64,000 nt of DNA from Parelaphostrongylus tenuis (taxonomy: Eukaryota; Nematoda; Chromadorea; Rhabditida; Metastrongylidae). Made by a program: the position numbers and the translations under genes. Where the stretch lies: contig JAHQIW010006014.1 in NCBI GenBank assembly GCA_019055375.1, positions 1 through 64,000 of the forward strand, given 5' to 3'. This document shows positions 1 to 64,000 of this stretch, one piece after another. The first letter of the stretch is position 1, and each line of letters opens with the position of its first letter. The notes below the pieces were generated by a model that saw only the letters and a list, made by a program, of their open reading frames with translations, was not told the origin of the DNA and searched no databases.

Positions 1-54
1 ATTTTCGCCCACTTGGGCCTAATGTTAGTTGCTGTTCTTTCTTTGGGTGCAATA

Positions 55-640
55 CCTTATCTCTTGTGAGACATGTGGTGGTGAATATATTGGCGAAGCG
101 AAAGGCAGACCACTTTACATCCTCATTAGAGAACACCTAGACGGAAAAACAAATAAAGACCCATGTAAACCTCTAGGTACACACAGGATAAAAAGACACA
201 ACGATGACGACTTTGAGGTAGTAGTCAAAATCCTAGGACACGAATCAAAAACATCGGCGCGAAAGACCCTTGAAGCTTTTTGGATAAATTCCAAAAACCC
301 GCAATTGAAGAAAAAGGGAGAGTGCCTCAACATAACCAACCATATGGCACCTTATGTGAGATTGAATTTCTAGCATGATTCTCAGCTGACACCTATACAT
401 AATTTGACCTAGTGACATGGTGGCGGGTTCATACGTCACCCTGGCGCTAACAACATAGGTAGTCCCTGGATTAGATTGTAAGGCGAGTGGTTTTCCCTAA
501 TTCAATTATCGCTTATCAGTACCTTAGATTTTCAAATTATATTTTTTTTCTTCCCACAGCATATAGTCATATAAATAAAGCTACAACGAATAATACGTTC
601 AGACTCTGAAGAAGGCGTATTTGCCGAAACGTCAGCCACA
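55..640 (+). mobile_element. Penelope-like element, 3' fragment (GIY-YIG domain and 3' hammerhead)
   Basis: The open frame to 373 encodes the C-terminal GIY-YIG endonuclease of a PLE. It shows a Cys-Glu-Thr-Cys-Gly-Gly motif, then EYIGEAKGRPLYILIREHL, and later the conserved Glu in the TLEAFWI segment. The N-terminal part and the whole reverse transcriptase are missing because the palindrome edge cuts the element. A hammerhead motif lies downstream at 602-637. The mirror copy at the right arm extends further upstream. Confidence 0.88.
602..637 (+). ncRNA. Hammerhead ribozyme, PLE 3' type (family P)
   Basis: Core CTGAAGA, stem II GGC/GCC with a short loop, GAA, then ACGT as a two-base-pair palindromic stem III, and a GTC cleavage triplet before AGCC. 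Stem I pairs only partly (GACT with AGCC). Such minimal stem III hammerheads are known at PLE ends and are thought to work best as dimers. It follows the GIY-YIG frame, as in every other PLE 3' end in the window. Confidence 0.72.
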
Positions 641-1129
641 AGCAATCGCGAAAACCCATCGACCGGAAAGAAGAACAATCGATTGGAAAAAGATACCAAC
701 CTCGTGAAGTTTTGAATAAAGATTAGTGTGCTGAGCTTTTTTTTTCATTTTCAAAGCTTTATATTAAGAACATGCCGCGGTTTCAAGAAAGTTGGTCATT
801 CGAGTTGTTACATCAAAGTTTAGTTTAGCTGGGCCACCACCAGCTGCTTCTAAGAAAGTTGAATGAAAGGCGTTTGAACCATGGCAATCGAAAGCTTACA
901 CTTTCTTGTATACAAAAAAAAACAGTTCATTATCGTTCAAGCTAGTTTCAACACTAAGAAGCTTAATGAACTAATAATAATCAGATGAGCAGCGGTTCAT
1001 GCTGGCCCTAGACTTCATTCTAGAAACATGTGTGTATCTCTCTAGTTAATTGTTATTCGTTGGCCATCAAAGCGCACGATCACCATTTCGAAAACAAGAG
1101 TACATGTTTGAGACCGCTTTCAAATGTGT

Positions 1130-2280
1130 CACCGACTCATCGGTACTTGATACTGTGTGTTAAGTGGCACAATAGATAAGACATATGAATTACAGGCAGC
1201 AGACTCCAGGTTCCAGCCCAGCAGTGTGATTCTCTTCCAGAATGCGTAAAAATGTTCGTTTCACGAATCTGCCTGGTTAGAGCGATGGAAATCTAATTGC
1301 TCGAGTATCGATATGACCAAATATAGCTCTTCTGCGAGCCCTTTGGTGCCGGTGTTAGAAGCGTCACCAAAACATCAAATAGCAGTGTTGTGCCCACATG
1401 GCTTGACAGATAAAATGTCTCTCTTCTAATCAGTGGACTACCTGCCCGACGCCGATAGTGTCCTTCCTTTTGAAAACGCGCAATATCTCCATATCTTAGT
1501 GTTCGTGTAGTAAAGCGTTGGATTTCTAGTCGACAATCACCGTTTCGGCATGGCAGAGTGTTTAATCAGGCCCTTAATATAGACATCGAGGTCACTATCA
1601 AAACAACAGCTAGTAGTATCGCAGCCCGCGTGGCCTAATGGATAAGGCGTCTGACTTCTAATCAGAAGATTGTCGGTTCGACCCCGGCCGTGGGCTTGCT
1701 TTTGAGGACGCAAAGTATGCACATGTCCAAGTATCGACTCAAGGTGACGTTGATTTCTAGCGGGTTATATTCAAGATTGTCAACTGTTACGCAACTTTTG
1801 AACCAAAGACGGGAATCGAACCTTCGTTTGACTATTTCTATAAGGTAATCGACGCTTCTATCCAGAGTGCTTTTTAGTGTTTGTTCGAGTTGGTTTCGAG
1901 TGCTTCATCAAAACTGTCTTTGTCAATTACGTGACTAATGTAGCCTGATGGATAAGGTGTGTGATTTATAAGCAGAAGACTGCCAGTTCGACACCGGCCG
2001 AGGACTTACTTCTGATGACGCCAAAGTGTGCTCATGTCCGAGTGTCGGCGTCGAAGAGCATTGAAATTTCGATATAATATTTCTTTCTCGACTGAGCAGA
2101 GTGTTTGCTCGTTGCCGTCAGGGCTGATTTTGAGAGCATCATCAAAACTGCCGCTGTCAATAGAGTGATCTCGGTACCCTCATAGCTTAAGTGTGCGAGT
2201 TCTAATACAAAGATTACTGGGTCAATCCCGCTTGTGAGCATGGTTTTGACAACGGCATAGTATGCCGACATGCGAGCGTC
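1130..2280 (+). repeat. Tandem array of tRNA-Arg-like units (about 5 units, left arm)
   Basis: Units of roughly 250-300 bp each hold a tRNA-Arg-like block followed by a conserved downstream stretch (GACGCAAAGTATGCACATGT in the clearest unit) and preceded by a CAGAGTGTTT...CATCAAAAC block. tRNA-like blocks begin near 1150, 1410, 1624, 1930 and 2175. Only the one at 1624 folds cleanly; the others keep pieces such as CTAATGGATAAGG or TTCGACACCGG with many changes. The array is mirrored in the right arm. Confidence 0.7.
1624..1696 (+). tRNA. tRNA-Arg (anticodon UCU)
   Basis: A 73-base cloverleaf reads directly. The acceptor GCCCGCG pairs with CGTGGGC using one G-U. The D arm contains CCTAATGGATAAGG. 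The anticodon stem TCTGA/TCAGA encloses loop CTTCTAA with anticodon TCT. The T arm GTCGG/CCGGC encloses TTCGACC. No intron is present. It is the only well-formed member of the surrounding array and its exact mirror is at 6791-6863. Whether it is expressed cannot be told from sequence. Confidence 0.9.
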
Positions 2281-2386
2281 AAACCAAAAGGTCGACGGAA
2301 TTTCGACAGCACTGTTATCATATGAAAATCGAAAAAACTTAGCTTGATTAGCTGACGCGAGGTTAGTAAATTAGTCGTACAAGTTC

Positions 2387-2421
2387 GGCTGACGTTTCGG
2401 CGACCCGCTTTCTTCAGGGCC
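2387..2421 (-). ncRNA. Hammerhead ribozyme, PLE 3' type (family P)
   Basis: On the minus strand: GGCC, CTGAAGA, stem II region AAGCGGGTCGCC, GAA, ACGT, cleavage C, AGCC. It lies just downstream of the reverse PLE that ends at 2523. The base pair next to the core in stem I is a C-A mismatch, so activity is doubtful. Mirror copy at 6066-6100. Confidence 0.66.
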
Positions 2422-2519
2422 TGGGCGTATGTAGTATTAGTCTATTTGAATGATTCGGATGGTCTTATTCATATGCTGCCTAGGTCAGGCTAGAAGATCA
2501 AACGAAGAAAGGGCGCGAG

Positions 2520-3840
2520 ATCTTATGTGATGGTGACACACTCGTCCTTCCGGTTCATTTCGGGATTTTGGACGTCTATCCAAATTGCCTCAAGAGTTTG
2601 GCGCGTGGATGTTTTTGATTCCTGCGCTAGGATTGTGACAGTCACATCAAAGTCGTTGTTGTTGTGATTTTGTGCTCTATGTAAACCTAAAGGTTTCGTT
2701 TTATCTATTTTAGATTTACTATCTAGATGTTCTTTTATGCGAATGAAAAGTGGTCTACCCGTTTCGCCTATATATTCTTCCCTGCATGTTCTAGATTTTG
2801 ATAAATAAATTGTATCCGATCTCATACAATCCCCCTCTTTTCCGTTAGGACATCATCCATCATACAGTTTTTGCTGTTGCACAATCGATCATAAGTCTAT
2901 TGTGGATCAGCTGATGGTGTAGTGTGGGAGGTGGGATTCCGATAACTACCACGGAAATTTCAAGACCGCATCTTTTTAGGCACCATTTACCCGCGCTACT
3001 AATTTCGTTTGATATAAATGGCAGTTTGAGGGAAACTCTATTCAGGTGTGGAGTATTATTCTTTCGGGATTTAATTCCACTTTTTGAATATTCCCAAGTA
3101 GCAAACGTTCTGTAGCCGTTGGAAATGGCAGATTTTCGTGCCAAGTCTAATGATTCGTTCCTTTCCTCTTCTCCTGTGCACACATTTTTAGCCGTTCGAA
3201 ACATGTTTCTAATTAGAGATTTTTTCATGTGCGAAGGATGAGAGGAAAAGTGATTAACCAAAATGTTTTTGTTACTTGGTTTTCGATACCATTTTGTGCT
3301 ATAGCCACTATCCAAAAGCTTTACTTGGATGTTTGAGAATGGAAGCCAACTCCCGTTTGGACTTTCTCGCGTAAATTTTATATGCTCTAACTGTCCGTTC
3401 AAGATTTCATTTGTCCATTTCCTCTTGTGTGGAACAGACAATGAAACAATCGCCTATATGCCGGCAGTAGAGCAATGGACGGTGAATGAGAACTGGAGCT
3501 TCCACCTTGTACATAAAAGCGATGGCAAGACCAGGTGCTAAACGTTGACCCATGTCCAACCCCCTGAGTTGTGTGAAGTATTTTTCCGACCACCGAAAGA
3601 TCGAACAACTATGACATTGTTTTAGGAGGGTCAATAGTTGTTGAATTGTGAAGCCATATAAATTTACTTTTTGTTCATTTTCAGTTAAAAGATCGAAAAT
3701 GGCTTGCATTGCGGAGTCATTTGATACATTTGTATAGAGTGAGCTAACATCAAATGACTCCATTACGTTCGAGTTGTTTGGTTTCGCGCAGCATAGGTGA
3801 TCTAGAAACATTTGGGTATTGGGTAGTAGCACTGTTATCG
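2520..3840 (-). pseudogene. Penelope-like element ORF: RT finger/palm to GIY-YIG, broken
   Basis: Read on minus: 3832-3407 encodes the RT core from the PNTQMFLDHL region through MESFDVSSLYTNVSN to the catalytic box. 3441-2860 continues with the WLPF, KWYRKPSNKN and HHQLIHNRL segments. 2825-2523 encodes GIY-YIG (EYIGETGRPLFIRIKEHL). Two lesions are visible: a frameshift near 3410-3440, and the catalytic box reads YCRHIGDCF instead of the usual YIDD. The 5' part of the RT is missing. The copy is dead and is mirrored exactly at 4648-5967. Confidence 0.9.
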
Positions 3841-4073
3841 TTTCGACTAATCAGAATGCATGCTAATGCCCGTCGTAGTTGGATGAGGAAGCGTTACTTG
3901 AACAGCAAATTATAATGCGTCCTAAGTGTGCTCTAGTTTATAAAGCTCCTGATATTTAATCGGACGATTGACGGTTGAAACATAATCGTTGGCATTCCTT
4001 TTGGAAAAGCGGATTACAGCCCGAGATGAATAAACAGAAATAGGGACTGTGGTCTGGTAAGGGCTCTTGTACA

Positions 4074-4116
4074 GCCCGATACACGTGTTTCGCCCTCATA
4101 CATTCATCAGCCAATC
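4074..4116 (-). ncRNA. Decayed hammerhead, family A, at palindrome inner edge
   Basis: Minus strand shows CTGATGA, GAA, ACACGTGT stem III, A at the cleavage position and TCGGGC. Stem II (ATGTATGAGGGC) no longer pairs and stem I is weak. The inner end of the left arm falls inside this motif. Part of it is mirrored on plus at about 4384-4412, without the CTGATGA box. Confidence 0.6.
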
Positions 4117-4390
4117 AGAACCCGTCGTCTGTCAATCTTTTTATGGTCAGTTCTCTCGGGAGCCTTACAGTACTTATAGAGAGTTATCGACGACGTACGC
4201 TTTACACTCTATGTCAAGTGAAACCTTCACCTAACCCAGAGTGTTGTGCACTCGATTGCTCATTGTCTGGTACTTTTATCATAATTACACCTTTATTTCG
4301 AGTGCTTTGTTCAGACCACGCTCAAATTTCAATATATCCTTTCATCGTTATTTGAGCCAACTTGTCATGTGGTCTGGTAAAGAGTCTGTA
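4097..4390. repeat. Palindrome spacer: one family A hammerhead-repeat unit
   Basis: The single-copy centre between the arms is a reverse-oriented unit of the family A repeat seen again at 30661-31180 and 36205-36611. Shared landmarks, read in reverse, include the CAGACCACATGAC end, a stretch related to ACTCGAGATAAAGG and the CATAGAGTGTAAA block. The arm-spacer boundary falls inside the family's hammerhead. The left edge keeps a reverse hammerhead, and the right edge starts in the middle of a forward one. Confidence 0.75.
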
Positions 4391-4647
4391 AGGGCGAAAC
4401 ATGTGTATCGGGCTGTACAAGAGCCTTTGCCAGACCACAGTCCCTATTTCTGTTTATTCATCTCGGGCTGTAATCCGCTTTTCCAAAAGGAATGCCAACG
4501 ATTATGTTTCAACCGTCAATCGTCCGATTAAATATCAGGAGCTTTATAAACTAGAGCACACTTAGGACGCATTATAATTTGCTGTTCAAGTAACGCTTCC
4601 TCATCCAACTACGACGGGCATTAGCATGCATTCTGATTAGTCGAAAC

Positions 4648-5967
4648 GATAACAGTGCTACTACCCAATACCCAAATGTTTCTAGATCACCTATGCTGCG
4701 CGAAACCAAACAACTCGAACGTAATGGAGTCATTTGATGTTAGCTCACTCTATACAAATGTATCAAATGACTCCGCAATGCAAGCCATTTTCGATCTTTT
4801 AACTGAAAATGAACAAAAAGTAAATTTATATGGCTTCACAATTCAACAACTATTGACCCTCCTAAAACAATGTCATAGTTGTTCGATCTTTCGGTGGTCG
4901 GAAAAATACTTCACACAACTCAGGGGGTTGGACATGGGTCAACGTTTAGCACCTGGTCTTGCCATCGCTTTTATGTACAAGGTGGAAGCTCCAGTTCTCA
5001 TTCACCGTCCATTGCTCTACTGCCGGCATATAGGCGATTGTTTCATTGTCTGTTCCACACAAGAGGAAATGGACAAATGAAATCTTGAACGGACAGTTAG
5101 AGCATATAAAATTTACGCGAGAAAGTCCAAACGGGAGTTGGCTTCCATTCTCAAACATCCAAGTAAAGCTTTTGGATAGTGGCTATAGCACAAAATGGTA
5201 TCGAAAACCAAGTAACAAAAACATTTTGGTTAATCACTTTTCCTCTCATCCTTCGCACATGAAAAAATCTCTAATTAGAAACATGTTTCGAACGGCTAAA
5301 AATGTGTGCACAGGAGAAGAGGAAAGGAACGAATCATTAGACTTGGCACGAAAATCTGCCATTTCCAACGGCTACAGAACGTTTGCTACTTGGGAATATT
5401 CAAAAAGTGGAATTAAATCCCGAAAGAATAATACTCCACACCTGAATAGAGTTTCCCTCAAACTGCCATTTATATCAAACGAAATTAGTAGCGCGGGTAA
5501 ATGGTGCCTAAAAAGATGCGGTCTTGAAATTTCCGTGGTAGTTATCGGAATCCCACCTCCCACACTACACCATCAGCTGATCCACAATAGACTTATGATC
5601 GATTGTGCAACAGCAAAAACTGTATGATGGATGATGTCCTAACGGAAAAGAGGGGGATTGTATGAGATCGGATACAATTTATTTATCAAAATCTAGAACA
5701 TGCAGGGAAGAATATATAGGCGAAACGGGTAGACCACTTTTCATTCGCATAAAAGAACATCTAGATAGTAAATCTAAAATAGATAAAACGAAACCTTTAG
5801 GTTTACATAGAGCACAAAATCACAACAACAACGACTTTGATGTGACTGTCACAATCCTAGCGCAGGAATCAAAAACATCCACGCGCCAAACTCTTGAGGC
5901 AATTTGGATAGACGTCCAAAATCCCGAAATGAACCGGAAGGACGAGTGTGTCACCATCACATAAGAT
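4648..5967 (+). pseudogene. Penelope-like element ORF, mirror of 2520-3840
   Basis: Same broken reading frames as the left-arm copy: RT core 4655-5080, middle segment 5046-5627 in another frame, GIY-YIG 5662-5964. It carries the same HIGD replacement of the YIDD box and the same frameshift. Identical lesions in both arms mean the copy was already dead before the inversion arose, or that the palindrome is an assembly duplicate. Confidence 0.9.
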
Positions 5968-6065
5968 CTCGCGCCCTTTCTTCGTTTGATCTTCTAGCCT
6001 GACCTAGGCAGCATATGAATAAGACCATCCGAATCATTCAAATAGACTAATACTACATACGCCCA

Positions 6066-6100
6066 GGCCCTGAAGAAAGCGGGTCGCCGAAACGTCAGCC
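6066..6100 (+). ncRNA. Hammerhead ribozyme, family P, mirror of 2387-2421
   Basis: GGCC, CTGAAGA, stem II, GAA, ACGT, C, AGCC downstream of the plus-strand PLE. Identical to the left-arm copy, with the same stem I mismatch. Confidence 0.66.
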
Positions 6101-6206
6101 GAACTTGTACGACTAATTTACTAACCTCGCGTCAGCTAATCAAGCTAAGTTTTTTCGATTTTCATATGATAACAGTGCTGTCGAAATTCCGTCGACCTTT
6201 TGGTTT

Positions 6207-7357
6207 GACGCTCGCATGTCGGCATACTATGCCGTTGTCAAAACCATGCTCACAAGCGGGATTGACCCAGTAATCTTTGTATTAGAACTCGCACACTTAA
6301 GCTATGAGGGTACCGAGATCACTCTATTGACAGCGGCAGTTTTGATGATGCTCTCAAAATCAGCCCTGACGGCAACGAGCAAACACTCTGCTCAGTCGAG
6401 AAAGAAATATTATATCGAAATTTCAATGCTCTTCGACGCCGACACTCGGACATGAGCACACTTTGGCGTCATCAGAAGTAAGTCCTCGGCCGGTGTCGAA
6501 CTGGCAGTCTTCTGCTTATAAATCACACACCTTATCCATCAGGCTACATTAGTCACGTAATTGACAAAGACAGTTTTGATGAAGCACTCGAAACCAACTC
6601 GAACAAACACTAAAAAGCACTCTGGATAGAAGCGTCGATTACCTTATAGAAATAGTCAAACGAAGGTTCGATTCCCGTCTTTGGTTCAAAAGTTGCGTAA
6701 CAGTTGACAATCTTGAATATAACCCGCTAGAAATCAACGTCACCTTGAGTCGATACTTGGACATGTGCATACTTTGCGTCCTCAAAAGCAAGCCCACGGC
6801 CGGGGTCGAACCGACAATCTTCTGATTAGAAGTCAGACGCCTTATCCATTAGGCCACGCGGGCTGCGATACTACTAGCTGTTGTTTTGATAGTGACCTCG
6901 ATGTCTATATTAAGGGCCTGATTAAACACTCTGCCATGCCGAAACGGTGATTGTCGACTAGAAATCCAACGCTTTACTACACGAACACTAAGATATGGAG
7001 ATATTGCGCGTTTTCAAAAGGAAGGACACTATCGGCGTCGGGCAGGTAGTCCACTGATTAGAAGAGAGACATTTTATCTGTCAAGCCATGTGGGCACAAC
7101 ACTGCTATTTGATGTTTTGGTGACGCTTCTAACACCGGCACCAAAGGGCTCGCAGAAGAGCTATATTTGGTCATATCGATACTCGAGCAATTAGATTTCC
7201 ATCGCTCTAACCAGGCAGATTCGTGAAACGAACATTTTTACGCATTCTGGAAGAGAATCACACTGCTGGGCTGGAACCTGGAGTCTGCTGCCTGTAATTC
7301 ATATGTCTTATCTATTGTGCCACTTAACACACAGTATCAAGTACCGATGAGTCGGTG
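6207..7357 (-). repeat. Tandem array of tRNA-Arg-like units (right arm)
   Basis: Mirror of the 1130-2280 array with the same order of decayed and intact units. Short open frames through this stretch, such as one across the tRNA at 6765-6950, follow from the repeat and are not genes. Confidence 0.68.
6791..6863 (-). tRNA. tRNA-Arg (anticodon UCU), mirror copy
   Basis: Exact reverse complement of 1624-1696, with the same cloverleaf and TCT anticodon. It lies within the mirrored tRNA-like array that spans about 6207-7357. Confidence 0.88.
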
Positions 7358-7847
7358 ACACATTTGAAAGCGGTCTCAAACATGTACTCTTGTTTTCGAA
7401 ATGGTGATCGTGCGCTTTGATGGCCAACGAATAACAATTAACTAGAGAGATACACACATGTTTCTAGAATGAAGTCTAGGGCCAGCATGAACCGCTGCTC
7501 ATCTGATTATTATTAGTTCATTAAGCTTCTTAGTGTTGAAACTAGCTTGAACGATAATGAACTGTTTTTTTTTGTATACAAGAAAGTGTAAGCTTTCGAT
7601 TGCCATGGTTCAAACGCCTTTCATTCAACTTTCTTAGAAGCAGCTGGTGGTGGCCCAGCTAAACTAAACTTTGATGTAACAACTCGAATGACCAACTTTC
7701 TTGAAACCGCGGCATGTTCTTAATATAAAGCTTTGAAAATGAAAAAAAAAAGCTCAGCACACTAATCTTTATTCAAAACTTCACGAGGTTGGTATCTTTT
7801 TCCAATCGATTGTTCTTCTTTCCGGTCGATGGGTTTTCGCGATTGCT

Positions 7848-9480
7848 TGTGGCTGACGTTTCGGCAAATACGCCTTCTTCAGAGTCTGAACGTATTATTC
7901 GTTGTAGCTTTATTTATATGACTATATGCTGTGGGAAGAAAAAAAATATAATTTGAAAATCTAAGGTACTGATAAGCGATAATTGAATTAGGGAAAACCA
8001 CTCGCCTTACAATCTAATCCAGGGACTACCTATGTTGTTAGCGCCAGGGTGACGTATGAACCCGCCACCATGTCACTAGGTCAAATTATGTATAGGTGTC
8101 AGCTGAGAATCATGCTAGAAATTCAATCTCACATAAGGTGCCATATGGTTGGTTATGTTGAGGCACTCTCCCTTTTTCTTCAATTGCGGGTTTTTGGAAT
8201 TTATCCAAAAAGCTTCAAGGGTCTTTCGCGCCGATGTTTTTGATTCGTGTCCTAGGATTTTGACTACTACCTCGAAGTCGTCATCGTTGTGTCTTTTTAT
8301 CCTGTGTGTACCTAGAGGTTTACATGGGTCTTTATTTGTTTTTCCGTCTAGGTGTTCTCTAATGAGGATGTAAAGTGGTCTGCCTTTCGCTTCGCCAATA
8401 TATTCACCACCACATGTCTCACAAGAGATAAGGTTTATTGTACCTATGCTCATACAATCGCCGTCTCTACCTTTGGGACAAATAACGCAGTCCTTTGTAT
8501 TACGTAGACCGTCACACAAGCGATTTCGAACTAATTGACGACGCAGTGTTTTAGGAGGAATTTCTACAATCCCTACAGAATTTTTTAGACCAATGTTTTT
8601 AGACACTTTCTAATAGCGTTACTGACTTTGTCTGTTATGAGAGTAGTATAAGAGGTACCTTATTGTTTAGGTGTGGCGCCCTGTTGTTCCCATTGCGAGG
8701 ATTTTCGCTCCTTTTGGGCCTAAAGTTAGTTGTTGTTCTTCCTTTGTACCCGTTCTTATGGTGAAATGGCTATTTTTCGCGCTAAGTCTAACGATTCCCT
8801 TTTTCCCTTTTTTCATCGTCTCCCGTACTAACACTTACAGCAGTTCGATACATATTTCAGATAAGTGCTTTTTTAGTATGTGAAAGAGGAGAAGAAAGGT
8901 AATGTACCAAGATGTTTTTGTTACTAGGCTTGCGATACCATTTCGTGTTGTAGCCACTTTCATTAAGTTGAACTTGAACGTTGAAGAAGGGAAGCCAGCT
9001 CTCTGAATTTTGTTATTCTCGCTTCAACTCAATAAACTCTGACTGTCCGTTCAGAATTTTGAAGCAATTATCCATCTTCTTTTGTGTAAAGCAGATGATA
9101 AAGCAATCGTCTATATATCGACAGTAGAGTATTGGACGCCGATGGAGAACTGGAGCTTCCACTTTTGACATGAAAGCGATGGCTAAGCTGGCTGCTAGTA
9201 TTTGCCCCATTGCCAACCCTCTAATTTGTGCGAAATATTTTCCCGGTTACCTAAATATCGAACAGCATAGGCATGACTTAAGGGGTGTAATAAACTGTTG
9301 GACTGACAAGCCAAACATATCCACGCTTTCTGTGTTTTCTATCAGTAATTCATGATTGTCTTGTATTGCGACGTCATTTGATACGTTTGTCTAGAGCGGT
9401 GTAACATTAAACGACTCCATTACATACGTATGATTTGGACGCTCATTTTTGAGGTGCTCTAGGAATATATTGGTGGTGGG
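7848..9480 (-). mobile_element. Penelope-like element, longest reverse copy
   Basis: Read from 9480 downward: an RT start similar to FLEHL and VMESF, a region with stops, then 9216-9013 with MGQILAASLAIAFMSKVEA and an intact catalytic box YCRYIDDCF. From 8606 to 8115 comes a 163-aa frame with HRQL-type, ICPKGRDGDC and GIY-YIG motifs (EYIGEAKGRPLYILIREHL). A family P hammerhead follows at 7851-7886. Several in-frame stops and frameshifts lie between the RT and GIY-YIG parts, so this copy is not functional even though its catalytic aspartates remain. The palindrome edge (8433) lies inside it. Confidence 0.85.
7851..7886 (-). ncRNA. Hammerhead ribozyme, family P, mirror of 602-637
   Basis: Minus strand: GACT, CTGAAGA, GGC/GCC stem II, GAA, ACGT, C, AGCC. 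It closes the 3' end of the reverse PLE copy that runs from about 9480 down to here. Confidence 0.72.
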
Positions 9481-9504
9481 AGATGTGTTAATATGAGCTT
9501 TCGC

Positions 9505-10040
9505 GTGTAGTAATAAATATATTGCGAAACCGGGTAGGCCGCTCTATGCTCGCATAGAAGAACACCTAGCTGACAAACGTCTTGATAGACGAAACACCCC
9601 CGCTACGGACGCATAGAGCACAGAAGCACGACGGAATTGATTTTGAAATAAAAGTCACCATCCTTGCGCAGGAGCAAAAAGCATCAGAGCGAAAGATCTT
9701 GGACGAGTTTTGGATTAATACGACCAATTCAACCATAAACCGCAGGGCCTCGTTATCACTCGTGATTTGAGTCAGTATATAAGGCTGTTGTTTTGGTGAG
9801 TGAGGCGCATTACGAGCCTATGTGATTTCCTTCCGGTAATCTCCACTTGGATCATTCAGTGGAACACATATAAAAAGCGGTGGAAATGTTGAGAGTTGAT
9901 TTTGTGTTTGATGCGATTAAATCAAGGTCTGGTGATTTTTTCTTATGGGGTAATGGAGGCGTTTGACAGATTGGATTGCGGACAATTTGACCTTTCCAGG
10001 CTCTGAAGAAAGCGAAATGCCGAAACGTCAGCTGTGAAAT
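9505..10040 (+). mobile_element. Penelope-like element 3' fragment
   Basis: Codes for a GIY-YIG remnant (KPGRPLYARIEEHLADKR, then a frameshift, then HRAQKHDGIDFEIKVTILAQ and DEFWINTTNS), with a hammerhead at 9999-10033. It starts abruptly next to the reverse copy ending near 9480, so two PLEs of opposite orientation abut here. Confidence 0.82.
9999..10033 (+). ncRNA. Hammerhead ribozyme, family P
   Basis: GGCT, CTGAAGA, stem II AAGC-GAAA-TGCC (weakened), GAA, ACGT, cleavage C, AGCT. Stem I pairs GGCT with AGCT with one G-U. The core bases are complete. Confidence 0.7.
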
Positions 10041-12450
10041 AAAGTTTAATGTAACACCTGGTATTTTGCTTAAAGAAGAAAATCACCTCATTCAATAGCT
10101 AAAATCTCCCAAACTTTGGACGCATACTTTGTTATCGGATGGCTTTTTGAATATATTATATATATATATAACGGTGAGAAAAAATATCTTTCGCACTCAA
10201 ACATTTCTGGCTCTATAAAGCCTTTTCTCCAGACTTCTAATGACCATTCGACTGCGCTTATCTTAACGATTTGCAAAATTTATTTGTTATTTGGACTAAA
10301 ACCCCTTTAAGCGCTATGGAAGTCAAAAGAATATTGCTCTTCGCACATAATGGATATGCTACAGAAAGCGCGGCGATTAGAGGCCAATGCTGAGAAATTC
10401 CACTCTTTGGAAGTGCAAAATCTAATTTTTTGTTGAAGGCTACAGCGCTCTAATGAGTCGAGTTCAAAAATCAACTACATATCTGAATCACTGAGATCTG
10501 TGCTATGAAACGATTGCAGAGTGTTTGTGAAAAAAGACTTTAATCTGCAAGAAATCTTTGAATATGAAACAACATTTTGTCCTCATTGGTGCAAAGGAAA
10601 AAATAGCCATTTAAGATATAATATATAAACCACTTAATTTCACTCAATTTCGGCCGTCATATAATCACCTATACTCCGGATTAGTGCAAAAAATACGTTT
10701 TTACCAAAGGCGGCAAGCAGTAGAGCGGCAAGCAGGGTAGAGGTAACGGAAAAGTACCTCAGAGTCATCCGTTTTTATGTGGCGTTTCTTATCTAAGATT
10801 TTCCGTCACGTTTTTCCAGCTTTACAAGTTCAGGAGTTGATGAGGTGTATAATCTAAATAAGATTTAGCAAGATATAGGAATCCCTCACTTATCAGGATA
10901 CGACTCAAAGAGCAAGCTTATCGCAATATTCTGCCTGCAAGTGAAAATGACTCCAGTTTAAAGTGCACTCGTATTTGCGAAAAGCAAATTCAACAGTCTC
11001 CAAAATTGTTGAACTTCAAATTTTTGCCGAGTTACCTTGTGATCGTGTATTTAACTAACTTGATTTACATTTTGTCATCCATATAATCCCGGCTTAATTC
11101 CACACTTTTCAATTTACTTTCCCGGTTTTGACACATTGTCAGAATATAAGCGGTAGCCCACGGTAGGCCCACAGGTCAAAAGTCTTTATGGTGAAAGGAT
11201 CAGTAAGACATATGGTTACCACGCTATACGATGTTTCTATTATTTCTTGGGCACCTCATCTGCTTCAAAACGGGCGTACTGCTCGTTCAGCGATGACTTC
11301 AACTTTGCGTGTTAGACAATGCATCTCACCATTGGCGTCGGTAATACAATTGGAAAGAAACGTGGGGTGGGATGGTCAATCGTATCGTTCGAATGAGCGC
11401 TGCCTGGAAGAGACGTAGTCATAGTTCGAATCCATCACATAAGACCTTCAAATTCCAAGTTGTGCTCGCAATTCATCCTTCTTGTAGCTACCTTCATAGA
11501 GCCCTTAGTAGAGGCTGATTAAAAAAGTGTGTGGAATCGCAATTATTGAAGTTCGAGAGGTTTCAAATGATCAGTTGAATCAAAGGTTATGTTTACATGA
11601 TAACGGTCACAAAATATTGACTGAAAAGAAAGAGAGTGTGATTCGTATCAATCTACTTGGCAAGCACTGCCGCACTTTCCCAGCTCCCTCCTTCCCTCTG
11701 CTGCTCTTAGCATGAGTCGTCCAGTACTGACCAAATGAGCGAAACCATCAAAACGTGTGTATATTGCTAAAATGAAATTTCAAAACCTCGTAAAAGGCTA
11801 AATAAAAAAGGCTGTGAAATCGCATATATTATAGTTTTCGAGGTTTCAAATAATCACTTATATGAAAGGGTGTTTGACCTTTCTGTATTCGATGAAACGA
11901 GCAAGAGGATAATGTGAATTTCAAGTCTTTGGAAAAATGCTTCCAATAGTTTTTTTAGGGCACTCCATCAATAGAAAACATCAAAGATAAAAAGAGCTTT
12001 ATTCAACATCTGACGTTTCGGCTGTTCGTCTTTTCAGAGCCTCTAAAGTCAAACCGTCTACAATCCAATCAGTTAAACATCTTCAATACTCCTTCAGAAA
12101 ATCGAAAAAACATTAAGTGAAGAAAGGACGTTATTGTGCTCAGAAGAGATGAAAGTGCTCCGCGCCTGTCTACGAAACAGGCAGGGCAAGATATTCGTTC
12201 AGAAGGAAGTGCGCGGCGAATGAACACTATTGTGTCCAGTTTCTGAAAGGCAGTCGTTGGAGGAGAATTGTTGGCATGTCAAAGTTGATTTGAGGCTCCA
12301 TCAGATTGAAGTCAAAAGTTACTTTACGGAGAGAGTTCGCTGATCTTTCGAGTAGATCGCATAGCATGGTTATGAGAAGGCAGACGGATGTCGCTAACGA
12401 AGATCAAGCGGGTCACAGTAGAACAATTATGCACCTAGAAATTCAAGGGT
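10041..12450. other. No gene recognised; AT-rich, with one direct repeat pair
   Basis: Short frames here are not convincing. A (TA)n-like run lies near 10150-10172. Two diverged direct copies about 283 bp apart (near 11513-11597 and 11794-11880) share an AAAAAAG...GAAATCGCA...GAGGTTTCAAAT core. A decayed minus-strand family P hammerhead lies at 12007-12041. Confidence 0.6.
12007..12041 (-). ncRNA. Decayed hammerhead, family P
   Basis: Minus strand: GGCT, CTGAAAA (the core G before the last A is changed), a stem II remnant, GAA, ACGT, C, AGATG. The core change would abolish cleavage. No coding PLE sequence was seen beside it, so it may be a solo PLE terminal repeat. Confidence 0.55.
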
Positions 12451-12479
12451 AGTGTTTAAGGAGGCATCACTCTCGTGAT

Positions 12480-13500
12480 GGTTCGCGCTCTCTATTAGAA
12501 TTGGGTCTGAGCTTTTCCCCATCCCAACCCATTTCTAACGAATTTTTTTTGCAGGGTTGCATGTAACCTACGATAAACTCCGTAAAAAGGCCAGGGCTAA
12601 AGAAATTAATAGGAATAAACAAGTGAAGACTTCACCAATGCCATCATTTCCTCAGTCGTTCTACAGGCAACAAGACTCCAACGAGGAAGTTGATAGAAAA
12701 TTCCGGAAATTTGCGGACGAAACTTTCAAAACTCTCATGTACTATCGCGCGAAAGGGTTCCATTCAAACCTCACACAACTATAAAAGTGTAGAATGAAAG
12801 AGGTTCGAGAAGTGGTAAGACAAAAGAAACATAAGACTATTTGTTAGTGATAAGGGTGGAGAATTTGTAGTGATTCCACGCAGTTAGATATTGAAATAAT
12901 GAAAAGCATCTAGACGAAGCTTTGCTTTACTGGCCATCTTCTATGAAGAAATTACAAAAGGGAGCACAGCAATGAGTGGCTCAATATGGCAAAAGCGGCA
13001 GTTTCAAGGCAATCTATAATTTCTTGACCCGACTTATACTTACTTATAACTTGGCATAACTTAGCATCCACTGATAATCTAACGTTTAACTATCCATCTA
13101 TATTCAAAGTTAGACCCATTATCGAATGTTTAGGAGGACCGACGGAGATGACAGCATGGATTTCTAACTTTTATGACATCCCAGTTGCAAGGACACATTC
13201 CAGCACATCTAAGGGACACTCAGATCTTCTTGAACCGTCTACGTAACGGAAATCCAAGCGACACGTACGTATTGGAGTCAGTGGACGTCACCGCCCTCTA
13301 TACCAACGTGTCGAATGTCTCTGCATTGTAAGCTACACACGAATTTTTTCATAGAGCATTACAAAGCTGTAAACATGCATGGCTTGCCGATTCAGCAGTT
13401 CATGGTTTTATTAAGGAAGTGCCTGAACTGCTCAATGTACATATGGTCCGGGAAGTACTTTGCGCAACTGAGAGTTGGCAATGGGGCAGTAAGTGGCACA
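12480..13500 (+). mobile_element. Penelope-like element, 5'/RT part, interrupted by a LINE
   Basis: Contains the PLE N-terminal signature around 12830-12900 (SDKGGEFVVIP in one frame), a KVRPIIECLGGPTE segment near 13110-13150, then VLESVDVTALYTNVSN near 13270-13320 and YIWSGKYFAQLR near 13440-13470. The frame from 12557 to 12784 (75 aa, basic) precedes these and may be the start of the PLE protein; a TTTTTTTTGCAG acceptor-like site lies just before it. Stops and frameshifts separate the pieces. The sequence changes to LINE at about 13505. Confidence 0.75.
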
Positions 13501-13504
13501 TCCA

Positions 13505-14681
13505 CCACGATCACAAGACTCATTGAAGTTTCGCTAGAGAGTACAAACAACCACTCTGTCTCACTTTTATCGATCTGAAGAAAGCCTTCGATTCAGTTGA
13601 AACAGAAGCGGTTATAGAGGCTCTGGATAACCAGGGCGTCCCTACTCGGTACATAATGATCCTTCGTGAGCTTTATAAAGATTTCACGACCAGAATATCT
13701 CCATTCTACAACAATATCACTATTGACGTAAGAAAAGGGGTTCGACAAGGCGATACAATATCGCCAAAACTATTCACTGCCACCCTACAAAACGTCATGC
13801 GAACATTAGAATGGGCCGAAATGGGAATGAAAATTGACGGTCGACAATCAGACCATCTTCGCTTTGCTGACGATATCGTTCTCATAACACCAAACATCAG
13901 CCAAGCGGAACGAATGTTGACCTATTTCGATAACGCCTGTGGAAAGATTGGTCTTCAACTGAATCTAACGAAAACAATGTTCATGAGGAACGGATGGTTT
14001 CGAATGCCCCATTCACGCTCAACGGAACGACAATTTTCGAATGCTCCAGTTACATCTATCTAGGTCGTGAAATCAACATGATGAACGACCTAGCCCCAGA
14101 GTTGAGCAGGAGGAAACGAGCGGCTTGGGGAACGTTTAAGAGCATCGAAGATGTAGTGAAGAGGACAAAGAACATCCGACTCCGTGCCCACCTTTTCAAC
14201 TCGACAATTATCCCTGCCCTAACGTATGCAGCAGAAACCTGGTCGCTACGTAAGCAGGATGAAAGATCACTTGCCGTTATCGAACGCGCAGTCGAAAGGT
14301 CGATGCTAGGAGTATCTCGTATTTCACAAATGAGACAAAGGATCCGAACTTCCGACCTACGTCAACGATCGAAAATCAGAGACGCCGTTCTACACGCCAG
14401 GATATCGAAAATAGGGTGGGCTGGACACGTGATGCGCTTCAACGACAACCGATAGACGAGAGCCGTTACCGACTGGATTCCTCCGGGACGTCAAGCGCTC
14501 TAAAGGAAGACCACTGACCGGTTGGTCCGATTTCTTCACGAAAGCGATGGAAGAAAGATATAATGCTCAGCGAATCCCTAGAGCGAGGGGAACCCACTGG
14601 GCTACTCTTGCACGCGATAAGGAAAAATGGAAGAGTTGCTGGTACCCGCTCGAGTCACTTGACGATCAACGGGACGACAGG
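13505..14681 (+). mobile_element. RTE-type non-LTR retrotransposon (LINE), 5'-truncated
   Basis: It begins inside the RT domain (LTFIDLKKAFDSVETEA, frame-shifted), continues with GVRQGDTISPKLF and the catalytic box LRFADDIVLITPN in the frame 13656-14063, then AETWSLRKQDERSLAVIERA and GWAGHVMR in 13994-14455. It ends with the RARGTHWATLARDKEKWK tail typical of this family. It splits a PLE whose GIY-YIG part resumes at about 14682, so the LINE inserted after the PLE. The frame is broken near 14000 and after 14455. Confidence 0.85.
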
Positions 14682-15345
14682 TGATACAGATACTCTATGG
14701 CATCAGTTGATCTGCAACCGCTTATGTGACCGTCTCTGCACAACGAAAAATTCCAAAATATGCCCCAACGGCAGAGAAGGTGACTGTACGAGCGCAGGGA
14801 CACTTTACCTAATCTCTTGTAAAGCGTGTGGCGACAAATATATTGGCGAGAAGGGTAGGCCGCTCTATGCTCGCATGGAAGATCATCTAACTGACAAGCG
14901 TCATGTCAGACGAAATCCTCCCTCATAGGGACACATAGAACACAGAGGCCTGACGGAGTAGATTTTGACATCGAAGTCATCATCCTTGCGCATTAACATA
15001 AAACATCAGTGCGAAAGATTCCGGCAGTACTTCGGATTAACACGAACAATCCAACCATGAACCGCAGGGAGGACCGCCTCGTTTTCACTCGTGATATGAG
15101 TCAGTATGAAAGACTGCCGTTTTGATGCATCATGTTTACTACGAGCCTATGTAATCTATCTTCGGTGATTTCCACTCGAATTATTCAGGGGAACACACAT
15201 AAAAAGGCGGCGAGTATGTTGAAAGTTGATTTTGTGCTTCACGCGACTGAATTCTACGTGTGCCGATTTCTTCTAAAGAAGTAATGGAGGTGTTTGACTA
15301 GGCAAACTGCCGAAACCTCAGCTGTTCAATAAGGAATGCTATAGC
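14682..15345 (+). mobile_element. Penelope-like element 3' part, downstream of the LINE insertion
   Basis: Encodes HQLICNRLCDRL, ICPNGREGDC, LISCKACGDKYIGEKGRPLYARMEDHL, then a frameshift near 14930 and a degraded remainder. The expected 3' hammerhead is reduced to GCCGAAACCTCAGC near 15308-15326; the CTGAAGA box is deleted. Confidence 0.8.
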
Positions 15346-18230
15346 ACCTCGTGCTTGGCTTAAAAAAGAAAATTAAGAATTACTGAAGCATGCCGAGCTT
15401 AATAGATAGTCGGTCTTGCCAAAAAGAAAGCATCAATAGTTCCATTCTCCTACAGCTATCAACCAAAAGATCTTTTAACCCCTAAGGGACGCTATACAAT
15501 TGATACGCGTAGAGCGAATTGCGATTTTCATCATCTGATTAAGGACTTCTTCTTCTTTTGGCAAAAATTTTTGGAACTCTTGCACCGATCTGATAGAACA
15601 GCATGTTCTCTAGTCTCTCATGTGCTTCTGGCTTGATTGTGCATGTCTTCTGTAAATGAAAGCTGTAGTTTAGTACGCAATCATGCTGAATCTTGCATTT
15701 AGTCAATTGCACTGCATGGTATAAAAGGAATCACATAAAATCTTTAGTTTTGCTCTTCCTAGTTTCACACGGGACCAAAAAGCCATTATAGTAAATGAAA
15801 ATCTAAGAACAACTGGTTATATTTCAAAAAATAATTATGCATGCTGTAATCGATGCATGTTTATCGGAAACTTCCACTATAAATAAGTTATATCAATCAT
15901 TTGTTTATTTCCAATTATTCAAAATTAATGTGTGTGAGAAAAGCTTTCCAAGGAAGAAGACGAAGCATTCGTGTTCGACTAGGAGGCTTAGAGCACCGGC
16001 ATTGTCCGAGTGGTCAGATATATGACAAGTGTATTAAGTCTCCAATATGTGTCTCCACAAAAGTATTCTCAGTACTTTCTCCCTATTCGCACCCATATTC
16101 AAAAAAAGTTTTTTTTTTTTATTTTTTTTGAGGCTTTAGTATTTATGGGACACTTTGAATGTCGAGAATCTGAGCAGTGGTTCTATTTTTCAAATGGTTT
16201 CTGCAATATAGTGCAATGGCATAGTAAAATTTTCTTTCACAATCAAGCATTTTCCACTAAAAAGAAGTTCTCGTTCAGACTATCAAGAACCATTTTATAG
16301 AACAAATCTCAACGATCTCAATGATAAGCGCGGTTTTCGAAAAGGACGTTTCAGTGCGTTGTTAGTGGTAAAAAATTATCGATTCACACTCGGCGCCGTA
16401 TAAATCGCCCAGCGCAATGTACATGTGGAGTACAGTGCGCGCCGAATGTAGAACCTAACAATTTTTTAGCTCTAACGGCGCCCTAGGAAGTCTTGCTCAA
16501 AAACTAAACATATCCTTGGAAGTGTTAACATTTTCGCTATTGAATGAGCGCGAAAGTCTGGAAGGGAAGTCCTGACTAGCGAAAAATACTGAGGTGTGCA
16601 AAATACAGTTTTATACTTGCAGATACAGCTCTCGGAGAGACTTTTCTCGAAAGGCAAGCACGTCTTTGTAATTTTGGAGATCTGAGCTATCGAATGGCTA
16701 TTTAACGGCGACCGCTTTATGCTATTGTTGCAATATCCTTCCATATACCAGTGGAGGGCATAAGCGCCCCATGTGGAATGCAGTCTAATTTCAGTGTTAC
16801 AAGGCAATAAAGATATTACTTAGAAAACCAGGAACGCTGTCAAATTTGCGGGATTTGTGCTATCGAAGTTTCGGTGAACTTTGCGAGGAAATGCTTTGCT
16901 CACCTAAGAATATTTGAATGTAAAATAACAATTTTTTCCACTTTTACGGCGTAATATAAAGACCTTGCAGAATTAAAACACAGATTTTGAATTTCCGGAA
17001 CTCATGCTATCGAGAAACTACCGAAATGCCTAGAAAGGGCAAAACATAATTTCTTGAATATGGGTGCTGACAGGGATAGTAATGTATCATGCGCAATGAA
17101 GAAGGCGTGCTCTTCCTGCACTTACTCGAGCTACATATCAGAATCACCTCTACATAAACCTCCATTAGAAATGTTTAGCTGTAAAAAATGTGCTTTCAAG
17201 CTAGGTTTCCACAGAACACGCGATACAAATACACAATAGGGATTTAAGGCCTACATTTTTTAAGAACTCGGTATTACCGCTAAAAAAAATGAAGGATTTC
17301 AAAAGAAGTAATCACTCCTCGTATCAAATTATCTATGCAACCAATAAACCACCTAGGTTGTCCAAGCGGCGGGATAACATTTCAGACGTAAAATGTCATC
17401 TTTTTGCTCCTACAGGGCTCTATAATATACTTCAAAAAACCAGTCAAATCATTAAAAACTCTGGAGATTTGGGCTATCTAATGACTGACAAAACTTCAGT
17501 GAGAGCCATATCGAAGCCCCAGCCGAGCAAATGAAGAAAATTGAGCTTCAAGCATAGATTTATTTTCGCTGTTGCAAATAACGAAAATTCTTTTTTTTAC
17601 TGAACAAGTCATCGAAATCGCAGAGATTTGAGCTTTGAAACGATTACCATATATTTGGAAGAAAACTATTATGGAACGAGAAAGGCTTTCAAACAATCAT
17701 TTACCACAACTCGTACACATTGTCTCTTAGTAGTTAATCACTGAGATTTCTCAGTAAAATCATTCTATAATATTGTTTTATTAGTAACTGTTGGTCGACT
17801 CGTCCACAGAGACTAAAGCTGAAAGATAAACTTTCTGGGTGTTGACCAATACTTGAGGGATGCCCCGTGCATTCGACTTCGCCATGCATCGTATGAACTA
17901 ATCAAATGCGTATTTGGTTTTTAGAATTAGTCGCGGTAACGTACCGATGCAGCAAGCCGGTGCTGATAGTTCCAGGCTAGGTACCCCAACATCCGAGCGG
18001 TGGAAGGTTCTATGGGCCTTGATCGAGAGATCAAAGTACCGACTCACATGTGTGTCACACGGTACCTCATATAGGCATGACTGTTGGAAATATATTTAGG
18101 TACCATCTAAACCAACTAGGGTACCATCTAAATCCTGTAATAATCGAGAAACTGAAGCATAATCCATAACTAGGGAGTCACAGGCCCTTCATGGACGTAT
18201 GAGTTAAGTCGTTAGGGTGTACCTGGCTAA
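15346..18230. other. No gene recognised; degenerate 150-170 bp tandem repeat inside
   Basis: Nothing coding was recognised. A short stretch at 15378-15420 (GCCGAGCTTAATAGATAGTC) resembles 39997-40024, the other PLE 3' flank. From about 16500 to 17650 a motif like GAGATTTGAGCTATCGAATG recurs in diverged form near 16534, 16680, 16855, 17000, 17470 and 17625, suggesting an old tandem repeat. At 18099-18140 a 20-bp GGTACCATCTAAA-type unit is doubled. Confidence 0.5.
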
Positions 18231-19895
18231 GTTAGGTAGAGCCTTAGAGGAGAGGAAAAAAGTGGATTCTCAAGTGAACAGAAATCCATACTTACGCTTT
18301 GGCGATGAGTAAGCATCTTTCCCTGAATGCGCCGATCATCCACCCTAAGAAAGTCGCAATATCGATCAATACCAAAGGTCACGAAGTGTTTGTCGACTGC
18401 CAGCTGTGCATGGTGGTATAGCTATGTCGGAAATCAATGAATGGCCACAATATTTCTGAGCAGATCAAGTTTCTGCTCGTAAGGATGATTTCATAGTATA
18501 TCAAAGGATGGTACTGAGGTGATCTACTAATTAGATATCTGCTATGGTGACCTTTTTTTTACCAAAATCAACCAGAGATATTCTAAAAAAAAGTGTATAT
18601 TATATCAATGAAGCCTCATTTTACACAGCAATTAGTAGTTTAAATCCCTTACATTTTACTAGTGCATACGAACTCTGTCGTAATCTGTTGTAGCATATTA
18701 ACAATTCAATAAAACGACTTTCGCAGAAATACAACATTCGCTATCCAATACGAATACATGCTCTGTGTCATCCTGGTATCCGTCTCTGTATTTAGTCGCT
18801 TAGCATACAAATTATACGACGTGATCTGTCTCCCCTTGTCATCTGATGGTTGATTGTAGCTTTATTCGTTTTTTATTTTTGTTCAAATCTGCTACAATAC
18901 AATTATGAGAAGACAAATGAAAAATCGATCTCATTCGCTGGAAAGAAGATTTTTATGGGATTGTCAGTAATCATTCAAAAGCTGAGACTTCAGGGTTCAG
19001 TCTCACATCTCCGTTTTTCAAAACACCCACTTATAACGCTGTGATCTCCACACTAGAATGGTGCATATTTCTAGCCGGGCATGGCACTTTTTTGGACTAT
19101 CACCAGCATAAGATAGCGTAGTGCTTCCTGATGTCAATTCTGTGCCTATAACGTGAAAAGACCGTTTCTATGCAATGCAGCACGTAAAATAAGTCAATTC
19201 GATGTGTGGAATGGACGATTTAAAGCCAGTTCACGTGGCGGTGGGTGTGGCAGTCACGTAACTGCTAATGCAGTATTTCTGTGCGCGTTCATAAGACCGT
19301 TCACTGGTCGCTGCTGCCAGTGCTAACATGATTCGCCCCGGAGTCCTTTCCTCCCTACTGAGAGTTCGACTCCTTTAGTTGCAATACATCCTATTTTACC
19401 GGCTGCGTTTCAGAGAAGCGGCCTTTTGTGGCTATGACCGCAGCTTTTGAATCAGATTTCATTGTGCTATCGAATGATTACTAATAGTGCAGAGAATGAG
19501 CTCTGCCCGGCGAGAAATGGGCGTGTCTGCAACGAAAGAAACCTCTTCCTGTTGCAGCGTCAAAAGATGTCTTTTTCGAAAGCCGGCGACGTGGAGCTGT
19601 AGCCTAAAGCATCAGCTTTTGAGTTGTTAACGTACACAACGTTATGAACAAGTCTTCCCATGACACTCCTAAAGTTCCTCTCCAGAGAATGAGATCGGTT
19701 TTTCATTTGTCCTCTCATTACTGAAAAGAGCCCAAATCTTTATTTTGATAACTTTACTATTCTAAATAGTTTCATGTCTAACAGCTGGGCAAAAGCTTTT
19801 TCATATTCAACTGTTTCTAAAAGCTCGCTCAGAACGGTATAGAGTAACGATAAATTTTTGAGCCCCTAAGAAGGCCTTCTATGGGCACTTATACA

Positions 19896-19938
19896 GTGCA
19901 AGACAGTTGTCTTGGCTTTCCAGCATCGTCAGTTGCAC
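19896..19938 (-). ncRNA. Decayed hammerhead, family B
   Basis: Minus strand: GTGCAA, CTGACGA, stem II TGCT-GGAA-AGCC, then AAG in place of the essential GAA, stem III ACAACTGT, C, TTGCAC. Stem I is a perfect 6-bp helix. It differs from the common family B pair GTGCTA/TAGCAC by a paired (compensatory) change, which supports a past RNA fold. Its counterpart in copy 2 is 41153-41195. Confidence 0.6.
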
Positions 19939-20599
19939 GATGCCTCACGTCTGAGCCCATTCTTTATAGGAGGGGAGCCACCAGATGTGAAGAAACGGAC
20001 GGCGTACATCTTACACTGCCGCGTATAAAGTGATATTTCACTTCAAACAATTGTTTTGCTTCAGACATGAACCCACAAAAAACCTCATGAAGGCACAAAA
20101 ATAGACTGTTCGTGTACATGTGAAAACAGATCTCCTGTTTTTGTTTCAACGAACACAGCGTTGTAAGCCATTCAATCCACAAACCGTCATACAGCGAAAC
20201 TCAGAGATTAACCCTTTGGTTTCATTTTGATATTCGGAGGTAGCATGCGACTCGGTCGACGAAACGACGGGCTGTTCTCCAATGGAAAATCGGCAGTTTA
20301 CTATTGAGCCTTTTCTGTGGTATTTCATTCATTCATGAAGATGAAGGAATCGGGAGGGGAGGAAGGGCGGAGTGAAGAGGCGACACGAGATGCGCGTCAA
20401 TTCAAATTCGCTCTAACGCGTAGCGGCGACCGGTTTATCAGGGATAATACACGTGGAAGCCAAATGGTTGATAGTGATGGCCATTGTTGTAGATAACCGA
20501 GACTATTCCACGTTTAATCGAGTAAAAGTGTGATCGCCTATATTAACTGCCGTCTCGTTGACGGACAAGATTTCGAGCAAGCATCAGTAAACCTTCCAA

Positions 20600-20665
20600 T
20601 TTTTCCTATCGCGTGAAAGAGTAGCCCACCAAATCCTCCTCGCTCTCGAATTCGCTGAGTATAAT
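20600..20665 (-). mobile_element. RTE LINE 3' tail fragment
   Basis: Minus strand encodes RARRIWWATLSRDRK, matching the ARGTHWATLARDKEK tail of the LINE at 13505-14681. The same fragment is at about 41915-41980 in the second duplication copy, so it inserted before the duplication. Confidence 0.65.
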
Positions 20666-20786
20666 ACCTTTATTCTAGGTTTTTCGTGAAGAAATCGGAC
20701 CTTCGCATCAGTAGCCTTAGTGCAGTGCTTGTCTTTCCAAGGAATATAGGCGGTAGCGGCTTTCGTCTAACGGTTGTCATTAAGAC

Positions 20787-20826
20787 GCATTACGTGTTTC
20801 GTCCTATGGGGGCTTATCAGTAGCAC
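20787..20826 (-). ncRNA. Decayed hammerhead, family B
   Basis: Minus strand: GTGCTA, CTGATAA (core G changed to A), a stem II region GCCCCCATAGGAC, GAA, then ACACGTAATGCGT. The 3' half of stem I is not recognisable. Confidence 0.5.
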
Positions 20827-20961
20827 CCTCCCTCGATTCAGCCAATCCCCTGACGACTTCAAGTTATTCCATCATATGACTCGGGGAGGTTTTTTTTACT
20901 CGGCGACAATTTCTATGAAGAAAAATATTTGGTCTCAGGGAATCAGTTGAACCAAGGAAGG

Positions 20962-21009
20962 GTGCTGCTGATAAGTCCCAATAGGACGAAATAGGCGCCT
21001 ATATAGCAA
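20962..21009 (+). ncRNA. Hammerhead, family B, one core change
   Basis: GTGCTG, CTGATAA, stem II GTCC-CAATA-GGAC, GAA, stem III ATAGGCGCCTAT (a perfect palindrome), A at the cleavage site, TAGCAA. All three helices form. The single visible defect is A for the invariant G8 of the core, which is expected to prevent cleavage. The stem II sequence is close to that of the schistosome satellite hammerhead. Confidence 0.75.
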
Positions 21010-21245
21010 CAGACCTAACGGCTCAAAGCATGTTACATCCTTATCAGATTATATTGTTTAGAGCGGGTCTATAAAAGAATGTCGATAGAAGAAGTATGAT
21101 TCATTGTAAAACCGCATGTTCGACTACCGGTCACCAAAACATCAGGTAACTCCATCATCTGACTTAAGGTTAAATTTTTAAACTCGACGTCGATTTCTTC
21201 GGAGAGGAGTGTCTATCCTCATGGGATCGCCTTAACCGAGGAAGG

Positions 21246-21293
21246 GTGCTACTGATGAGTCCCAATAGGACGAAATAGGCGCATACATAGCAC
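21246..21293 (+). ncRNA. Hammerhead, family B, near-intact
   Basis: GTGCTA, CTGATGA (complete core), stem II GTCC-CAATA-GGAC, GAA, stem III ATAGGCGCATAC, A, TAGCAC. Stem I is a perfect 6-bp helix. The defect is in stem III, where the pair closing the core is A-C rather than A-U and the palindrome is weakened. Weak or no activity is expected. Confidence 0.75.
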
Positions 21294-22336
21294 TAGACCT
21301 AACTGCTTAGCACATGTTACATCCTTATCAGAATATTTCCGACAAAAAATCAATCTGTCCCTCACCAACATCGTTTTCGTTAGACTTGACCTGAGAACAA
21401 TAGTTACACAGTCGCAGCAGAAATCGATTGATCTTCTTGCTGCCTGGCCTATGCTTCGTGCTATGAGAACATTGTCATCACCAAGCGAAAATCGTGTAAT
21501 TGTCGGCCTTCGATTTCCACTTCCTTCTTATCCTGTCCTGATATTCGAATGACATTTTGAAGAGCGACATGAAGCAATTATGGCGACTTTGTATCACTCT
21601 GTCAAACTTTTCTTTTTTATTTTTATCAAAATTTTCTTCTTTTCTCTTTTTTATGCAAAAGTTTTGTTTGAGAAGAGTTCTGACATTTTCTAAATAGCAA
21701 CGCTTTTCACCAGTTTTCTTTTTCTTCCATTTTTGTCGAAGACTATCAGAATATTGAAACACTCCTGAAACATCCCAAATGCTTATGCTGTATAGCGAAT
21801 TACATTAAAGAGCTACACCGCCTCGAAGATTGCTCACAGCTTAAAGGGACTTTTGCTCGGGCAGGATATGACATTTAGGAAGTCGATTTACAGGTTAGTT
21901 TTGTTGATCAAGAAAATCTCGTTCAGGATTTCACTGTTTAATTTGAGGTGACTTCTGAAAACCCGGGTCCATCGACTTCCCCTTCAAACACTGAGAGGAA
22001 GTAAAATTTTGAAACATCTCTTGTGATAACTCATTTCGATGTTGGAGCATCTTCCGGATTTCTAATAGTGTTTTTGAAATTTGATTTATGTATGTGAATT
22101 GGTATTCGTTCAGCGCCGATGATGGCGAGCCTTGCTCGTCGACCGAAGGTATCGATTAAACGAAACGGCTGAAATGAGTGATCATAGGGTGCGAAGCTTT
22201 CGAATTTTTGATTTCTTTACTTTGAATAATTCTTTAATGTCTAGTTGCAATACCACTAAAATCTTCTTCACACATATTTTTGATCGTCACACAATATGCT
22301 CAAGCCTACTGTGAGGTCTGGTTTGACAGTTATACA

Positions 22337-22382
22337 GTACTAGACAGCTGCTGTTTCGCCCTTCCGTGCTCCTTAGTAGCAG
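22337..22382 (-). ncRNA. Decayed hammerhead, family B
   Basis: Minus strand: CTGCTA, CTAAGGA (core damaged), stem II GCACGGAAGGGC, GAA, stem III ACAGCAGCTGT, cleavage C, TAGTAC. Helices are mostly kept, the catalytic box is lost. Confidence 0.58.
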
Positions 22383-22630
22383 GGTACCTTTTGGTTCAGC
22401 CGATCCCATAGGGATATACCACTGCATATGAAGGACCTGACGCGAAGAGAAAATCACTGAAAGTCAAGTTGAAAAACTCTATGATTCACTCTACTGGCCA
22501 CGAGTGCTCGATGTGGTCATAGCAATGTCGAGGAATTTCGTCACCTGACTTGCGAAATTCGTTATTTGGCGTCGCTTCCTTTATATTTGAGGGCATACCC
22601 TCGAAGGGATCGGCAGAACCGAAAAGCATC

Positions 22631-22675
22631 GTGCCACTGAGGAATCTGAAAAAGCGAGGGAGAATTGTGTAGTAC
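22631..22675 (+). ncRNA. Decayed hammerhead, family B
   Basis: GTGCCA, CTGAGGA, a weak stem II, GAG instead of GAA, a degraded stem III, TAGTAC. Recognisable mainly by comparison with 43788-43833. Confidence 0.5.
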
Positions 22676-23187
22676 TGTGTAGGTGCCGTACCAGAACTCA
22701 CAATAGGCTCAAACAAAAATGATTTTATTTAACCACCACTTGTGGTGTTATGAATTTGCAATATACCAAATAGCGCAGAGTGGTGTGCAAAAACGTTTGC
22801 GTCAGCCGGGATTCGAACCCAAATCTCACTCCTTCCTGGAGCGCATGACGATCCCGCCAGACCGTAGACGGTTGGCTGTTGAGAGATAACGCATTGTAGC
22901 GTAGAAAAAGTGCTGTGCAAAACGAGCGTCGGTGGGGCAACGGCTAGCATACGCGACGGAAACTATGAGATCTTGGTTCGAATCGCGGCTGACGCAAACG
23001 TTTTTGCATAGCACTCTACAGTATTATGCTCGAACATGTTATATGATTATCGGTTATCGTCGTTTTCAAACGAGGTCTATACAAACAGCAAAAGTGGTGT
23101 ATAATTACATAGTTTTATGATTATCTTATGAGTCGTACACTGGTTTACCACAAGTCATATGATGGAACGCAATAGTGAAAGATGGAG

Positions 23188-23400
23188 AGGAAAGCTCTCG
23201 GCGTTTATCAATCCCTGAGCGAACCGCCATGCATTCGTCTTCAATATTTACCCCCGTTGAAGTAATTCATTGCATATCTAATCTTTACAAGAACTCGCGG
23301 TGCGCTCCGATATATAAGGTTAGTTCTGCAAATATCCCTAGACAGGGTCCGATACCAATTTAAGGGCTTCAAGAGAACGAACGCTTAATGAGCCATGAGC
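23188..23400 (-). mobile_element. tRNA-derived SINE, truncated copy
   Basis: Matches the body of the SINE seen complete at 61133-61430: CGCCATGCATTCGTCT, TGCATATCT, GATACCAATTTA and GAGCCATGAGCG blocks in the same order, minus orientation. The tRNA-like head is missing. The orthologous copy is at 44025-44232. Confidence 0.65.
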
Positions 23401-24479
23401 GCAGGCTTAAAACAATGATTATTAATTGGTCGGTTTGTGTGTGCCCCAGAGCACCTTTAATCAGTGCTCCACAAGCACTGTTACGCCGATGATAATATTA
23501 TTGTTACATGGTGATATTTTGGCTGTAAAATTTTTCTACCGCTAACCAAGAATCTAAGGCGCCGAATAGACATGCCCTGGATTTTCAGAGCTTTTACGAC
23601 TTCTCTGTTTCAACTGTCTCAGAGATTAGTTTAATTTTGCAAGAGGAAAACAGGTTATTTGCACTCTCGAGAAGCTCGGACGCTTTTTGTAATTGTGTGG
23701 ATGTGGTTTATAGTACTAAATCTTCATAACTCGAGTAAATATTTTATAGGCGACGGTCAGCGAGCAGACTGGGCACTAACTGGCTATTTCAAAAAAGTCC
23801 ATTTCACAACAAAGAGACGATTTTGATGGTCTTCTATCGAATGGAAACCTCGTAGTTTGGTAATTTGCGATCGAAGAGCCCATCCAGTGTTGATGAGAAG
23901 TTGCAGGTTCCGTTCCGGTCTTATCCTGCCTGATCTGATGTTGTTGCGTAGTTTAGCAACAAAACACGGTGTCGTACACCGGAGAGAAAACCGATGGAAC
24001 GATTGATTCATACTCCTTTTTCAAATGACGGTAACAGGACGAGGCTTTTGGAGAGATCCGAGTATTAATACCTCTATTACCTTTCTGGAGCTATAACTAC
24101 TCCGTCAAGACGTCGGAGTACTATCACTCTGGCCGTTTAATCGAGTTTCTGTATGCTTTGCGAACGATACTTTCGACTTTTGCAGTTTTGACTATGACTG
24201 ATGCCTTCTTACTTTAAGACATTTTCATTTCTTGTCATTTTGTCATTTTTCAGCAGCGTTTTGCATGTTCGGACGCAAGTTTTGGTTGCCTGCGGATAGT
24301 GCAATTCTACTTCGGCCTGATAGCCCAAGTGTTTCTGGAGACTAACGTTTCTTGGCGACTTTAGGGCTCACGGCTTTCACAGCTTGTTCATGAAGAAGTC
24401 AGATGAGCTGGACGTGCTTCATCGATTATACATGTGCCGGTATCCTCCCAAGAGCCAACCATCGATGCAAATGTATCGC

Positions 24480-25190
24480 AGTTTATGGAAATTCTGGAAT
24501 TTGATTGTTTGAAATTAGCAGTTCTTTTCTTTCACATGAAAATAGAAAGTTGAGCGAAAGAGATGGTGTTTTGATCCCGCGCAGAATCTAGATGGACAGT
24601 GGCATTGGTTACGCAGAACCTTTGATTTACTAAATATGGTCTATTTCGTTATGGAACTCTCCATCAGGAACAACTCCCATGTCCATCGTTGAGAATGGGG
24701 CTTTTGTATTTATCAGTTAATAACAATGGCTTTCATCGTCATGATATACTGCAGAGCTTCTCACCCAATATGTTTCATTGTAATCCGTTGGTCCCAATGT
24801 GACGTTTTGCAAACAGTCTTCTGTGTCCAAATTTCGCGTTAAAATCCCCAATAATAACCCTAGAAAACAATGTGGTCCTCCGTGAAAAAGTTTTCAAGGC
24901 CTGCATAAAACACTTTAACTTCGTCTTAGTCACAGCTTGATGCCATTGCATACTCAACGAAGATGTTCGGAGCTGGCCTTGATCCACATTGTTTTAACAG
25001 CAGCCACTCGACACGAGTTCTTTTGTCTGAATGAACAGATGTTTGTGGTCAAACTCTTTCAGACAGAAGCACCAGCGCCGCCGTCGTATTCGTTTAGGTT
25101 TCTCAGCTATTTTACTTTTGTAATTTTAGCACCTCCATCGTGTATCATCCCTATTCTCTCGTATCGGGAGCTCTTTAAGGCCAGTGGAAT
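24480..25190 (-). mobile_element. RTE LINE endonuclease relic
   Basis: Minus strand shows the apurinic-endonuclease part of an RTE LINE: VIIGDFNAKFGHRR, HIGTNGLQWNE and, after frameshifts, an NEIDHI segment. The GDFNAK motif is the family's metal/catalytic region. The rest is broken by stops. It lies in the part of duplication copy 1 that has no counterpart in copy 2. Confidence 0.75.
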
Positions 25191-25409
25191 ATGACCCATG
25201 CCATTTACTGTATTTGGCTTGGTTACACCTAACGTATATCATACTGGTGGCTTGCGACGGATAACATATCAGTCTCTCCTAAAGAGACAGGGTTGACATA
25301 ATTTTTGAAGGTGAGTGTAGCCGCCTTCCATGTACTTGCCAGCTGCTTGAATTCATGCTTTTGGCCAGTTTGACTCGTGTAAACAAAGGTCTGTCAAATA
25401 GAAGGACAA

Positions 25410-25705
25410 AAGAATAATGCTCTAAGCGTTGGCTAATCCCTGAGAAATGCGCCATGCATTTATGTTTGATTTTTGAATTCATATGAGGTGATTGAATGCA
25501 CAGTTGGCCTCCACATTGACTTGCGGTGGCCTCAAGCTGTAACAAGTCAGTACTGTTTATCCACCCAGACAAGTTAGAGACCAGTCTGGTACCAATTTAT
25601 CGACCACGGAGGGATGGATGACTCGGTGAGCCATGAGCACGAGACCGAACCGCTGACTCCATGCGCGACGCAGAGCACTTCTAACCACTGCGCCACATAC
25701 GCCCT
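25410..25705 (-). mobile_element. tRNA-derived SINE, near full length
   Basis: Read on minus, it begins with a tRNA-like head (TGGCGCAGTGGTTAGA, then GGTTCGGTCTCG as a B-box), followed by the body with TGGTACCAATTTA, GGTGGCCTC and GTGATTGAATGCA-like blocks. Same order as 61133-61430. About 290 bp. Confidence 0.75.
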
Positions 25706-27247
25706 TTCAAATAGGCGCTGCTAAATAGCGAGTGAATCTCCTCCTGGACCGCGTGCGTCTCTGAGAAGCACATTAATGATTTTAGCCCGTGTTTAAATTC
25801 TCTATTCACCACCTAAAGACGACGCACCACGTCCCCCTCGACTAATCGGTATCACCAAAGAAGGTAATTCGTAAAGCTGTGATATCCGAAATGAAATTCT
25901 GTCAGGAGATTATCAAAGTTCCTACTCGTAGATCTGATTTACGGCATATTGCGAGCACACCAATGAATTCATCAGTAAAAATTGCATGTATAACTATAAC
26001 TATGTAATATATGATGATCGGATTAGATACTTGGGGGTCGTTTGAAGTCCTGTCTCAAACACCCTATTTATCGGCAGCTCCACCCCTGTTTGACATCTGC
26101 ACTCATGAACAAAATAGATTTTTTAAAATGTTATCTAATAGATATAAATCCAGCAAAGTCTTTTTGATTTTTTTGAATTCTCATATTTCTAGGAGTAGGT
26201 GTTCGGCGTTTGAACTTCTGATCGATGAGTGGTCCGACACCGAGAAAAAATCCCGATTTACAGATGCCGTTTCCGAAAATTGGAAGCTTAATTAACAAAC
26301 TATTCCAGCCGTTCAAACTCCATTGTGTGCTCCAAATAATGAGCAGTTGAGGAGAGATTGCGAACCTATTATGATCACGTTTTCAACTGAGCGGAAGAGA
26401 ATTAGGGTTTGGAAGAGGAATAGGGCCATGACTGAACGGAAGAGAATTCGAGCTTTGGATTATTCACACCAAAACAGACGTTTCTATCTTGTTAACGGGG
26501 TAGAATCGCGAGAGTGTACATTTAGCAAAAAACCTCTCGCTGGTCATAGTTCATCAACTACTGAAGAGGAAACTGATTGTTTTGTACCTTAAAGCTAGGT
26601 CGATTCACTTCCTCTACACTTATCGATAATCATTAACGAACGCTCTATGGAACGCCAAAGCTACACAGTTCTTGACATTGTAAGGATACATGCTCAACCG
26701 GTGTTTCATGAAGCTAAAGAAGAAGGAGAAACACGAATTTTTTGGAAGCACAAGAATCCGTACAATGAAAAAGGCTGTTAGATGAATCATTTAAAGTGAT
26801 ATTCAGTATTGTTGTATAATACAATTGCTAGTTCATAACACAACCGATGATCGAGAGGCTTCTGATGAAGCGACTTCCTGTAGCAGCACTCCTATATGAA
26901 TCATTCGTTGGGAAGTTGGACCATTCGTCGTTTTCCGACTTCTCATGTTGGGCATAGCGAAGAGGAGATATCGGGCAGTTTTCGAGGAGGTACCTGTAAT
27001 TTCAAATGTGCCAATATAGTAGTATTAATCAATGAATCACTTAACAGCACCTAATGAGATGGCTGACAATATGGCGAAATATAGTTTGGAATGATATTAT
27101 GTGTATAATAAACACGACTCCGACTTTTGTTTTGCGCTTATAATTACAAGAATGCTACATGCAAATCTCTTTTTTTCCGTATGAGAGTGCGTTAAATGCG
27201 TCATCTATCTGCATGTTTTTTTATATACAAGATAATAAATATCGTGG
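25706..27247. other. No feature recognised
   Basis: Frames such as 26011-26295 and 26323-26592 match nothing I recognise and show no family motif or clear splice pattern. I see no RNA gene or repeat here. Confidence 0.5.
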
Positions 27248-27866
27248 TTTCATAGGACTTTGAGATGACGACTTTTTGTACGTGAAAAGCGCCATTTGCA
27301 AGAAAATTTTTTTTTCGCGAATTTACTAAAAAGAAGTATTTTAGTATTGCTCAATTGCGCATTCTTTGCCAATTTTTCGGTTTACAACTTGCCCAAAAGT
27401 GCTGTAAGAGAGCTGTCGTGGGGACAAATTTACTTGCTCATAAATATGATCAAATGGCGCCTAAAGTGAAATGTTAATGATACGACGTGCATGATTAGTG
27501 GATCTTCGAGTTCACTGCCCAAGAGCGACTAATCCTTCAGATTTTTTCAGACTGTGCTCTCCAGCTTCGAAAGTCGCGACCCACTTTCTAACCGTCCTCT
27601 TTGAACCGTGTCATCGTCTAAGCTCCATTATTCATGCATACTTTGCAACTTTGTTCCATGATAACGCTCGACCTCATGTCTCAAAACCGAGCAAAAACGT
27701 CGTAAACGAGCTGAGGGGAAGGTGCTTTTACTTTATCCGTTCTACACCCACGACTCGTCAGATCGCCACGTGCAGTTTCCGATATCAAGTCTCAAATTAG
27801 GAAATTCAAAAAAGCGGCGTCTTCAGGTACAAAAGTTGCCATTTTCAAAGTCCCATAGACGCCATC
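27248..27866 (+). mobile_element. Internally deleted mariner with inverted terminal repeats
   Basis: Left end TTCATAGGACTTTGAGATGA and right end (reverse complement) TCTATGGGACTTTGAAAATG are inverted repeats that stay similar for about 50 bp. Inside, the frame 27498-27800 contains LFHDNARPHVSK, the mariner transposase motif with its second catalytic Asp, and a degraded PYSxD region. The element is about 620 bp, half the normal length, and cannot encode a transposase. Confidence 0.78.
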
Positions 27867-30417
27867 ACAAAATATTCTGCATGTATATAATTTGTGAATA
27901 ACTAGTGTTCTTATCGCATCTTCAGGCAAAAAAAAAAGAATTTGCATATATTTACTTTGGTACTTTCCGGCTATAAGATAACAAGTGATTATTCGACCTC
28001 ATTCACTGTACAAAGATTTCTCATAGGAGTTTTGATAACCACTCAAAAGACCTGAATCTCTGGTTAGATCTGTACGTGGCCCATTTTTTGAAACACCCTA
28101 TGCAATGCTGTAGAATCCAAAACAAAAATTATTTTTACATCAACTACACGCCTCCATTTTTATCACGCGTATAATTCGCTGAATGTACGAAAAGCATTTG
28201 AACGTGTAGAGAAAATCTCGTAGTATGTTAGTGAGTCGTTTTATATGGAGTTTCTTTTGAAGGAGAGAAAAAATTCTTAATTGAATACAAGTTGCGCCCC
28301 ACAAGTCAAACCCGTCAGGGCATCGATCGGTCGCCCCGCCCGTAGGTTAGCCGGCAAGCAAGCTGACAACTATTTAGAACATATTCCTATTTTTCCTGCT
28401 ACAATGTAGTAAAGATCTTCCCAGAAAATAAACACAACGCTGGAATCATTCAAACTTACGCCATCGAATGAATAGTAATAGTCTAAAGAAAGAGCTATGC
28501 ATCGCGAGGTGTGAAAACATATTTTTTTTCCTCCTATGGCGCTATAAAAAGAGCTTTTCTAATCAGCAAATACATTTTTGAGTTCTTCGAGAATTTTGCT
28601 ACTGCAAGAGTACAAGCGCTCTAAGGATAGTTATACAACAAAATATAAGAGAGATTAAAAAAACGCGTGGCCGTGTGAACATGGTTTTAACTTGAATTTC
28701 CCCACCTTTTTAGAAAGGTGTTTTTGAATAACTGAGTATCAACGGCTCTAGCCAAGGATTCAAGCTTTTGATTGATTATTAACACAGCTGCGAAAAATTG
28801 TTGTGCAGCGTATGCGCAAGGGGGCTAAAAAGGAAAAGCTTTGCTTTCGGTGTATATTGTTGTCTGAACTTCACGGCGATTTTGTTTAGAGTTATATAGT
28901 AATATCTGGATTCTAAGAAGAAATTCTCATTACGAAAAGATAGATACTGTAGTGAAAAGGTCGAAAAGCGTATTTTAAGCTAAAAGTGCCGTTTGAATTC
29001 TGCGAGTATGAACACAGCTCCCAATGACTACAGAGGAAATCATTGTTTTGCGACTAGGATTATTCCATGGTGGCCAGATCTGCAGTTTGTGTGATAACAC
29101 TAGCTAAGTACGGATCTAATATTATCTACATGATAGTCGATGGAGTAACTCAATGAAAACTGCTTAAAGAAAGTGTCATGATTTTTTGTCAATTCTAAAA
29201 CTCACGTTCTAAAACGTCAACTCATGGGCGCCACGTTAATTCTACTGCTACCAATTACTATATGCATCAGCTGTCGGCAAAAAAACTAGTACGTGTCTGG
29301 AAACACTGAGACATTTTTGATTTTTTGGCGTTTACTATTTTTTTAGTTCTGTTAACGGTATGGAACCATAAGTCAAAATTTTATAGGAAACGCCAAATTT
29401 AATCCGTGATGAATGTGATTTTAGATTTGAATCCTCATGCTTCAGCAAAATCAACTGCCCAAAACAGCGGCTGAGCCATCACCAAAGCCTGGCGTCGCAA
29501 TCATGTTGGTGATACCAAGCCTCTTAAGTACCTTACTACACGGCATCTTACATCTTCATTGGCTCAACGTGAGTGTCAACCTTTCCTCTCAATATTCTTA
29601 TAGCAAATAAAAGACTTACCTTTTAGCACAGATAGATGCGTGGCACTGCGGCAGAGTGGTTATGATGCTCGTTGTGATGCGCGTAGAGCGAGCCTCACCC
29701 CTCGATTCTCTCCGACAGTCAACAAAAGCGCTGTATGGAGCCCCACAGGCAAGCTGTTATCAAGATTGCAACGAAACTCGCTAAACCATTTTCTCCGCCG
29801 ATCAGGAAGAAGACGGAAAACGAATTGAGTGCTCGAAGTACTGGGATCCGCACAGAGAAAACTGTGATGACGTATAAAATAAAGTGTTAAGGTGCTATGG
29901 ACATACATTCAACTTTATCAAACATGAAAAGAAATGACTGAATGCCTCATGCAATGCCTACTGTATGCAATAGCTTGTGACGGTCTCTCTCCTCTTGATT
30001 TAAGAATGTCTCTTACGATCACATTGTGAAGAGAAGTGAATAGACGAATTTTTAGTCGCTGCGTAGGTGAACGATCACTTTTGCTGCATGAACCAGTTCA
30101 ATTGCCTTTTCTTTCTTTTTTACTGCTTACATCTAAAATCCATTCTTGAAAAATCCCATTCTATTTTGCGAATCTCAGCGCATCTCTTGATTGATTTGCT
30201 AATTCTCATCCATCATCCACAAATTTATAGTTTTGGAGTTTTATCTGACTCTTGAAAAATTCTCAAGACTGGCCATCGATTAATAGCGATATTCATCAGA
30301 TAAGTCAGTATTTTCTTAATAAGCAGCCCTGAGGTTTTTGAGATGATTGATTCATTCAACATTTACAACGCCTCGCCAGTTACGTCTTACTAAGAGCTTA
30401 TTTTTCTCTTTAAAGTC

Positions 30418-30508
30418 AACTTCTCATGTGGTCTGGTCAGGGATCTTGTACATCGCGATACACGTGTTTCGACCTTACAGTCTCGTCAGTCGGGAAGAAA
30501 TCCCGTCA
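30418..30508 (-). mobile_element. Family A short insertion (solo hammerhead)
   Basis: A roughly 90-bp stretch interrupts sequence that is continuous in the paralogous segment around 47031. It consists of the family A hammerhead (30453-30495, minus) with flanks GTGGTCTGGTCAGG on one side and AGAAATCCCGTC on the other. The paralogous site gives an approximate empty site. Confidence 0.7.
30453..30495 (-). ncRNA. Hammerhead ribozyme, family A
   Basis: Minus strand: TCCCGA, CTGACGA, stem II GACT-GTAA-GGTC, GAA, stem III ACACGTGT, A, TCGCGA. All core positions are kept (the fourth core base, C here, is tolerant). Stem I has one C-C mismatch at its fourth pair. Confidence 0.78.
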
Positions 30509-30772
30509 AAAGAGATTTGAATTGGACGCAATAATATACTTTCGACTCGCAGTTCACCTAAGCATCCTGATTTCGGCCTAAGTTATATGGAACTCAGAGG
30601 CTGAAATTCGTGTAGTCGCCATCACTTTTTGAAGTTCAGGGTAACTTGACTGGTATAACTTAGTAGATTTCACTTGTCATAGAGTGTAGAACGTTTGTCT
30701 TCGATGATTCTCTATAAGGAGTGTAAGGCTCGAGAGAACTGACTATAAAAAGATCGAAAGACGACGGGTTCT

Positions 30773-30815
30773 GCCCGGCTGACGAGTCTGTAAGGACGAA
30801 ACACGTGTATCGGGA
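30773..30815 (+). ncRNA. Hammerhead ribozyme, family A, unit 1
   Basis: GCCCGG, CTGACGA, stem II GTCT-GTAA-GGAC, GAA, ACACGTGT, A, TCGGGA. Core complete. Stem I pairs five of six, including a G-U next to the core; stem II four pairs with one U-G. Confidence 0.82.
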
Positions 30816-31090
30816 TGTACAAGATCCCTGACCAGACCACATGACAAATTGGCTCAAATAATAATGAAACGATCTCTTGAAATTTGAGCGTGGTCCAAAA
30901 GCACTCGAAATAAAGGTATAATTATGACGAAAGTGCCAGCCAAAGAGCAATCGTGTGCGCAACACTCTGTGTTAGGTGGTAATTTCACATGACATAGAGT
31001 GTAAAACGTTCGTCTTTGATGACTCTTTATAAGCAGTGTAAAGCTCCCGAGAGAACTGACTATAAAAAGATCGAAAGACGGACGTGTTCT

Positions 31091-31133
31091 GCCCGGCTGA
31101 CGAATCTGTAATTACGAAACACGTGTATCGGGC
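31091..31133 (+). ncRNA. Hammerhead ribozyme, family A, unit 2, stem II weakened
   Basis: GCCCGG, CTGACGA, then ATCTGTAATTAC where GTCTGTAAGGAC is expected, GAA, ACACGTGT, A, TCGGGC. Core bases and stem I are kept, but stem II no longer pairs well, so activity is likely reduced or lost. Confidence 0.75.
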
Positions 31134-31555
31134 TGTACAAGAGCCCTTACCAGACCACATAACAAGTTGGCTCAAATAGTAATGAAAAATAATAAAAATG
31201 AATCTATTAAAGTGGTAGACTGCTTGTAGCAGAAAATTTCATAAGTACATTGCAGCACTATGAAATAGTGGATGAAGTTGATGGTATCGCACGGTCAAAC
31301 ACTTTCACATTCCTGGCCACAAAACATATAAATAAATTTGTCCACGCAGTAAAGAGCTTCTTTTTTGAGAAAACTCGGCAATTTGTTGCTTTTGCTTCCT
31401 ATTATTTATCGGAGATAAGCCGCGTAAAACGTTCAAGAGGTAGGAATGTGCCTGGCTCATGTCAGAAAGAGTATAAGAATGTAAAGATAGAAAGAGTGCG
31501 AAATTACACCTGTTTATGTAAAAAGTATGCTTGCTTTCACTTGTTGATTTTATAC

Positions 31556-31690
31556 TACTTAGGGCTTCAAGAGTTATTTAGTGCAGGTGTTTTCGACTCT
31601 TGTGCGAGGCAACTAGGTTCTATATCAAAATCTTTTCTGTTATGTTTCTGTTTCCTATGGATGCCTAATAGAGTGTTTTACTTGATTTAA
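31556..31690 (-). mobile_element. PLE GIY-YIG remnant
   Basis: The plus-strand frame through here resembles the antisense reading of a PLE endonuclease domain (compare 115-339): FDSCAR and ISKSFLLCFCFLW segments occur in the same order. On minus this corresponds to the ILAQESKT region. Heavily decayed. A stretch at 32205-32290 (GTGTTTGACAGAG... GGCCCTGAATTAGC) resembles a PLE 3' end in plus orientation. Confidence 0.5.
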
Positions 31691-32839
31691 AGTTTTCAAC
31701 TAGGTTCCATTTTATACGCCCGCATTGGTTTAGCCATTTCACCAGTCTATTCATCCACACATGCCTTGCAAGACACTAAACATATCGTATTTGAACTCAC
31801 GCAATCGTTGTCTAAGCATTGAGGCCATGCTGTACAATTTTTCGCTTCATTTGAAAGCAAAGTGAGTCGTAAAATTCAAAATTACGAAAACACTCGGAAA
31901 GAAAAGAAAAAGAGAACAGAAACAGCCTAGATACGCATAGTGAACTAGATATTGCGGGGAAATATTTTGCTGTAGATATCAGTAATCTCCACAAGAATCC
32001 AGACCATTTGCAATAGATGCTCCCAATATTCATGCTAGTTTTTTTCAGAACTGAAACAGACACATTCTCGCTAAGACTCTATGCGGCCCGCCTCCAATTA
32101 TCATGTAGAAGACTGAAAAATAAGAAAGAACGTAGAGTGTTATCCAAAAAAGCTATTCACTGCGCGACAAAAGATCATTCGTATAGTTTTTTCTTTTGAG
32201 GTTATAAAAGTGTTTGACAGAGAGGATTCCATGCCATTTTGACCTCTAAGGCCCTGAATTAGCAATAGAGCCTCGACGTCGTCCATGATTTCATTACACC
32301 GCCTTGTATGTAATGAATTCTAATATAAATAAGAGCACTTCTTTGATTTTCGATTGTTAGAAAGGTCAGAATTTCGGATTTATTCTCACACTTGCGGTAT
32401 ACACAATCACCCTAGCACAGACTTTTCGATCATCTGTAGTCCAAGTGATTCATCATTGTGCTCACAATGCAACCAGGCTTTTCACGAATATGTCAAGGGT
32501 AAGAGAATTCCTGACTCGAAAAGATAGAAACGAAGTTTGGTCTCCTTTATTCTATTAAATAAATCTTCGTAGCTCTTGCTACCTACGACGCTCAGTTCAT
32601 TCTACTGATATCAGGAGCAAACTCGTTTATCATATTAACCTTCCTACGTAGACCGATGTACCTATAACATTTGGCAGAACTTATTCTGCTGGGTTCAAAA
32701 AGGCTATCAGCAATAATTCCGTTCTTAGTGAGCACCGCTTTCGGTTATAAATTAAGGATCAGTCCCTTCGCAGGAGTCAAAACTGGAAAGCACCTGTTCC
32801 TCTTGCTCAATACCTGAATTTACACAGCGATCTCATCGG
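31691..32839. other. No gene recognised
   Basis: Apart from the possible PLE 3' end at 32205-32290 nothing is recognised. Short frames at 31812-32199 carry no known motif. Confidence 0.45.
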
Positions 32840-33560
32840 TGAAGCGAATATAGTTAAATGTGGGTCTTCGTTTCGCATTTCCCTGTGGCTAAATTAGCAT
32901 GTTCTCCATGTGTTAGCTCTTCCTTCACAGCGCTATCACGAAAACATTGGACGAACCTATGGTAAACTTCATCAATGTTGTTAGTCACGACATCTCTATG
33001 AAAGCTGAGTATTAATTTTGATAAATCCAGTTCAAGACACTTTTGGATTTTTGCTTTTGAAAAATTATTCACTCTCTCTCCATTTTCCAAAAGAGAAATT
33101 TGTGAAAATTAGTATTTCTATTGCTTTTTTTCGCACTGTTATGACCTCGGTAGTGGTAGCACACGTCTCCCGTAATGGATGAAAACGCAAGCTCGACTTC
33201 CGTCTGAGGTCGCGTTTTTGCTCACCGCTCAATTCTCTTAGGTTCATATGAAAAGGGAAATTTTACGTAGAGGCGATAGTGTAATGACGTGCATAATGTC
33301 GGAACGACAGAAAACGTGTGTAAAACAGAACCTTCGTTTTATAATATGGTGGTCTACTCCATCACGGTACTCCCACAAGAAGCCCCCAAGTCCACCTTTG
33401 AAAATGAGATTTTCAGAATTCTAAGCTACCATGAATTGTTTCTGTCATCATGAACAAACTCAGACACCGTTTTGCCCTGCTTGTTCCACACCGATATATT
33501 GGTGTCAGTGCCACGTTTTCCACACGCTTTCCTTGATCCAGTCGACGCTTTGAATTTGAC
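32840..33560 (-). mobile_element. RTE LINE relic (endonuclease to linker)
   Basis: Minus strand, in pieces: ISVWNKQGKTVSEFV near 33500, a VVPTLCTSLHYRL-like segment near 33270, VRKKAIE near 33130, then NNIDEVYHRFVQCFRDSAVK at about 33000-32930. The order matches the end of the RTE endonuclease and the linker before the RT (NIDEEYDRFVQ-type motif). Stops and frameshifts throughout. Confidence 0.65.
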
Positions 33561-35400
33561 ATGTGTAAAGGAAAACTAAATTGAGCAGTGGAGAGCAGAA
33601 ATACATTCTCAGAGTCTACCTGCGCCTAGGAAGGCGAATGATCACTTTTGCCGTGTATCATTCAATTCTCCCAACTCGCCACCTGTTCACGCTTTACGTG
33701 ATTTCATAACTACTCGGCATGAGATCCTTCCATGAGAGAGGTCCGCGCGTTAAACAATATAGCTGTATATTTTCTCCATATTCTTCATCTGAAATAGGAA
33801 ATTGATCCACTCCAGAAAGCTCTCAGGCGAACTTTAACATTTCATCCTTTACGGAGAATTCTACTGCAAATTTCAGCTTAGCGGAAGTATCTGTTAACAA
33901 TATTGCTGTTTCGAGTGCTCAAGTAATGAAACTCACTTTTCATGACATAATTACTGTAGTTCATTTAATGGCGAGTGCTGATCTTGAACAAAAAAAAACA
34001 TGCTTCTACATGAACCTTTACCTTAGGCAACGTAATTGTTTGATATTGAGCCAGAACAGCGGTATTTTCGTTAGTTTCAAATCTTACATTATCTGATAAC
34101 GCTTATATTTTTGGTGATTCTGCTAACAGGAATGGAGATCGTGGATATAACACGCTCATATGTTACGTGGGAAACGAAATCGTTCATTTGTGTACAATAT
34201 TTAGAGGATAAAAGTTTCTTCACTATTGAGGACGACCAAGGTAATGTGAGAACACGTTATCCTTCATGATGTAGACGTTCCATACATTTAAAGCTCAAGC
34301 TGGTAAACAGATAAAAGGTGTTCTATCAGCTTCTGTATTGCGTAGATGACGTGGTCAACGTGCGAACGAATAGGAACTTCTCATGGATACTAACTAGCAG
34401 GGCGGTTCTTTGGAGTTTCGGTAAACTAACACAAATTAGTATTAGTCGCCCAATCTCTTCACAATCGGTCGCATATTATAATGTAAACAGCCATCAACCG
34501 TCAAAAATTTACTTTTGCTCGAACTTCGTCAAGCTGTTAGCTGGTATCTTTTGACTACTTCTTCAGCTGCGCTACGCTTTCATGAAAGGATATCTATGTA
34601 TTATCACGAGCTCCAAAAATTCTATCATTTGCAATTTTCATAAGCAACTCTCTTAAACGATAATATTTGGGTACATCTGCGTATTCCGACTATCCTTGAA
34701 GGTTTGGTTCTTCATAATGAAGATAGCCAAATGCTCTCTAAATAGATTTGGTCCGGAATGCTGGATTAGCCGTTTCAGGCCATTTCCAGATCTTCCCAGC
34801 AAACAGTCATTATGCCTTGTGGATCTGAGAAAGTTTTTCCACCAGTAAGTACGCCACCAGCTCGCCGGGTCCGAAGTTTGGATGTCTGACCTTGGTAGAT
34901 GCGAGGTCCAACCTTTGTGATTCTCAAAAAACCTTCTAATCTTTCCCACTTGCCACCAACGAGTTTGATGTAAATGGTCACTGAATCCACATTTATTCTT
35001 TGTGTGGATGCAGCAAAGAGTAATTTGAACGCAAAAACATGTCCTTCAAACAAACTTCAGTTTGCGATATTTCTTTTATGAGTTCCTATTCGGACAGTTT
35101 TTGAGTCAAAATGTCAAAACTGTTCTGCAAGAAACGGCGCAGTACCCCGTCAAGCCGGCGCCAAACAGGTGATGTTGGCAACAAATACAGAAACAATGTC
35201 TCATTGCAGAGCGCCTGTTTGAAGTGCAGATACGAGTTACGAATGAATAAAAAATGAGCAAGAACTACTTTGATATTTGGCTATACATTGCATTTCTGCA
35301 TAGCCCAGCCTTTTCTGTAAACGGGATGTTTTATACTGTGAAATGTCATAATCACTTAACTTTTGTTTCGAGTATTTTCCTAAGACCACAGCTCAAATTG
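33561..35400. other. Mostly unrecognised; possible transposase relic on minus near 34780-35050
   Basis: The minus-strand frame 35053-34775 contains a GIMTVCWEDLEMA segment that faintly recalls the VMxCWWD region of mariner transposases, but the catalytic signature is absent, so I do not call it. Nothing else was recognised in this stretch. Confidence 0.35.
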
Positions 35401-35413
35401 CAATAACACCTGG

Positions 35414-35626
35414 TGATCATTTTTAAGCCACGCATGTCAATGGTCTGTCAACGTTCGTCGTCGCTAACTCTTAGTGAGGGGACTGGAGCACCCACACAGG
35501 ACTGGCAAAAAATGGGAAAGGTATTCGCCCGACTGACGAGATTGCAAGATCGAAACACGTGTATCGGGCTCTATAAGTCAGCCCACTTCGACAGACCACT
35601 GACATGCGTGGCTCAAAAATGATTAC
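35414..35626 (+). mobile_element. Family A-like element with terminal inverted repeats and a hammerhead
   Basis: The left end GATCATTTTTAAGCCACGCA continues to TGGTCTGTC; the right end is GACAGACCA continuing to CGTGGCTCAAAAATGATTA. These are inverted repeats of about 37 bp with few differences. The element is about 210 bp and holds one intact hammerhead near its right end (35527-35569). It looks like a diverged single-unit member of family A. Confidence 0.75.
35527..35569 (+). ncRNA. Hammerhead ribozyme, family A-like, intact
   Basis: GCCCGA, CTGACGA, stem II GATT-GCAA-GATC with a tetraloop, GAA, stem III ACACGTGT, A at the cleavage site, TCGGGC. Stem I is a perfect 6-bp helix; stem II pairs three Watson-Crick plus one U-G. 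Every core base is as required, so self-cleavage is expected, possibly as a dimer because stem III has no real loop. Confidence 0.88.
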
Positions 35627-36204
35627 CAGTCATATTCATGTACTTGAGTCACAACGTCTTTTTCGCATTCGTTGTTTCCTCAAAGATTTCACAGTTTTTT
35701 AAAAGAGTTTTAGTTCTTCAAAAAATTGCTTAGGATAGCAAATCTGTTTGTTAACGGTTTACCGTTATCACTAGCAGAAGTGAGATTTCTCAAATAGCGA
35801 TGTAGTGACGTTTTCACGCAGTGAGAAGCATTTTCCTTATTTGGACATTTTTAACAATTTTTTTGTTCTCACTGTTTAACATCCAGAGCCGCGCATTATC
35901 ATATCGGTCCAAAGCTTCACAGCGTCCAGCGGAAAATCTCAAATGATGAAAACATCGAGTTTGCATTTGATGAAAGAAAAACTTCTGGTTTGCATTGCCA
36001 AAAATGGAGCGTAATGTATTCTGATTGTGTTAATTTTTCTCCTAAAACTTCAAGTTTCCGTGGCGCAAAGTTTTGTTCCCACTAAGCACAGAGTGAGACT
36101 ATTCATGCGGCTGCTTCGCCATCACATCAGCAGCTTCTGTCAACACATCGCCTTCTAAGTCAGCACAATCTGTTTCACAGTCGACCCGCTCGTTTTTACT
36201 ATTA

Positions 36205-36611
36205 TTAAAACTATACCCTTATCTCAAGTGCTTTGTTTAGACCTTACCAGACCACATGACATGTTGGCTCAAATAATGATGAAAGGATATATTGAAATTT
36301 GAGCGTGGTCTAAACAAAGCACTCGAGATAAAGGTATAATTATGATGAAAGTACCAGCCAATGAGCAATCGAGTGCACAACACTCTGTGTTAGGTGAATG
36401 TTTTACTTGACATAGAGTGTAAAGCGTACGTCGTCGATAACTATATATAAGGAGTGTGACGCTCCCGAGAGAACTGACTATAAAAAGATCGACAGACGAC
36501 GGGTTCTGCCCGGCTGATGAGTCTGTAAGGACGAAACACGTGTCTCGGGCTGTAGAAGAGCCCTTACCAGACCACATGACATGTTGGCTCAAATAATGAT
36601 GAAAGGATATT
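36205..36611 (+). mobile_element. Family A element with 49-bp direct terminal copies and an intact hammerhead
   Basis: A 49-bp block beginning CCTTACCAGACCACATGACA occurs at 36242-36290 and, without change, at 36562-36610, 320 bp apart. Between them lies one full family A unit with the hammerhead 36508-36550. At the left, 36206-36238 is an inverted copy of about 36311-36343 (ACAAAGCACTCGAGATAAAG). The exact match of the two blocks suggests recent formation or insertion. It abuts an RTE relic at 36612. Confidence 0.8.
36508..36550 (+). ncRNA. Hammerhead ribozyme, family A, intact with GUC site
   Basis: GCCCGG, CTGATGA, stem II GTCT-GTAA-GGAC, GAA, stem III ACACGTGT, C, TCGGGC. The cleavage triplet is GUC, the optimal one. 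The core is the classical CUGAUGA/GAA. Stem I forms six pairs including one G-U. Together with 35527-35569 and the two family C copies it is among the best candidates for an active ribozyme here. Confidence 0.9.
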
Positions 36612-37760
36612 ATTAAAATAATCCAGTTTCTTTCAAACTTGGTCGGTATGTCTTCTCGTATTGCGCGGATCCTCCAATCGCTCCTTTTTTCGCGCGATTG
36701 TTGTCCATGGTTGCTTAATTCGAGCATGACGGCCAGCTTCAGTTTCATACTGTGATAAACATCGGCCACTGCTAGTACGTTGACTAATTCTTCTTGCGAG
36801 CATGACCGCTCAGCGTGTAGGTGGTCGTCCACGGGGGTTGGTGTATTCTCGTGGGATCCACTCTACAAATCGCTTTATCCATGTGTCGTCTGATATCCTA
36901 ACTATATAAACGACTTATCTGCACTTCGCCATCGGTGTATGTTCTTCTGAATCGCAAAGATGCGATAGGTTGCGGTGATCTGAGCTGCGCACAGCGGTTA
37001 CAGGTTGTGAATGCCGACTGAATCTTCAAAACGCATCGTTCAAGCGCTTCTTTGAGTTCCTCGCAGTAGTCTTGACGTGGTCGAAGAACCAGCTCACATC
37101 TCTGCAGTATAGCAGAGTCCCTAGAGAACTGCTGAATCGAAAAGGTAGCGCGCAGTTTTTGGTCCGTCATTTTGCTGATGACTTCTTTGAGAGGCTGAAA
37201 TGCGACCCACGCTGTTTCCATTTTCTATAAATCTCCTCCTTCTACCCATGCTCAATGAACACTCAAGGTACAAGTACGAGGTGGTCTCAGTAATCTGAGA
37301 ACTATCCCTGCAAATTGTTCATTATTGCACTCTTGGTTATTCATAATCTGAGTCTTTATAAAATTCACGTGTAGCTTGATCTTCCTTTTCGCTTCGTTAA
37401 GTTCCTTGAGCATCGTCTCTGCTTTTCAAGAATAAGGCGTTTTCATCCATGCAACGAAGGGTTGATGGAATTTTCCAATAAAATGCTAGCTATTTTCATT
37501 CCAATTGAGCGGCTTCATTATCTACTGCAGTGGAGCGGTGGGCAGATTTGACGATATCGTATCACCTAGTCGAACTCTTTTCTAATGAGGGTGGTAAGAA
37601 GTCGACGAAAAAGCTATATTTTCGTAGTACAGTCCCGGTGAAGCCCAATAGAGTTCTTGATAATGGATGGGTCGGGTTTACTCCTTGATCGGAGCACTGA
37701 TGATGCTGCGCTTGCTCTGACCTTATCAATTGCTTTTTACTGATTAACATGGACTAGATT
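36612..37760 (-). mobile_element. RTE LINE relic (RT C-terminal half)
   Basis: Minus strand: frame 37221-36898 has AWVAFQPLKEVISKMTDQKL and ELKEALERCVLK, matching the region downstream of the RT catalytic core in RTE elements. Further down, 36890-36620 encodes DDTWIKRFVEWIPREY, PRGRPPTR and a decayed tail. The part above 37240 is more degraded. Stops and frameshifts throughout. It belongs to a different RTE lineage from the LINE at 13505. Confidence 0.75.
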
Positions 37761-39150
37761 AAAAGGGCAGATGGTATTCCCGACAAACTTCAGTGACCCT
37801 CAACACTGTTAAATACAGTCCACTTATCAAAATACCTGTCGAAATTCTGTTTACTCAACTTATCGTTCTTCACTAAAAATTATTCACATGCGTGGAAGAT
37901 AATCTTGCAAATAGCTTATAAGGTACGCTAGAAAAAAAACGAAAAAACACTAGACCATAGTTACATATACAAATTCGATCACCTTACTTCTGGAGTGTAA
38001 CTGTGTGCGACGTCGTCCACTGTTCTAGGATTTTTTCCTTTAGAGGTACGATGTCATCTGTTTTTCCAAGAAGTAGCGAGTTATGGCCTCCAGTTCTTAG
38101 AAAGTCGGCACTAATGTTGTCAGGTATGCTAGCTGTGGCTTTCTATCGCCAGCTCTAGCTTCAGAGAACATAAATCCAAGCGCATTTTTTCATTGGGTAT
38201 CACGGGATTTGTGACGAAGATGATGGGGCGGATCTTGTCCAATATAAAGCGGCAAATGAATATTCGACCCCAATCGCTGCACAAGAAATTTTGGTTACTG
38301 TTCTATTATGGCGGCTCCACTTGAGGCCTTCGGTAAAATTTGCTTTTGCAAAATGTTTTTATAGTTTATCGCTAGCTCAAATCAAGTGAATTTCAATGGC
38401 ATTTTTAATTTCTCAAAGAGCTTATTTTCGGCACCATTCCAACCAAATGATATTTCATTCCTGATTCAAAGATTTCTCATCGGATAAAAGTTCTGTTGTA
38501 ATGAACTTTTAATCGCTATATCGAGAAAATCTTTTCGATTATGAAAGTACACCTGGCTTTCGGAAAAAAACTTCTTCAAGCTTTGTAACGACCGACAGAA
38601 TATTGGGTTTCACAATCAGTGAGTACTTCTAGTCGGCCAGGGTGCGTGTACATCTGCAATATCAATCCACTGCGAGAGCACCAGTTGACTCGCCTTTGCA
38701 GTCATCATCCACTGTATCTTTGAGTCTGTGTGAAGCTCCAACAGCTGCTTGAAAAATTCTACCCGCGCCTCGTTCTCGGTCGCAAGAGAAGCTTGAGCTG
38801 TACGAACTCGCACGAGGCCTTGGTTGTATAATGGCCAGTAGCTCATTATTATACATTTACTGATTGTAGATTGACAGCTCAAAAAGAAGTTTTCTTGAAA
38901 TGGTCGAAGAATAACACAGAAAATTATGGTGCGTGCATCAGTCATTAGTCAAGCGATAAAATCCAATTACACAGCACGGCATCGTTTCATCTCGTCGCTG
39001 AGCCAGTTTTACACACTCGTGAGGGAAATGGAGTACTAATTCACATTTAAATGCCTTGTACAGCATGTTTACCATATCTCTTACTGGGTTCCATCGTAAA
39101 GACTTCCTCCAGTGGCTACGAAAGTGTAGCACATCAGGATCGGGTCAGAG
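37761..39150. other. No gene recognised
   Basis: Minus-strand frames 38616-38945 and 38938-39132 match nothing I know. No repeats or RNA genes were seen. Confidence 0.45.
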
Positions 39151-39159
39151 GGAAAGTTA

Positions 39160-39965
39160 AACTCTCCAACAACAGAAGCAATGACAATAAGATCCCGTTG
39201 ATCATACCCTTCATTTCGAGCGAAATAAGTACTGCTATATAGCGATGTTTGAAAAGGGCTAGTCTAGAAGAATAACTAACCGTGATCGAAGTCCCACCGA
39301 TGACTCTCGAACACCAGCTAGTCCGTAACCGCCTATACGATCGTCTCTGTTATAACAAAAGATTGCATAATATGCCCAAGCGGTAAAACGGAGATCGCAT
39401 TAGGTTCAGTCACAGTTTACCTGATCTCTTGCACAACGTGCGGATACGAATATATCGGCGAAACGGGAGGACCAATTTACATCCGCGTAGAAGAAACACC
39501 TAACCGGATTGCGCAATAATGACATGAAAACTCCGTTGGGGGCGCACAAAATACGGATGTACAACAGGGACGGTTTTGGGGTCAAAAGTCACTATCCTCG
39601 CCCGGAAGGAAAAGACCTCAGCGCGAAAAACACTCGAAGCGTTGTGGACCCACGCCAAAAGCTCCAAGATAAACCGCAAAGACGAATGCCTAGTCAAAAC
39701 ACGTGACTTCGGGCCATATTTCAGATCATTCTTATAACCTAGATCACGGGGTTGTTCCACATAACATCTCACAAACCATAAAACAAAACGATACGTAAGC
39801 TGTTCTGCTCTGGTTATAAAAGTTCTTGTCTGAGTGTTTTGCATATCCATTTGCCCCTTTCAGGCTCTGAAGAAGGCGAAAAAGCCGAAGTCAGCCATCG
39901 CTATCAAGTTCATTGTACTGTTCATCTGTACCAAATAAATCTTCAAATTAACAACCTCCTACTCA
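39160..39965 (+). mobile_element. Penelope-like element 3' fragment
   Basis: Pieces of the PLE C-terminus in changing frames: IPFISSEISTA, VIEVPPMTLEHQLVRNRLYDRL, LISCTTCGYEYIGETGGPIYI and KTSARKTLEALW. At least three frameshifts. A decayed hammerhead (39863-39896) and a CCAAATAAATCTTC-type tail follow. The right flank begins duplication copy 2. Confidence 0.8.
39863..39896 (+). ncRNA. Hammerhead, family P, stem III deleted
   Basis: GGCT, CTGAAGA, stem II GGC-GAAAAA-GCC, GAA, then GTC directly, then AGCC. Stem I is a perfect 4-bp helix, but the bases that form stem III between GAA and GTC are missing, so it should not cleave. Confidence 0.65.
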
Positions 39966-40744
39966 ATGAATAAGAAATTCAAGGAGTAATCAATCAATGC
40001 CGAGGATAATTGATAGTCGGTCATGGGTAGTCAGAAATTCATGTTAAAAATTTACACACTGACTAAGAGTATCTTTCCCTGAGTGCCCGGATCATCTGCT
40101 CAATAAAGTTGCAATATCGATCAATTTGAAAAATTACGAAATGCATATCGATTGCCAGCTCTGCACGGTGGCGCTAATCATGTGGGAAATCAATCAATGG
40201 CAACCTTCGTAGATCGATATTCCGCTTGTAACGGATTTGATAGTATATTGAAGGGGTGACATTGAGATGATTCACTAGTTAGAGGACTTCTTCTATGTGA
40301 CCATTGCTTTTTACCCCAAATCACTCACAGTTATTCTACAAACAAAGTGTGTATTATATCAATGAAGCTAGAGTTGTGCTGCAAACGATGTTATAATCCC
40401 TAACATCCTTATAGTGCAGACGAAATAAGGCGAAATATTTGCTGCAACATATTAACAACTATATGAAAAACGCCGTTGTGTACCAAAAATGCTACATTCG
40501 CGCTCTAATGCGAAGCTATGCTTTGCATCATTCTGGCTTCCGTCTCTGTATACAATCGCTTAGCATGCGAATTACACTGGCAGCAGTCTGCCTCCACTGT
40601 CATCTCATGGTTGGTTGTAGTTTTACTCGTTTTTTTATTTTTATTCATATTATTAACTTGATACGTTTACTACTCAATACTTCCATGTCTAACGGTTGTG
40701 TAAAAACCTCTTCATATTGGACTGTTTTGAGACCTAGCTCAGAA

Positions 40745-41095
40745 AATATAGTCTGAGGTTTTTTTGAGGCTGATAATGATATATCATGTTTCGAGCCATT
40801 GAGTTCTAAGTGCTATACAGACGCCTGTTTTGTCCTACCGGGGCTCATTAGCACCGTCCTCGGTTCAACCGATTTTCGAGGCTATATTCCTCTATGGAAG
40901 AATCGATGCCGAGCAATACGTTACCGCAAATCAGATAATGGAATTTTTTGACATTGTAGTGAACGGCAGCATAGCTTGATGCTTTTGAAAAATATATCAT
41001 ACCTCTGTGCGCGCCTATGTACCACTTATAGCCGGCTTAAAACATGGTATATCTTTATCAGATTAATCTTCGGGCAAGATCTATAAAAAAGCGAT
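40745..41095. mobile_element. Family B element present only in duplication copy 2
   Basis: Interrupts sequence that is continuous in copy 1 around 19855. The left part carries a reverse hammerhead remnant (40810-40854), and the right flank (GGCTTAAAACATGGTAT, TTATCAGATTAAT) resembles the region after the copy 1 family B ribozyme at 21010-21060. Boundaries are approximate. Confidence 0.55.
40810..40854 (-). ncRNA. Decayed hammerhead, family B
   Basis: Minus strand: GTGCTA, ATGA (the CTG of the core is deleted), stem II GCCCCGGTAGGAC, AAA for GAA, stem III ACAGGCGTCTGT, A, TAGCAC. Stem I is a perfect 6-bp helix, the catalytic box is gone. Confidence 0.55.
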
Positions 41096-41152
41096 CGATT
41101 GGAAAGGGGTTTTTTTTAACCTTTTGTAAGGTCTTTTATGGGAACGTATACT

Positions 41153-41195
41153 GTTCAAGACATGTGTTTCGACTTTCCAGCCTCGTCAGTTTTAC
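41153..41195 (-). ncRNA. Hammerhead, family B, core complete but stem I damaged
   Basis: Minus strand: GTAAAA, CTGACGA, stem II GGCT-GGAA-AGTC, GAA, stem III ACACATGT, C, TTGAAC. Core and stem II are good, the GUC cleavage triplet is present, but stem I has two internal mismatches. Orthologous to 19896-19938, where stem I is perfect and the core is damaged: the two paralogues decayed differently. Confidence 0.65.
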
Positions 41196-42111
41196 GGTGC
41201 CTCACGTCTGCGCTAATCTTTTGTGAGAGAGAACCCCACATATAAACGAATGGGCGACATACATGTTACATTGTCTTATGTAAAGTGAAATGACATTTGC
41301 ACGCGTTGTCATGCACTGTATAAGTGTCCATAATAAACCTCATAAGGACTCAAAAGTAGATTGTCAGATTATACATGGAAAAACAGATTTTCTGTTTTGC
41401 TTCAATAAACCGATGTTTTATTAGTGAAGCCTTTTCCATTCGTCGAAAAAACGTTATAAACAATTCATTTCATAAACTGTCAGGCTGCGAAACTCAGAGT
41501 TTTACCCTTTGTCCTCCATGTTCGTATCAGGGTGCAGCATGCGACGTGGTTGCCGACAGGGTGGAGCGCGCTCCAGTGAACTTCAAGTTTGACGGTTTAC
41601 CAATAAGCCTTTTCTGTGGCATTCTATTCAGTCATAATGGTGAAGGAAGAAGGGAGTGAAGGGTAGAGGGAGGGAGGGCGGGGTAAAGGAGCGAGGCGAG
41701 ACGCGCGCCAATTTAAATACTTTCAAGCGTGTCGCGGCGATCTATGTGTCATAGATGATACACGTGGAAGCCGAAGTCTTGATAGGTGAAAGCCGTCGTG
41801 GTAGAAAATCAGGATTATTTCACATTCAATCGGCCAGAAAAGTTTGATCGTCTACATTACCTGTTGTCTCGTTGGTAGACAAGAATTTGAACATCAGCAA
41901 AATTTCCATTTCTTTCCTATCACGTGAAAGAGTAGCCCAGTAAGTCCTTTTCGCTCTAAAATTCGTGGAGTATAATATCTTTCTTCTAGGTTTTTAGTGA
42001 AGGAATCGGACCTTCGAGAGCCTCGTACTGCGGTGTTCGACATCTCAAGAAAAGCCTATTTCGTAGCGGCTTTCGCCTAGCGGTTGTCATTAAGGCGCAT
42101 TACATGTCCGC

Positions 42112-42325
42112 CCTATCTCACCATCAATAGCCTAGCGTGTAGAACGGCACCATTGACTTGCGATCGCTGGCGTAGATCGTAATGCCAGATGCCTTCTCGT
42201 ATTTTGGCGATATGACATACTCCTCGTATCGACCTTTCGACTGCGGAAAGTAATCTCTCATCGTGCTTACGTAGCGAACAGGTTTCCGATGCATACGAAA
42301 ACAGTAATAACAGCTGGCTCACAAA
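42112..42325 (-). mobile_element. RTE LINE fragment
   Basis: Minus strand frame 42322-42113 encodes YASETCSLRKHDERLLSAVE, then ICHI-like and DLRQRSQ, AVLHARL segments, closely matching 14230-14410 of the LINE at 13505. It lies inside the spot where copy 1 has its family B element (20800), so it deleted or replaced part of that element in copy 2. Confidence 0.78.
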
Positions 42326-43491
42326 GGTTAACGTGGATCCCGGTAAATTTTTATCTCTCTGTCACATTCTTGACAATCTTCAACTCTCCCAAGCCGCTCG
42401 ACTCCCCTGCTCAACTCTCTGAAGCTAGGTCGTTTATTTTACTGACTTTTCGACTCAGATTGACGCAACTGCAGCATATGGAGATTGTTATTCCGTGAAG
42501 CAAAATCGATCTTTTCATCATTAACATCGTTTTTGTTTAATTTGGCTGGGATACAATAGTTCCACAAACGGTGTCGAAATCGAATCATCTTTGTACCGCC
42601 TGAATTGTGCTCGGTGTTATAAGAACGTTGTCATCATGAAGCGAAAATAGTGTAATTGTCGGCTGTCGATTTTCACTTCCTTGTTATACTATCCTCATAT
42701 TAGAATAACATTTTGGAGGACGACAGGAAGCCGACTTGGTATCAATCTGTTGAACTTTTCTTTCACGCAGTAGCTTTCTTTGAGAAGATTTCTGACATTT
42801 TTTCGAATTGCCTCGCTTTTCACTAGTCCTCATTTTCTTCCATTTTTGTCCAAGAATATCATAATTCTCAAGCACTTCTTAAACATCCCAAAGCCTTTTT
42901 CAAAGGAAACTAATGAAGCTCATCTTGTACAGCGGATTACTTTAGGGAGCTACACTGCCTCGAGAACTGCCCACAGTTCCAAAGGAATTTTGATTGAGCA
43001 GAAAACGGCTTCTGGCCGACACTGAGGAAATCGATGTGCATGTTAGTTTTACTTATCAAGAAAATCTCGTTCGAGACGTTACTGTTCAATTAGAGGTGAC
43101 TTCTGAGGATCCAGGTCCATCACTTCGCGATTGGACACTGAGAGGAAGTAGGATTTTTATGTATCTCTTGTGGTAACTCAGTTTGGTACTGAGGTATTTT
43201 TCCGGGTTTCTAATAGTGATTTTGCAATTTGATATATACATGTTAATTGGTACTTGTTAAGCGTCGCTGAGGTCGAGGGGGCAAGCCATGTTCAGCGACC
43301 AAAGGGGTCGATCAAGGCGAAGCCTCTGAAACGAGTGACCGAAGGGTACGAAGCTTTCGAATTCTTGATTTATCAACTTTTGACAGTTCTTCAACGTCTA
43401 ATTGCAATGCCGCAAGAATTTTCTTTCACATATTTTTGGTAATCAGACAACATCTTTAAACCTACTATGTGTTCTATTGCACACCTATACA

Positions 43492-43537
43492 GTAGTGGGC
43501 AGCTGCTGTTTAGCCCTTCCAGGTTCTTCAGCAGCAT
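43492..43537 (-). ncRNA. Decayed hammerhead, family B
   Basis: Minus strand: ATGCTG, CTGAAGA, stem II ACCT-GGAA-GGGC, TAA for GAA, stem III ACAGCAGCTGC, C, CACTAC. Loss of the G of GAA should inactivate it. Confidence 0.58.
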
Positions 43538-43787
43538 GGTACCTTTCGGTTCAGTTGATACCTTAGGCATATATCTAATGGAGTTGATACCGAAGAGTAA
43601 ATCACCACAAATCGGTTGAAAAGATTTGGCATTCTAGGATTCACTCTATTAGCCACGAGCGCTTGACTGTGGTCACTGCAATGTCGAGGAATTTTTGTCA
43701 GGTGACTTGAGTGATTTGTTATCCCGCGTCGATTCCTTTATATGTAGGTGTATATCCCCAAAGGGATTGGCAGAACCGAAGGGCACC

Positions 43788-43833
43788 GTGCTACTGGAGA
43801 GCCTGAAAGAGCGAAACAGTAGCTATGTAATAC
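43788..43833 (+). ncRNA. Decayed hammerhead, family B
   Basis: GTGCTA, CTGGAGA (core A changed), stem II GCCTGAAAGAGC, GAA, ACAGTAGCTAT, then G at the cleavage position where A, C or U is required, TAATAC. Confidence 0.58.
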
Positions 43834-44024
43834 TGTGTAGGTGCCATACCAGACCTCACAACAGGCTAAAATATGTTATGTAATTGTCGGTTATCGTCGT
43901 TTTTGAGCGAAGTCTCTATAAAGAGTCGAAAGTAGAGAAATAATTCATTTAATTTTTTGACTGCCTCTCGAGTAGTCTGTTTACAGTAGTCTACTACACA
44001 GTCATATGATGGTATGCAATAGTG

Positions 44025-44232
44025 AAAGAGTAAAGCTTTTGGCGTGAAGCAGTCCCTGAAGTATTCGCTATGCATTCGTCTTTAATCTTTAGTTTCTCTC
44101 AAAAATAACTGAATGCATATCTGACCTTTACAAGGTTTCGCAGTGGCGTACGGATATATGAAATTAGTGCTGTAATCCCCTAGACAAGTCTGATACCAAT
44201 TTGAGGACGTAGAGCGGATGGAACGCTTACAG
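44025..44232 (-). mobile_element. tRNA-derived SINE, truncated copy
   Basis: Same body blocks as 23188-23400 (GCTATGCATTCGTCT, GAATGCATATCTGACC, GATACCAATTTGAGG). The tRNA head is missing. It ends where copy 2 joins the region matching 28130 of copy 1. Confidence 0.62.
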
Positions 44233-46088
44233 AGCCACAAAAAAAAAATGCTTTACATCGGCCGTGCGCCTTTATTTTTATCACGTGTATAATTCGCTGA
44301 AAGCACGAGAAGCATAATATCGTATAATGGAATTCTTGTACTATGTGAGTGAATCGTTTTATATGGAGTCTCTATTGAAGGTAAAAAAAATTTGCAATTG
44401 AAAAAGAGTTGTAAACCAATTTCAAGCGCGCTATGACATCGATTGATTGCTTTGCCCGTAGGTTAGCCGGTAAGCAAGCTCCCCACTATGTAAAACTCGA
44501 TCTTATTTTTCCTGCTACATTGCTGTGGAAGATTATTCCAGAAAATATGCAAAGCGTTAGAATTATTCATACTTACGCTATCGGACTATTAGTAATACTC
44601 TAAGGAAAGAGATCTGCCCCCAAGGTGTACAAACAAATATTTTTTATAATCCTATGAAAAGAGGTTTTCTAGTAAGCAAACACATTTTTGAGTTCTTGGA
44701 GAACTGTGCTATTAAAAGAGTACCAGTACTCTAAGGATGGTAGGCGTGTTCGTGCGAAACATGAATTTTGTTTAAATTTTCCATCTTTCTCGGAAGGTGT
44801 TCAAAAAAACCGACTACATACGGCTCTAGCCAAAGTATCAAGATTTCGCTTGATTACTAACACTGCTATGAAAAATTCTTGTGCAGGGTATTCTGTACAA
44901 GGGAACTAAAAGGAAGAAGTTTTTCTTTTGGTGTAATCCGTTGTCTGAACTTCACGGCGATTCTGTTTGCAGTTATATAGTGTCGAAAAGCGTATTCTAA
45001 GCAAGAAGTGCCGCTCAAACTCTCCGAAACATGAGCGCAGCTCTCAATGACCTTTTGCAGAGGAGAGCATTTTGTTTTGTAACTAGAATTTTTTCATGGA
45101 GGCTAGACCTATAGTTCCTGTAACGACAGTAGCTAAGTCCAGATCTAATATCATCTACATGACGGTCGATAAAGAAAGATTAATGAAGACTGCCTGACGA
45201 GGATGCCATGATTTTTATCATTTTTAGAATTCACGTTCTGACTCAGACGATAGTTGCGAACTTCAGCGCTTGCCAAATCCTGGGCGTCAGCGAATTCTGC
45301 TATCGTTCATTACTGTATGCATCAGTTGTGGCAAAGAAAATATAGTACGTGTCTGAAAACACTCTTAGGCATTTTGATTTTTTGGCCTCTACCAAATTTT
45401 TGGTGCTCCTAACGGTCTAGAACCATGGAGTGAAATTTTATAGGAAATGTCAGATTTATTTCGTAATGAATGTAATTTTGTTTGAATTATTATGTTTCAG
45501 TGAAATTAACCTCCCAAACAACAGTTGAGCCATCACCAGAACGTGGAGTCGCATTCATGCTGGTGATACCGAGCCTCTCATGTATCTACTTTAAGCCAAC
45601 TTTTACGTGTTCATCGGCTCAACGTGAGTGTCAACTTTTTCTCTAATTCTTATAAGAAATAAATGACTTAACTTTAAGCATAGATATATCCGGGGCGCTA
45701 TGGGCGAGTGACTGTGATGCTCACTGCGGTGCGCGGGGAGAGAGCCCCACCGCCCAACTCTCTCCGGCAGTCAGCAGCAGATACCCTATGGAACGCGAAA
45801 GTCAAGCTATCATCGAGATTGCAAGGAAAACTCGTTCTACGAGTACTTTACGGCCGATCAAGAAGAAGACGAAAAATGAAATAGATGCTCGAAGTATTGG
45901 GAGCCGTGCAAAAAAGAATCGATCGATCTTTTGAATCGATCGAATCGAAGTCGATCTTTGATATAGTTTTGATCTAACAGCAAAAATCTATCGACTGAGA
46001 GGTGGTGATGGTACAGTGTCATAGTACACTGTGCCATCACCACATACGCCTCCCTCCTTGCTTCAATGCAGGGCTGAATGTGGGGCGG

Positions 46089-46136
46089 GGGTCACTGATG
46101 AGGAGGACGAACCTCCGAAACACCGGTGTATGACCC
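46089..46136 (+). ncRNA. Hammerhead ribozyme, family C, unit 1, intact
   Basis: GGGTCA, CTGATGA, stem II GGAGG-ACGAA-CCTCC, GAA, stem III ACACCGGTGT (perfect palindrome), A, TGACCC. Stem I is six Watson-Crick pairs, stem II five, and all core bases are classical. The cleavage triplet is GUA. Because stem III is self-complementary without a loop, cleavage in a tandem transcript is likely to proceed as a double hammerhead. Confidence 0.93.
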
Positions 46137-46358
46137 TGGGCTTACCAACCCCTTTTTTGAGCTTAAATCATTTTTTTTTTGGAATTATATTGAATGTTTT
46201 TTGGGGGTTTCAAAAACAGTCGATCTTTTGATATAGTTTTGATCTAACAGCAAAAAATCTATCGACTGAGAGGTGGTGAGTGTACAGTGTCATAGTACAC
46301 TGTGCCATCACCACATACGCCACCCTCCTTGCTTCAATGCAGGGCTGAATGTGGGGCG

Positions 46359-46406
46359 GGGTCACTGATGAGGAGGACGAACCTCCGAAACACCGGTGTA
46401 TGACCC
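46359..46406 (+). ncRNA. Hammerhead ribozyme, family C, unit 2, intact
   Basis: Same sequence as unit 1 over the whole ribozyme, exactly 270 bp downstream. Cleavage at both sites of a tandem transcript would release one 270-nt RNA with a 5'-hydroxyl and a 2',3'-cyclic phosphate, the ends needed for circularisation by RtcB-type ligases (established for retrozymes, inferred here). Confidence 0.93.
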
Positions 46407-47175
46407 TGGGCTTACCAACCCCTTTTTTGAGCTTAAATCATTCTTTTTTTGGAATTATATTGCCTGTGATAACGTATCAAATAAAGTGCTGAAGTGCTAT
46501 AACCATACATTCAACTTTATCAATCAGTCAAACATGAAAAGAGATGATTGAAGGTCCTATGGTTTTCCTGTCCCATGCAATAGCTTATGAATGTTTCTCT
46601 CTGCTTAATTTCAGAATGTCTCTTCCGACCTTATTGTGAAGAGAAGTGAATAGACGAATTTTCAGTCTCTGCGTAACTAACCGATCACTTTTGTTGCATG
46701 GATCAGCTCAATTACCTATTCATTCTGTATTTGCTGCTCACATTCAAAATCCTTTCTCGAAAAATCCGAAGTCAAATATTGAGAATTTCAGCGCATCTCT
46801 TTATTGATTTTCTATTTCTCATCCGTCACCCACAAAGCTATAGATTTGTAATTTTATCTGACACTTGAGAAATTCTCAAGACTGACTATCGAGTAATCGC
46901 GACAATCATCAATAAATCAGTGTTTTCCCAACAAGCAATTTTGTAGTTCTTAAGATTATTGATTCATTTCACATTTACAGCGCCTCGCCAGTTGCGCCAT
47001 ACTAAGAGCTTATTTTTTTCATCAAAGGCAACCTTACTAAATTGAGCGCAATGATATACATTCGGCTCGCACTTCACTCAAATGCCTGATTTCCGCTTAC
47101 ATTACATGAATGTCAGAGGCGGAAATTCGTAAAGTCGCCTTCACATGAAGTTTGGGGCGACTTGATGTATCACAT

Positions 47176-47929
47176 AAGAATGGCGAAATCAAATTGTTTT
47201 TGAGACATTCTTGTGCCATAGTGCTAGGATGTTCTTTTCGTGGATCTTGTAGCAACTCCTGAGACCGTTTCTCTCAATCTCGATATTGATCAAATTAGTC
47301 ACTTCTTTATTGTTGTGCGGACGTGGAGTTATCACCAGTAAGGTTTATTGATTAGAAAACAGTACATTACTAGCTAGTGTGTTGGCTGTTTTGCCTTCTT
47401 CACAGCTCTTTCTTTCCGTCAAAAGTGATCGTTCAAATGTCAAGCACAATTATATCTTCGCTTGATCATACATGTTGTCTTGACTGTATCGATGAGAAGA
47501 GCACAGTAGTCACGTTTTGATGTTCAGTAAATGATGATCACTCTCTAGTAGAGAGTATGAGTTGAGAAGTCATTGTTTTTTTCTGGATGACGGGTTCGAA
47601 ATTGACAATATGCAACTTTTTCAATACATGGTAGTAGTACAGCGCAATAGCAGTACTATGGTTGGAGTTTTGGCTGATTCACTTTCTTCAGAGCCTGGAA
47701 GGATCGTATTCACATGCGAAGTTTCCAGTCAAGTACTTTTAAATTAAAGCGGATAGAATTCAGTATAAACATATGATCGCTAGTGAGCAGTTTTTTTAAA
47801 ATACATTAATCGTTTTGTAGCATTTTCTATGCTCTGTTATATCCTGCAAAATCAACTAAATTCATTCAATCGAAGGAATATTTGCGTTTACTAGATCAAC
47901 TGCAGTAACAAAAAGCAAAAAAAAGTCTA
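47176..47929. other. No gene recognised
   Basis: Only the two decayed family P hammerhead remnants near 47381-47415 and 47668-47694 are visible. The plus-strand frame 47562-47747 overlaps one of them and is not a gene. Confidence 0.45.
47381..47415 (-). ncRNA. Decayed hammerhead, family P
   Basis: Minus strand has GCT, GTGAAGA, GGCAAAACAGCC, AACAC, ACTAGC in the expected order, with the core C lost and GAA changed. A similar remnant lies at 47668-47694 (minus, GGCT, CTGAAGA, AAGTGAATCAGCC). Probably two old PLE terminal repeats. Confidence 0.4.
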
Positions 47930-48860
47930 TAACGAGCTCTCAAATTGCCTTCTTTAATCTCTATACAATTACGAAGTCGCTCTCGAAAATTTTCAACTAT
48001 GCTCCCACACGTTTCCAATCGTAATCTCATCCAAAGAGCATGTCAAAGCCGTTTTAAAGCGCGTCTAAGGTAGTGTAACAACTAGCAGAGACTTCTTCTT
48101 CCAATGTAGACCATACGGTGTGATATACTGGATTGAGATTCGATGAGGTGATGGCCAAATGTCCATGCCTTGAAAGCCTAGAATAAGCTCTGACAAAGGC
48201 AATCGTTGAACGGGCCCGAATGCGCAGGAACGCAGCCCGTAGGCATCAAAGTCCTGAAGAGTCCAAGGCTCCAAACGCCCAGTCAAACATCCTACTGATG
48301 GCTGGCAGCGTCGAGTTTGACGTGGTCTTTGATAAAAATCAACAGCGTCTTTCCGGTGACGTAAATGTCGGCCTAGACCATTACGGAGGCCGGGAAACGA
48401 CTGCGGCCCATGGTTTTTGCTATTGCGGGCATCTGCTCACCCTTTTGAGAACGTGATATCGATTCTGGCGATTGTGGAGTGGTTCGACTGTGAATATCAT
48501 CTCATCCAAAAAAGTACCACCGACCAGCGAGCACCAACTATCAGACGAATCATTCGGCGATTCCTTGCAAGCCGCTCTTCTTCATCCTTTTGTCCAAAAA
48601 GTAAACACGAGAGATCTTGTACCTGCGCAGCTTTGGCTTATTTCTGACAGTGATTTGCACGCTCCACTCGCTGATCCCGAGCCTCCCGAGCCATTTTGCG
48701 CATCGAGCACTCCTGATTTCGTCAAACATAGTCATCTCAATTTGAATGATTTGTGATTTCTTGATCGATGCGCAAAATGGATTAGTATTGAGTGATCTTT
48801 TGAATGTATTGCGTAGTAGACGAGGTGGCCGGACGACATTTTGGAGGATAGTCCTCAATC
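47930..48860 (-). mobile_element. Tc1/mariner-superfamily transposase relic
   Basis: Minus strand from 48858: an HTH segment LGISEWSVQITVRNKPKLRR, then after frameshifts a PASVMVWAGI-type segment near 48400, a LEPWTLQDF segment near 48270, WPSPHRIS near 48150 and a final RLRNCIE segment near 47965. The order and spacing match a Tc1-like transposase, but catalytic motifs are degraded. No terminal repeats were identified. Confidence 0.65.
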
Positions 48861-50305
48861 CCTCCAGCTTCTTTGAAACGTTTCACGGCCTGTAGAAACT
48901 TGCTGGTTTGAAACTAGTCTATTTTGAAGGTAACTGTCGGTCGTTTTTATGCCCGTCTTTGCACCTTAACTACTGCAATACGTTCATTTTAGCGAATCAT
49001 AACTTGGGTACAGCGGAAATAAAAGAACAAGTAAGACGCATTTTAAACCAAAGTTGATCAAGGTTCAATAAAATATCAGAATTACTCATACAAACATCAT
49101 ATCAATGCCAAAATTAGCAAAATTCAAAGCTGACAGAAGTTTTCTAGCACTATATATATGTATGTGCTATATACATGTGTATATGTAAAAATATATATGG
49201 TAAGATTACTCTTTCAGCACTGACCGACATTCCGCGGAAAATCAGTACTCGTTTGATGAAAACCCACCATGCATGAAAGACAGTAAGCATTACTGTGCAT
49301 AATTTTTACCAACTATAGTTTTTATTGTTAAAAACTCTTCTCTTTTTCACATAACCTGACTTTTGTATCGTAATAGTTTGTCACAACTCACTCACTAAAG
49401 TGTATAATCAGTCTTATATCGCAGTACAGATTGCACAAATGTAAGAATTGTGAAATCTACCTGAATTCTCAATCGCTAGTCGTAAATCGTGAGGAGCCTA
49501 TTTTTATCCTATTGAATCATGCGGAGGGCGTTGCATGGGTATGAATGTGCGTGTCTCGGAACAAAAATCTATCCAAGAAAAGCCGCGAGTTCACGCTTGA
49601 TGGCAAGACGCTCAGTTTTGCAAAATTCATTTTTGGATTCTTGGCTTGAATCCAGTATGTCTCGAGAGTTTTTTTGAGCTGAGATCTTATGTTCCTTAAC
49701 GAAGATAGTCAGTTATATTCCAAATTGCTTTCCGTTATTTGTCTGTGTACTGAAAAATAGTAGATCCAGATAATCTGTGAAGACGTTTCCTTTCCATGAA
49801 GAGAAAATTCGTGTCCTGCAAAATGAGTGAGAATATATATTGCTTAGCTCGGGCAATTTGTTGTCCTGAAGAAGACTTCTTCGAATAAGCGGAGCTGTTC
49901 TTCTGGTACATTGCGTAAGATTTAGTAGGATCGGCTACCTGTCAACTTGAACATTTGGTGAACTCATTCATTATTTCGTTCATGGATAGACACGAGCTCG
50001 CGAAAAGAATCCATTCAGTGCCTAAGAAGTGTACCTTCTTCATGGGTGTGATTAAATGGTGGCCTGAATGATTTCCTCTGTTATCCAAGGATACCCTGTA
50101 ATAGCTTCACTGAGAAGCTTCCAAGTTTTTTAAGATTTTATAGAATTTCTGCACTAGAGGAATGTTTTCCAGATAAGTGCATACTTAGCGTCTTGCCATA
50201 CCATCTGAAACGATTATTTTGATGATGGTCTCAAATAAGCTCTAACCTCGCACTAAGTAAAAATCAGTTTAAACAATTAGTTAATTTCAATAACGACTTA
50301 AAACA
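48861..50305. other. No gene recognised; short TA-rich repeat
   Basis: A TATATATGTATGTGC-type dinucleotide-rich run lies at about 49150-49200. No coding region, RNA gene or further transposon was recognised. Confidence 0.5.
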
Positions 50306-50309
50306 TTAT

Positions 50310-50890
50310 CACTCACGTGTTACCAACCTGACGCCACATGAATTTAACTAAGCACGACTCTAGGAGATGGTGTGCGGTGCCCCGATGGCGCTTGTTGCGC
50401 CATTTTGCAGATCTCCACACTCTTCCGACCGTTTGAGGTGAGCACCTGTACCTGGATGCACAGAGTTGTATCGGCGGTTGGCTGTAAAATAATGGAGGCC
50501 AGGCTCTTTCAATTCGTCCATCTTCTACCGTTTCCAACAACCGGAATAGATTGTGAAGCCTTCGGCAACGTTTTTCTACGGTAGCGGTCAGCAAGATTTG
50601 TGAAGCGATACCGCTACAAGGAAACATTGCTTTGCTTCCCGATAGTTACCTCCGAAAATCGTTGTTGAGGGAGCACAGAATCAGCGTTATACTTTCTCTT
50701 CATAAACAGCGACTCGTCTTCCACCACAATCTTACCACATCCGCGAATCTTATCACCACGGTGTCGAATCAAGTGCTCGGCGACGACTTCACGCTTATAA
50801 TTATACCAGTCCATGGCTGTGTTACGGTTCATACCAAAAATACCTTTTGCACTAATCAATCGAAGTTGCCGCTTTAGGACCATAAGTGAA
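50310..50890 (-). mobile_element. Merlin-type DNA transposon relic (ISXO2-like transposase)
   Basis: Minus strand: frame 50883-50614 has NTAMDWYNYKREVVAEHLI, then GCGKIVVEDESLFMKRKYN, the segment that carries the first catalytic acid (usually EIDES) in ISXO2-like/Merlin transposases. Frame 50627-50313 ends with TVGRVWRSAKWRNKRHRGTA and FMWRQ, the conserved C-terminal block. The middle part is damaged and the frame changes near 50620, so it is a pseudogene. Confidence 0.82.
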
Positions 50891-51079
50891 AGAAACGATT
50901 AGCAGTGACAAAGGACAGGCGTGTGTTTTCAAACCAATTTCCAACTCTAATCCTCATCATCTGGCGGCACCTTCCTTTTGTAGCATCTCCAGGAAATATG
51001 TGCACCAAACTCAAGCTTCATTCCATCACCTTTCTTCAGAGAGGTTTGGTTGTGGCACGCCATGTTCTTGGATGACTGC

Positions 51080-51250
51080 ATCTCTTTCAGTACTTGGCAA
51101 GGTATTACCTGTATCACCTATCGTCCCAGTGATCGTCGAGAAGGTCGAGGGGGCACCAGCAATACTTCCATTTTGCCCTATTGCGCAAGAGTAGCCCAGT
51201 GGGTCCTCTTCGCTCTAGGTATGGTTAGATTCAAAGGCTCATAATTAAAG
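51080..51250 (-). mobile_element. RTE LINE 3' tail fragment
   Basis: Minus strand encodes PRAKRTHWATLAQ followed by a stop, corresponding to the PRARGTHWATLARDKEK tail at about 14570-14650. Short, 5'-truncated copy. Confidence 0.65.
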
Positions 51251-53000
51251 GAAGTAGATGAAAACCAAAACAATTGAAAGGCAAGTGGATTTACAGTGTA
51301 GTGGTGTCGCTTGTTGCGAAATCTTATTTACATCCAGTTAAGAGCGTCTTGGCCTAGCTCCCTTACACAAACTCTCATCCACAAACCTCCAAAGCGTGGT
51401 GGCTTTGAGTCAACGTCGCGCTGTGCGGAAACCGAATTTGCAGTCTCTGAGATTTGAACCATTAGATGATTGTTAGAAGTTGAAAAAAACAGAAGGTGCA
51501 TTGAGATTTGATCTCTCGTTCAATTATTGAAACTCTAAGAGGGAGGCTCTGGTCAGCGGGAAATCTTCGAATGATGAACAAAATACTATTTTTGCTCCTT
51601 CAGAGCATTCAGAAAGCCTTTTTGAATGTGAAATAAGCCAATCAAATTATCTTCTGTCTTGAGCTAATGACTGACTACTTAAGCATTAGAGACGATCAAA
51701 AAATACGTTTTTCAGAATGAATCAAAATGAGTAGAGGATAGTTTAAATTGCTCCACTTTTCGCAAAAAGCCAATCTTCTTTGTGCTGTTACAGCGTAGTA
51801 AAACTTCCATTAAGGATGCAAAAGATCACTGGAATCCTTATGATTTAATCTACGATTCACTACTAAAGTTATGAGAAAAAAAGCTTTGGTCACAAATTTC
51901 TAAATGAAAAACGAAGCTTATTTTTGCTTTTCAAGCATAAAGCAAGGCCGTTTCAAAGATGATATACACCGCTCAAATTTGTTTGATTTATGACATCGAA
52001 TAACCATTTGAACATCAAAAGCAAGCTCAAAATAAGCCATTTTTGAGGGAACGAAACGGAGAGCAGATAACGGGAAAGTACCCATTTAACATTAACAAGC
52101 CTTTGTATATTTCACGTAGAAGTTTTACAACTTAAACGGGGACTTAGCCCTAATATCATGCTCTACTCCTACCTGGCTTCTCCTTAGATTCAATTCATAG
52201 CCCATTTTCACAAGTCAAATTTGGAATTACATTACACTCGTTGTCGATTTCACAATACCTTCTTACCTACCTCACACCGGTAACCCACTAAATCTCATTT
52301 CATAGTGGGATCGAACTGCAATAAAAACGTAGCAGAGTAATAAGAAAGAGAGATTATGACTAATAATCGACTGTAGACGCATGACACTTGTAATTGCGAG
52401 GTTTTTCGTGCAGATTGAATGGGCGCAACAAGCTAGGTGGTTTCACAGTGATTCATTTAAACATTAGGGTACAAGTGTAGGGTATTCAACAGCGATCCAC
52501 CACTCACATTTTTAAACTCGTACAACACAGACTGATATTTGTTGTCTTAAACTCGTACAACACAGACTGATATTTGTTGTCTGTCTTGCCCTATGTGGTG
52601 CTTTCTTCACTTTGCCCCACCAAGCATCAAGTGATTCCTTATGACCTTGTTTACGTCAAATTCGTTTGTTTTAATTGTGCTATTGAACCTAAATATCAGG
52701 ATCGTTGTAACAAATGATAGCGTTTTCGCCTGTGTCAAGAATATATTGTTGAGGTGTAGGAAAATGCGTGATTCATGAAATGGTTGAAAACCTTCAGCAA
52801 ATTTCATAAACAAACGGTTTCGACAAAATATTCGAAAACTTAAATGGCCTGTCCGCAGATAACTTGCTGGCATCATCAGTTCTTCAGAAAATTGAACTTC
52901 TAGAAAAGTTAGTTGGACAGTTTTTTCGAAGAAACTATAAGAATACTTCACCATCACACATCTGTCTATCCTACCCATACCACGTGTATGATGAAGCGAA
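51251..53000. other. No gene recognised; perfect 35-bp tandem duplication
   Basis: 52512-52581 is a 35-bp unit (starting TTAAACTCGTACAACACAGA) repeated twice without a mismatch. The frames at 52607-52978 and 52864-53211 overlap on opposite strands and carry no motif I recognise. Confidence 0.55.
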
Positions 53001-53077
53001 ACCGCAGTCTTTTTGCTATCTTTTTTTAACTCGCAGTTTCACCTCCGAAAGGAGGTACTTTTATCAAAGTCTTGTCA

Positions 53078-54250
53078 TCAGAAATCCAGTTCTACTACCA
53101 GTTTATAGATGTTTATATGCTTACAGATGCTTCTTGCCGGATCAAGCTTTCTTCTCTTATCACTTTCTTCTCCTTTCGCCAAGCGGGATAGAGCATTATT
53201 ATGACATTTGAGATAGGTGTCACGCATTTCGTCGATATTGCCATCTTGCGGGCACACTAAAAATATTTTAATACTGCGAAGATTTTTTTTATACCAATCA
53301 GATGAGTGAAACCCGCGTGCTGCATCCTCGACGATGAGAGCATAAAACTGAAATAAATTTTCGTTTTTATATTCAAAGCAAATCGTCTTACCCACCATGA
53401 AGTTAAACTGCGATGTGCAATGGAATCACATTTTTTACTTTGGAATATCTATGAAGGATGATATATTTTCGAGGCGAAGCATGACTAAGTGCAAAACTTG
53501 TGAAAATATCATCATTCTTGATCATATGCAGGCCTCTCTGATTTTCAAGGAACAGTGACTACTTCAACAATGACATGAACACCTCTCAGCACTTCAATCA
53601 CAGAAATTACACGCGCGAATATATTAAGTAATTAAGCTAGCAGCACAATGGATTCCACGCTGAGAACTGCATTTTTTTAAAAACGGATCATTCAAGAAGA
53701 GAAGTAGGTGGATCTCTGCTGCGAATTTGAAGCGTACCGTAATCAGAGGCCAAAGCAGTGTCATTTTGGAATAATCACGTAAATCATCTGGCTTTTCTAT
53801 GCGAATTCTAAACAATAAGTATTCGATTATAGAAAGAGCACTGCGAAGATTTGTCACATTGATTCGAATTTTCTTCGACAGATAGGCTCGCCGACTTGTC
53901 AACACAGAGCATTTTATTTGAACAGCTCGAAAATATTTACTTCGATTCAAGATCCTGCATCGTCATCGTTTCGTGTAATCTTCTATCACCTTCCGGAAAA
54001 ACATATTGCCATGGTGACCACTGTGACAGTTCTTTTCTGCGCACTCAGTGAGCACATTTGATAGTGTGAGAAAACCTTCAATAGTGAGTTCCACTCCAAT
54101 GTAGGTTGAAAGATCTGCCACGTTTTCACATTGTATTCGTTTGAGAGACAAGCTTGAAGTCAAATTCAGGAAAAAAGGAATTTCATGACAAATACGAGAT
54201 GTTTTGGTTGACGGAATACCTAATATCTTTTGTTGGCGCCTAATCAGCAT
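53078..54250 (-). CDS. Possible exons of an unrecognised gene
   Basis: Three minus-strand frames lie in a row: 54250-53963, 53950-53624 and 53398-53078. The first has CENVADLSTYIGVELTIEGF, the second NVTNLRSALSIIEYLLFRI, a rhythm that faintly recalls receptor L-domain proteins of nematodes. The third has MRDTYLKCHNNALSRL after an acceptor-like TATTTTTAG. I could not build a consistent gene model and do not assign a function. It could also be a decayed gene. Confidence 0.25.
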
Positions 54251-56480
54251 TTCGGAATAGAATTTATATCTACGTTTCTCACCGTGGTTTGTAATAAAGG
54301 TTTTTATGAATTAAGATTGCTGTTGTTTTCGTGTATTACTGTCGAAAATTAATTAAGTACCTATCATTATGCACACAAGGATAAATATTTCTGTCTTTGC
54401 GGCTACATAAGTATCATATTACTTGACCGTTCCGGATTAGCATTGCTGTAATCATGCAGTGTTCAACAGCGGTTCAAACTCGTCGCTTTTATCTTAGCAC
54501 AATCAGGCCAGAATAACTTGAAACTTGCTTTTCCTCAACCTCGACTATGTCAATGAAAAAAGAACCTTGAAGGATTAGACTCATTACATTGTTGAAAAAC
54601 AATCTTATGTGGTTGACAATTCAACCTCTTCAGCTTCCTCAGAGCCGAATAATCCGAGTATGCACTTCATAGTCGTTCATCTTTGCGGTGTCGTTCATCG
54701 TTGTCATATGATTTGAATTTTCTTCGCTGAACTACCGCTCGAATGAAAAGCCTTACTTGGCGGTGCCCTCATACACAAGATGATGAAGAAGACCAAGACA
54801 TCCAAGCAATAGTCGACTGAAGAGAATTTGTCAAACTCGTGTTAGTTCAATCATGTAAGAAAACAAGCTAAAACATTCTTAATATACATTTCGAGCCGCG
54901 TTAGAAGCCGTGAACATTTCCAACCATAGTCAAAGTCCGACCATTTTATCAAAGATTTTCTTTACTTTGGAAGCGCAGTCGTTCAATGCTTTTAGAAAAC
55001 CTAAAGCGGATGTTGTATGGCTCTAGAGACGCCTAAAAATTGAAGATAATGAAAAATTATCAAAATTCTTATTCCAGGCTATGCTTTCCTTAATGTTTTG
55101 GATGATCCACATCAAAAATCACTATCACTTCTATCATCTCAGTAAATTTAACTGTGTATCCAGACGAAACACAATTCGGGATAGCTGTCCCTTAATCAGC
55201 CTCTGGTTAGAGGCAGTTTTTGAGCAAAGGAACAGTAACCATAACTATAGCGAAATGAAAGCATGAAATAGAACATCACAGGTTATAAGGTCAAAAATTT
55301 GAAAGAAAAGTGTTACTTTCACAAAATTCATGACACTCCACTCTCAAAGGACCAAAAGAATATTGTTTACAATCTTAGCATGAACTAGGTTCGTCTCGAC
55401 ATCTTTTTTGCCTTCCTTTTTTTCGCTCCACATCTCGGCCAATAATGCAAGTTGTTGAGCTTTCCATTGTATTCTTCTTCGTTTGGTCAGCGTGTGTATA
55501 AAGCCATTTGAACATTTGTAAAGTACGTCTTTGCTTTAGCTCTGCAAGCTCAGCTCGTTAAACTTAACTGAAAATCGTTACCATCACGATAATTTTCTTA
55601 AATAGCTTGAGAAACGCACTTAACATCTAGATTGGCCAGTATAAGATAAAGTTTCTTAGAGCACACTTTTCATATAAAACTTATGTACAGGGAATGCACC
55701 ATAGCTTCTGGCGCTTGTTTAATGAAGGCATCGATATTTTTTAGCATTTTTATGAGTTGTTCAGGCTTTTGCACATTGTTAATCCATTTGATCCTGACTA
55801 TTGATCACTACAATGCAAGTGGATTATATTACCTGACTTGGGGTGCTTTATTTTTCGGCGTTCATTCCTTCAAACGCACTGGTATATCCCCTTCAAAGGA
55901 TCGGCTGAACCGAAAGGCACCGTGCTACTGATTAGCCTGGAAGGGTAAAACAGGCCTGCCTAGTACTGTATAAGTACCACAGTAGGCCTCATAAAAGACT
56001 CAAAACATGGTATTAGATCATTAGAAATCACTGAAATAGAAATAAAAAAGAAAATATGAAAAATGCAAAAATATAGGTGCAAAATAAGAAAATAGTTTAC
56101 AAACATACAATTTTCCAGGTAACTGACTGAAAGTGTGTGATAGTATGGATATGACTGCGTTAATATTTTCTCACTGCGAGCGGTGGGTTCACTTTCACTA
56201 TAACAATTCTTATAATCAACTTTATGTTGGCCATGCCGATTATCGACTTTGACGAGGTTGTGGCAATTTGCAGCGTCCTTTGGATTTATTCACGAATGAA
56301 ACTGTCGAATAGTCACGAAGTGTGTTTAACTGATCAGTTTGTCGTGAGATGCAATATTGCGCAAGTTGTTTGATGAAAATCGCCAGAACATGTTAACATT
56401 TCATTGTCACACAATGAATAACTTCAAGAAATAACTAATAATCAACATCGAGAGCATATTCGTTAACATCTATACTGAGA
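54251..56480. other. Largely unrecognised; one decayed family B hammerhead
   Basis: Only the family B remnant at about 55870-56005 is recognised. Frames at 55081-55266 and 55683-55931 are not convincing; the second runs into the ribozyme repeat. Confidence 0.5.
55922..55966 (+). ncRNA. Decayed hammerhead, family B
   Basis: GTGCTA, CTGATTA (G8 changed), stem II GCCT-GGAA-GGGT, AAA for GAA, stem III ACAGGCCTGC, C, TAGTAC. All helices are recognisable; two core changes should prevent cleavage. The flanks (CGGCTGAACCGAAAGGCACC before, TGTATAAGTACCAC after) match other family B ends. Confidence 0.6.
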
Positions 56481-56489
56481 GATCCTGTG

Positions 56490-59400
56490 TTAGATTTCTG
56501 AGTGTTTTGACTTTGCGAAGCCAATGCGCTTTTGACCGATATCGAAGACGTTGCAATAGGTGCCAATCCAAGGTGCGCCAAGTATCCAGTCCGTAGTCAT
56601 ACTTCCAGTGAGGATTTCGAAAAATGCTAGAACGCACTGAAAATTTTGTTTGTCAGTTATAGAGTACAGCAAGGACTGAGATCCCAAGAGCGATAGCAAC
56701 GCGCAAATCTACAGAGTCGAGGAAAAAGTTTCTTAGCATCCGCGAAAAATTCAAGTTTTTTGTATGTTACACTCAATATCTTACTTGATTATTTAGATAC
56801 TTAGATGGTCCTTCTTCATTAGTTGTGCGGACTCCAGCACATTCCAAATGCTATATTGCTGGTCGTGCATAGAATATTCCTTTTCCTGACGTAACTTTGC
56901 AAAGACTTCTTCAAGTCTTCATGATGTCTTTTCCATAGAATGGGTTTCGGCGAAGGATCCTCTGCCGGGCTTCCTACTAGTTAATTCGAAGATGGTGCTA
57001 GCCAAAGCAAAAGCAGAGTCGGAAAGAAATTCAACCGACCGCTCGCCTATGATGTAGAAGCCGAAAACCTCTACACTTAATATCGGCTATAGAAAATTCA
57101 TATACATATCTTGGGACTACTTTCATAATAAACTTCCGTGGTAACACCAGTTATAGTGCATCAAATTTTAATGTACTCTTCGGATTCAAATTACCCGTCA
57201 TCAGTTGCACGTCAAAATCCGTTTGGCAAAAATGTCACGATCTGCGTCTGGTGGAATTTCGAAGGTGTCTTGTGTTTCGAAATGGTTCCGAATAGTGGCG
57301 TCATCAATGCCAAAGTCTATTGCGCACAGCTGACCGAGTGCACGATTTGTTGAAGGAAAAGTAGGCAGCTCGTCGAAAGCGCTACCTGTCTCAGTGAGAC
57401 AGTGCCAAACCTCACACCTCAAAGGAGACTATGGAAAAGTTCGATGAATTGAAGGGAATCGGAGTCTTGCTGCGCACAACCTGTTGTTCGGATGCTGCGC
57501 CGTCCGATCTCGGATCTTATTCTTCTTATCATAACATTTCTGCATGGCCGCCGATTCGAGATATGTGGTCAAGTTGAAGAGGCACGACAGGAGGTTTTGA
57601 TCCCGAGCCCAGAAATGACGGTTCCGAGCATACAATCTTGCAGATCGTTGGTAGAAGATCGTGGAAATTGATACTTTGTTCTAGAGAATACTTTTTGTTG
57701 TTTTTAATTGAATTTATGTGTAAACTTTGAATTTTGAGAGTGTGCTAAGGGATTTTTTTCTCAACCTAATAATACCTTCTTTATAAACCTGCCATTATTG
57801 TTATACAGGAGTATATTGCTTGTTTGAGGTGAGTTACTTACCTTGCCGTCTCCAACACCAATGTCGAGTATGTATTCCTTTGGTGACACATCATATTTGA
57901 TGCCGTTGATAGTAAAGATCAAGTCGGGCTGGTTTGTCGTTGTCGAGCAGTTAACTGTGTAAAACTTGTTTAGTGAACTGTAGACTGCATTGGTCTGATT
58001 AACTATTGCTTCTATTATCTCGCTTGGTGCTCCTATCCACGAGGTTCCCGAATCGGAAACCACCTATAAAGATTAGATAAACATTTTGCTGATCTCGGCG
58101 CTATCTATAAGCAGAGTAAGATAAATAGTCGATCAACACAGTAATAGTGCAGGAAAAGAGCAAAATTGTCCTTGTAATGATTGATTTTCGAAATTTAAAT
58201 GAAGCATTTTATTTACCGAGAAAACGAGCTCAATTAACATGGTGCTCTTCGTTATTCTGTTGGCAAGCCTACTAAGGTCTCTTCCAAAATTTATTGAGAC
58301 TAATATGCTGTGCTAATTTTGCAGAGCTGCGATGATTCGATAAGGTGAAATTGAGCACGGTGCTAATAGCAAAAGTTCAGAAGGATTTGCAATAGTAGAC
58401 TTCGTAGCTGCTTTGTCTAAGCTTAGCAACAAAGCATATTAATAAGTAATATATATTTCAATTCCCAAAACTATCAAATCCTATCGGGCGTTTTGTCCTG
58501 AATTCTCATGAAATCCTGTTCTAAAAATCTTTATTCTTTTGATTGCAGAAAAATTCATATTTAACCTTTTTTGATAGCCTGGTTCAAAGAAGCCCCCACT
58601 ATATTAATTCTCCGACTATGTTTCCAAACTTGACCCAGCAAATGAAAATTTTTCCAAAAGAACAAGCTATTTTTCTACTATTTCGTGCCCAATTTTTTTG
58701 CGCATCGTTTGGTATATTTTTGCACATATTTGTCAAACAATGGAGCCGTCATTCGCAACCTACTGCAACAACGAACACCAACACCGAAACCAAATCGGTT
58801 TGCGCCAAAAGCAAAGTTGATCATTTCCTGGGACCGAAGTAGGCCAGTTCAATGGGACTTGTTGTAAGCCGGTCAGACCCTCAACGCTAAGCGATATTGC
58901 CAACAAGTGGACGTTTCAATCAATCAATTCCATGTCACCGCCGTCGCCAACCCATTTTGCTTAGACAATGCAAAGCCACATGTTACCAAGAAAACAAGGA
59001 AGAAGCTGACCACCGATTTAGGCTGGGGCACTTGGATCATTCGCCGTATTCGCCAGATCTGTCTATGTCCGATTTCCAACTCCTCAGATCATTGGAGCAG
59101 TGGTTGGGCGGGAAGAAGTTTCGAGACGTCAAACATTTGCGTCGAGAATTGACTGGTTGGTTTGCAGCGAAGAATAGTGAGTTTTATGAGGGCGGAATTG
59201 ATTTGTCGTCGGAGCGTTGGCAGAATTGCATCCAGATAAACAGAATACTTCAATTAATGCTATTTGATACTTTGAATTACTTGGAAAAATATTTTCTTAA
59301 GTTTTTGGATCAACTTCGGGAACTCAGTTGGAGACCTGATAATAAATTTCACCTCTATCTAGCTAATCCAGAGCTGTAGGCTCAAAGTGATACGTTAATC

Positions 59401-62400
59401 TTCGTATATCTAACCTGTTCTCTTTTTTTCTGTGAAAAACTCCCAATAGAGAAACCTTCCATAGCAAACTGCCAATGGCTTTTGCTGGAGAGTGGAACGT
59501 AATTGATTGCAGGGTGGCAGTTGATCGTATCGACAGCACCGAACGTGATCAAACCAGTCTTCCCATCTTTTTTAGAAAGCTGGAAAAGATTTTTTGCCAA
59601 GTTTCTGCATGCTCAGCCAACACAACTCATTTCAAATTCAATTAATGCTTAAATTATGCACTTTTGATTCAAGTGCGCAAGAGTTCCTGCGAAGAAAGAA
59701 ATGTTTTGTATAAATCCATAAGTCATTGCTGAAGCACCTAAAAAAGCTGAGAAGCCGTCGTAGGCACTATATTACCATATGCACAACCCGTATTCGTGCT
59801 GACTACGAAACATCCCGAAAGAAAACTAATAAAATCTATGCTGGTCTGCACCACGTTTTAGAGTCTTTAGTGAGCTTCGTTCGTTTTGGGAACCTAAATT
59901 CTTTTGTGCAAAGCACCTTGTTTTTTGCTCAGATGAGACAAGAAATAGCCAACGCTAGTTCAAAGGCTTTGACTGTTTTGAACCATTTAAAGGTTTGATA
60001 TGCCAGTGGCTCAAGTACGTCTTTTTAGTCTCACCCCACCCCCCACCCCCCCCCCCTCTCATCAAGGCCACACTCCCCACCATTCTCCCCTACTGAAAGT
60101 ACGGAGTGAGTAAACATGTTAGGTCTAAGCGCATGCGACTGGCGATTAGTGCGTAAGACACTCTCGTACCACACCTCGAAAAAGCTTACAACAATCTTTC
60201 AGAGCATATCAAAGTTCTACTTTTGAAAAGGAGTCGATTGAAAAGCAATAGTTTTTTTCTCGCAAATTCTACCTCACCTTGTCATCCATCCAGATAGTAA
60301 AGAGAGAAGCGTCCAAGTTACCGAGAATATTTTGTAAAGGTGAAGTGACCTGAAGCACTCAACATTTAGTTCCAATTTGCGCTCACAGCCAGCTGCGAAG
60401 AATAAACTTTTGCTTATCTTGAGAGTATTCAAAATTGACCTTTCCGACGGTGATCCCTGACCTGCCAAGCCCAAGAATGCCGTCGATGGGCATGAATAAA
60501 AAGGCGTCATCGGCCTCTGTGACACGGATAAAGTCTTGGTTTTCGATCGTTGCACCTGTGCAAATGATGTTAACGATTAGTTCTTGGACTCTGAACCGAT
60601 AATCAGGAATCGTAAACTGAAGCGAGAGAATGAACTGATGCTATCTGCATGCAAAATTAGTACTTTCAGAAAGGCGATAGCACAAAAATCATAAGAGACG
60701 TGAAATTTATCAATTTCACACTGACAATTCTTCAGTTATCTGAAGACTTACAAATTGCTAAGATAATTTTCGTTAGAATAACGAATTATTGAAGAGATTC
60801 ACTGCTATGCGCAGTAGTGGTGCATTTTGAATTCTTTCATAAATACAATAAAGCAGCTAGGTCATTACCGGCAAAAGAGAAAACATCCTTTGCGAGTGGT
60901 CCACTGCATGATCCAGCTCCATATCGAAGATCGATTGATCTCCATTGTCTTTTGATTGTTGACGATCTCCTAATGTCAAATCTGCGTCTTTTAAAGCGCC
61001 TGCTAGAGACACCTAGGCAGCTGAACGACCTGCACGTAGTGTCGAATACCCATAAGTTCGCCGAACCGGTGTCCGTCAGCAATGACATGTTTTGACCTAG
61101 ATTAATGCTTTATATTATTGGCGATTTACTAGTGTGATGAGCGCATGTGGTGCAGTGGTTAGAGGTGCTCTGCGTCGTATACAGGATCGATGGTTCGATC
61201 TCGCGCTCATGTGACTAAGCCAATCATCCCTTCGAGATCGGTAAATTGGTACCAGATCGGTCTTAGATCTATATGGGAAAATAAGCAGCACTGACTCGGT
61301 ACAGCGGGAGGCCACCGCGAGCCATTGTAACGACCAGATATGCATTCACTCACCTCAAACGAAGTTAAAAATTGGAGACGAAGGCATGGCGTATCCCTCA
61401 GAAATTGATCAACGCTGAGAGCTTATTCTTTTCTAGATTTACTCTTGTGGTCAGGATGAACGTGAATCGATGCCGTGGGTTAGGACATTCTTTAGAAAAT
61501 TGGCTTATGAACCACAGCCCAGTTTTTCCGACTCCAGATTTTCTGGTACCATAAAGAAGTTGTAAAATGCAGCATGCAAACTGCGATATAAGCGTAATAG
61601 TTTGCAAGAGGGTAATTCGATAAATTAAAGCAATGACAGCTGTCATATCAGTCTCTTCACCTTAGTAAGAATTTGGCAGCGCTGCAAGAATTAATGAGTC
61701 TCATTCTCAATTATTCTTGAACCTGTCTTTCGAGATATCCTATGTACAAGTGATTCACACTCTTTTGATATTCATAAAAAATTTGCTGAGCCACCGTGAC
61801 CATACTCCTATACCTGGTGTTCCGATTGTGACGTTTCCAACGTAGAGGTCGTAGTAGTCGCGGAACGGTACTAATCTCTTCTCCAATAGTTGTCCATTAG
61901 CAACATTGCCCATTGCTGGATAGTTTTGATTTTTTTCATTCCTAAACTGTTCTATAAGCATGTTTATTTCACTTTGATAAGTGAAAAAAGCGTTAATAGA
62001 CCATAGTGGTCTTTAACTGTTAGACGGGAGAAAGGGAAAAATCGATCCCTTTTTGCTGGACAAGAACTTTACATAGAGGTGTTTATGCTAGTTTGTTCTA
62101 TAAGTTTTGGCTTGCTAAGAGCAATAAACACGAAGTTTGTTAACCAGAACTGAGTAAAACTGCGCGTCTCTGTATCGTTCAATTGCGCCTTTTTTTCTGA
62201 ACATTTTGATATAGTACTTGCCTATACTTGCTCTTAGGCGGAGCTGTCGTGGAGCATTCGCTTGCTGCTTACGCACGAATGGCGAGTAGGAGAAAATGCT
62301 AATGAAGCGGAGAGCAAGATGAATAGAGCTTATTGTAAACGGAGCGAGCGCGACTGATCTTTCATTCTGTTCTCTCCAGCTGTGAACTTTGCGAACCACT

Positions 62401-63712
62401 TCCTAACGGTCCGTTCTGCGATTGAATCTCCGGTTGGAGCTCTACTAGTCTAGTTCGCCACTTCACTAGCATTTTCCCCTACATTCCATTCGTGCGTGAG
62501 TTATAAGCGAATTTGTTCCAATGGCAGCCCATCTCAAAGCAACTATAAGCACGTCTATACTAAATTTCCACAAAAAATTGCGCACTTGGACGATACCATA
62601 AGTGCAATTTTAACTATTCATGGTAGCAAATTTGGTATTTATTGCTCCAGGCGAACCAAAATTTATGGAACGACCTAATAATTATTCGAAAGCTCAGTTT
62701 TCGGAATGCTATGCTACGTACTTGGTTTCAAAAACATGAAACAATAGTGTAACATTCAAAACAAAATTCTTTACATACGATTTTCCCTTTTGTAAATTAA
62801 TTATCCAGCTTATATTTAGCTGAACAGAAATCCTTTCTTAGACTGTACTAATCGATCGATGGCGTAAATTTCGCAGACTTCAAAAAAAGCCTCTTTAAAA
62901 GACATTCATACAGCGCTGTAGCAAATAGAAGAGTTTTGTGTTTCACACACGGGTTTTTTCGTAGGACGAAACTCTTCCATTGAAGCAATAATCAGTCCAT
63001 AGCGTAGGTTTCGACGTTTCCTGTGCTGTGCTTATTTTCATAGAAGACCATTTCATTGCGGTATAGCAGTGAGAATAATATCCTGTTTCACATATGCTGC
63101 GCATTTACCCTTTTGTTATTCAATATAGGATTTTTCTCCGCTTTGGAAAAAACTATAGACCTCTGCGCGCTCATAGATTTTTCGTGCTTACAGCGAATTG
63201 TAAAGGCGGTAAAAATAAAAGCGCGAAACGGATGTCAAACATGATTTTATTCTAAACGCTGAAGCGCTATAAAAAGGCTTTTTCAAAAAATGAGCACGTA
63301 CAATAGTCGTGCGAGATTAAAGTTTGGGAATAACACTAACACAGCATAGAAATTCTCGCCCAGAGAAGAGGGTCGTTCTTCAATTTCTCTCTGGTAGCAG
63401 AAAAACCCACCATAGTTATACTTTATCTAGTAATATGAAATTTCTACCACCAATCTTTGGAATTTATAATATCGCATAGATATTTGATTCTCATATCAAT
63501 CTTTTCACTATCTGTATTTCAACAAAGAATAGACAAAATCAGTGATAGTTGGCAGTTGACTGACGAAATTGTTTTCAAAAATTTTCTGTAAATGTATTCA
63601 ATAAATCTCACGTCATGACACGGGTCCTGAGCGATCCAGTCGAGCGAAGTTCCATCTTGTATGTCTTGGAGTAAACTATAGCCAAGGAAGCAGCGAGTAC
63701 GATGAACTTCAT
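56490..63712 (-). CDS. Pepsin-family (A1) aspartic protease, 8 exons, complete
   Basis: Secreted acid protease of the nematode pepsin/necepsin-like group. Exons on minus: 63712-63612, 61971-61814, 61096-60869, 60555-60440, 60349-60278, 59579-59415, 58063-57842, 56636-56490. Phases agree throughout and give 402 residues, normal for the family. Start MKFIVLAASLAIVYS is a signal peptide of about 15 residues, followed by a propeptide beginning TYKMELRSTGSLRTRVM. The first catalytic motif is DTGSANLWV (Asp95), the flap is RYGAGS, then IDGILGLG, LFTIWMDDK, GLITFGAVDT, YWQF-like HWQFAMEGFSIG, the second catalytic DSGTSWIGAP (Asp284) and the C-terminal NVFDIGQKRIGFAKSK. Oddity: the usual LGDTF-type segment reads LGAPWIGTYC. 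Most introns start GT and end in TTTCAG-like sites. The exon 2 acceptor (ATCAAAG) is the weakest point; its phase fits. Both active aspartates remain, so an active enzyme is likely. A role in feeding or digestion is inference. Confidence 0.9.
57140..57670 (+). mobile_element. Mariner transposase relic in intron 7 of the protease gene
   Basis: Plus-strand pieces: VTICVWWNFEGVLCFEMVPN and INAKVYCAQLTE in the frame 57138-57353, then in other frames ARRKRYLSQ-stop-DSAKPHTS near 57360-57415 and EKFDELKGIGVLL near 57430-57470. This is the order of a mariner transposase around its second catalytic Asp, with the expected D kept in DSAKPH but stops and frameshifts between. Opposite in strand to the host gene. 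Confidence 0.72.
58690..59380 (+). mobile_element. Mariner transposase relic in intron 6 of the protease gene
   Basis: Pieces in order: PKPNRFAPKAKLIISWD near 58775-58840, GQTLNAKRYCQQVDVS near 58875-58925 (frame-shifted), NPFCLDNAKPHVTKKTRKKL at 58950-59010, then HSPYSPDLSMSDFQLLRSLEQWL in the frame 58897-59379 and a C-terminal KNSEFYEGGIDLSSERWQNC. Two catalytic aspartates are visible (LDNAKPH and SPDLSMSD), the first is in a degraded part. The relic ends about 35 bp from exon 6. Confidence 0.78.
60032..60060 (-). other. G-quadruplex-prone run in intron 5
   Basis: The plus strand has C-runs of 4, 6 and 11-12 separated by single A's, so the minus strand, which is the transcribed sense of the protease gene, has four or more adjacent G-runs with very short loops. 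Such a run could fold as a DNA or RNA quadruplex. Homopolymer length may be uncertain in the assembly. Confidence 0.6.
61133..61430 (+). mobile_element. tRNA-derived SINE in intron 2 of the protease gene
   Basis: The head resembles a tRNA with pol III boxes: GGTGCAGTGGTTAGAGGTGC (A-box region) and GGTTCGATCTCG (B-box). The body contains TTGGTACCAGATCGG, GAGGCCACCGCGAGCC, TGCATTCACTCACCTC and ends near AATTGATCAACGCTGAGAG. It is the best-preserved of four copies in the window (others 23188-23400, 25410-25705, 44025-44232). Confidence 0.78.
62330..62445 (-). mobile_element. Mariner transposase fragment in intron 1 of the protease gene
   Basis: Minus strand encodes GDSIAERTVRKWFAKFTAGE, the N-terminal helix-turn-helix region of mariner transposases (RTVRxWFxKF), followed by a degraded KDQSRS segment. 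Only the DNA-binding part is present. Confidence 0.7.
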
Positions 63713-63730
63713 TGCTAAACAAAGAGATAT
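63713..63730 (-). promoter_or_regulatory. Probable spliced-leader trans-splice acceptor upstream of the protease ATG
   Basis: Two bases before the ATG the minus strand reads CTCTTTGTTTAG, a polypyrimidine-AG acceptor. Acceptors this close to a start codon are typical of nematode genes that receive a spliced leader. It could instead be a cis-splice site to a 5' untranslated exon beyond the window. Confidence 0.55.
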
Positions 63731-64000
63731 CAAATTTGATTCAAGTAGATGCAACGCGACGGTGGAAGAGTGTAGACCATAGACTTAAATTATCGGTTGT
63801 GGGGAAGATGAAGACGTGGAAACGTTAACTACAAGTTTTCTATCAACCGTGGTGTTGGAGAAATCACCATAAAAAATTTCTATGTAAATGTACAAATATA
63901 ATGACTAATTCTTTCTGGCTGTGAACATTCTGATAAATTATCGCGCCTGGACTAATTGCTGTTAGCAATTATCAAATCAAATGCTATTGAGTAATGACTG

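Follow-up and report, generated by a model that had tools for sequence, protein, structure and literature searches.

Animal non-LTR retrozymes and their RNA circles are described in PMC7229834 (Cervera and de la Pena 2020), the accessible part of which suggests Penelope-like elements (PLEs) as their movers, partly from co-occurrence. The hosts named there are cnidarians, molluscs, amphibians, rotifers, platyhelminths, annelids, crustaceans, and insects; a word search of the main text returned neither "nematod" nor head-to-head arrays. In the same part, most invertebrate retrozymes are reported as good cutters, single hammerhead ribozyme (HHR) motifs of amphibian elements as weakly active, and dimers of the latter as cutting better. 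How animal retrozymes re-enter the genome is a standing question, for which that text proposes PLEs as candidates. According to the sections of PMC11167929 available, the PLE protein cuts and extends both strands, and reverse transcription (RT) starts at two adjacent internal sites that bound a tail; its authors regard this internal two-site start as a trait of PLEs alone. In the accessible text of PMC3846280, PLEs are described in head-to-head form, flanked by 8-10-bp duplications and with or without a tail.

Here, we describe family C, a hammerhead-bearing repeat in the window (the whole 64,000-nucleotide stretch of nematode DNA analysed), and its copies across the assembly. Family C is probably a nematode non-LTR retrozyme, and from the features reported below we infer cleavage, RNA circles, and insertion of the circle by PLE machinery that primes from both DNA ends. 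No nematode retrozyme or head-to-head retrozyme was found among the matches listed for the open-licence literature searched, and priority is not established.

Family C in the window

Tandem-repeat detection in the window placed family C at 45949-46462, with a period of 270, 1.9 copies, and 97% match (GC of the unit, 44%). The copies (45949-46192 vs 46218-46462) are 97.2% identical and separated by four substitutions and short indels. An earlier note on this DNA had described two 242-bp units lying 270 bp apart; the 270 period and the two copies stand, and the 26 nt in between belong to the unit, so that the locus is 1.9 rounds of one 270-nt unit. The hairpin that it saw upstream in each unit is there, 18 bp long and with two changes in unit 2. 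The features are given below (our later consensus numbering begins one base after u1 of the window unit):

45949..46218, + strand: family C unit 1, one full 270-bp period, numbered u1-u270
46219..46462, + strand: family C unit 2, 0.9 period, ending at site S2 (u244)
45949..45996, + strand: S1 stem-loop (AGTCGAT...ATCGACT) of unit 1; at other loci, S1 ends lie ~13 nt inside it
46219..46267, + strand: S1 stem-loop of unit 2
46002..46043 (u54-u95), + strand: 18-bp hairpin of unit 1
46273..46314, + strand: 18-bp hairpin of unit 2, two bases different (coordinates from the 271-nt alignment offset)
46193..46231, + strand: tail of ~39 nt, from S2 (~u244) to S1 (~u13)
45907..45948, + strand: left-edge stretch of 42 nt outside the unit, containing GATCTTTTGA and ATCGATCGA-like repeats
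29851..29861, + strand: 11 nt at the empty paralogous site

The flanks are 77-80% identical to those of a paralogous segment, with homology ending at 29850/45906 and restarting at 29862/46464. Because this segment aligns on both sides of the insertion, its site is empty, bar the 11 nt. The paralog had been said to join the flanks directly near 29858; the site is indeed empty, and the statement has to be amended for the 11 nt there and for the 42 nt at the left edge (45907-45948), which align neither to the unit nor to the paralog. No target duplication was seen at the window copy, which is atypical in having one arm and no duplication. A 68-aa frame in family C had no match in a Pfam search (one frame), and a search of protein databases with one other single frame found no translated relative.

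Two pairs of segments in the window (28149-30420 vs 44267-47032, and 20296-22713 vs 41595-43871) form a segmental duplication of ~75-82% identity, and retroelement insertions differ between its copies.

Hammerhead ribozymes and predicted RNA folding

Each unit carries a type I HHR:

46089..46136, + strand: type I HHR 1, predicted cut between 46130 and 46131
46359..46406, + strand: type I HHR 2, predicted cut between 46400 and 46401
46131..46400, + strand: cut-to-cut 270-nt monomer, the predicted RNA circle

The two are identical, as first described, with a complete core (CUGAUGA, GAAA), a GUA triplet, a stem II of 5 bp, and a stem I of at least 6 bp; stem III is a 10-nt palindrome without a loop (ACACCGGUGU / ACACCGGTGT). 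A structural HHR descriptor gave five matches in the window, two in family C and three in family B (see below), and zero in 300 Markov-1 sequences of window length, on which ground a chance motif was rejected as the source of the HHRs. The Rfam hammerhead models had been proposed as a check. With them, family C went unreported at the gathering score and also at relaxed limits (E 5 for the window, E 10 for 601 bases). Family B is recognised by these models, with one of its sites scoring over the gathering threshold and the other two under it. A ribozyme family with 1,005 or more copies can thus escape the Rfam models.

By itself, the HHR region does not fold with unusual stability (z -1.5). In the energy model, a single HHR favours a non-hammerhead fold (-16.4 vs -14.0 kcal/mol for the hammerhead), and a pair of HHRs reaches -48.3 kcal/mol by cofolding into a double hammerhead, compared with 2 x -16.4. 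The double-hammerhead cofold and the misfold of the lone HHR together predict that multimers cut and that the monomer circle stays inactive. The circular 270-nt monomer folds at -81.1 kcal/mol (z -3.1 vs 200 shuffles), with the same fraction of paired bases as the shuffles. The HHR is intact in 195 of 204 family C copies, a count that is partly selective; its lower substitution count was left out of the evidence because the units had been excised by HHR matching.

Family C across the genome

The assembly searched comprises 481,506,261 bases (481 Mb) in 5,105 contigs. An exact 36-nt HHR core occurs in it 1,005 times (549 + 456), and the reversed core, used as control, 0 times; viral contigs scanned for the core gave no match. 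The whole-unit search found at least 266 matches in the best 40 of 767 candidate regions. The genome search that the earlier note had suggested thus finds far more than the two copies of a lone tandem dimer (40 arrays were mapped), and family C as a two-copy curiosity was rejected.

Between loci, the best-scoring arrays differ by a mean of ~1.0 substitution per 270-nt unit (140 cut-to-cut units); since these loci were picked by similarity, the true divergence of the family exceeds this value. With this low divergence among similarity-chosen loci and the 1,005 cores, insertion appears recent, as had been proposed, and repeated. Units of an array are 98-99% alike, and an older array beside one locus (L043) stands at 92%. 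Arms measure about 0.2-16.7 units and are non-integer and widely variable in length. The biggest array seen (L059, on contig C1459) has 14.1 + 16.7 units, with variants at u9 and u92 that are spread over both arms and absent from the other units compared.

Array orientation and target duplications

We read the anatomy of 40 arrays (39 genomic loci and the window copy). Thirty of them are head to head, with a minus array on the left and a plus array on the right; the other 10 have a single orientation (6 minus only and 4 plus only, including the window), and no tail-to-tail array was detected at the 40 mapped loci. Edges and arrangement of L066 were set by hand. Two neighbouring pieces were counted as separate insertions, namely an older plus array that lies ~630 bp to the left of L043 and, ~1.1 kb to the right of L054, a 79% fragment. 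Among the exact-core places listed first (~100 of 1,005), close two-orientation clusters were, by eye, minus then plus in 13 of 13 cases, one of which (C21) also belongs to the first locus set. The close two-orientation pairs that we noticed by eye among the matches listed for families A, B, and the PLE protein were likewise minus then plus, and plus-then-minus places on one contig were noticed among the matches listed only many kilobases apart (e.g., C3580, C4390).

Exact direct repeats of at least 12 bp were identified at the array edges of 20 of the 39 family C loci, or 19 of 38 without L062, which was dropped from the pair counts because its flanks are those of L041 (one event); L059, at a contig edge, was dropped from the duplication test. 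A 12-bp duplication is lacking at 19 of the 39 first-set loci. In the control of mismatched left and right edge pairs, 0 of 185 reach 12 bp and one reaches 11. A second set was taken from the listed exact cores, so that whole-unit similarity played no part in its choice (two-orientation clusters L078-L081 and single-hit places L082-L085), and all 8 of these further loci have duplications of 12-14 bp. Three of its single-hit places (L082, L083, L085) prove head to head and L084 single-armed; the right arm of L082, read by eye, agrees but lies outside the 27 end-tested loci. L039, L070, L073, and L084 are single-arm loci, three of them (L039, L070, and L084) with a duplication; in L073, a 16-bp edge match falls within its A-run. 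Eight of the 30 head-to-head loci are without a duplication of at least 10 bp (L042, L057, L059, L061, L064, L066, L075, and L076).

Outer ends and microhomology

Ends can be read within a few bases where the duplication is at least 10 bp long, and the end test comprised 27 head-to-head loci, all independent, of which 21 belong to the first set and 6 to the second. Exactly one outer end lies at S1 (u11-28; 99-116 nt past the HHR cut) in 27 of 27 loci, with p ~7e-9 if ends were drawn independently, a value that assumes independent insertions. The opposite end lies at S2 (u228-246; ~57 nt past the HHR cut) in 21 loci and at u114, 172, 180, 193, 212, and 219 in the remaining 6. Where head-to-head loci lack a clear duplication, we used alignment edges: L042, L061, L075, and L076 fit the one-S1 rule and L066 does so loosely, L057 and L064 have no S1 end and break it, and the ends of L059 are unreadable.

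S1 and S2 are both distinct from the HHR cut site. As the preferred ends do not lie at the cut, priming would be internal, as on a circle or multimer. We also found microhomology between the duplication and the unit at both kinds of end, with mean runs of 2.1 and 1.9 vs 0.6 and 0.45 after shuffling; 0 of 2000 shuffles reached the observed level (19 loci; L060, L062, and L068 excluded), and the longest-match definition of the duplication somewhat inflates the microhomology.

Several other origins bear on these ends. Inverted arrays between duplications of near-constant length would be expected of a foldback-type DNA transposon whose inverted ends are the tandem repeats. Its probability appears close to nil, given that there is no fixed terminal sequence, that the two ends of one insertion differ (S1 vs S2 or upstream) and scatter in position by several bases, that single-arm insertions occur with a duplication (L039, L070, L084), and that the units carry HHRs. 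Ordinary satellite DNA, arising by unequal crossing-over or from excised DNA circles with the HHR incidental, would account for tandem arrays with units 98-99% similar; it is highly improbable in view of the many dispersed short arrays, the 12-bp duplications, the preferred ends, and an inversion that is head-to-head only. Both origins were rejected on end heterogeneity.

Instead of two primed ends, the inverted arms might also reflect a single cDNA that primed itself or folded back, a mechanism put forward for Adineta PLEs. Self-priming has already been invoked for head-to-head PLEs (PMC3846280, in its accessible text), and some family C junctions fall within the near-palindrome u203-227. However, the arms are unequal (1.0 vs 10.3 units in L041) and the outer ends differ within a locus, neither of which would be expected of a copied-back arm, and microhomology is present at both outer ends. 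We consider fold-back of one cDNA unlikely and favour priming from two ends.

Families A and B

Family B is present in the window in the following places:

36211..36607, + strand: family B insertion with head-to-head arms and an 11-bp duplication (36200-36210 / 36608-36618)
30663..31187, + strand: family B plus array, HHRs at 30773 and 31091, 318-nt unit
30387-30507, - strand: family B minus arm beside the plus array
4074..4116, - strand: family B hammerhead in degenerate form, lying upstream of the PLE frames

At 4048-4387, family B units lie upstream of a PLE frame. The outer ends of the insertion at 36211-36607 are ~111 and 60-63 nt past the HHR cut. Six family B loci were read (four selected as two-orientation and two from the window), and in five of these the ends lie 63-76 and 102-112 nt past the cut. 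Their duplications are 11, 10, 8, and 7 bp, with two loci not convincing, and those of 7-8 bp fall inside the range of the mismatched-pair control of family C.

Family A (20797-21336) consists of 284-bp HHR repeats, arranged head to head, whose palindromic stem III is as long as 12 nt (ATAGGCGCCTAT, and in other places ACAGGCGCCTGT). At least 100 matches were identified genome-wide in the best 40 of 2,499 candidates, and eight loci taken from the Rfam search carry family A-type HHRs. The window also contains a second RT region (13152-14925), for which R2 and LINE-1 proteins are among the best PDB matches; a nearby frame weakly matches GIY-YIG.

Resident Penelope-like elements and the shared S1 stem-loop

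Pieces of a PLE reading frame were detected in the window:

2526..3850, - strand: PLE reading-frame pieces, left arm of an inverted repeat (RVT_1 27.1 bits, cut-off 29.6; GIY-YIG 20.7, cut-off 22.6)
4637-5961, + strand: mirror copy of these pieces, other arm of the inverted repeat

Each of these scores is slightly under its cut-off. With the window GIY-YIG piece as query against the whole assembly, the best 150 of 15,298 candidates were scored as matches, with open frames of up to 902 aa; the 902-aa frame (on contig C884) scores 46.9 bits for RVT_1 (cut-off 29.6) and 26.2 bits for GIY-YIG (cut-off 22.6). The full PLE protein has matches of ~47-58% over ~97% of its length in Necator, Ancylostoma, and Haemonchus, and the window RT fragment has its best matches in Necator, Angiostrongylus, Ancylostoma, and Haemonchus. 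By these nearest proteins, the host is most likely a strongylid nematode, in line with the nematode setting of the earlier note.

The inverted repeat spans 54-8434 (99.9% over 4-kb arms) and contains two PLE copies, head to head on either side of a family B unit; each arm also carries a tRNA-Arg(TCT). It represents an insertion scar or an assembly effect; a search of this palindrome for a target duplication gave 8 bp at most.

Five PLE loci were read, and as they had been selected as minus-plus pairs, their head-to-head form is by choice. The C884 element, worked by hand, has a 13-bp duplication, a minimal HHR, and ends 59 and 121 nt past the HHR cut. Its HHR (CTGAAGA...GAAACGTC; bases 99-125 of L091, which are 36148-36174 of C884) has a very short stem III without a loop. 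The four other pairs have arm-end duplications of 12, 12, 12, and 13 bp, in a reading without shuffled control, and also a 14-bp palindrome inside both arms. On C2590, C212, and C2213, one end lies 116-124 nt past the cut and the other 79, 15, and 66 nt past it; on C5089, read by eye, one end falls within the HHR, and the other, an S1 end, sits at the same motif following a deletion. The one-S1 rule was found in 5 of 5 PLE loci read, so that family C shares with the resident PLE both this rule and the duplication length (5/5 loci, chosen as minus-plus pairs).

Family C and the PLE have S1 stem-loops that can be aligned with each other (AGTCGA.CTTTTGA ... CAGCAA in a TCGA stem), and 0 of 5000 dinucleotide shuffles align as well; for this alignment, windows were set at the S1 sites already mapped. 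When family C was compared with the entire PLE locus without such guidance, this 21-nt match had an E of 0.70, and blastn of family C against the window PLE gave no match. A likeness between S1 of family B and S1 of the PLE was tried and failed (693 of 2000 shuffles as good); for S1 of family B vs family C, 95 of 2000 shuffles were as good.

Proposed route of integration

In the route that we propose, array transcripts would be cut by HHR pairs into 270-nt monomers, which would form circles. The PLE reverse transcriptase/GIY-YIG protein would recognise the S1 stem-loop, which by its sequence appears common to retrozyme and PLE, and would cut the target to leave 12-nt 3' overhangs, matching the 12-bp duplication observed. 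Both overhangs would prime on the RNA via a few paired bases, one at S1 and the other usually at S2; we infer this two-overhang priming from the end positions and the microhomology. Reverse transcription from each end would then run for one or more rounds of the circle, and the two cDNAs would join at their far ends, giving the observed arrangement of head-to-head arrays with non-integer copy number.

The u9 and u92 variants mixed through both arms of the biggest array argue against one circle copied repeatedly, and a linear multimeric transcript could be an alternative template. PLE-driven insertion would in that case use an uncut linear multimer of existing arrays, with circles uninvolved; the genome has arms of up to 16.7 units, and mixed variants in one locus fit the copying of existing arrays. 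Against this, most HHRs are intact (195/204, partly selective), so that a many-unit transcript should cut itself, and arm lengths are non-integer and widely variable. We regard insertion without circles as a possible but rather improbable course and retain the route through RNA circles.

A more specific proposal, to which we give about an even chance, is that retrozymes are satellites of PLEs that carry the PLE RT-start stem-loop. One PLE complex would hold a single circle, on which both 12-nt overhangs would prime, at S1 and at S2 or upstream, and two-ended rolling reverse transcription would generate head-to-head concatemers. If true, the mover of animal retrozymes would have been found, together with two-ended target-primed reverse transcription. 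Given the PLE-like insertion features, an in vitro assay that combines a single protein with a single 270-nt RNA could test the PLE-mover proposal.

Comparison with known systems

Family C appears to be a non-coding, non-autonomous retroelement, best filed as an animal non-LTR retrozyme that would integrate as a PLE does. As in plant LTR retrozymes (PMC4918200 and PMC7761336, each as far as available), the repeat appears to be non-coding, carries HHRs, and has a proposed movement via RNA circles; the plant elements have a type III HHR, an LTR, and a 4-bp duplication, whereas family C has a type I HHR and a 12-bp duplication. With the HHRs of newt and axolotl satellites or retrozymes, as given in the accessible part of PMC7229834, it has in common a stem III that is weak or palindromic and that functions, or by prediction should function, in dimeric form; unlike in those repeats of 330-350 bp, the palindrome has 10 nt and no loop at all.

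The likeness to PLEs (PMC3846280 and PMC11167929, in the parts available) includes inverted copies that lie head to head, short duplications, some ends with a tail of 30-40 bp, an internal RT start (a proposed one in family C) at two adjacent sites, and, in place of the minimal type I HHR of PLEs, an HHR of type I. In contrast to PLEs, family C is 270 nt long, forms long arrays, has no RT or endonuclease, and has a 5-bp palindrome as stem III and not the minimal PLE form. A 270-nt unit is too short for RT or GIY-YIG, and family C is therefore not itself a PLE. Its 12-bp duplication compares with 8-10 bp in Adineta PLEs (PMC3846280, accessible text). Within the same genome, the 12-bp duplication, the one-sided tail, and the head-to-head arms match the resident PLE, to which the shared RT-start stem-loop is added.

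The features in common with animal non-LTR retrozymes, as far as the accessible text of PMC7229834 describes them, are a type I HHR in each unit, tandem units 150-450 bp long in arrays from dimers up, a GC content under 50%, PLEs in the same genome, and duplications longer than 4 bp (12 bp in family C). Family C may thus extend this class to nematodes. In that text, PLEs are candidate movers of retrozymes; in family C, the insertion scars themselves point to PLEs.
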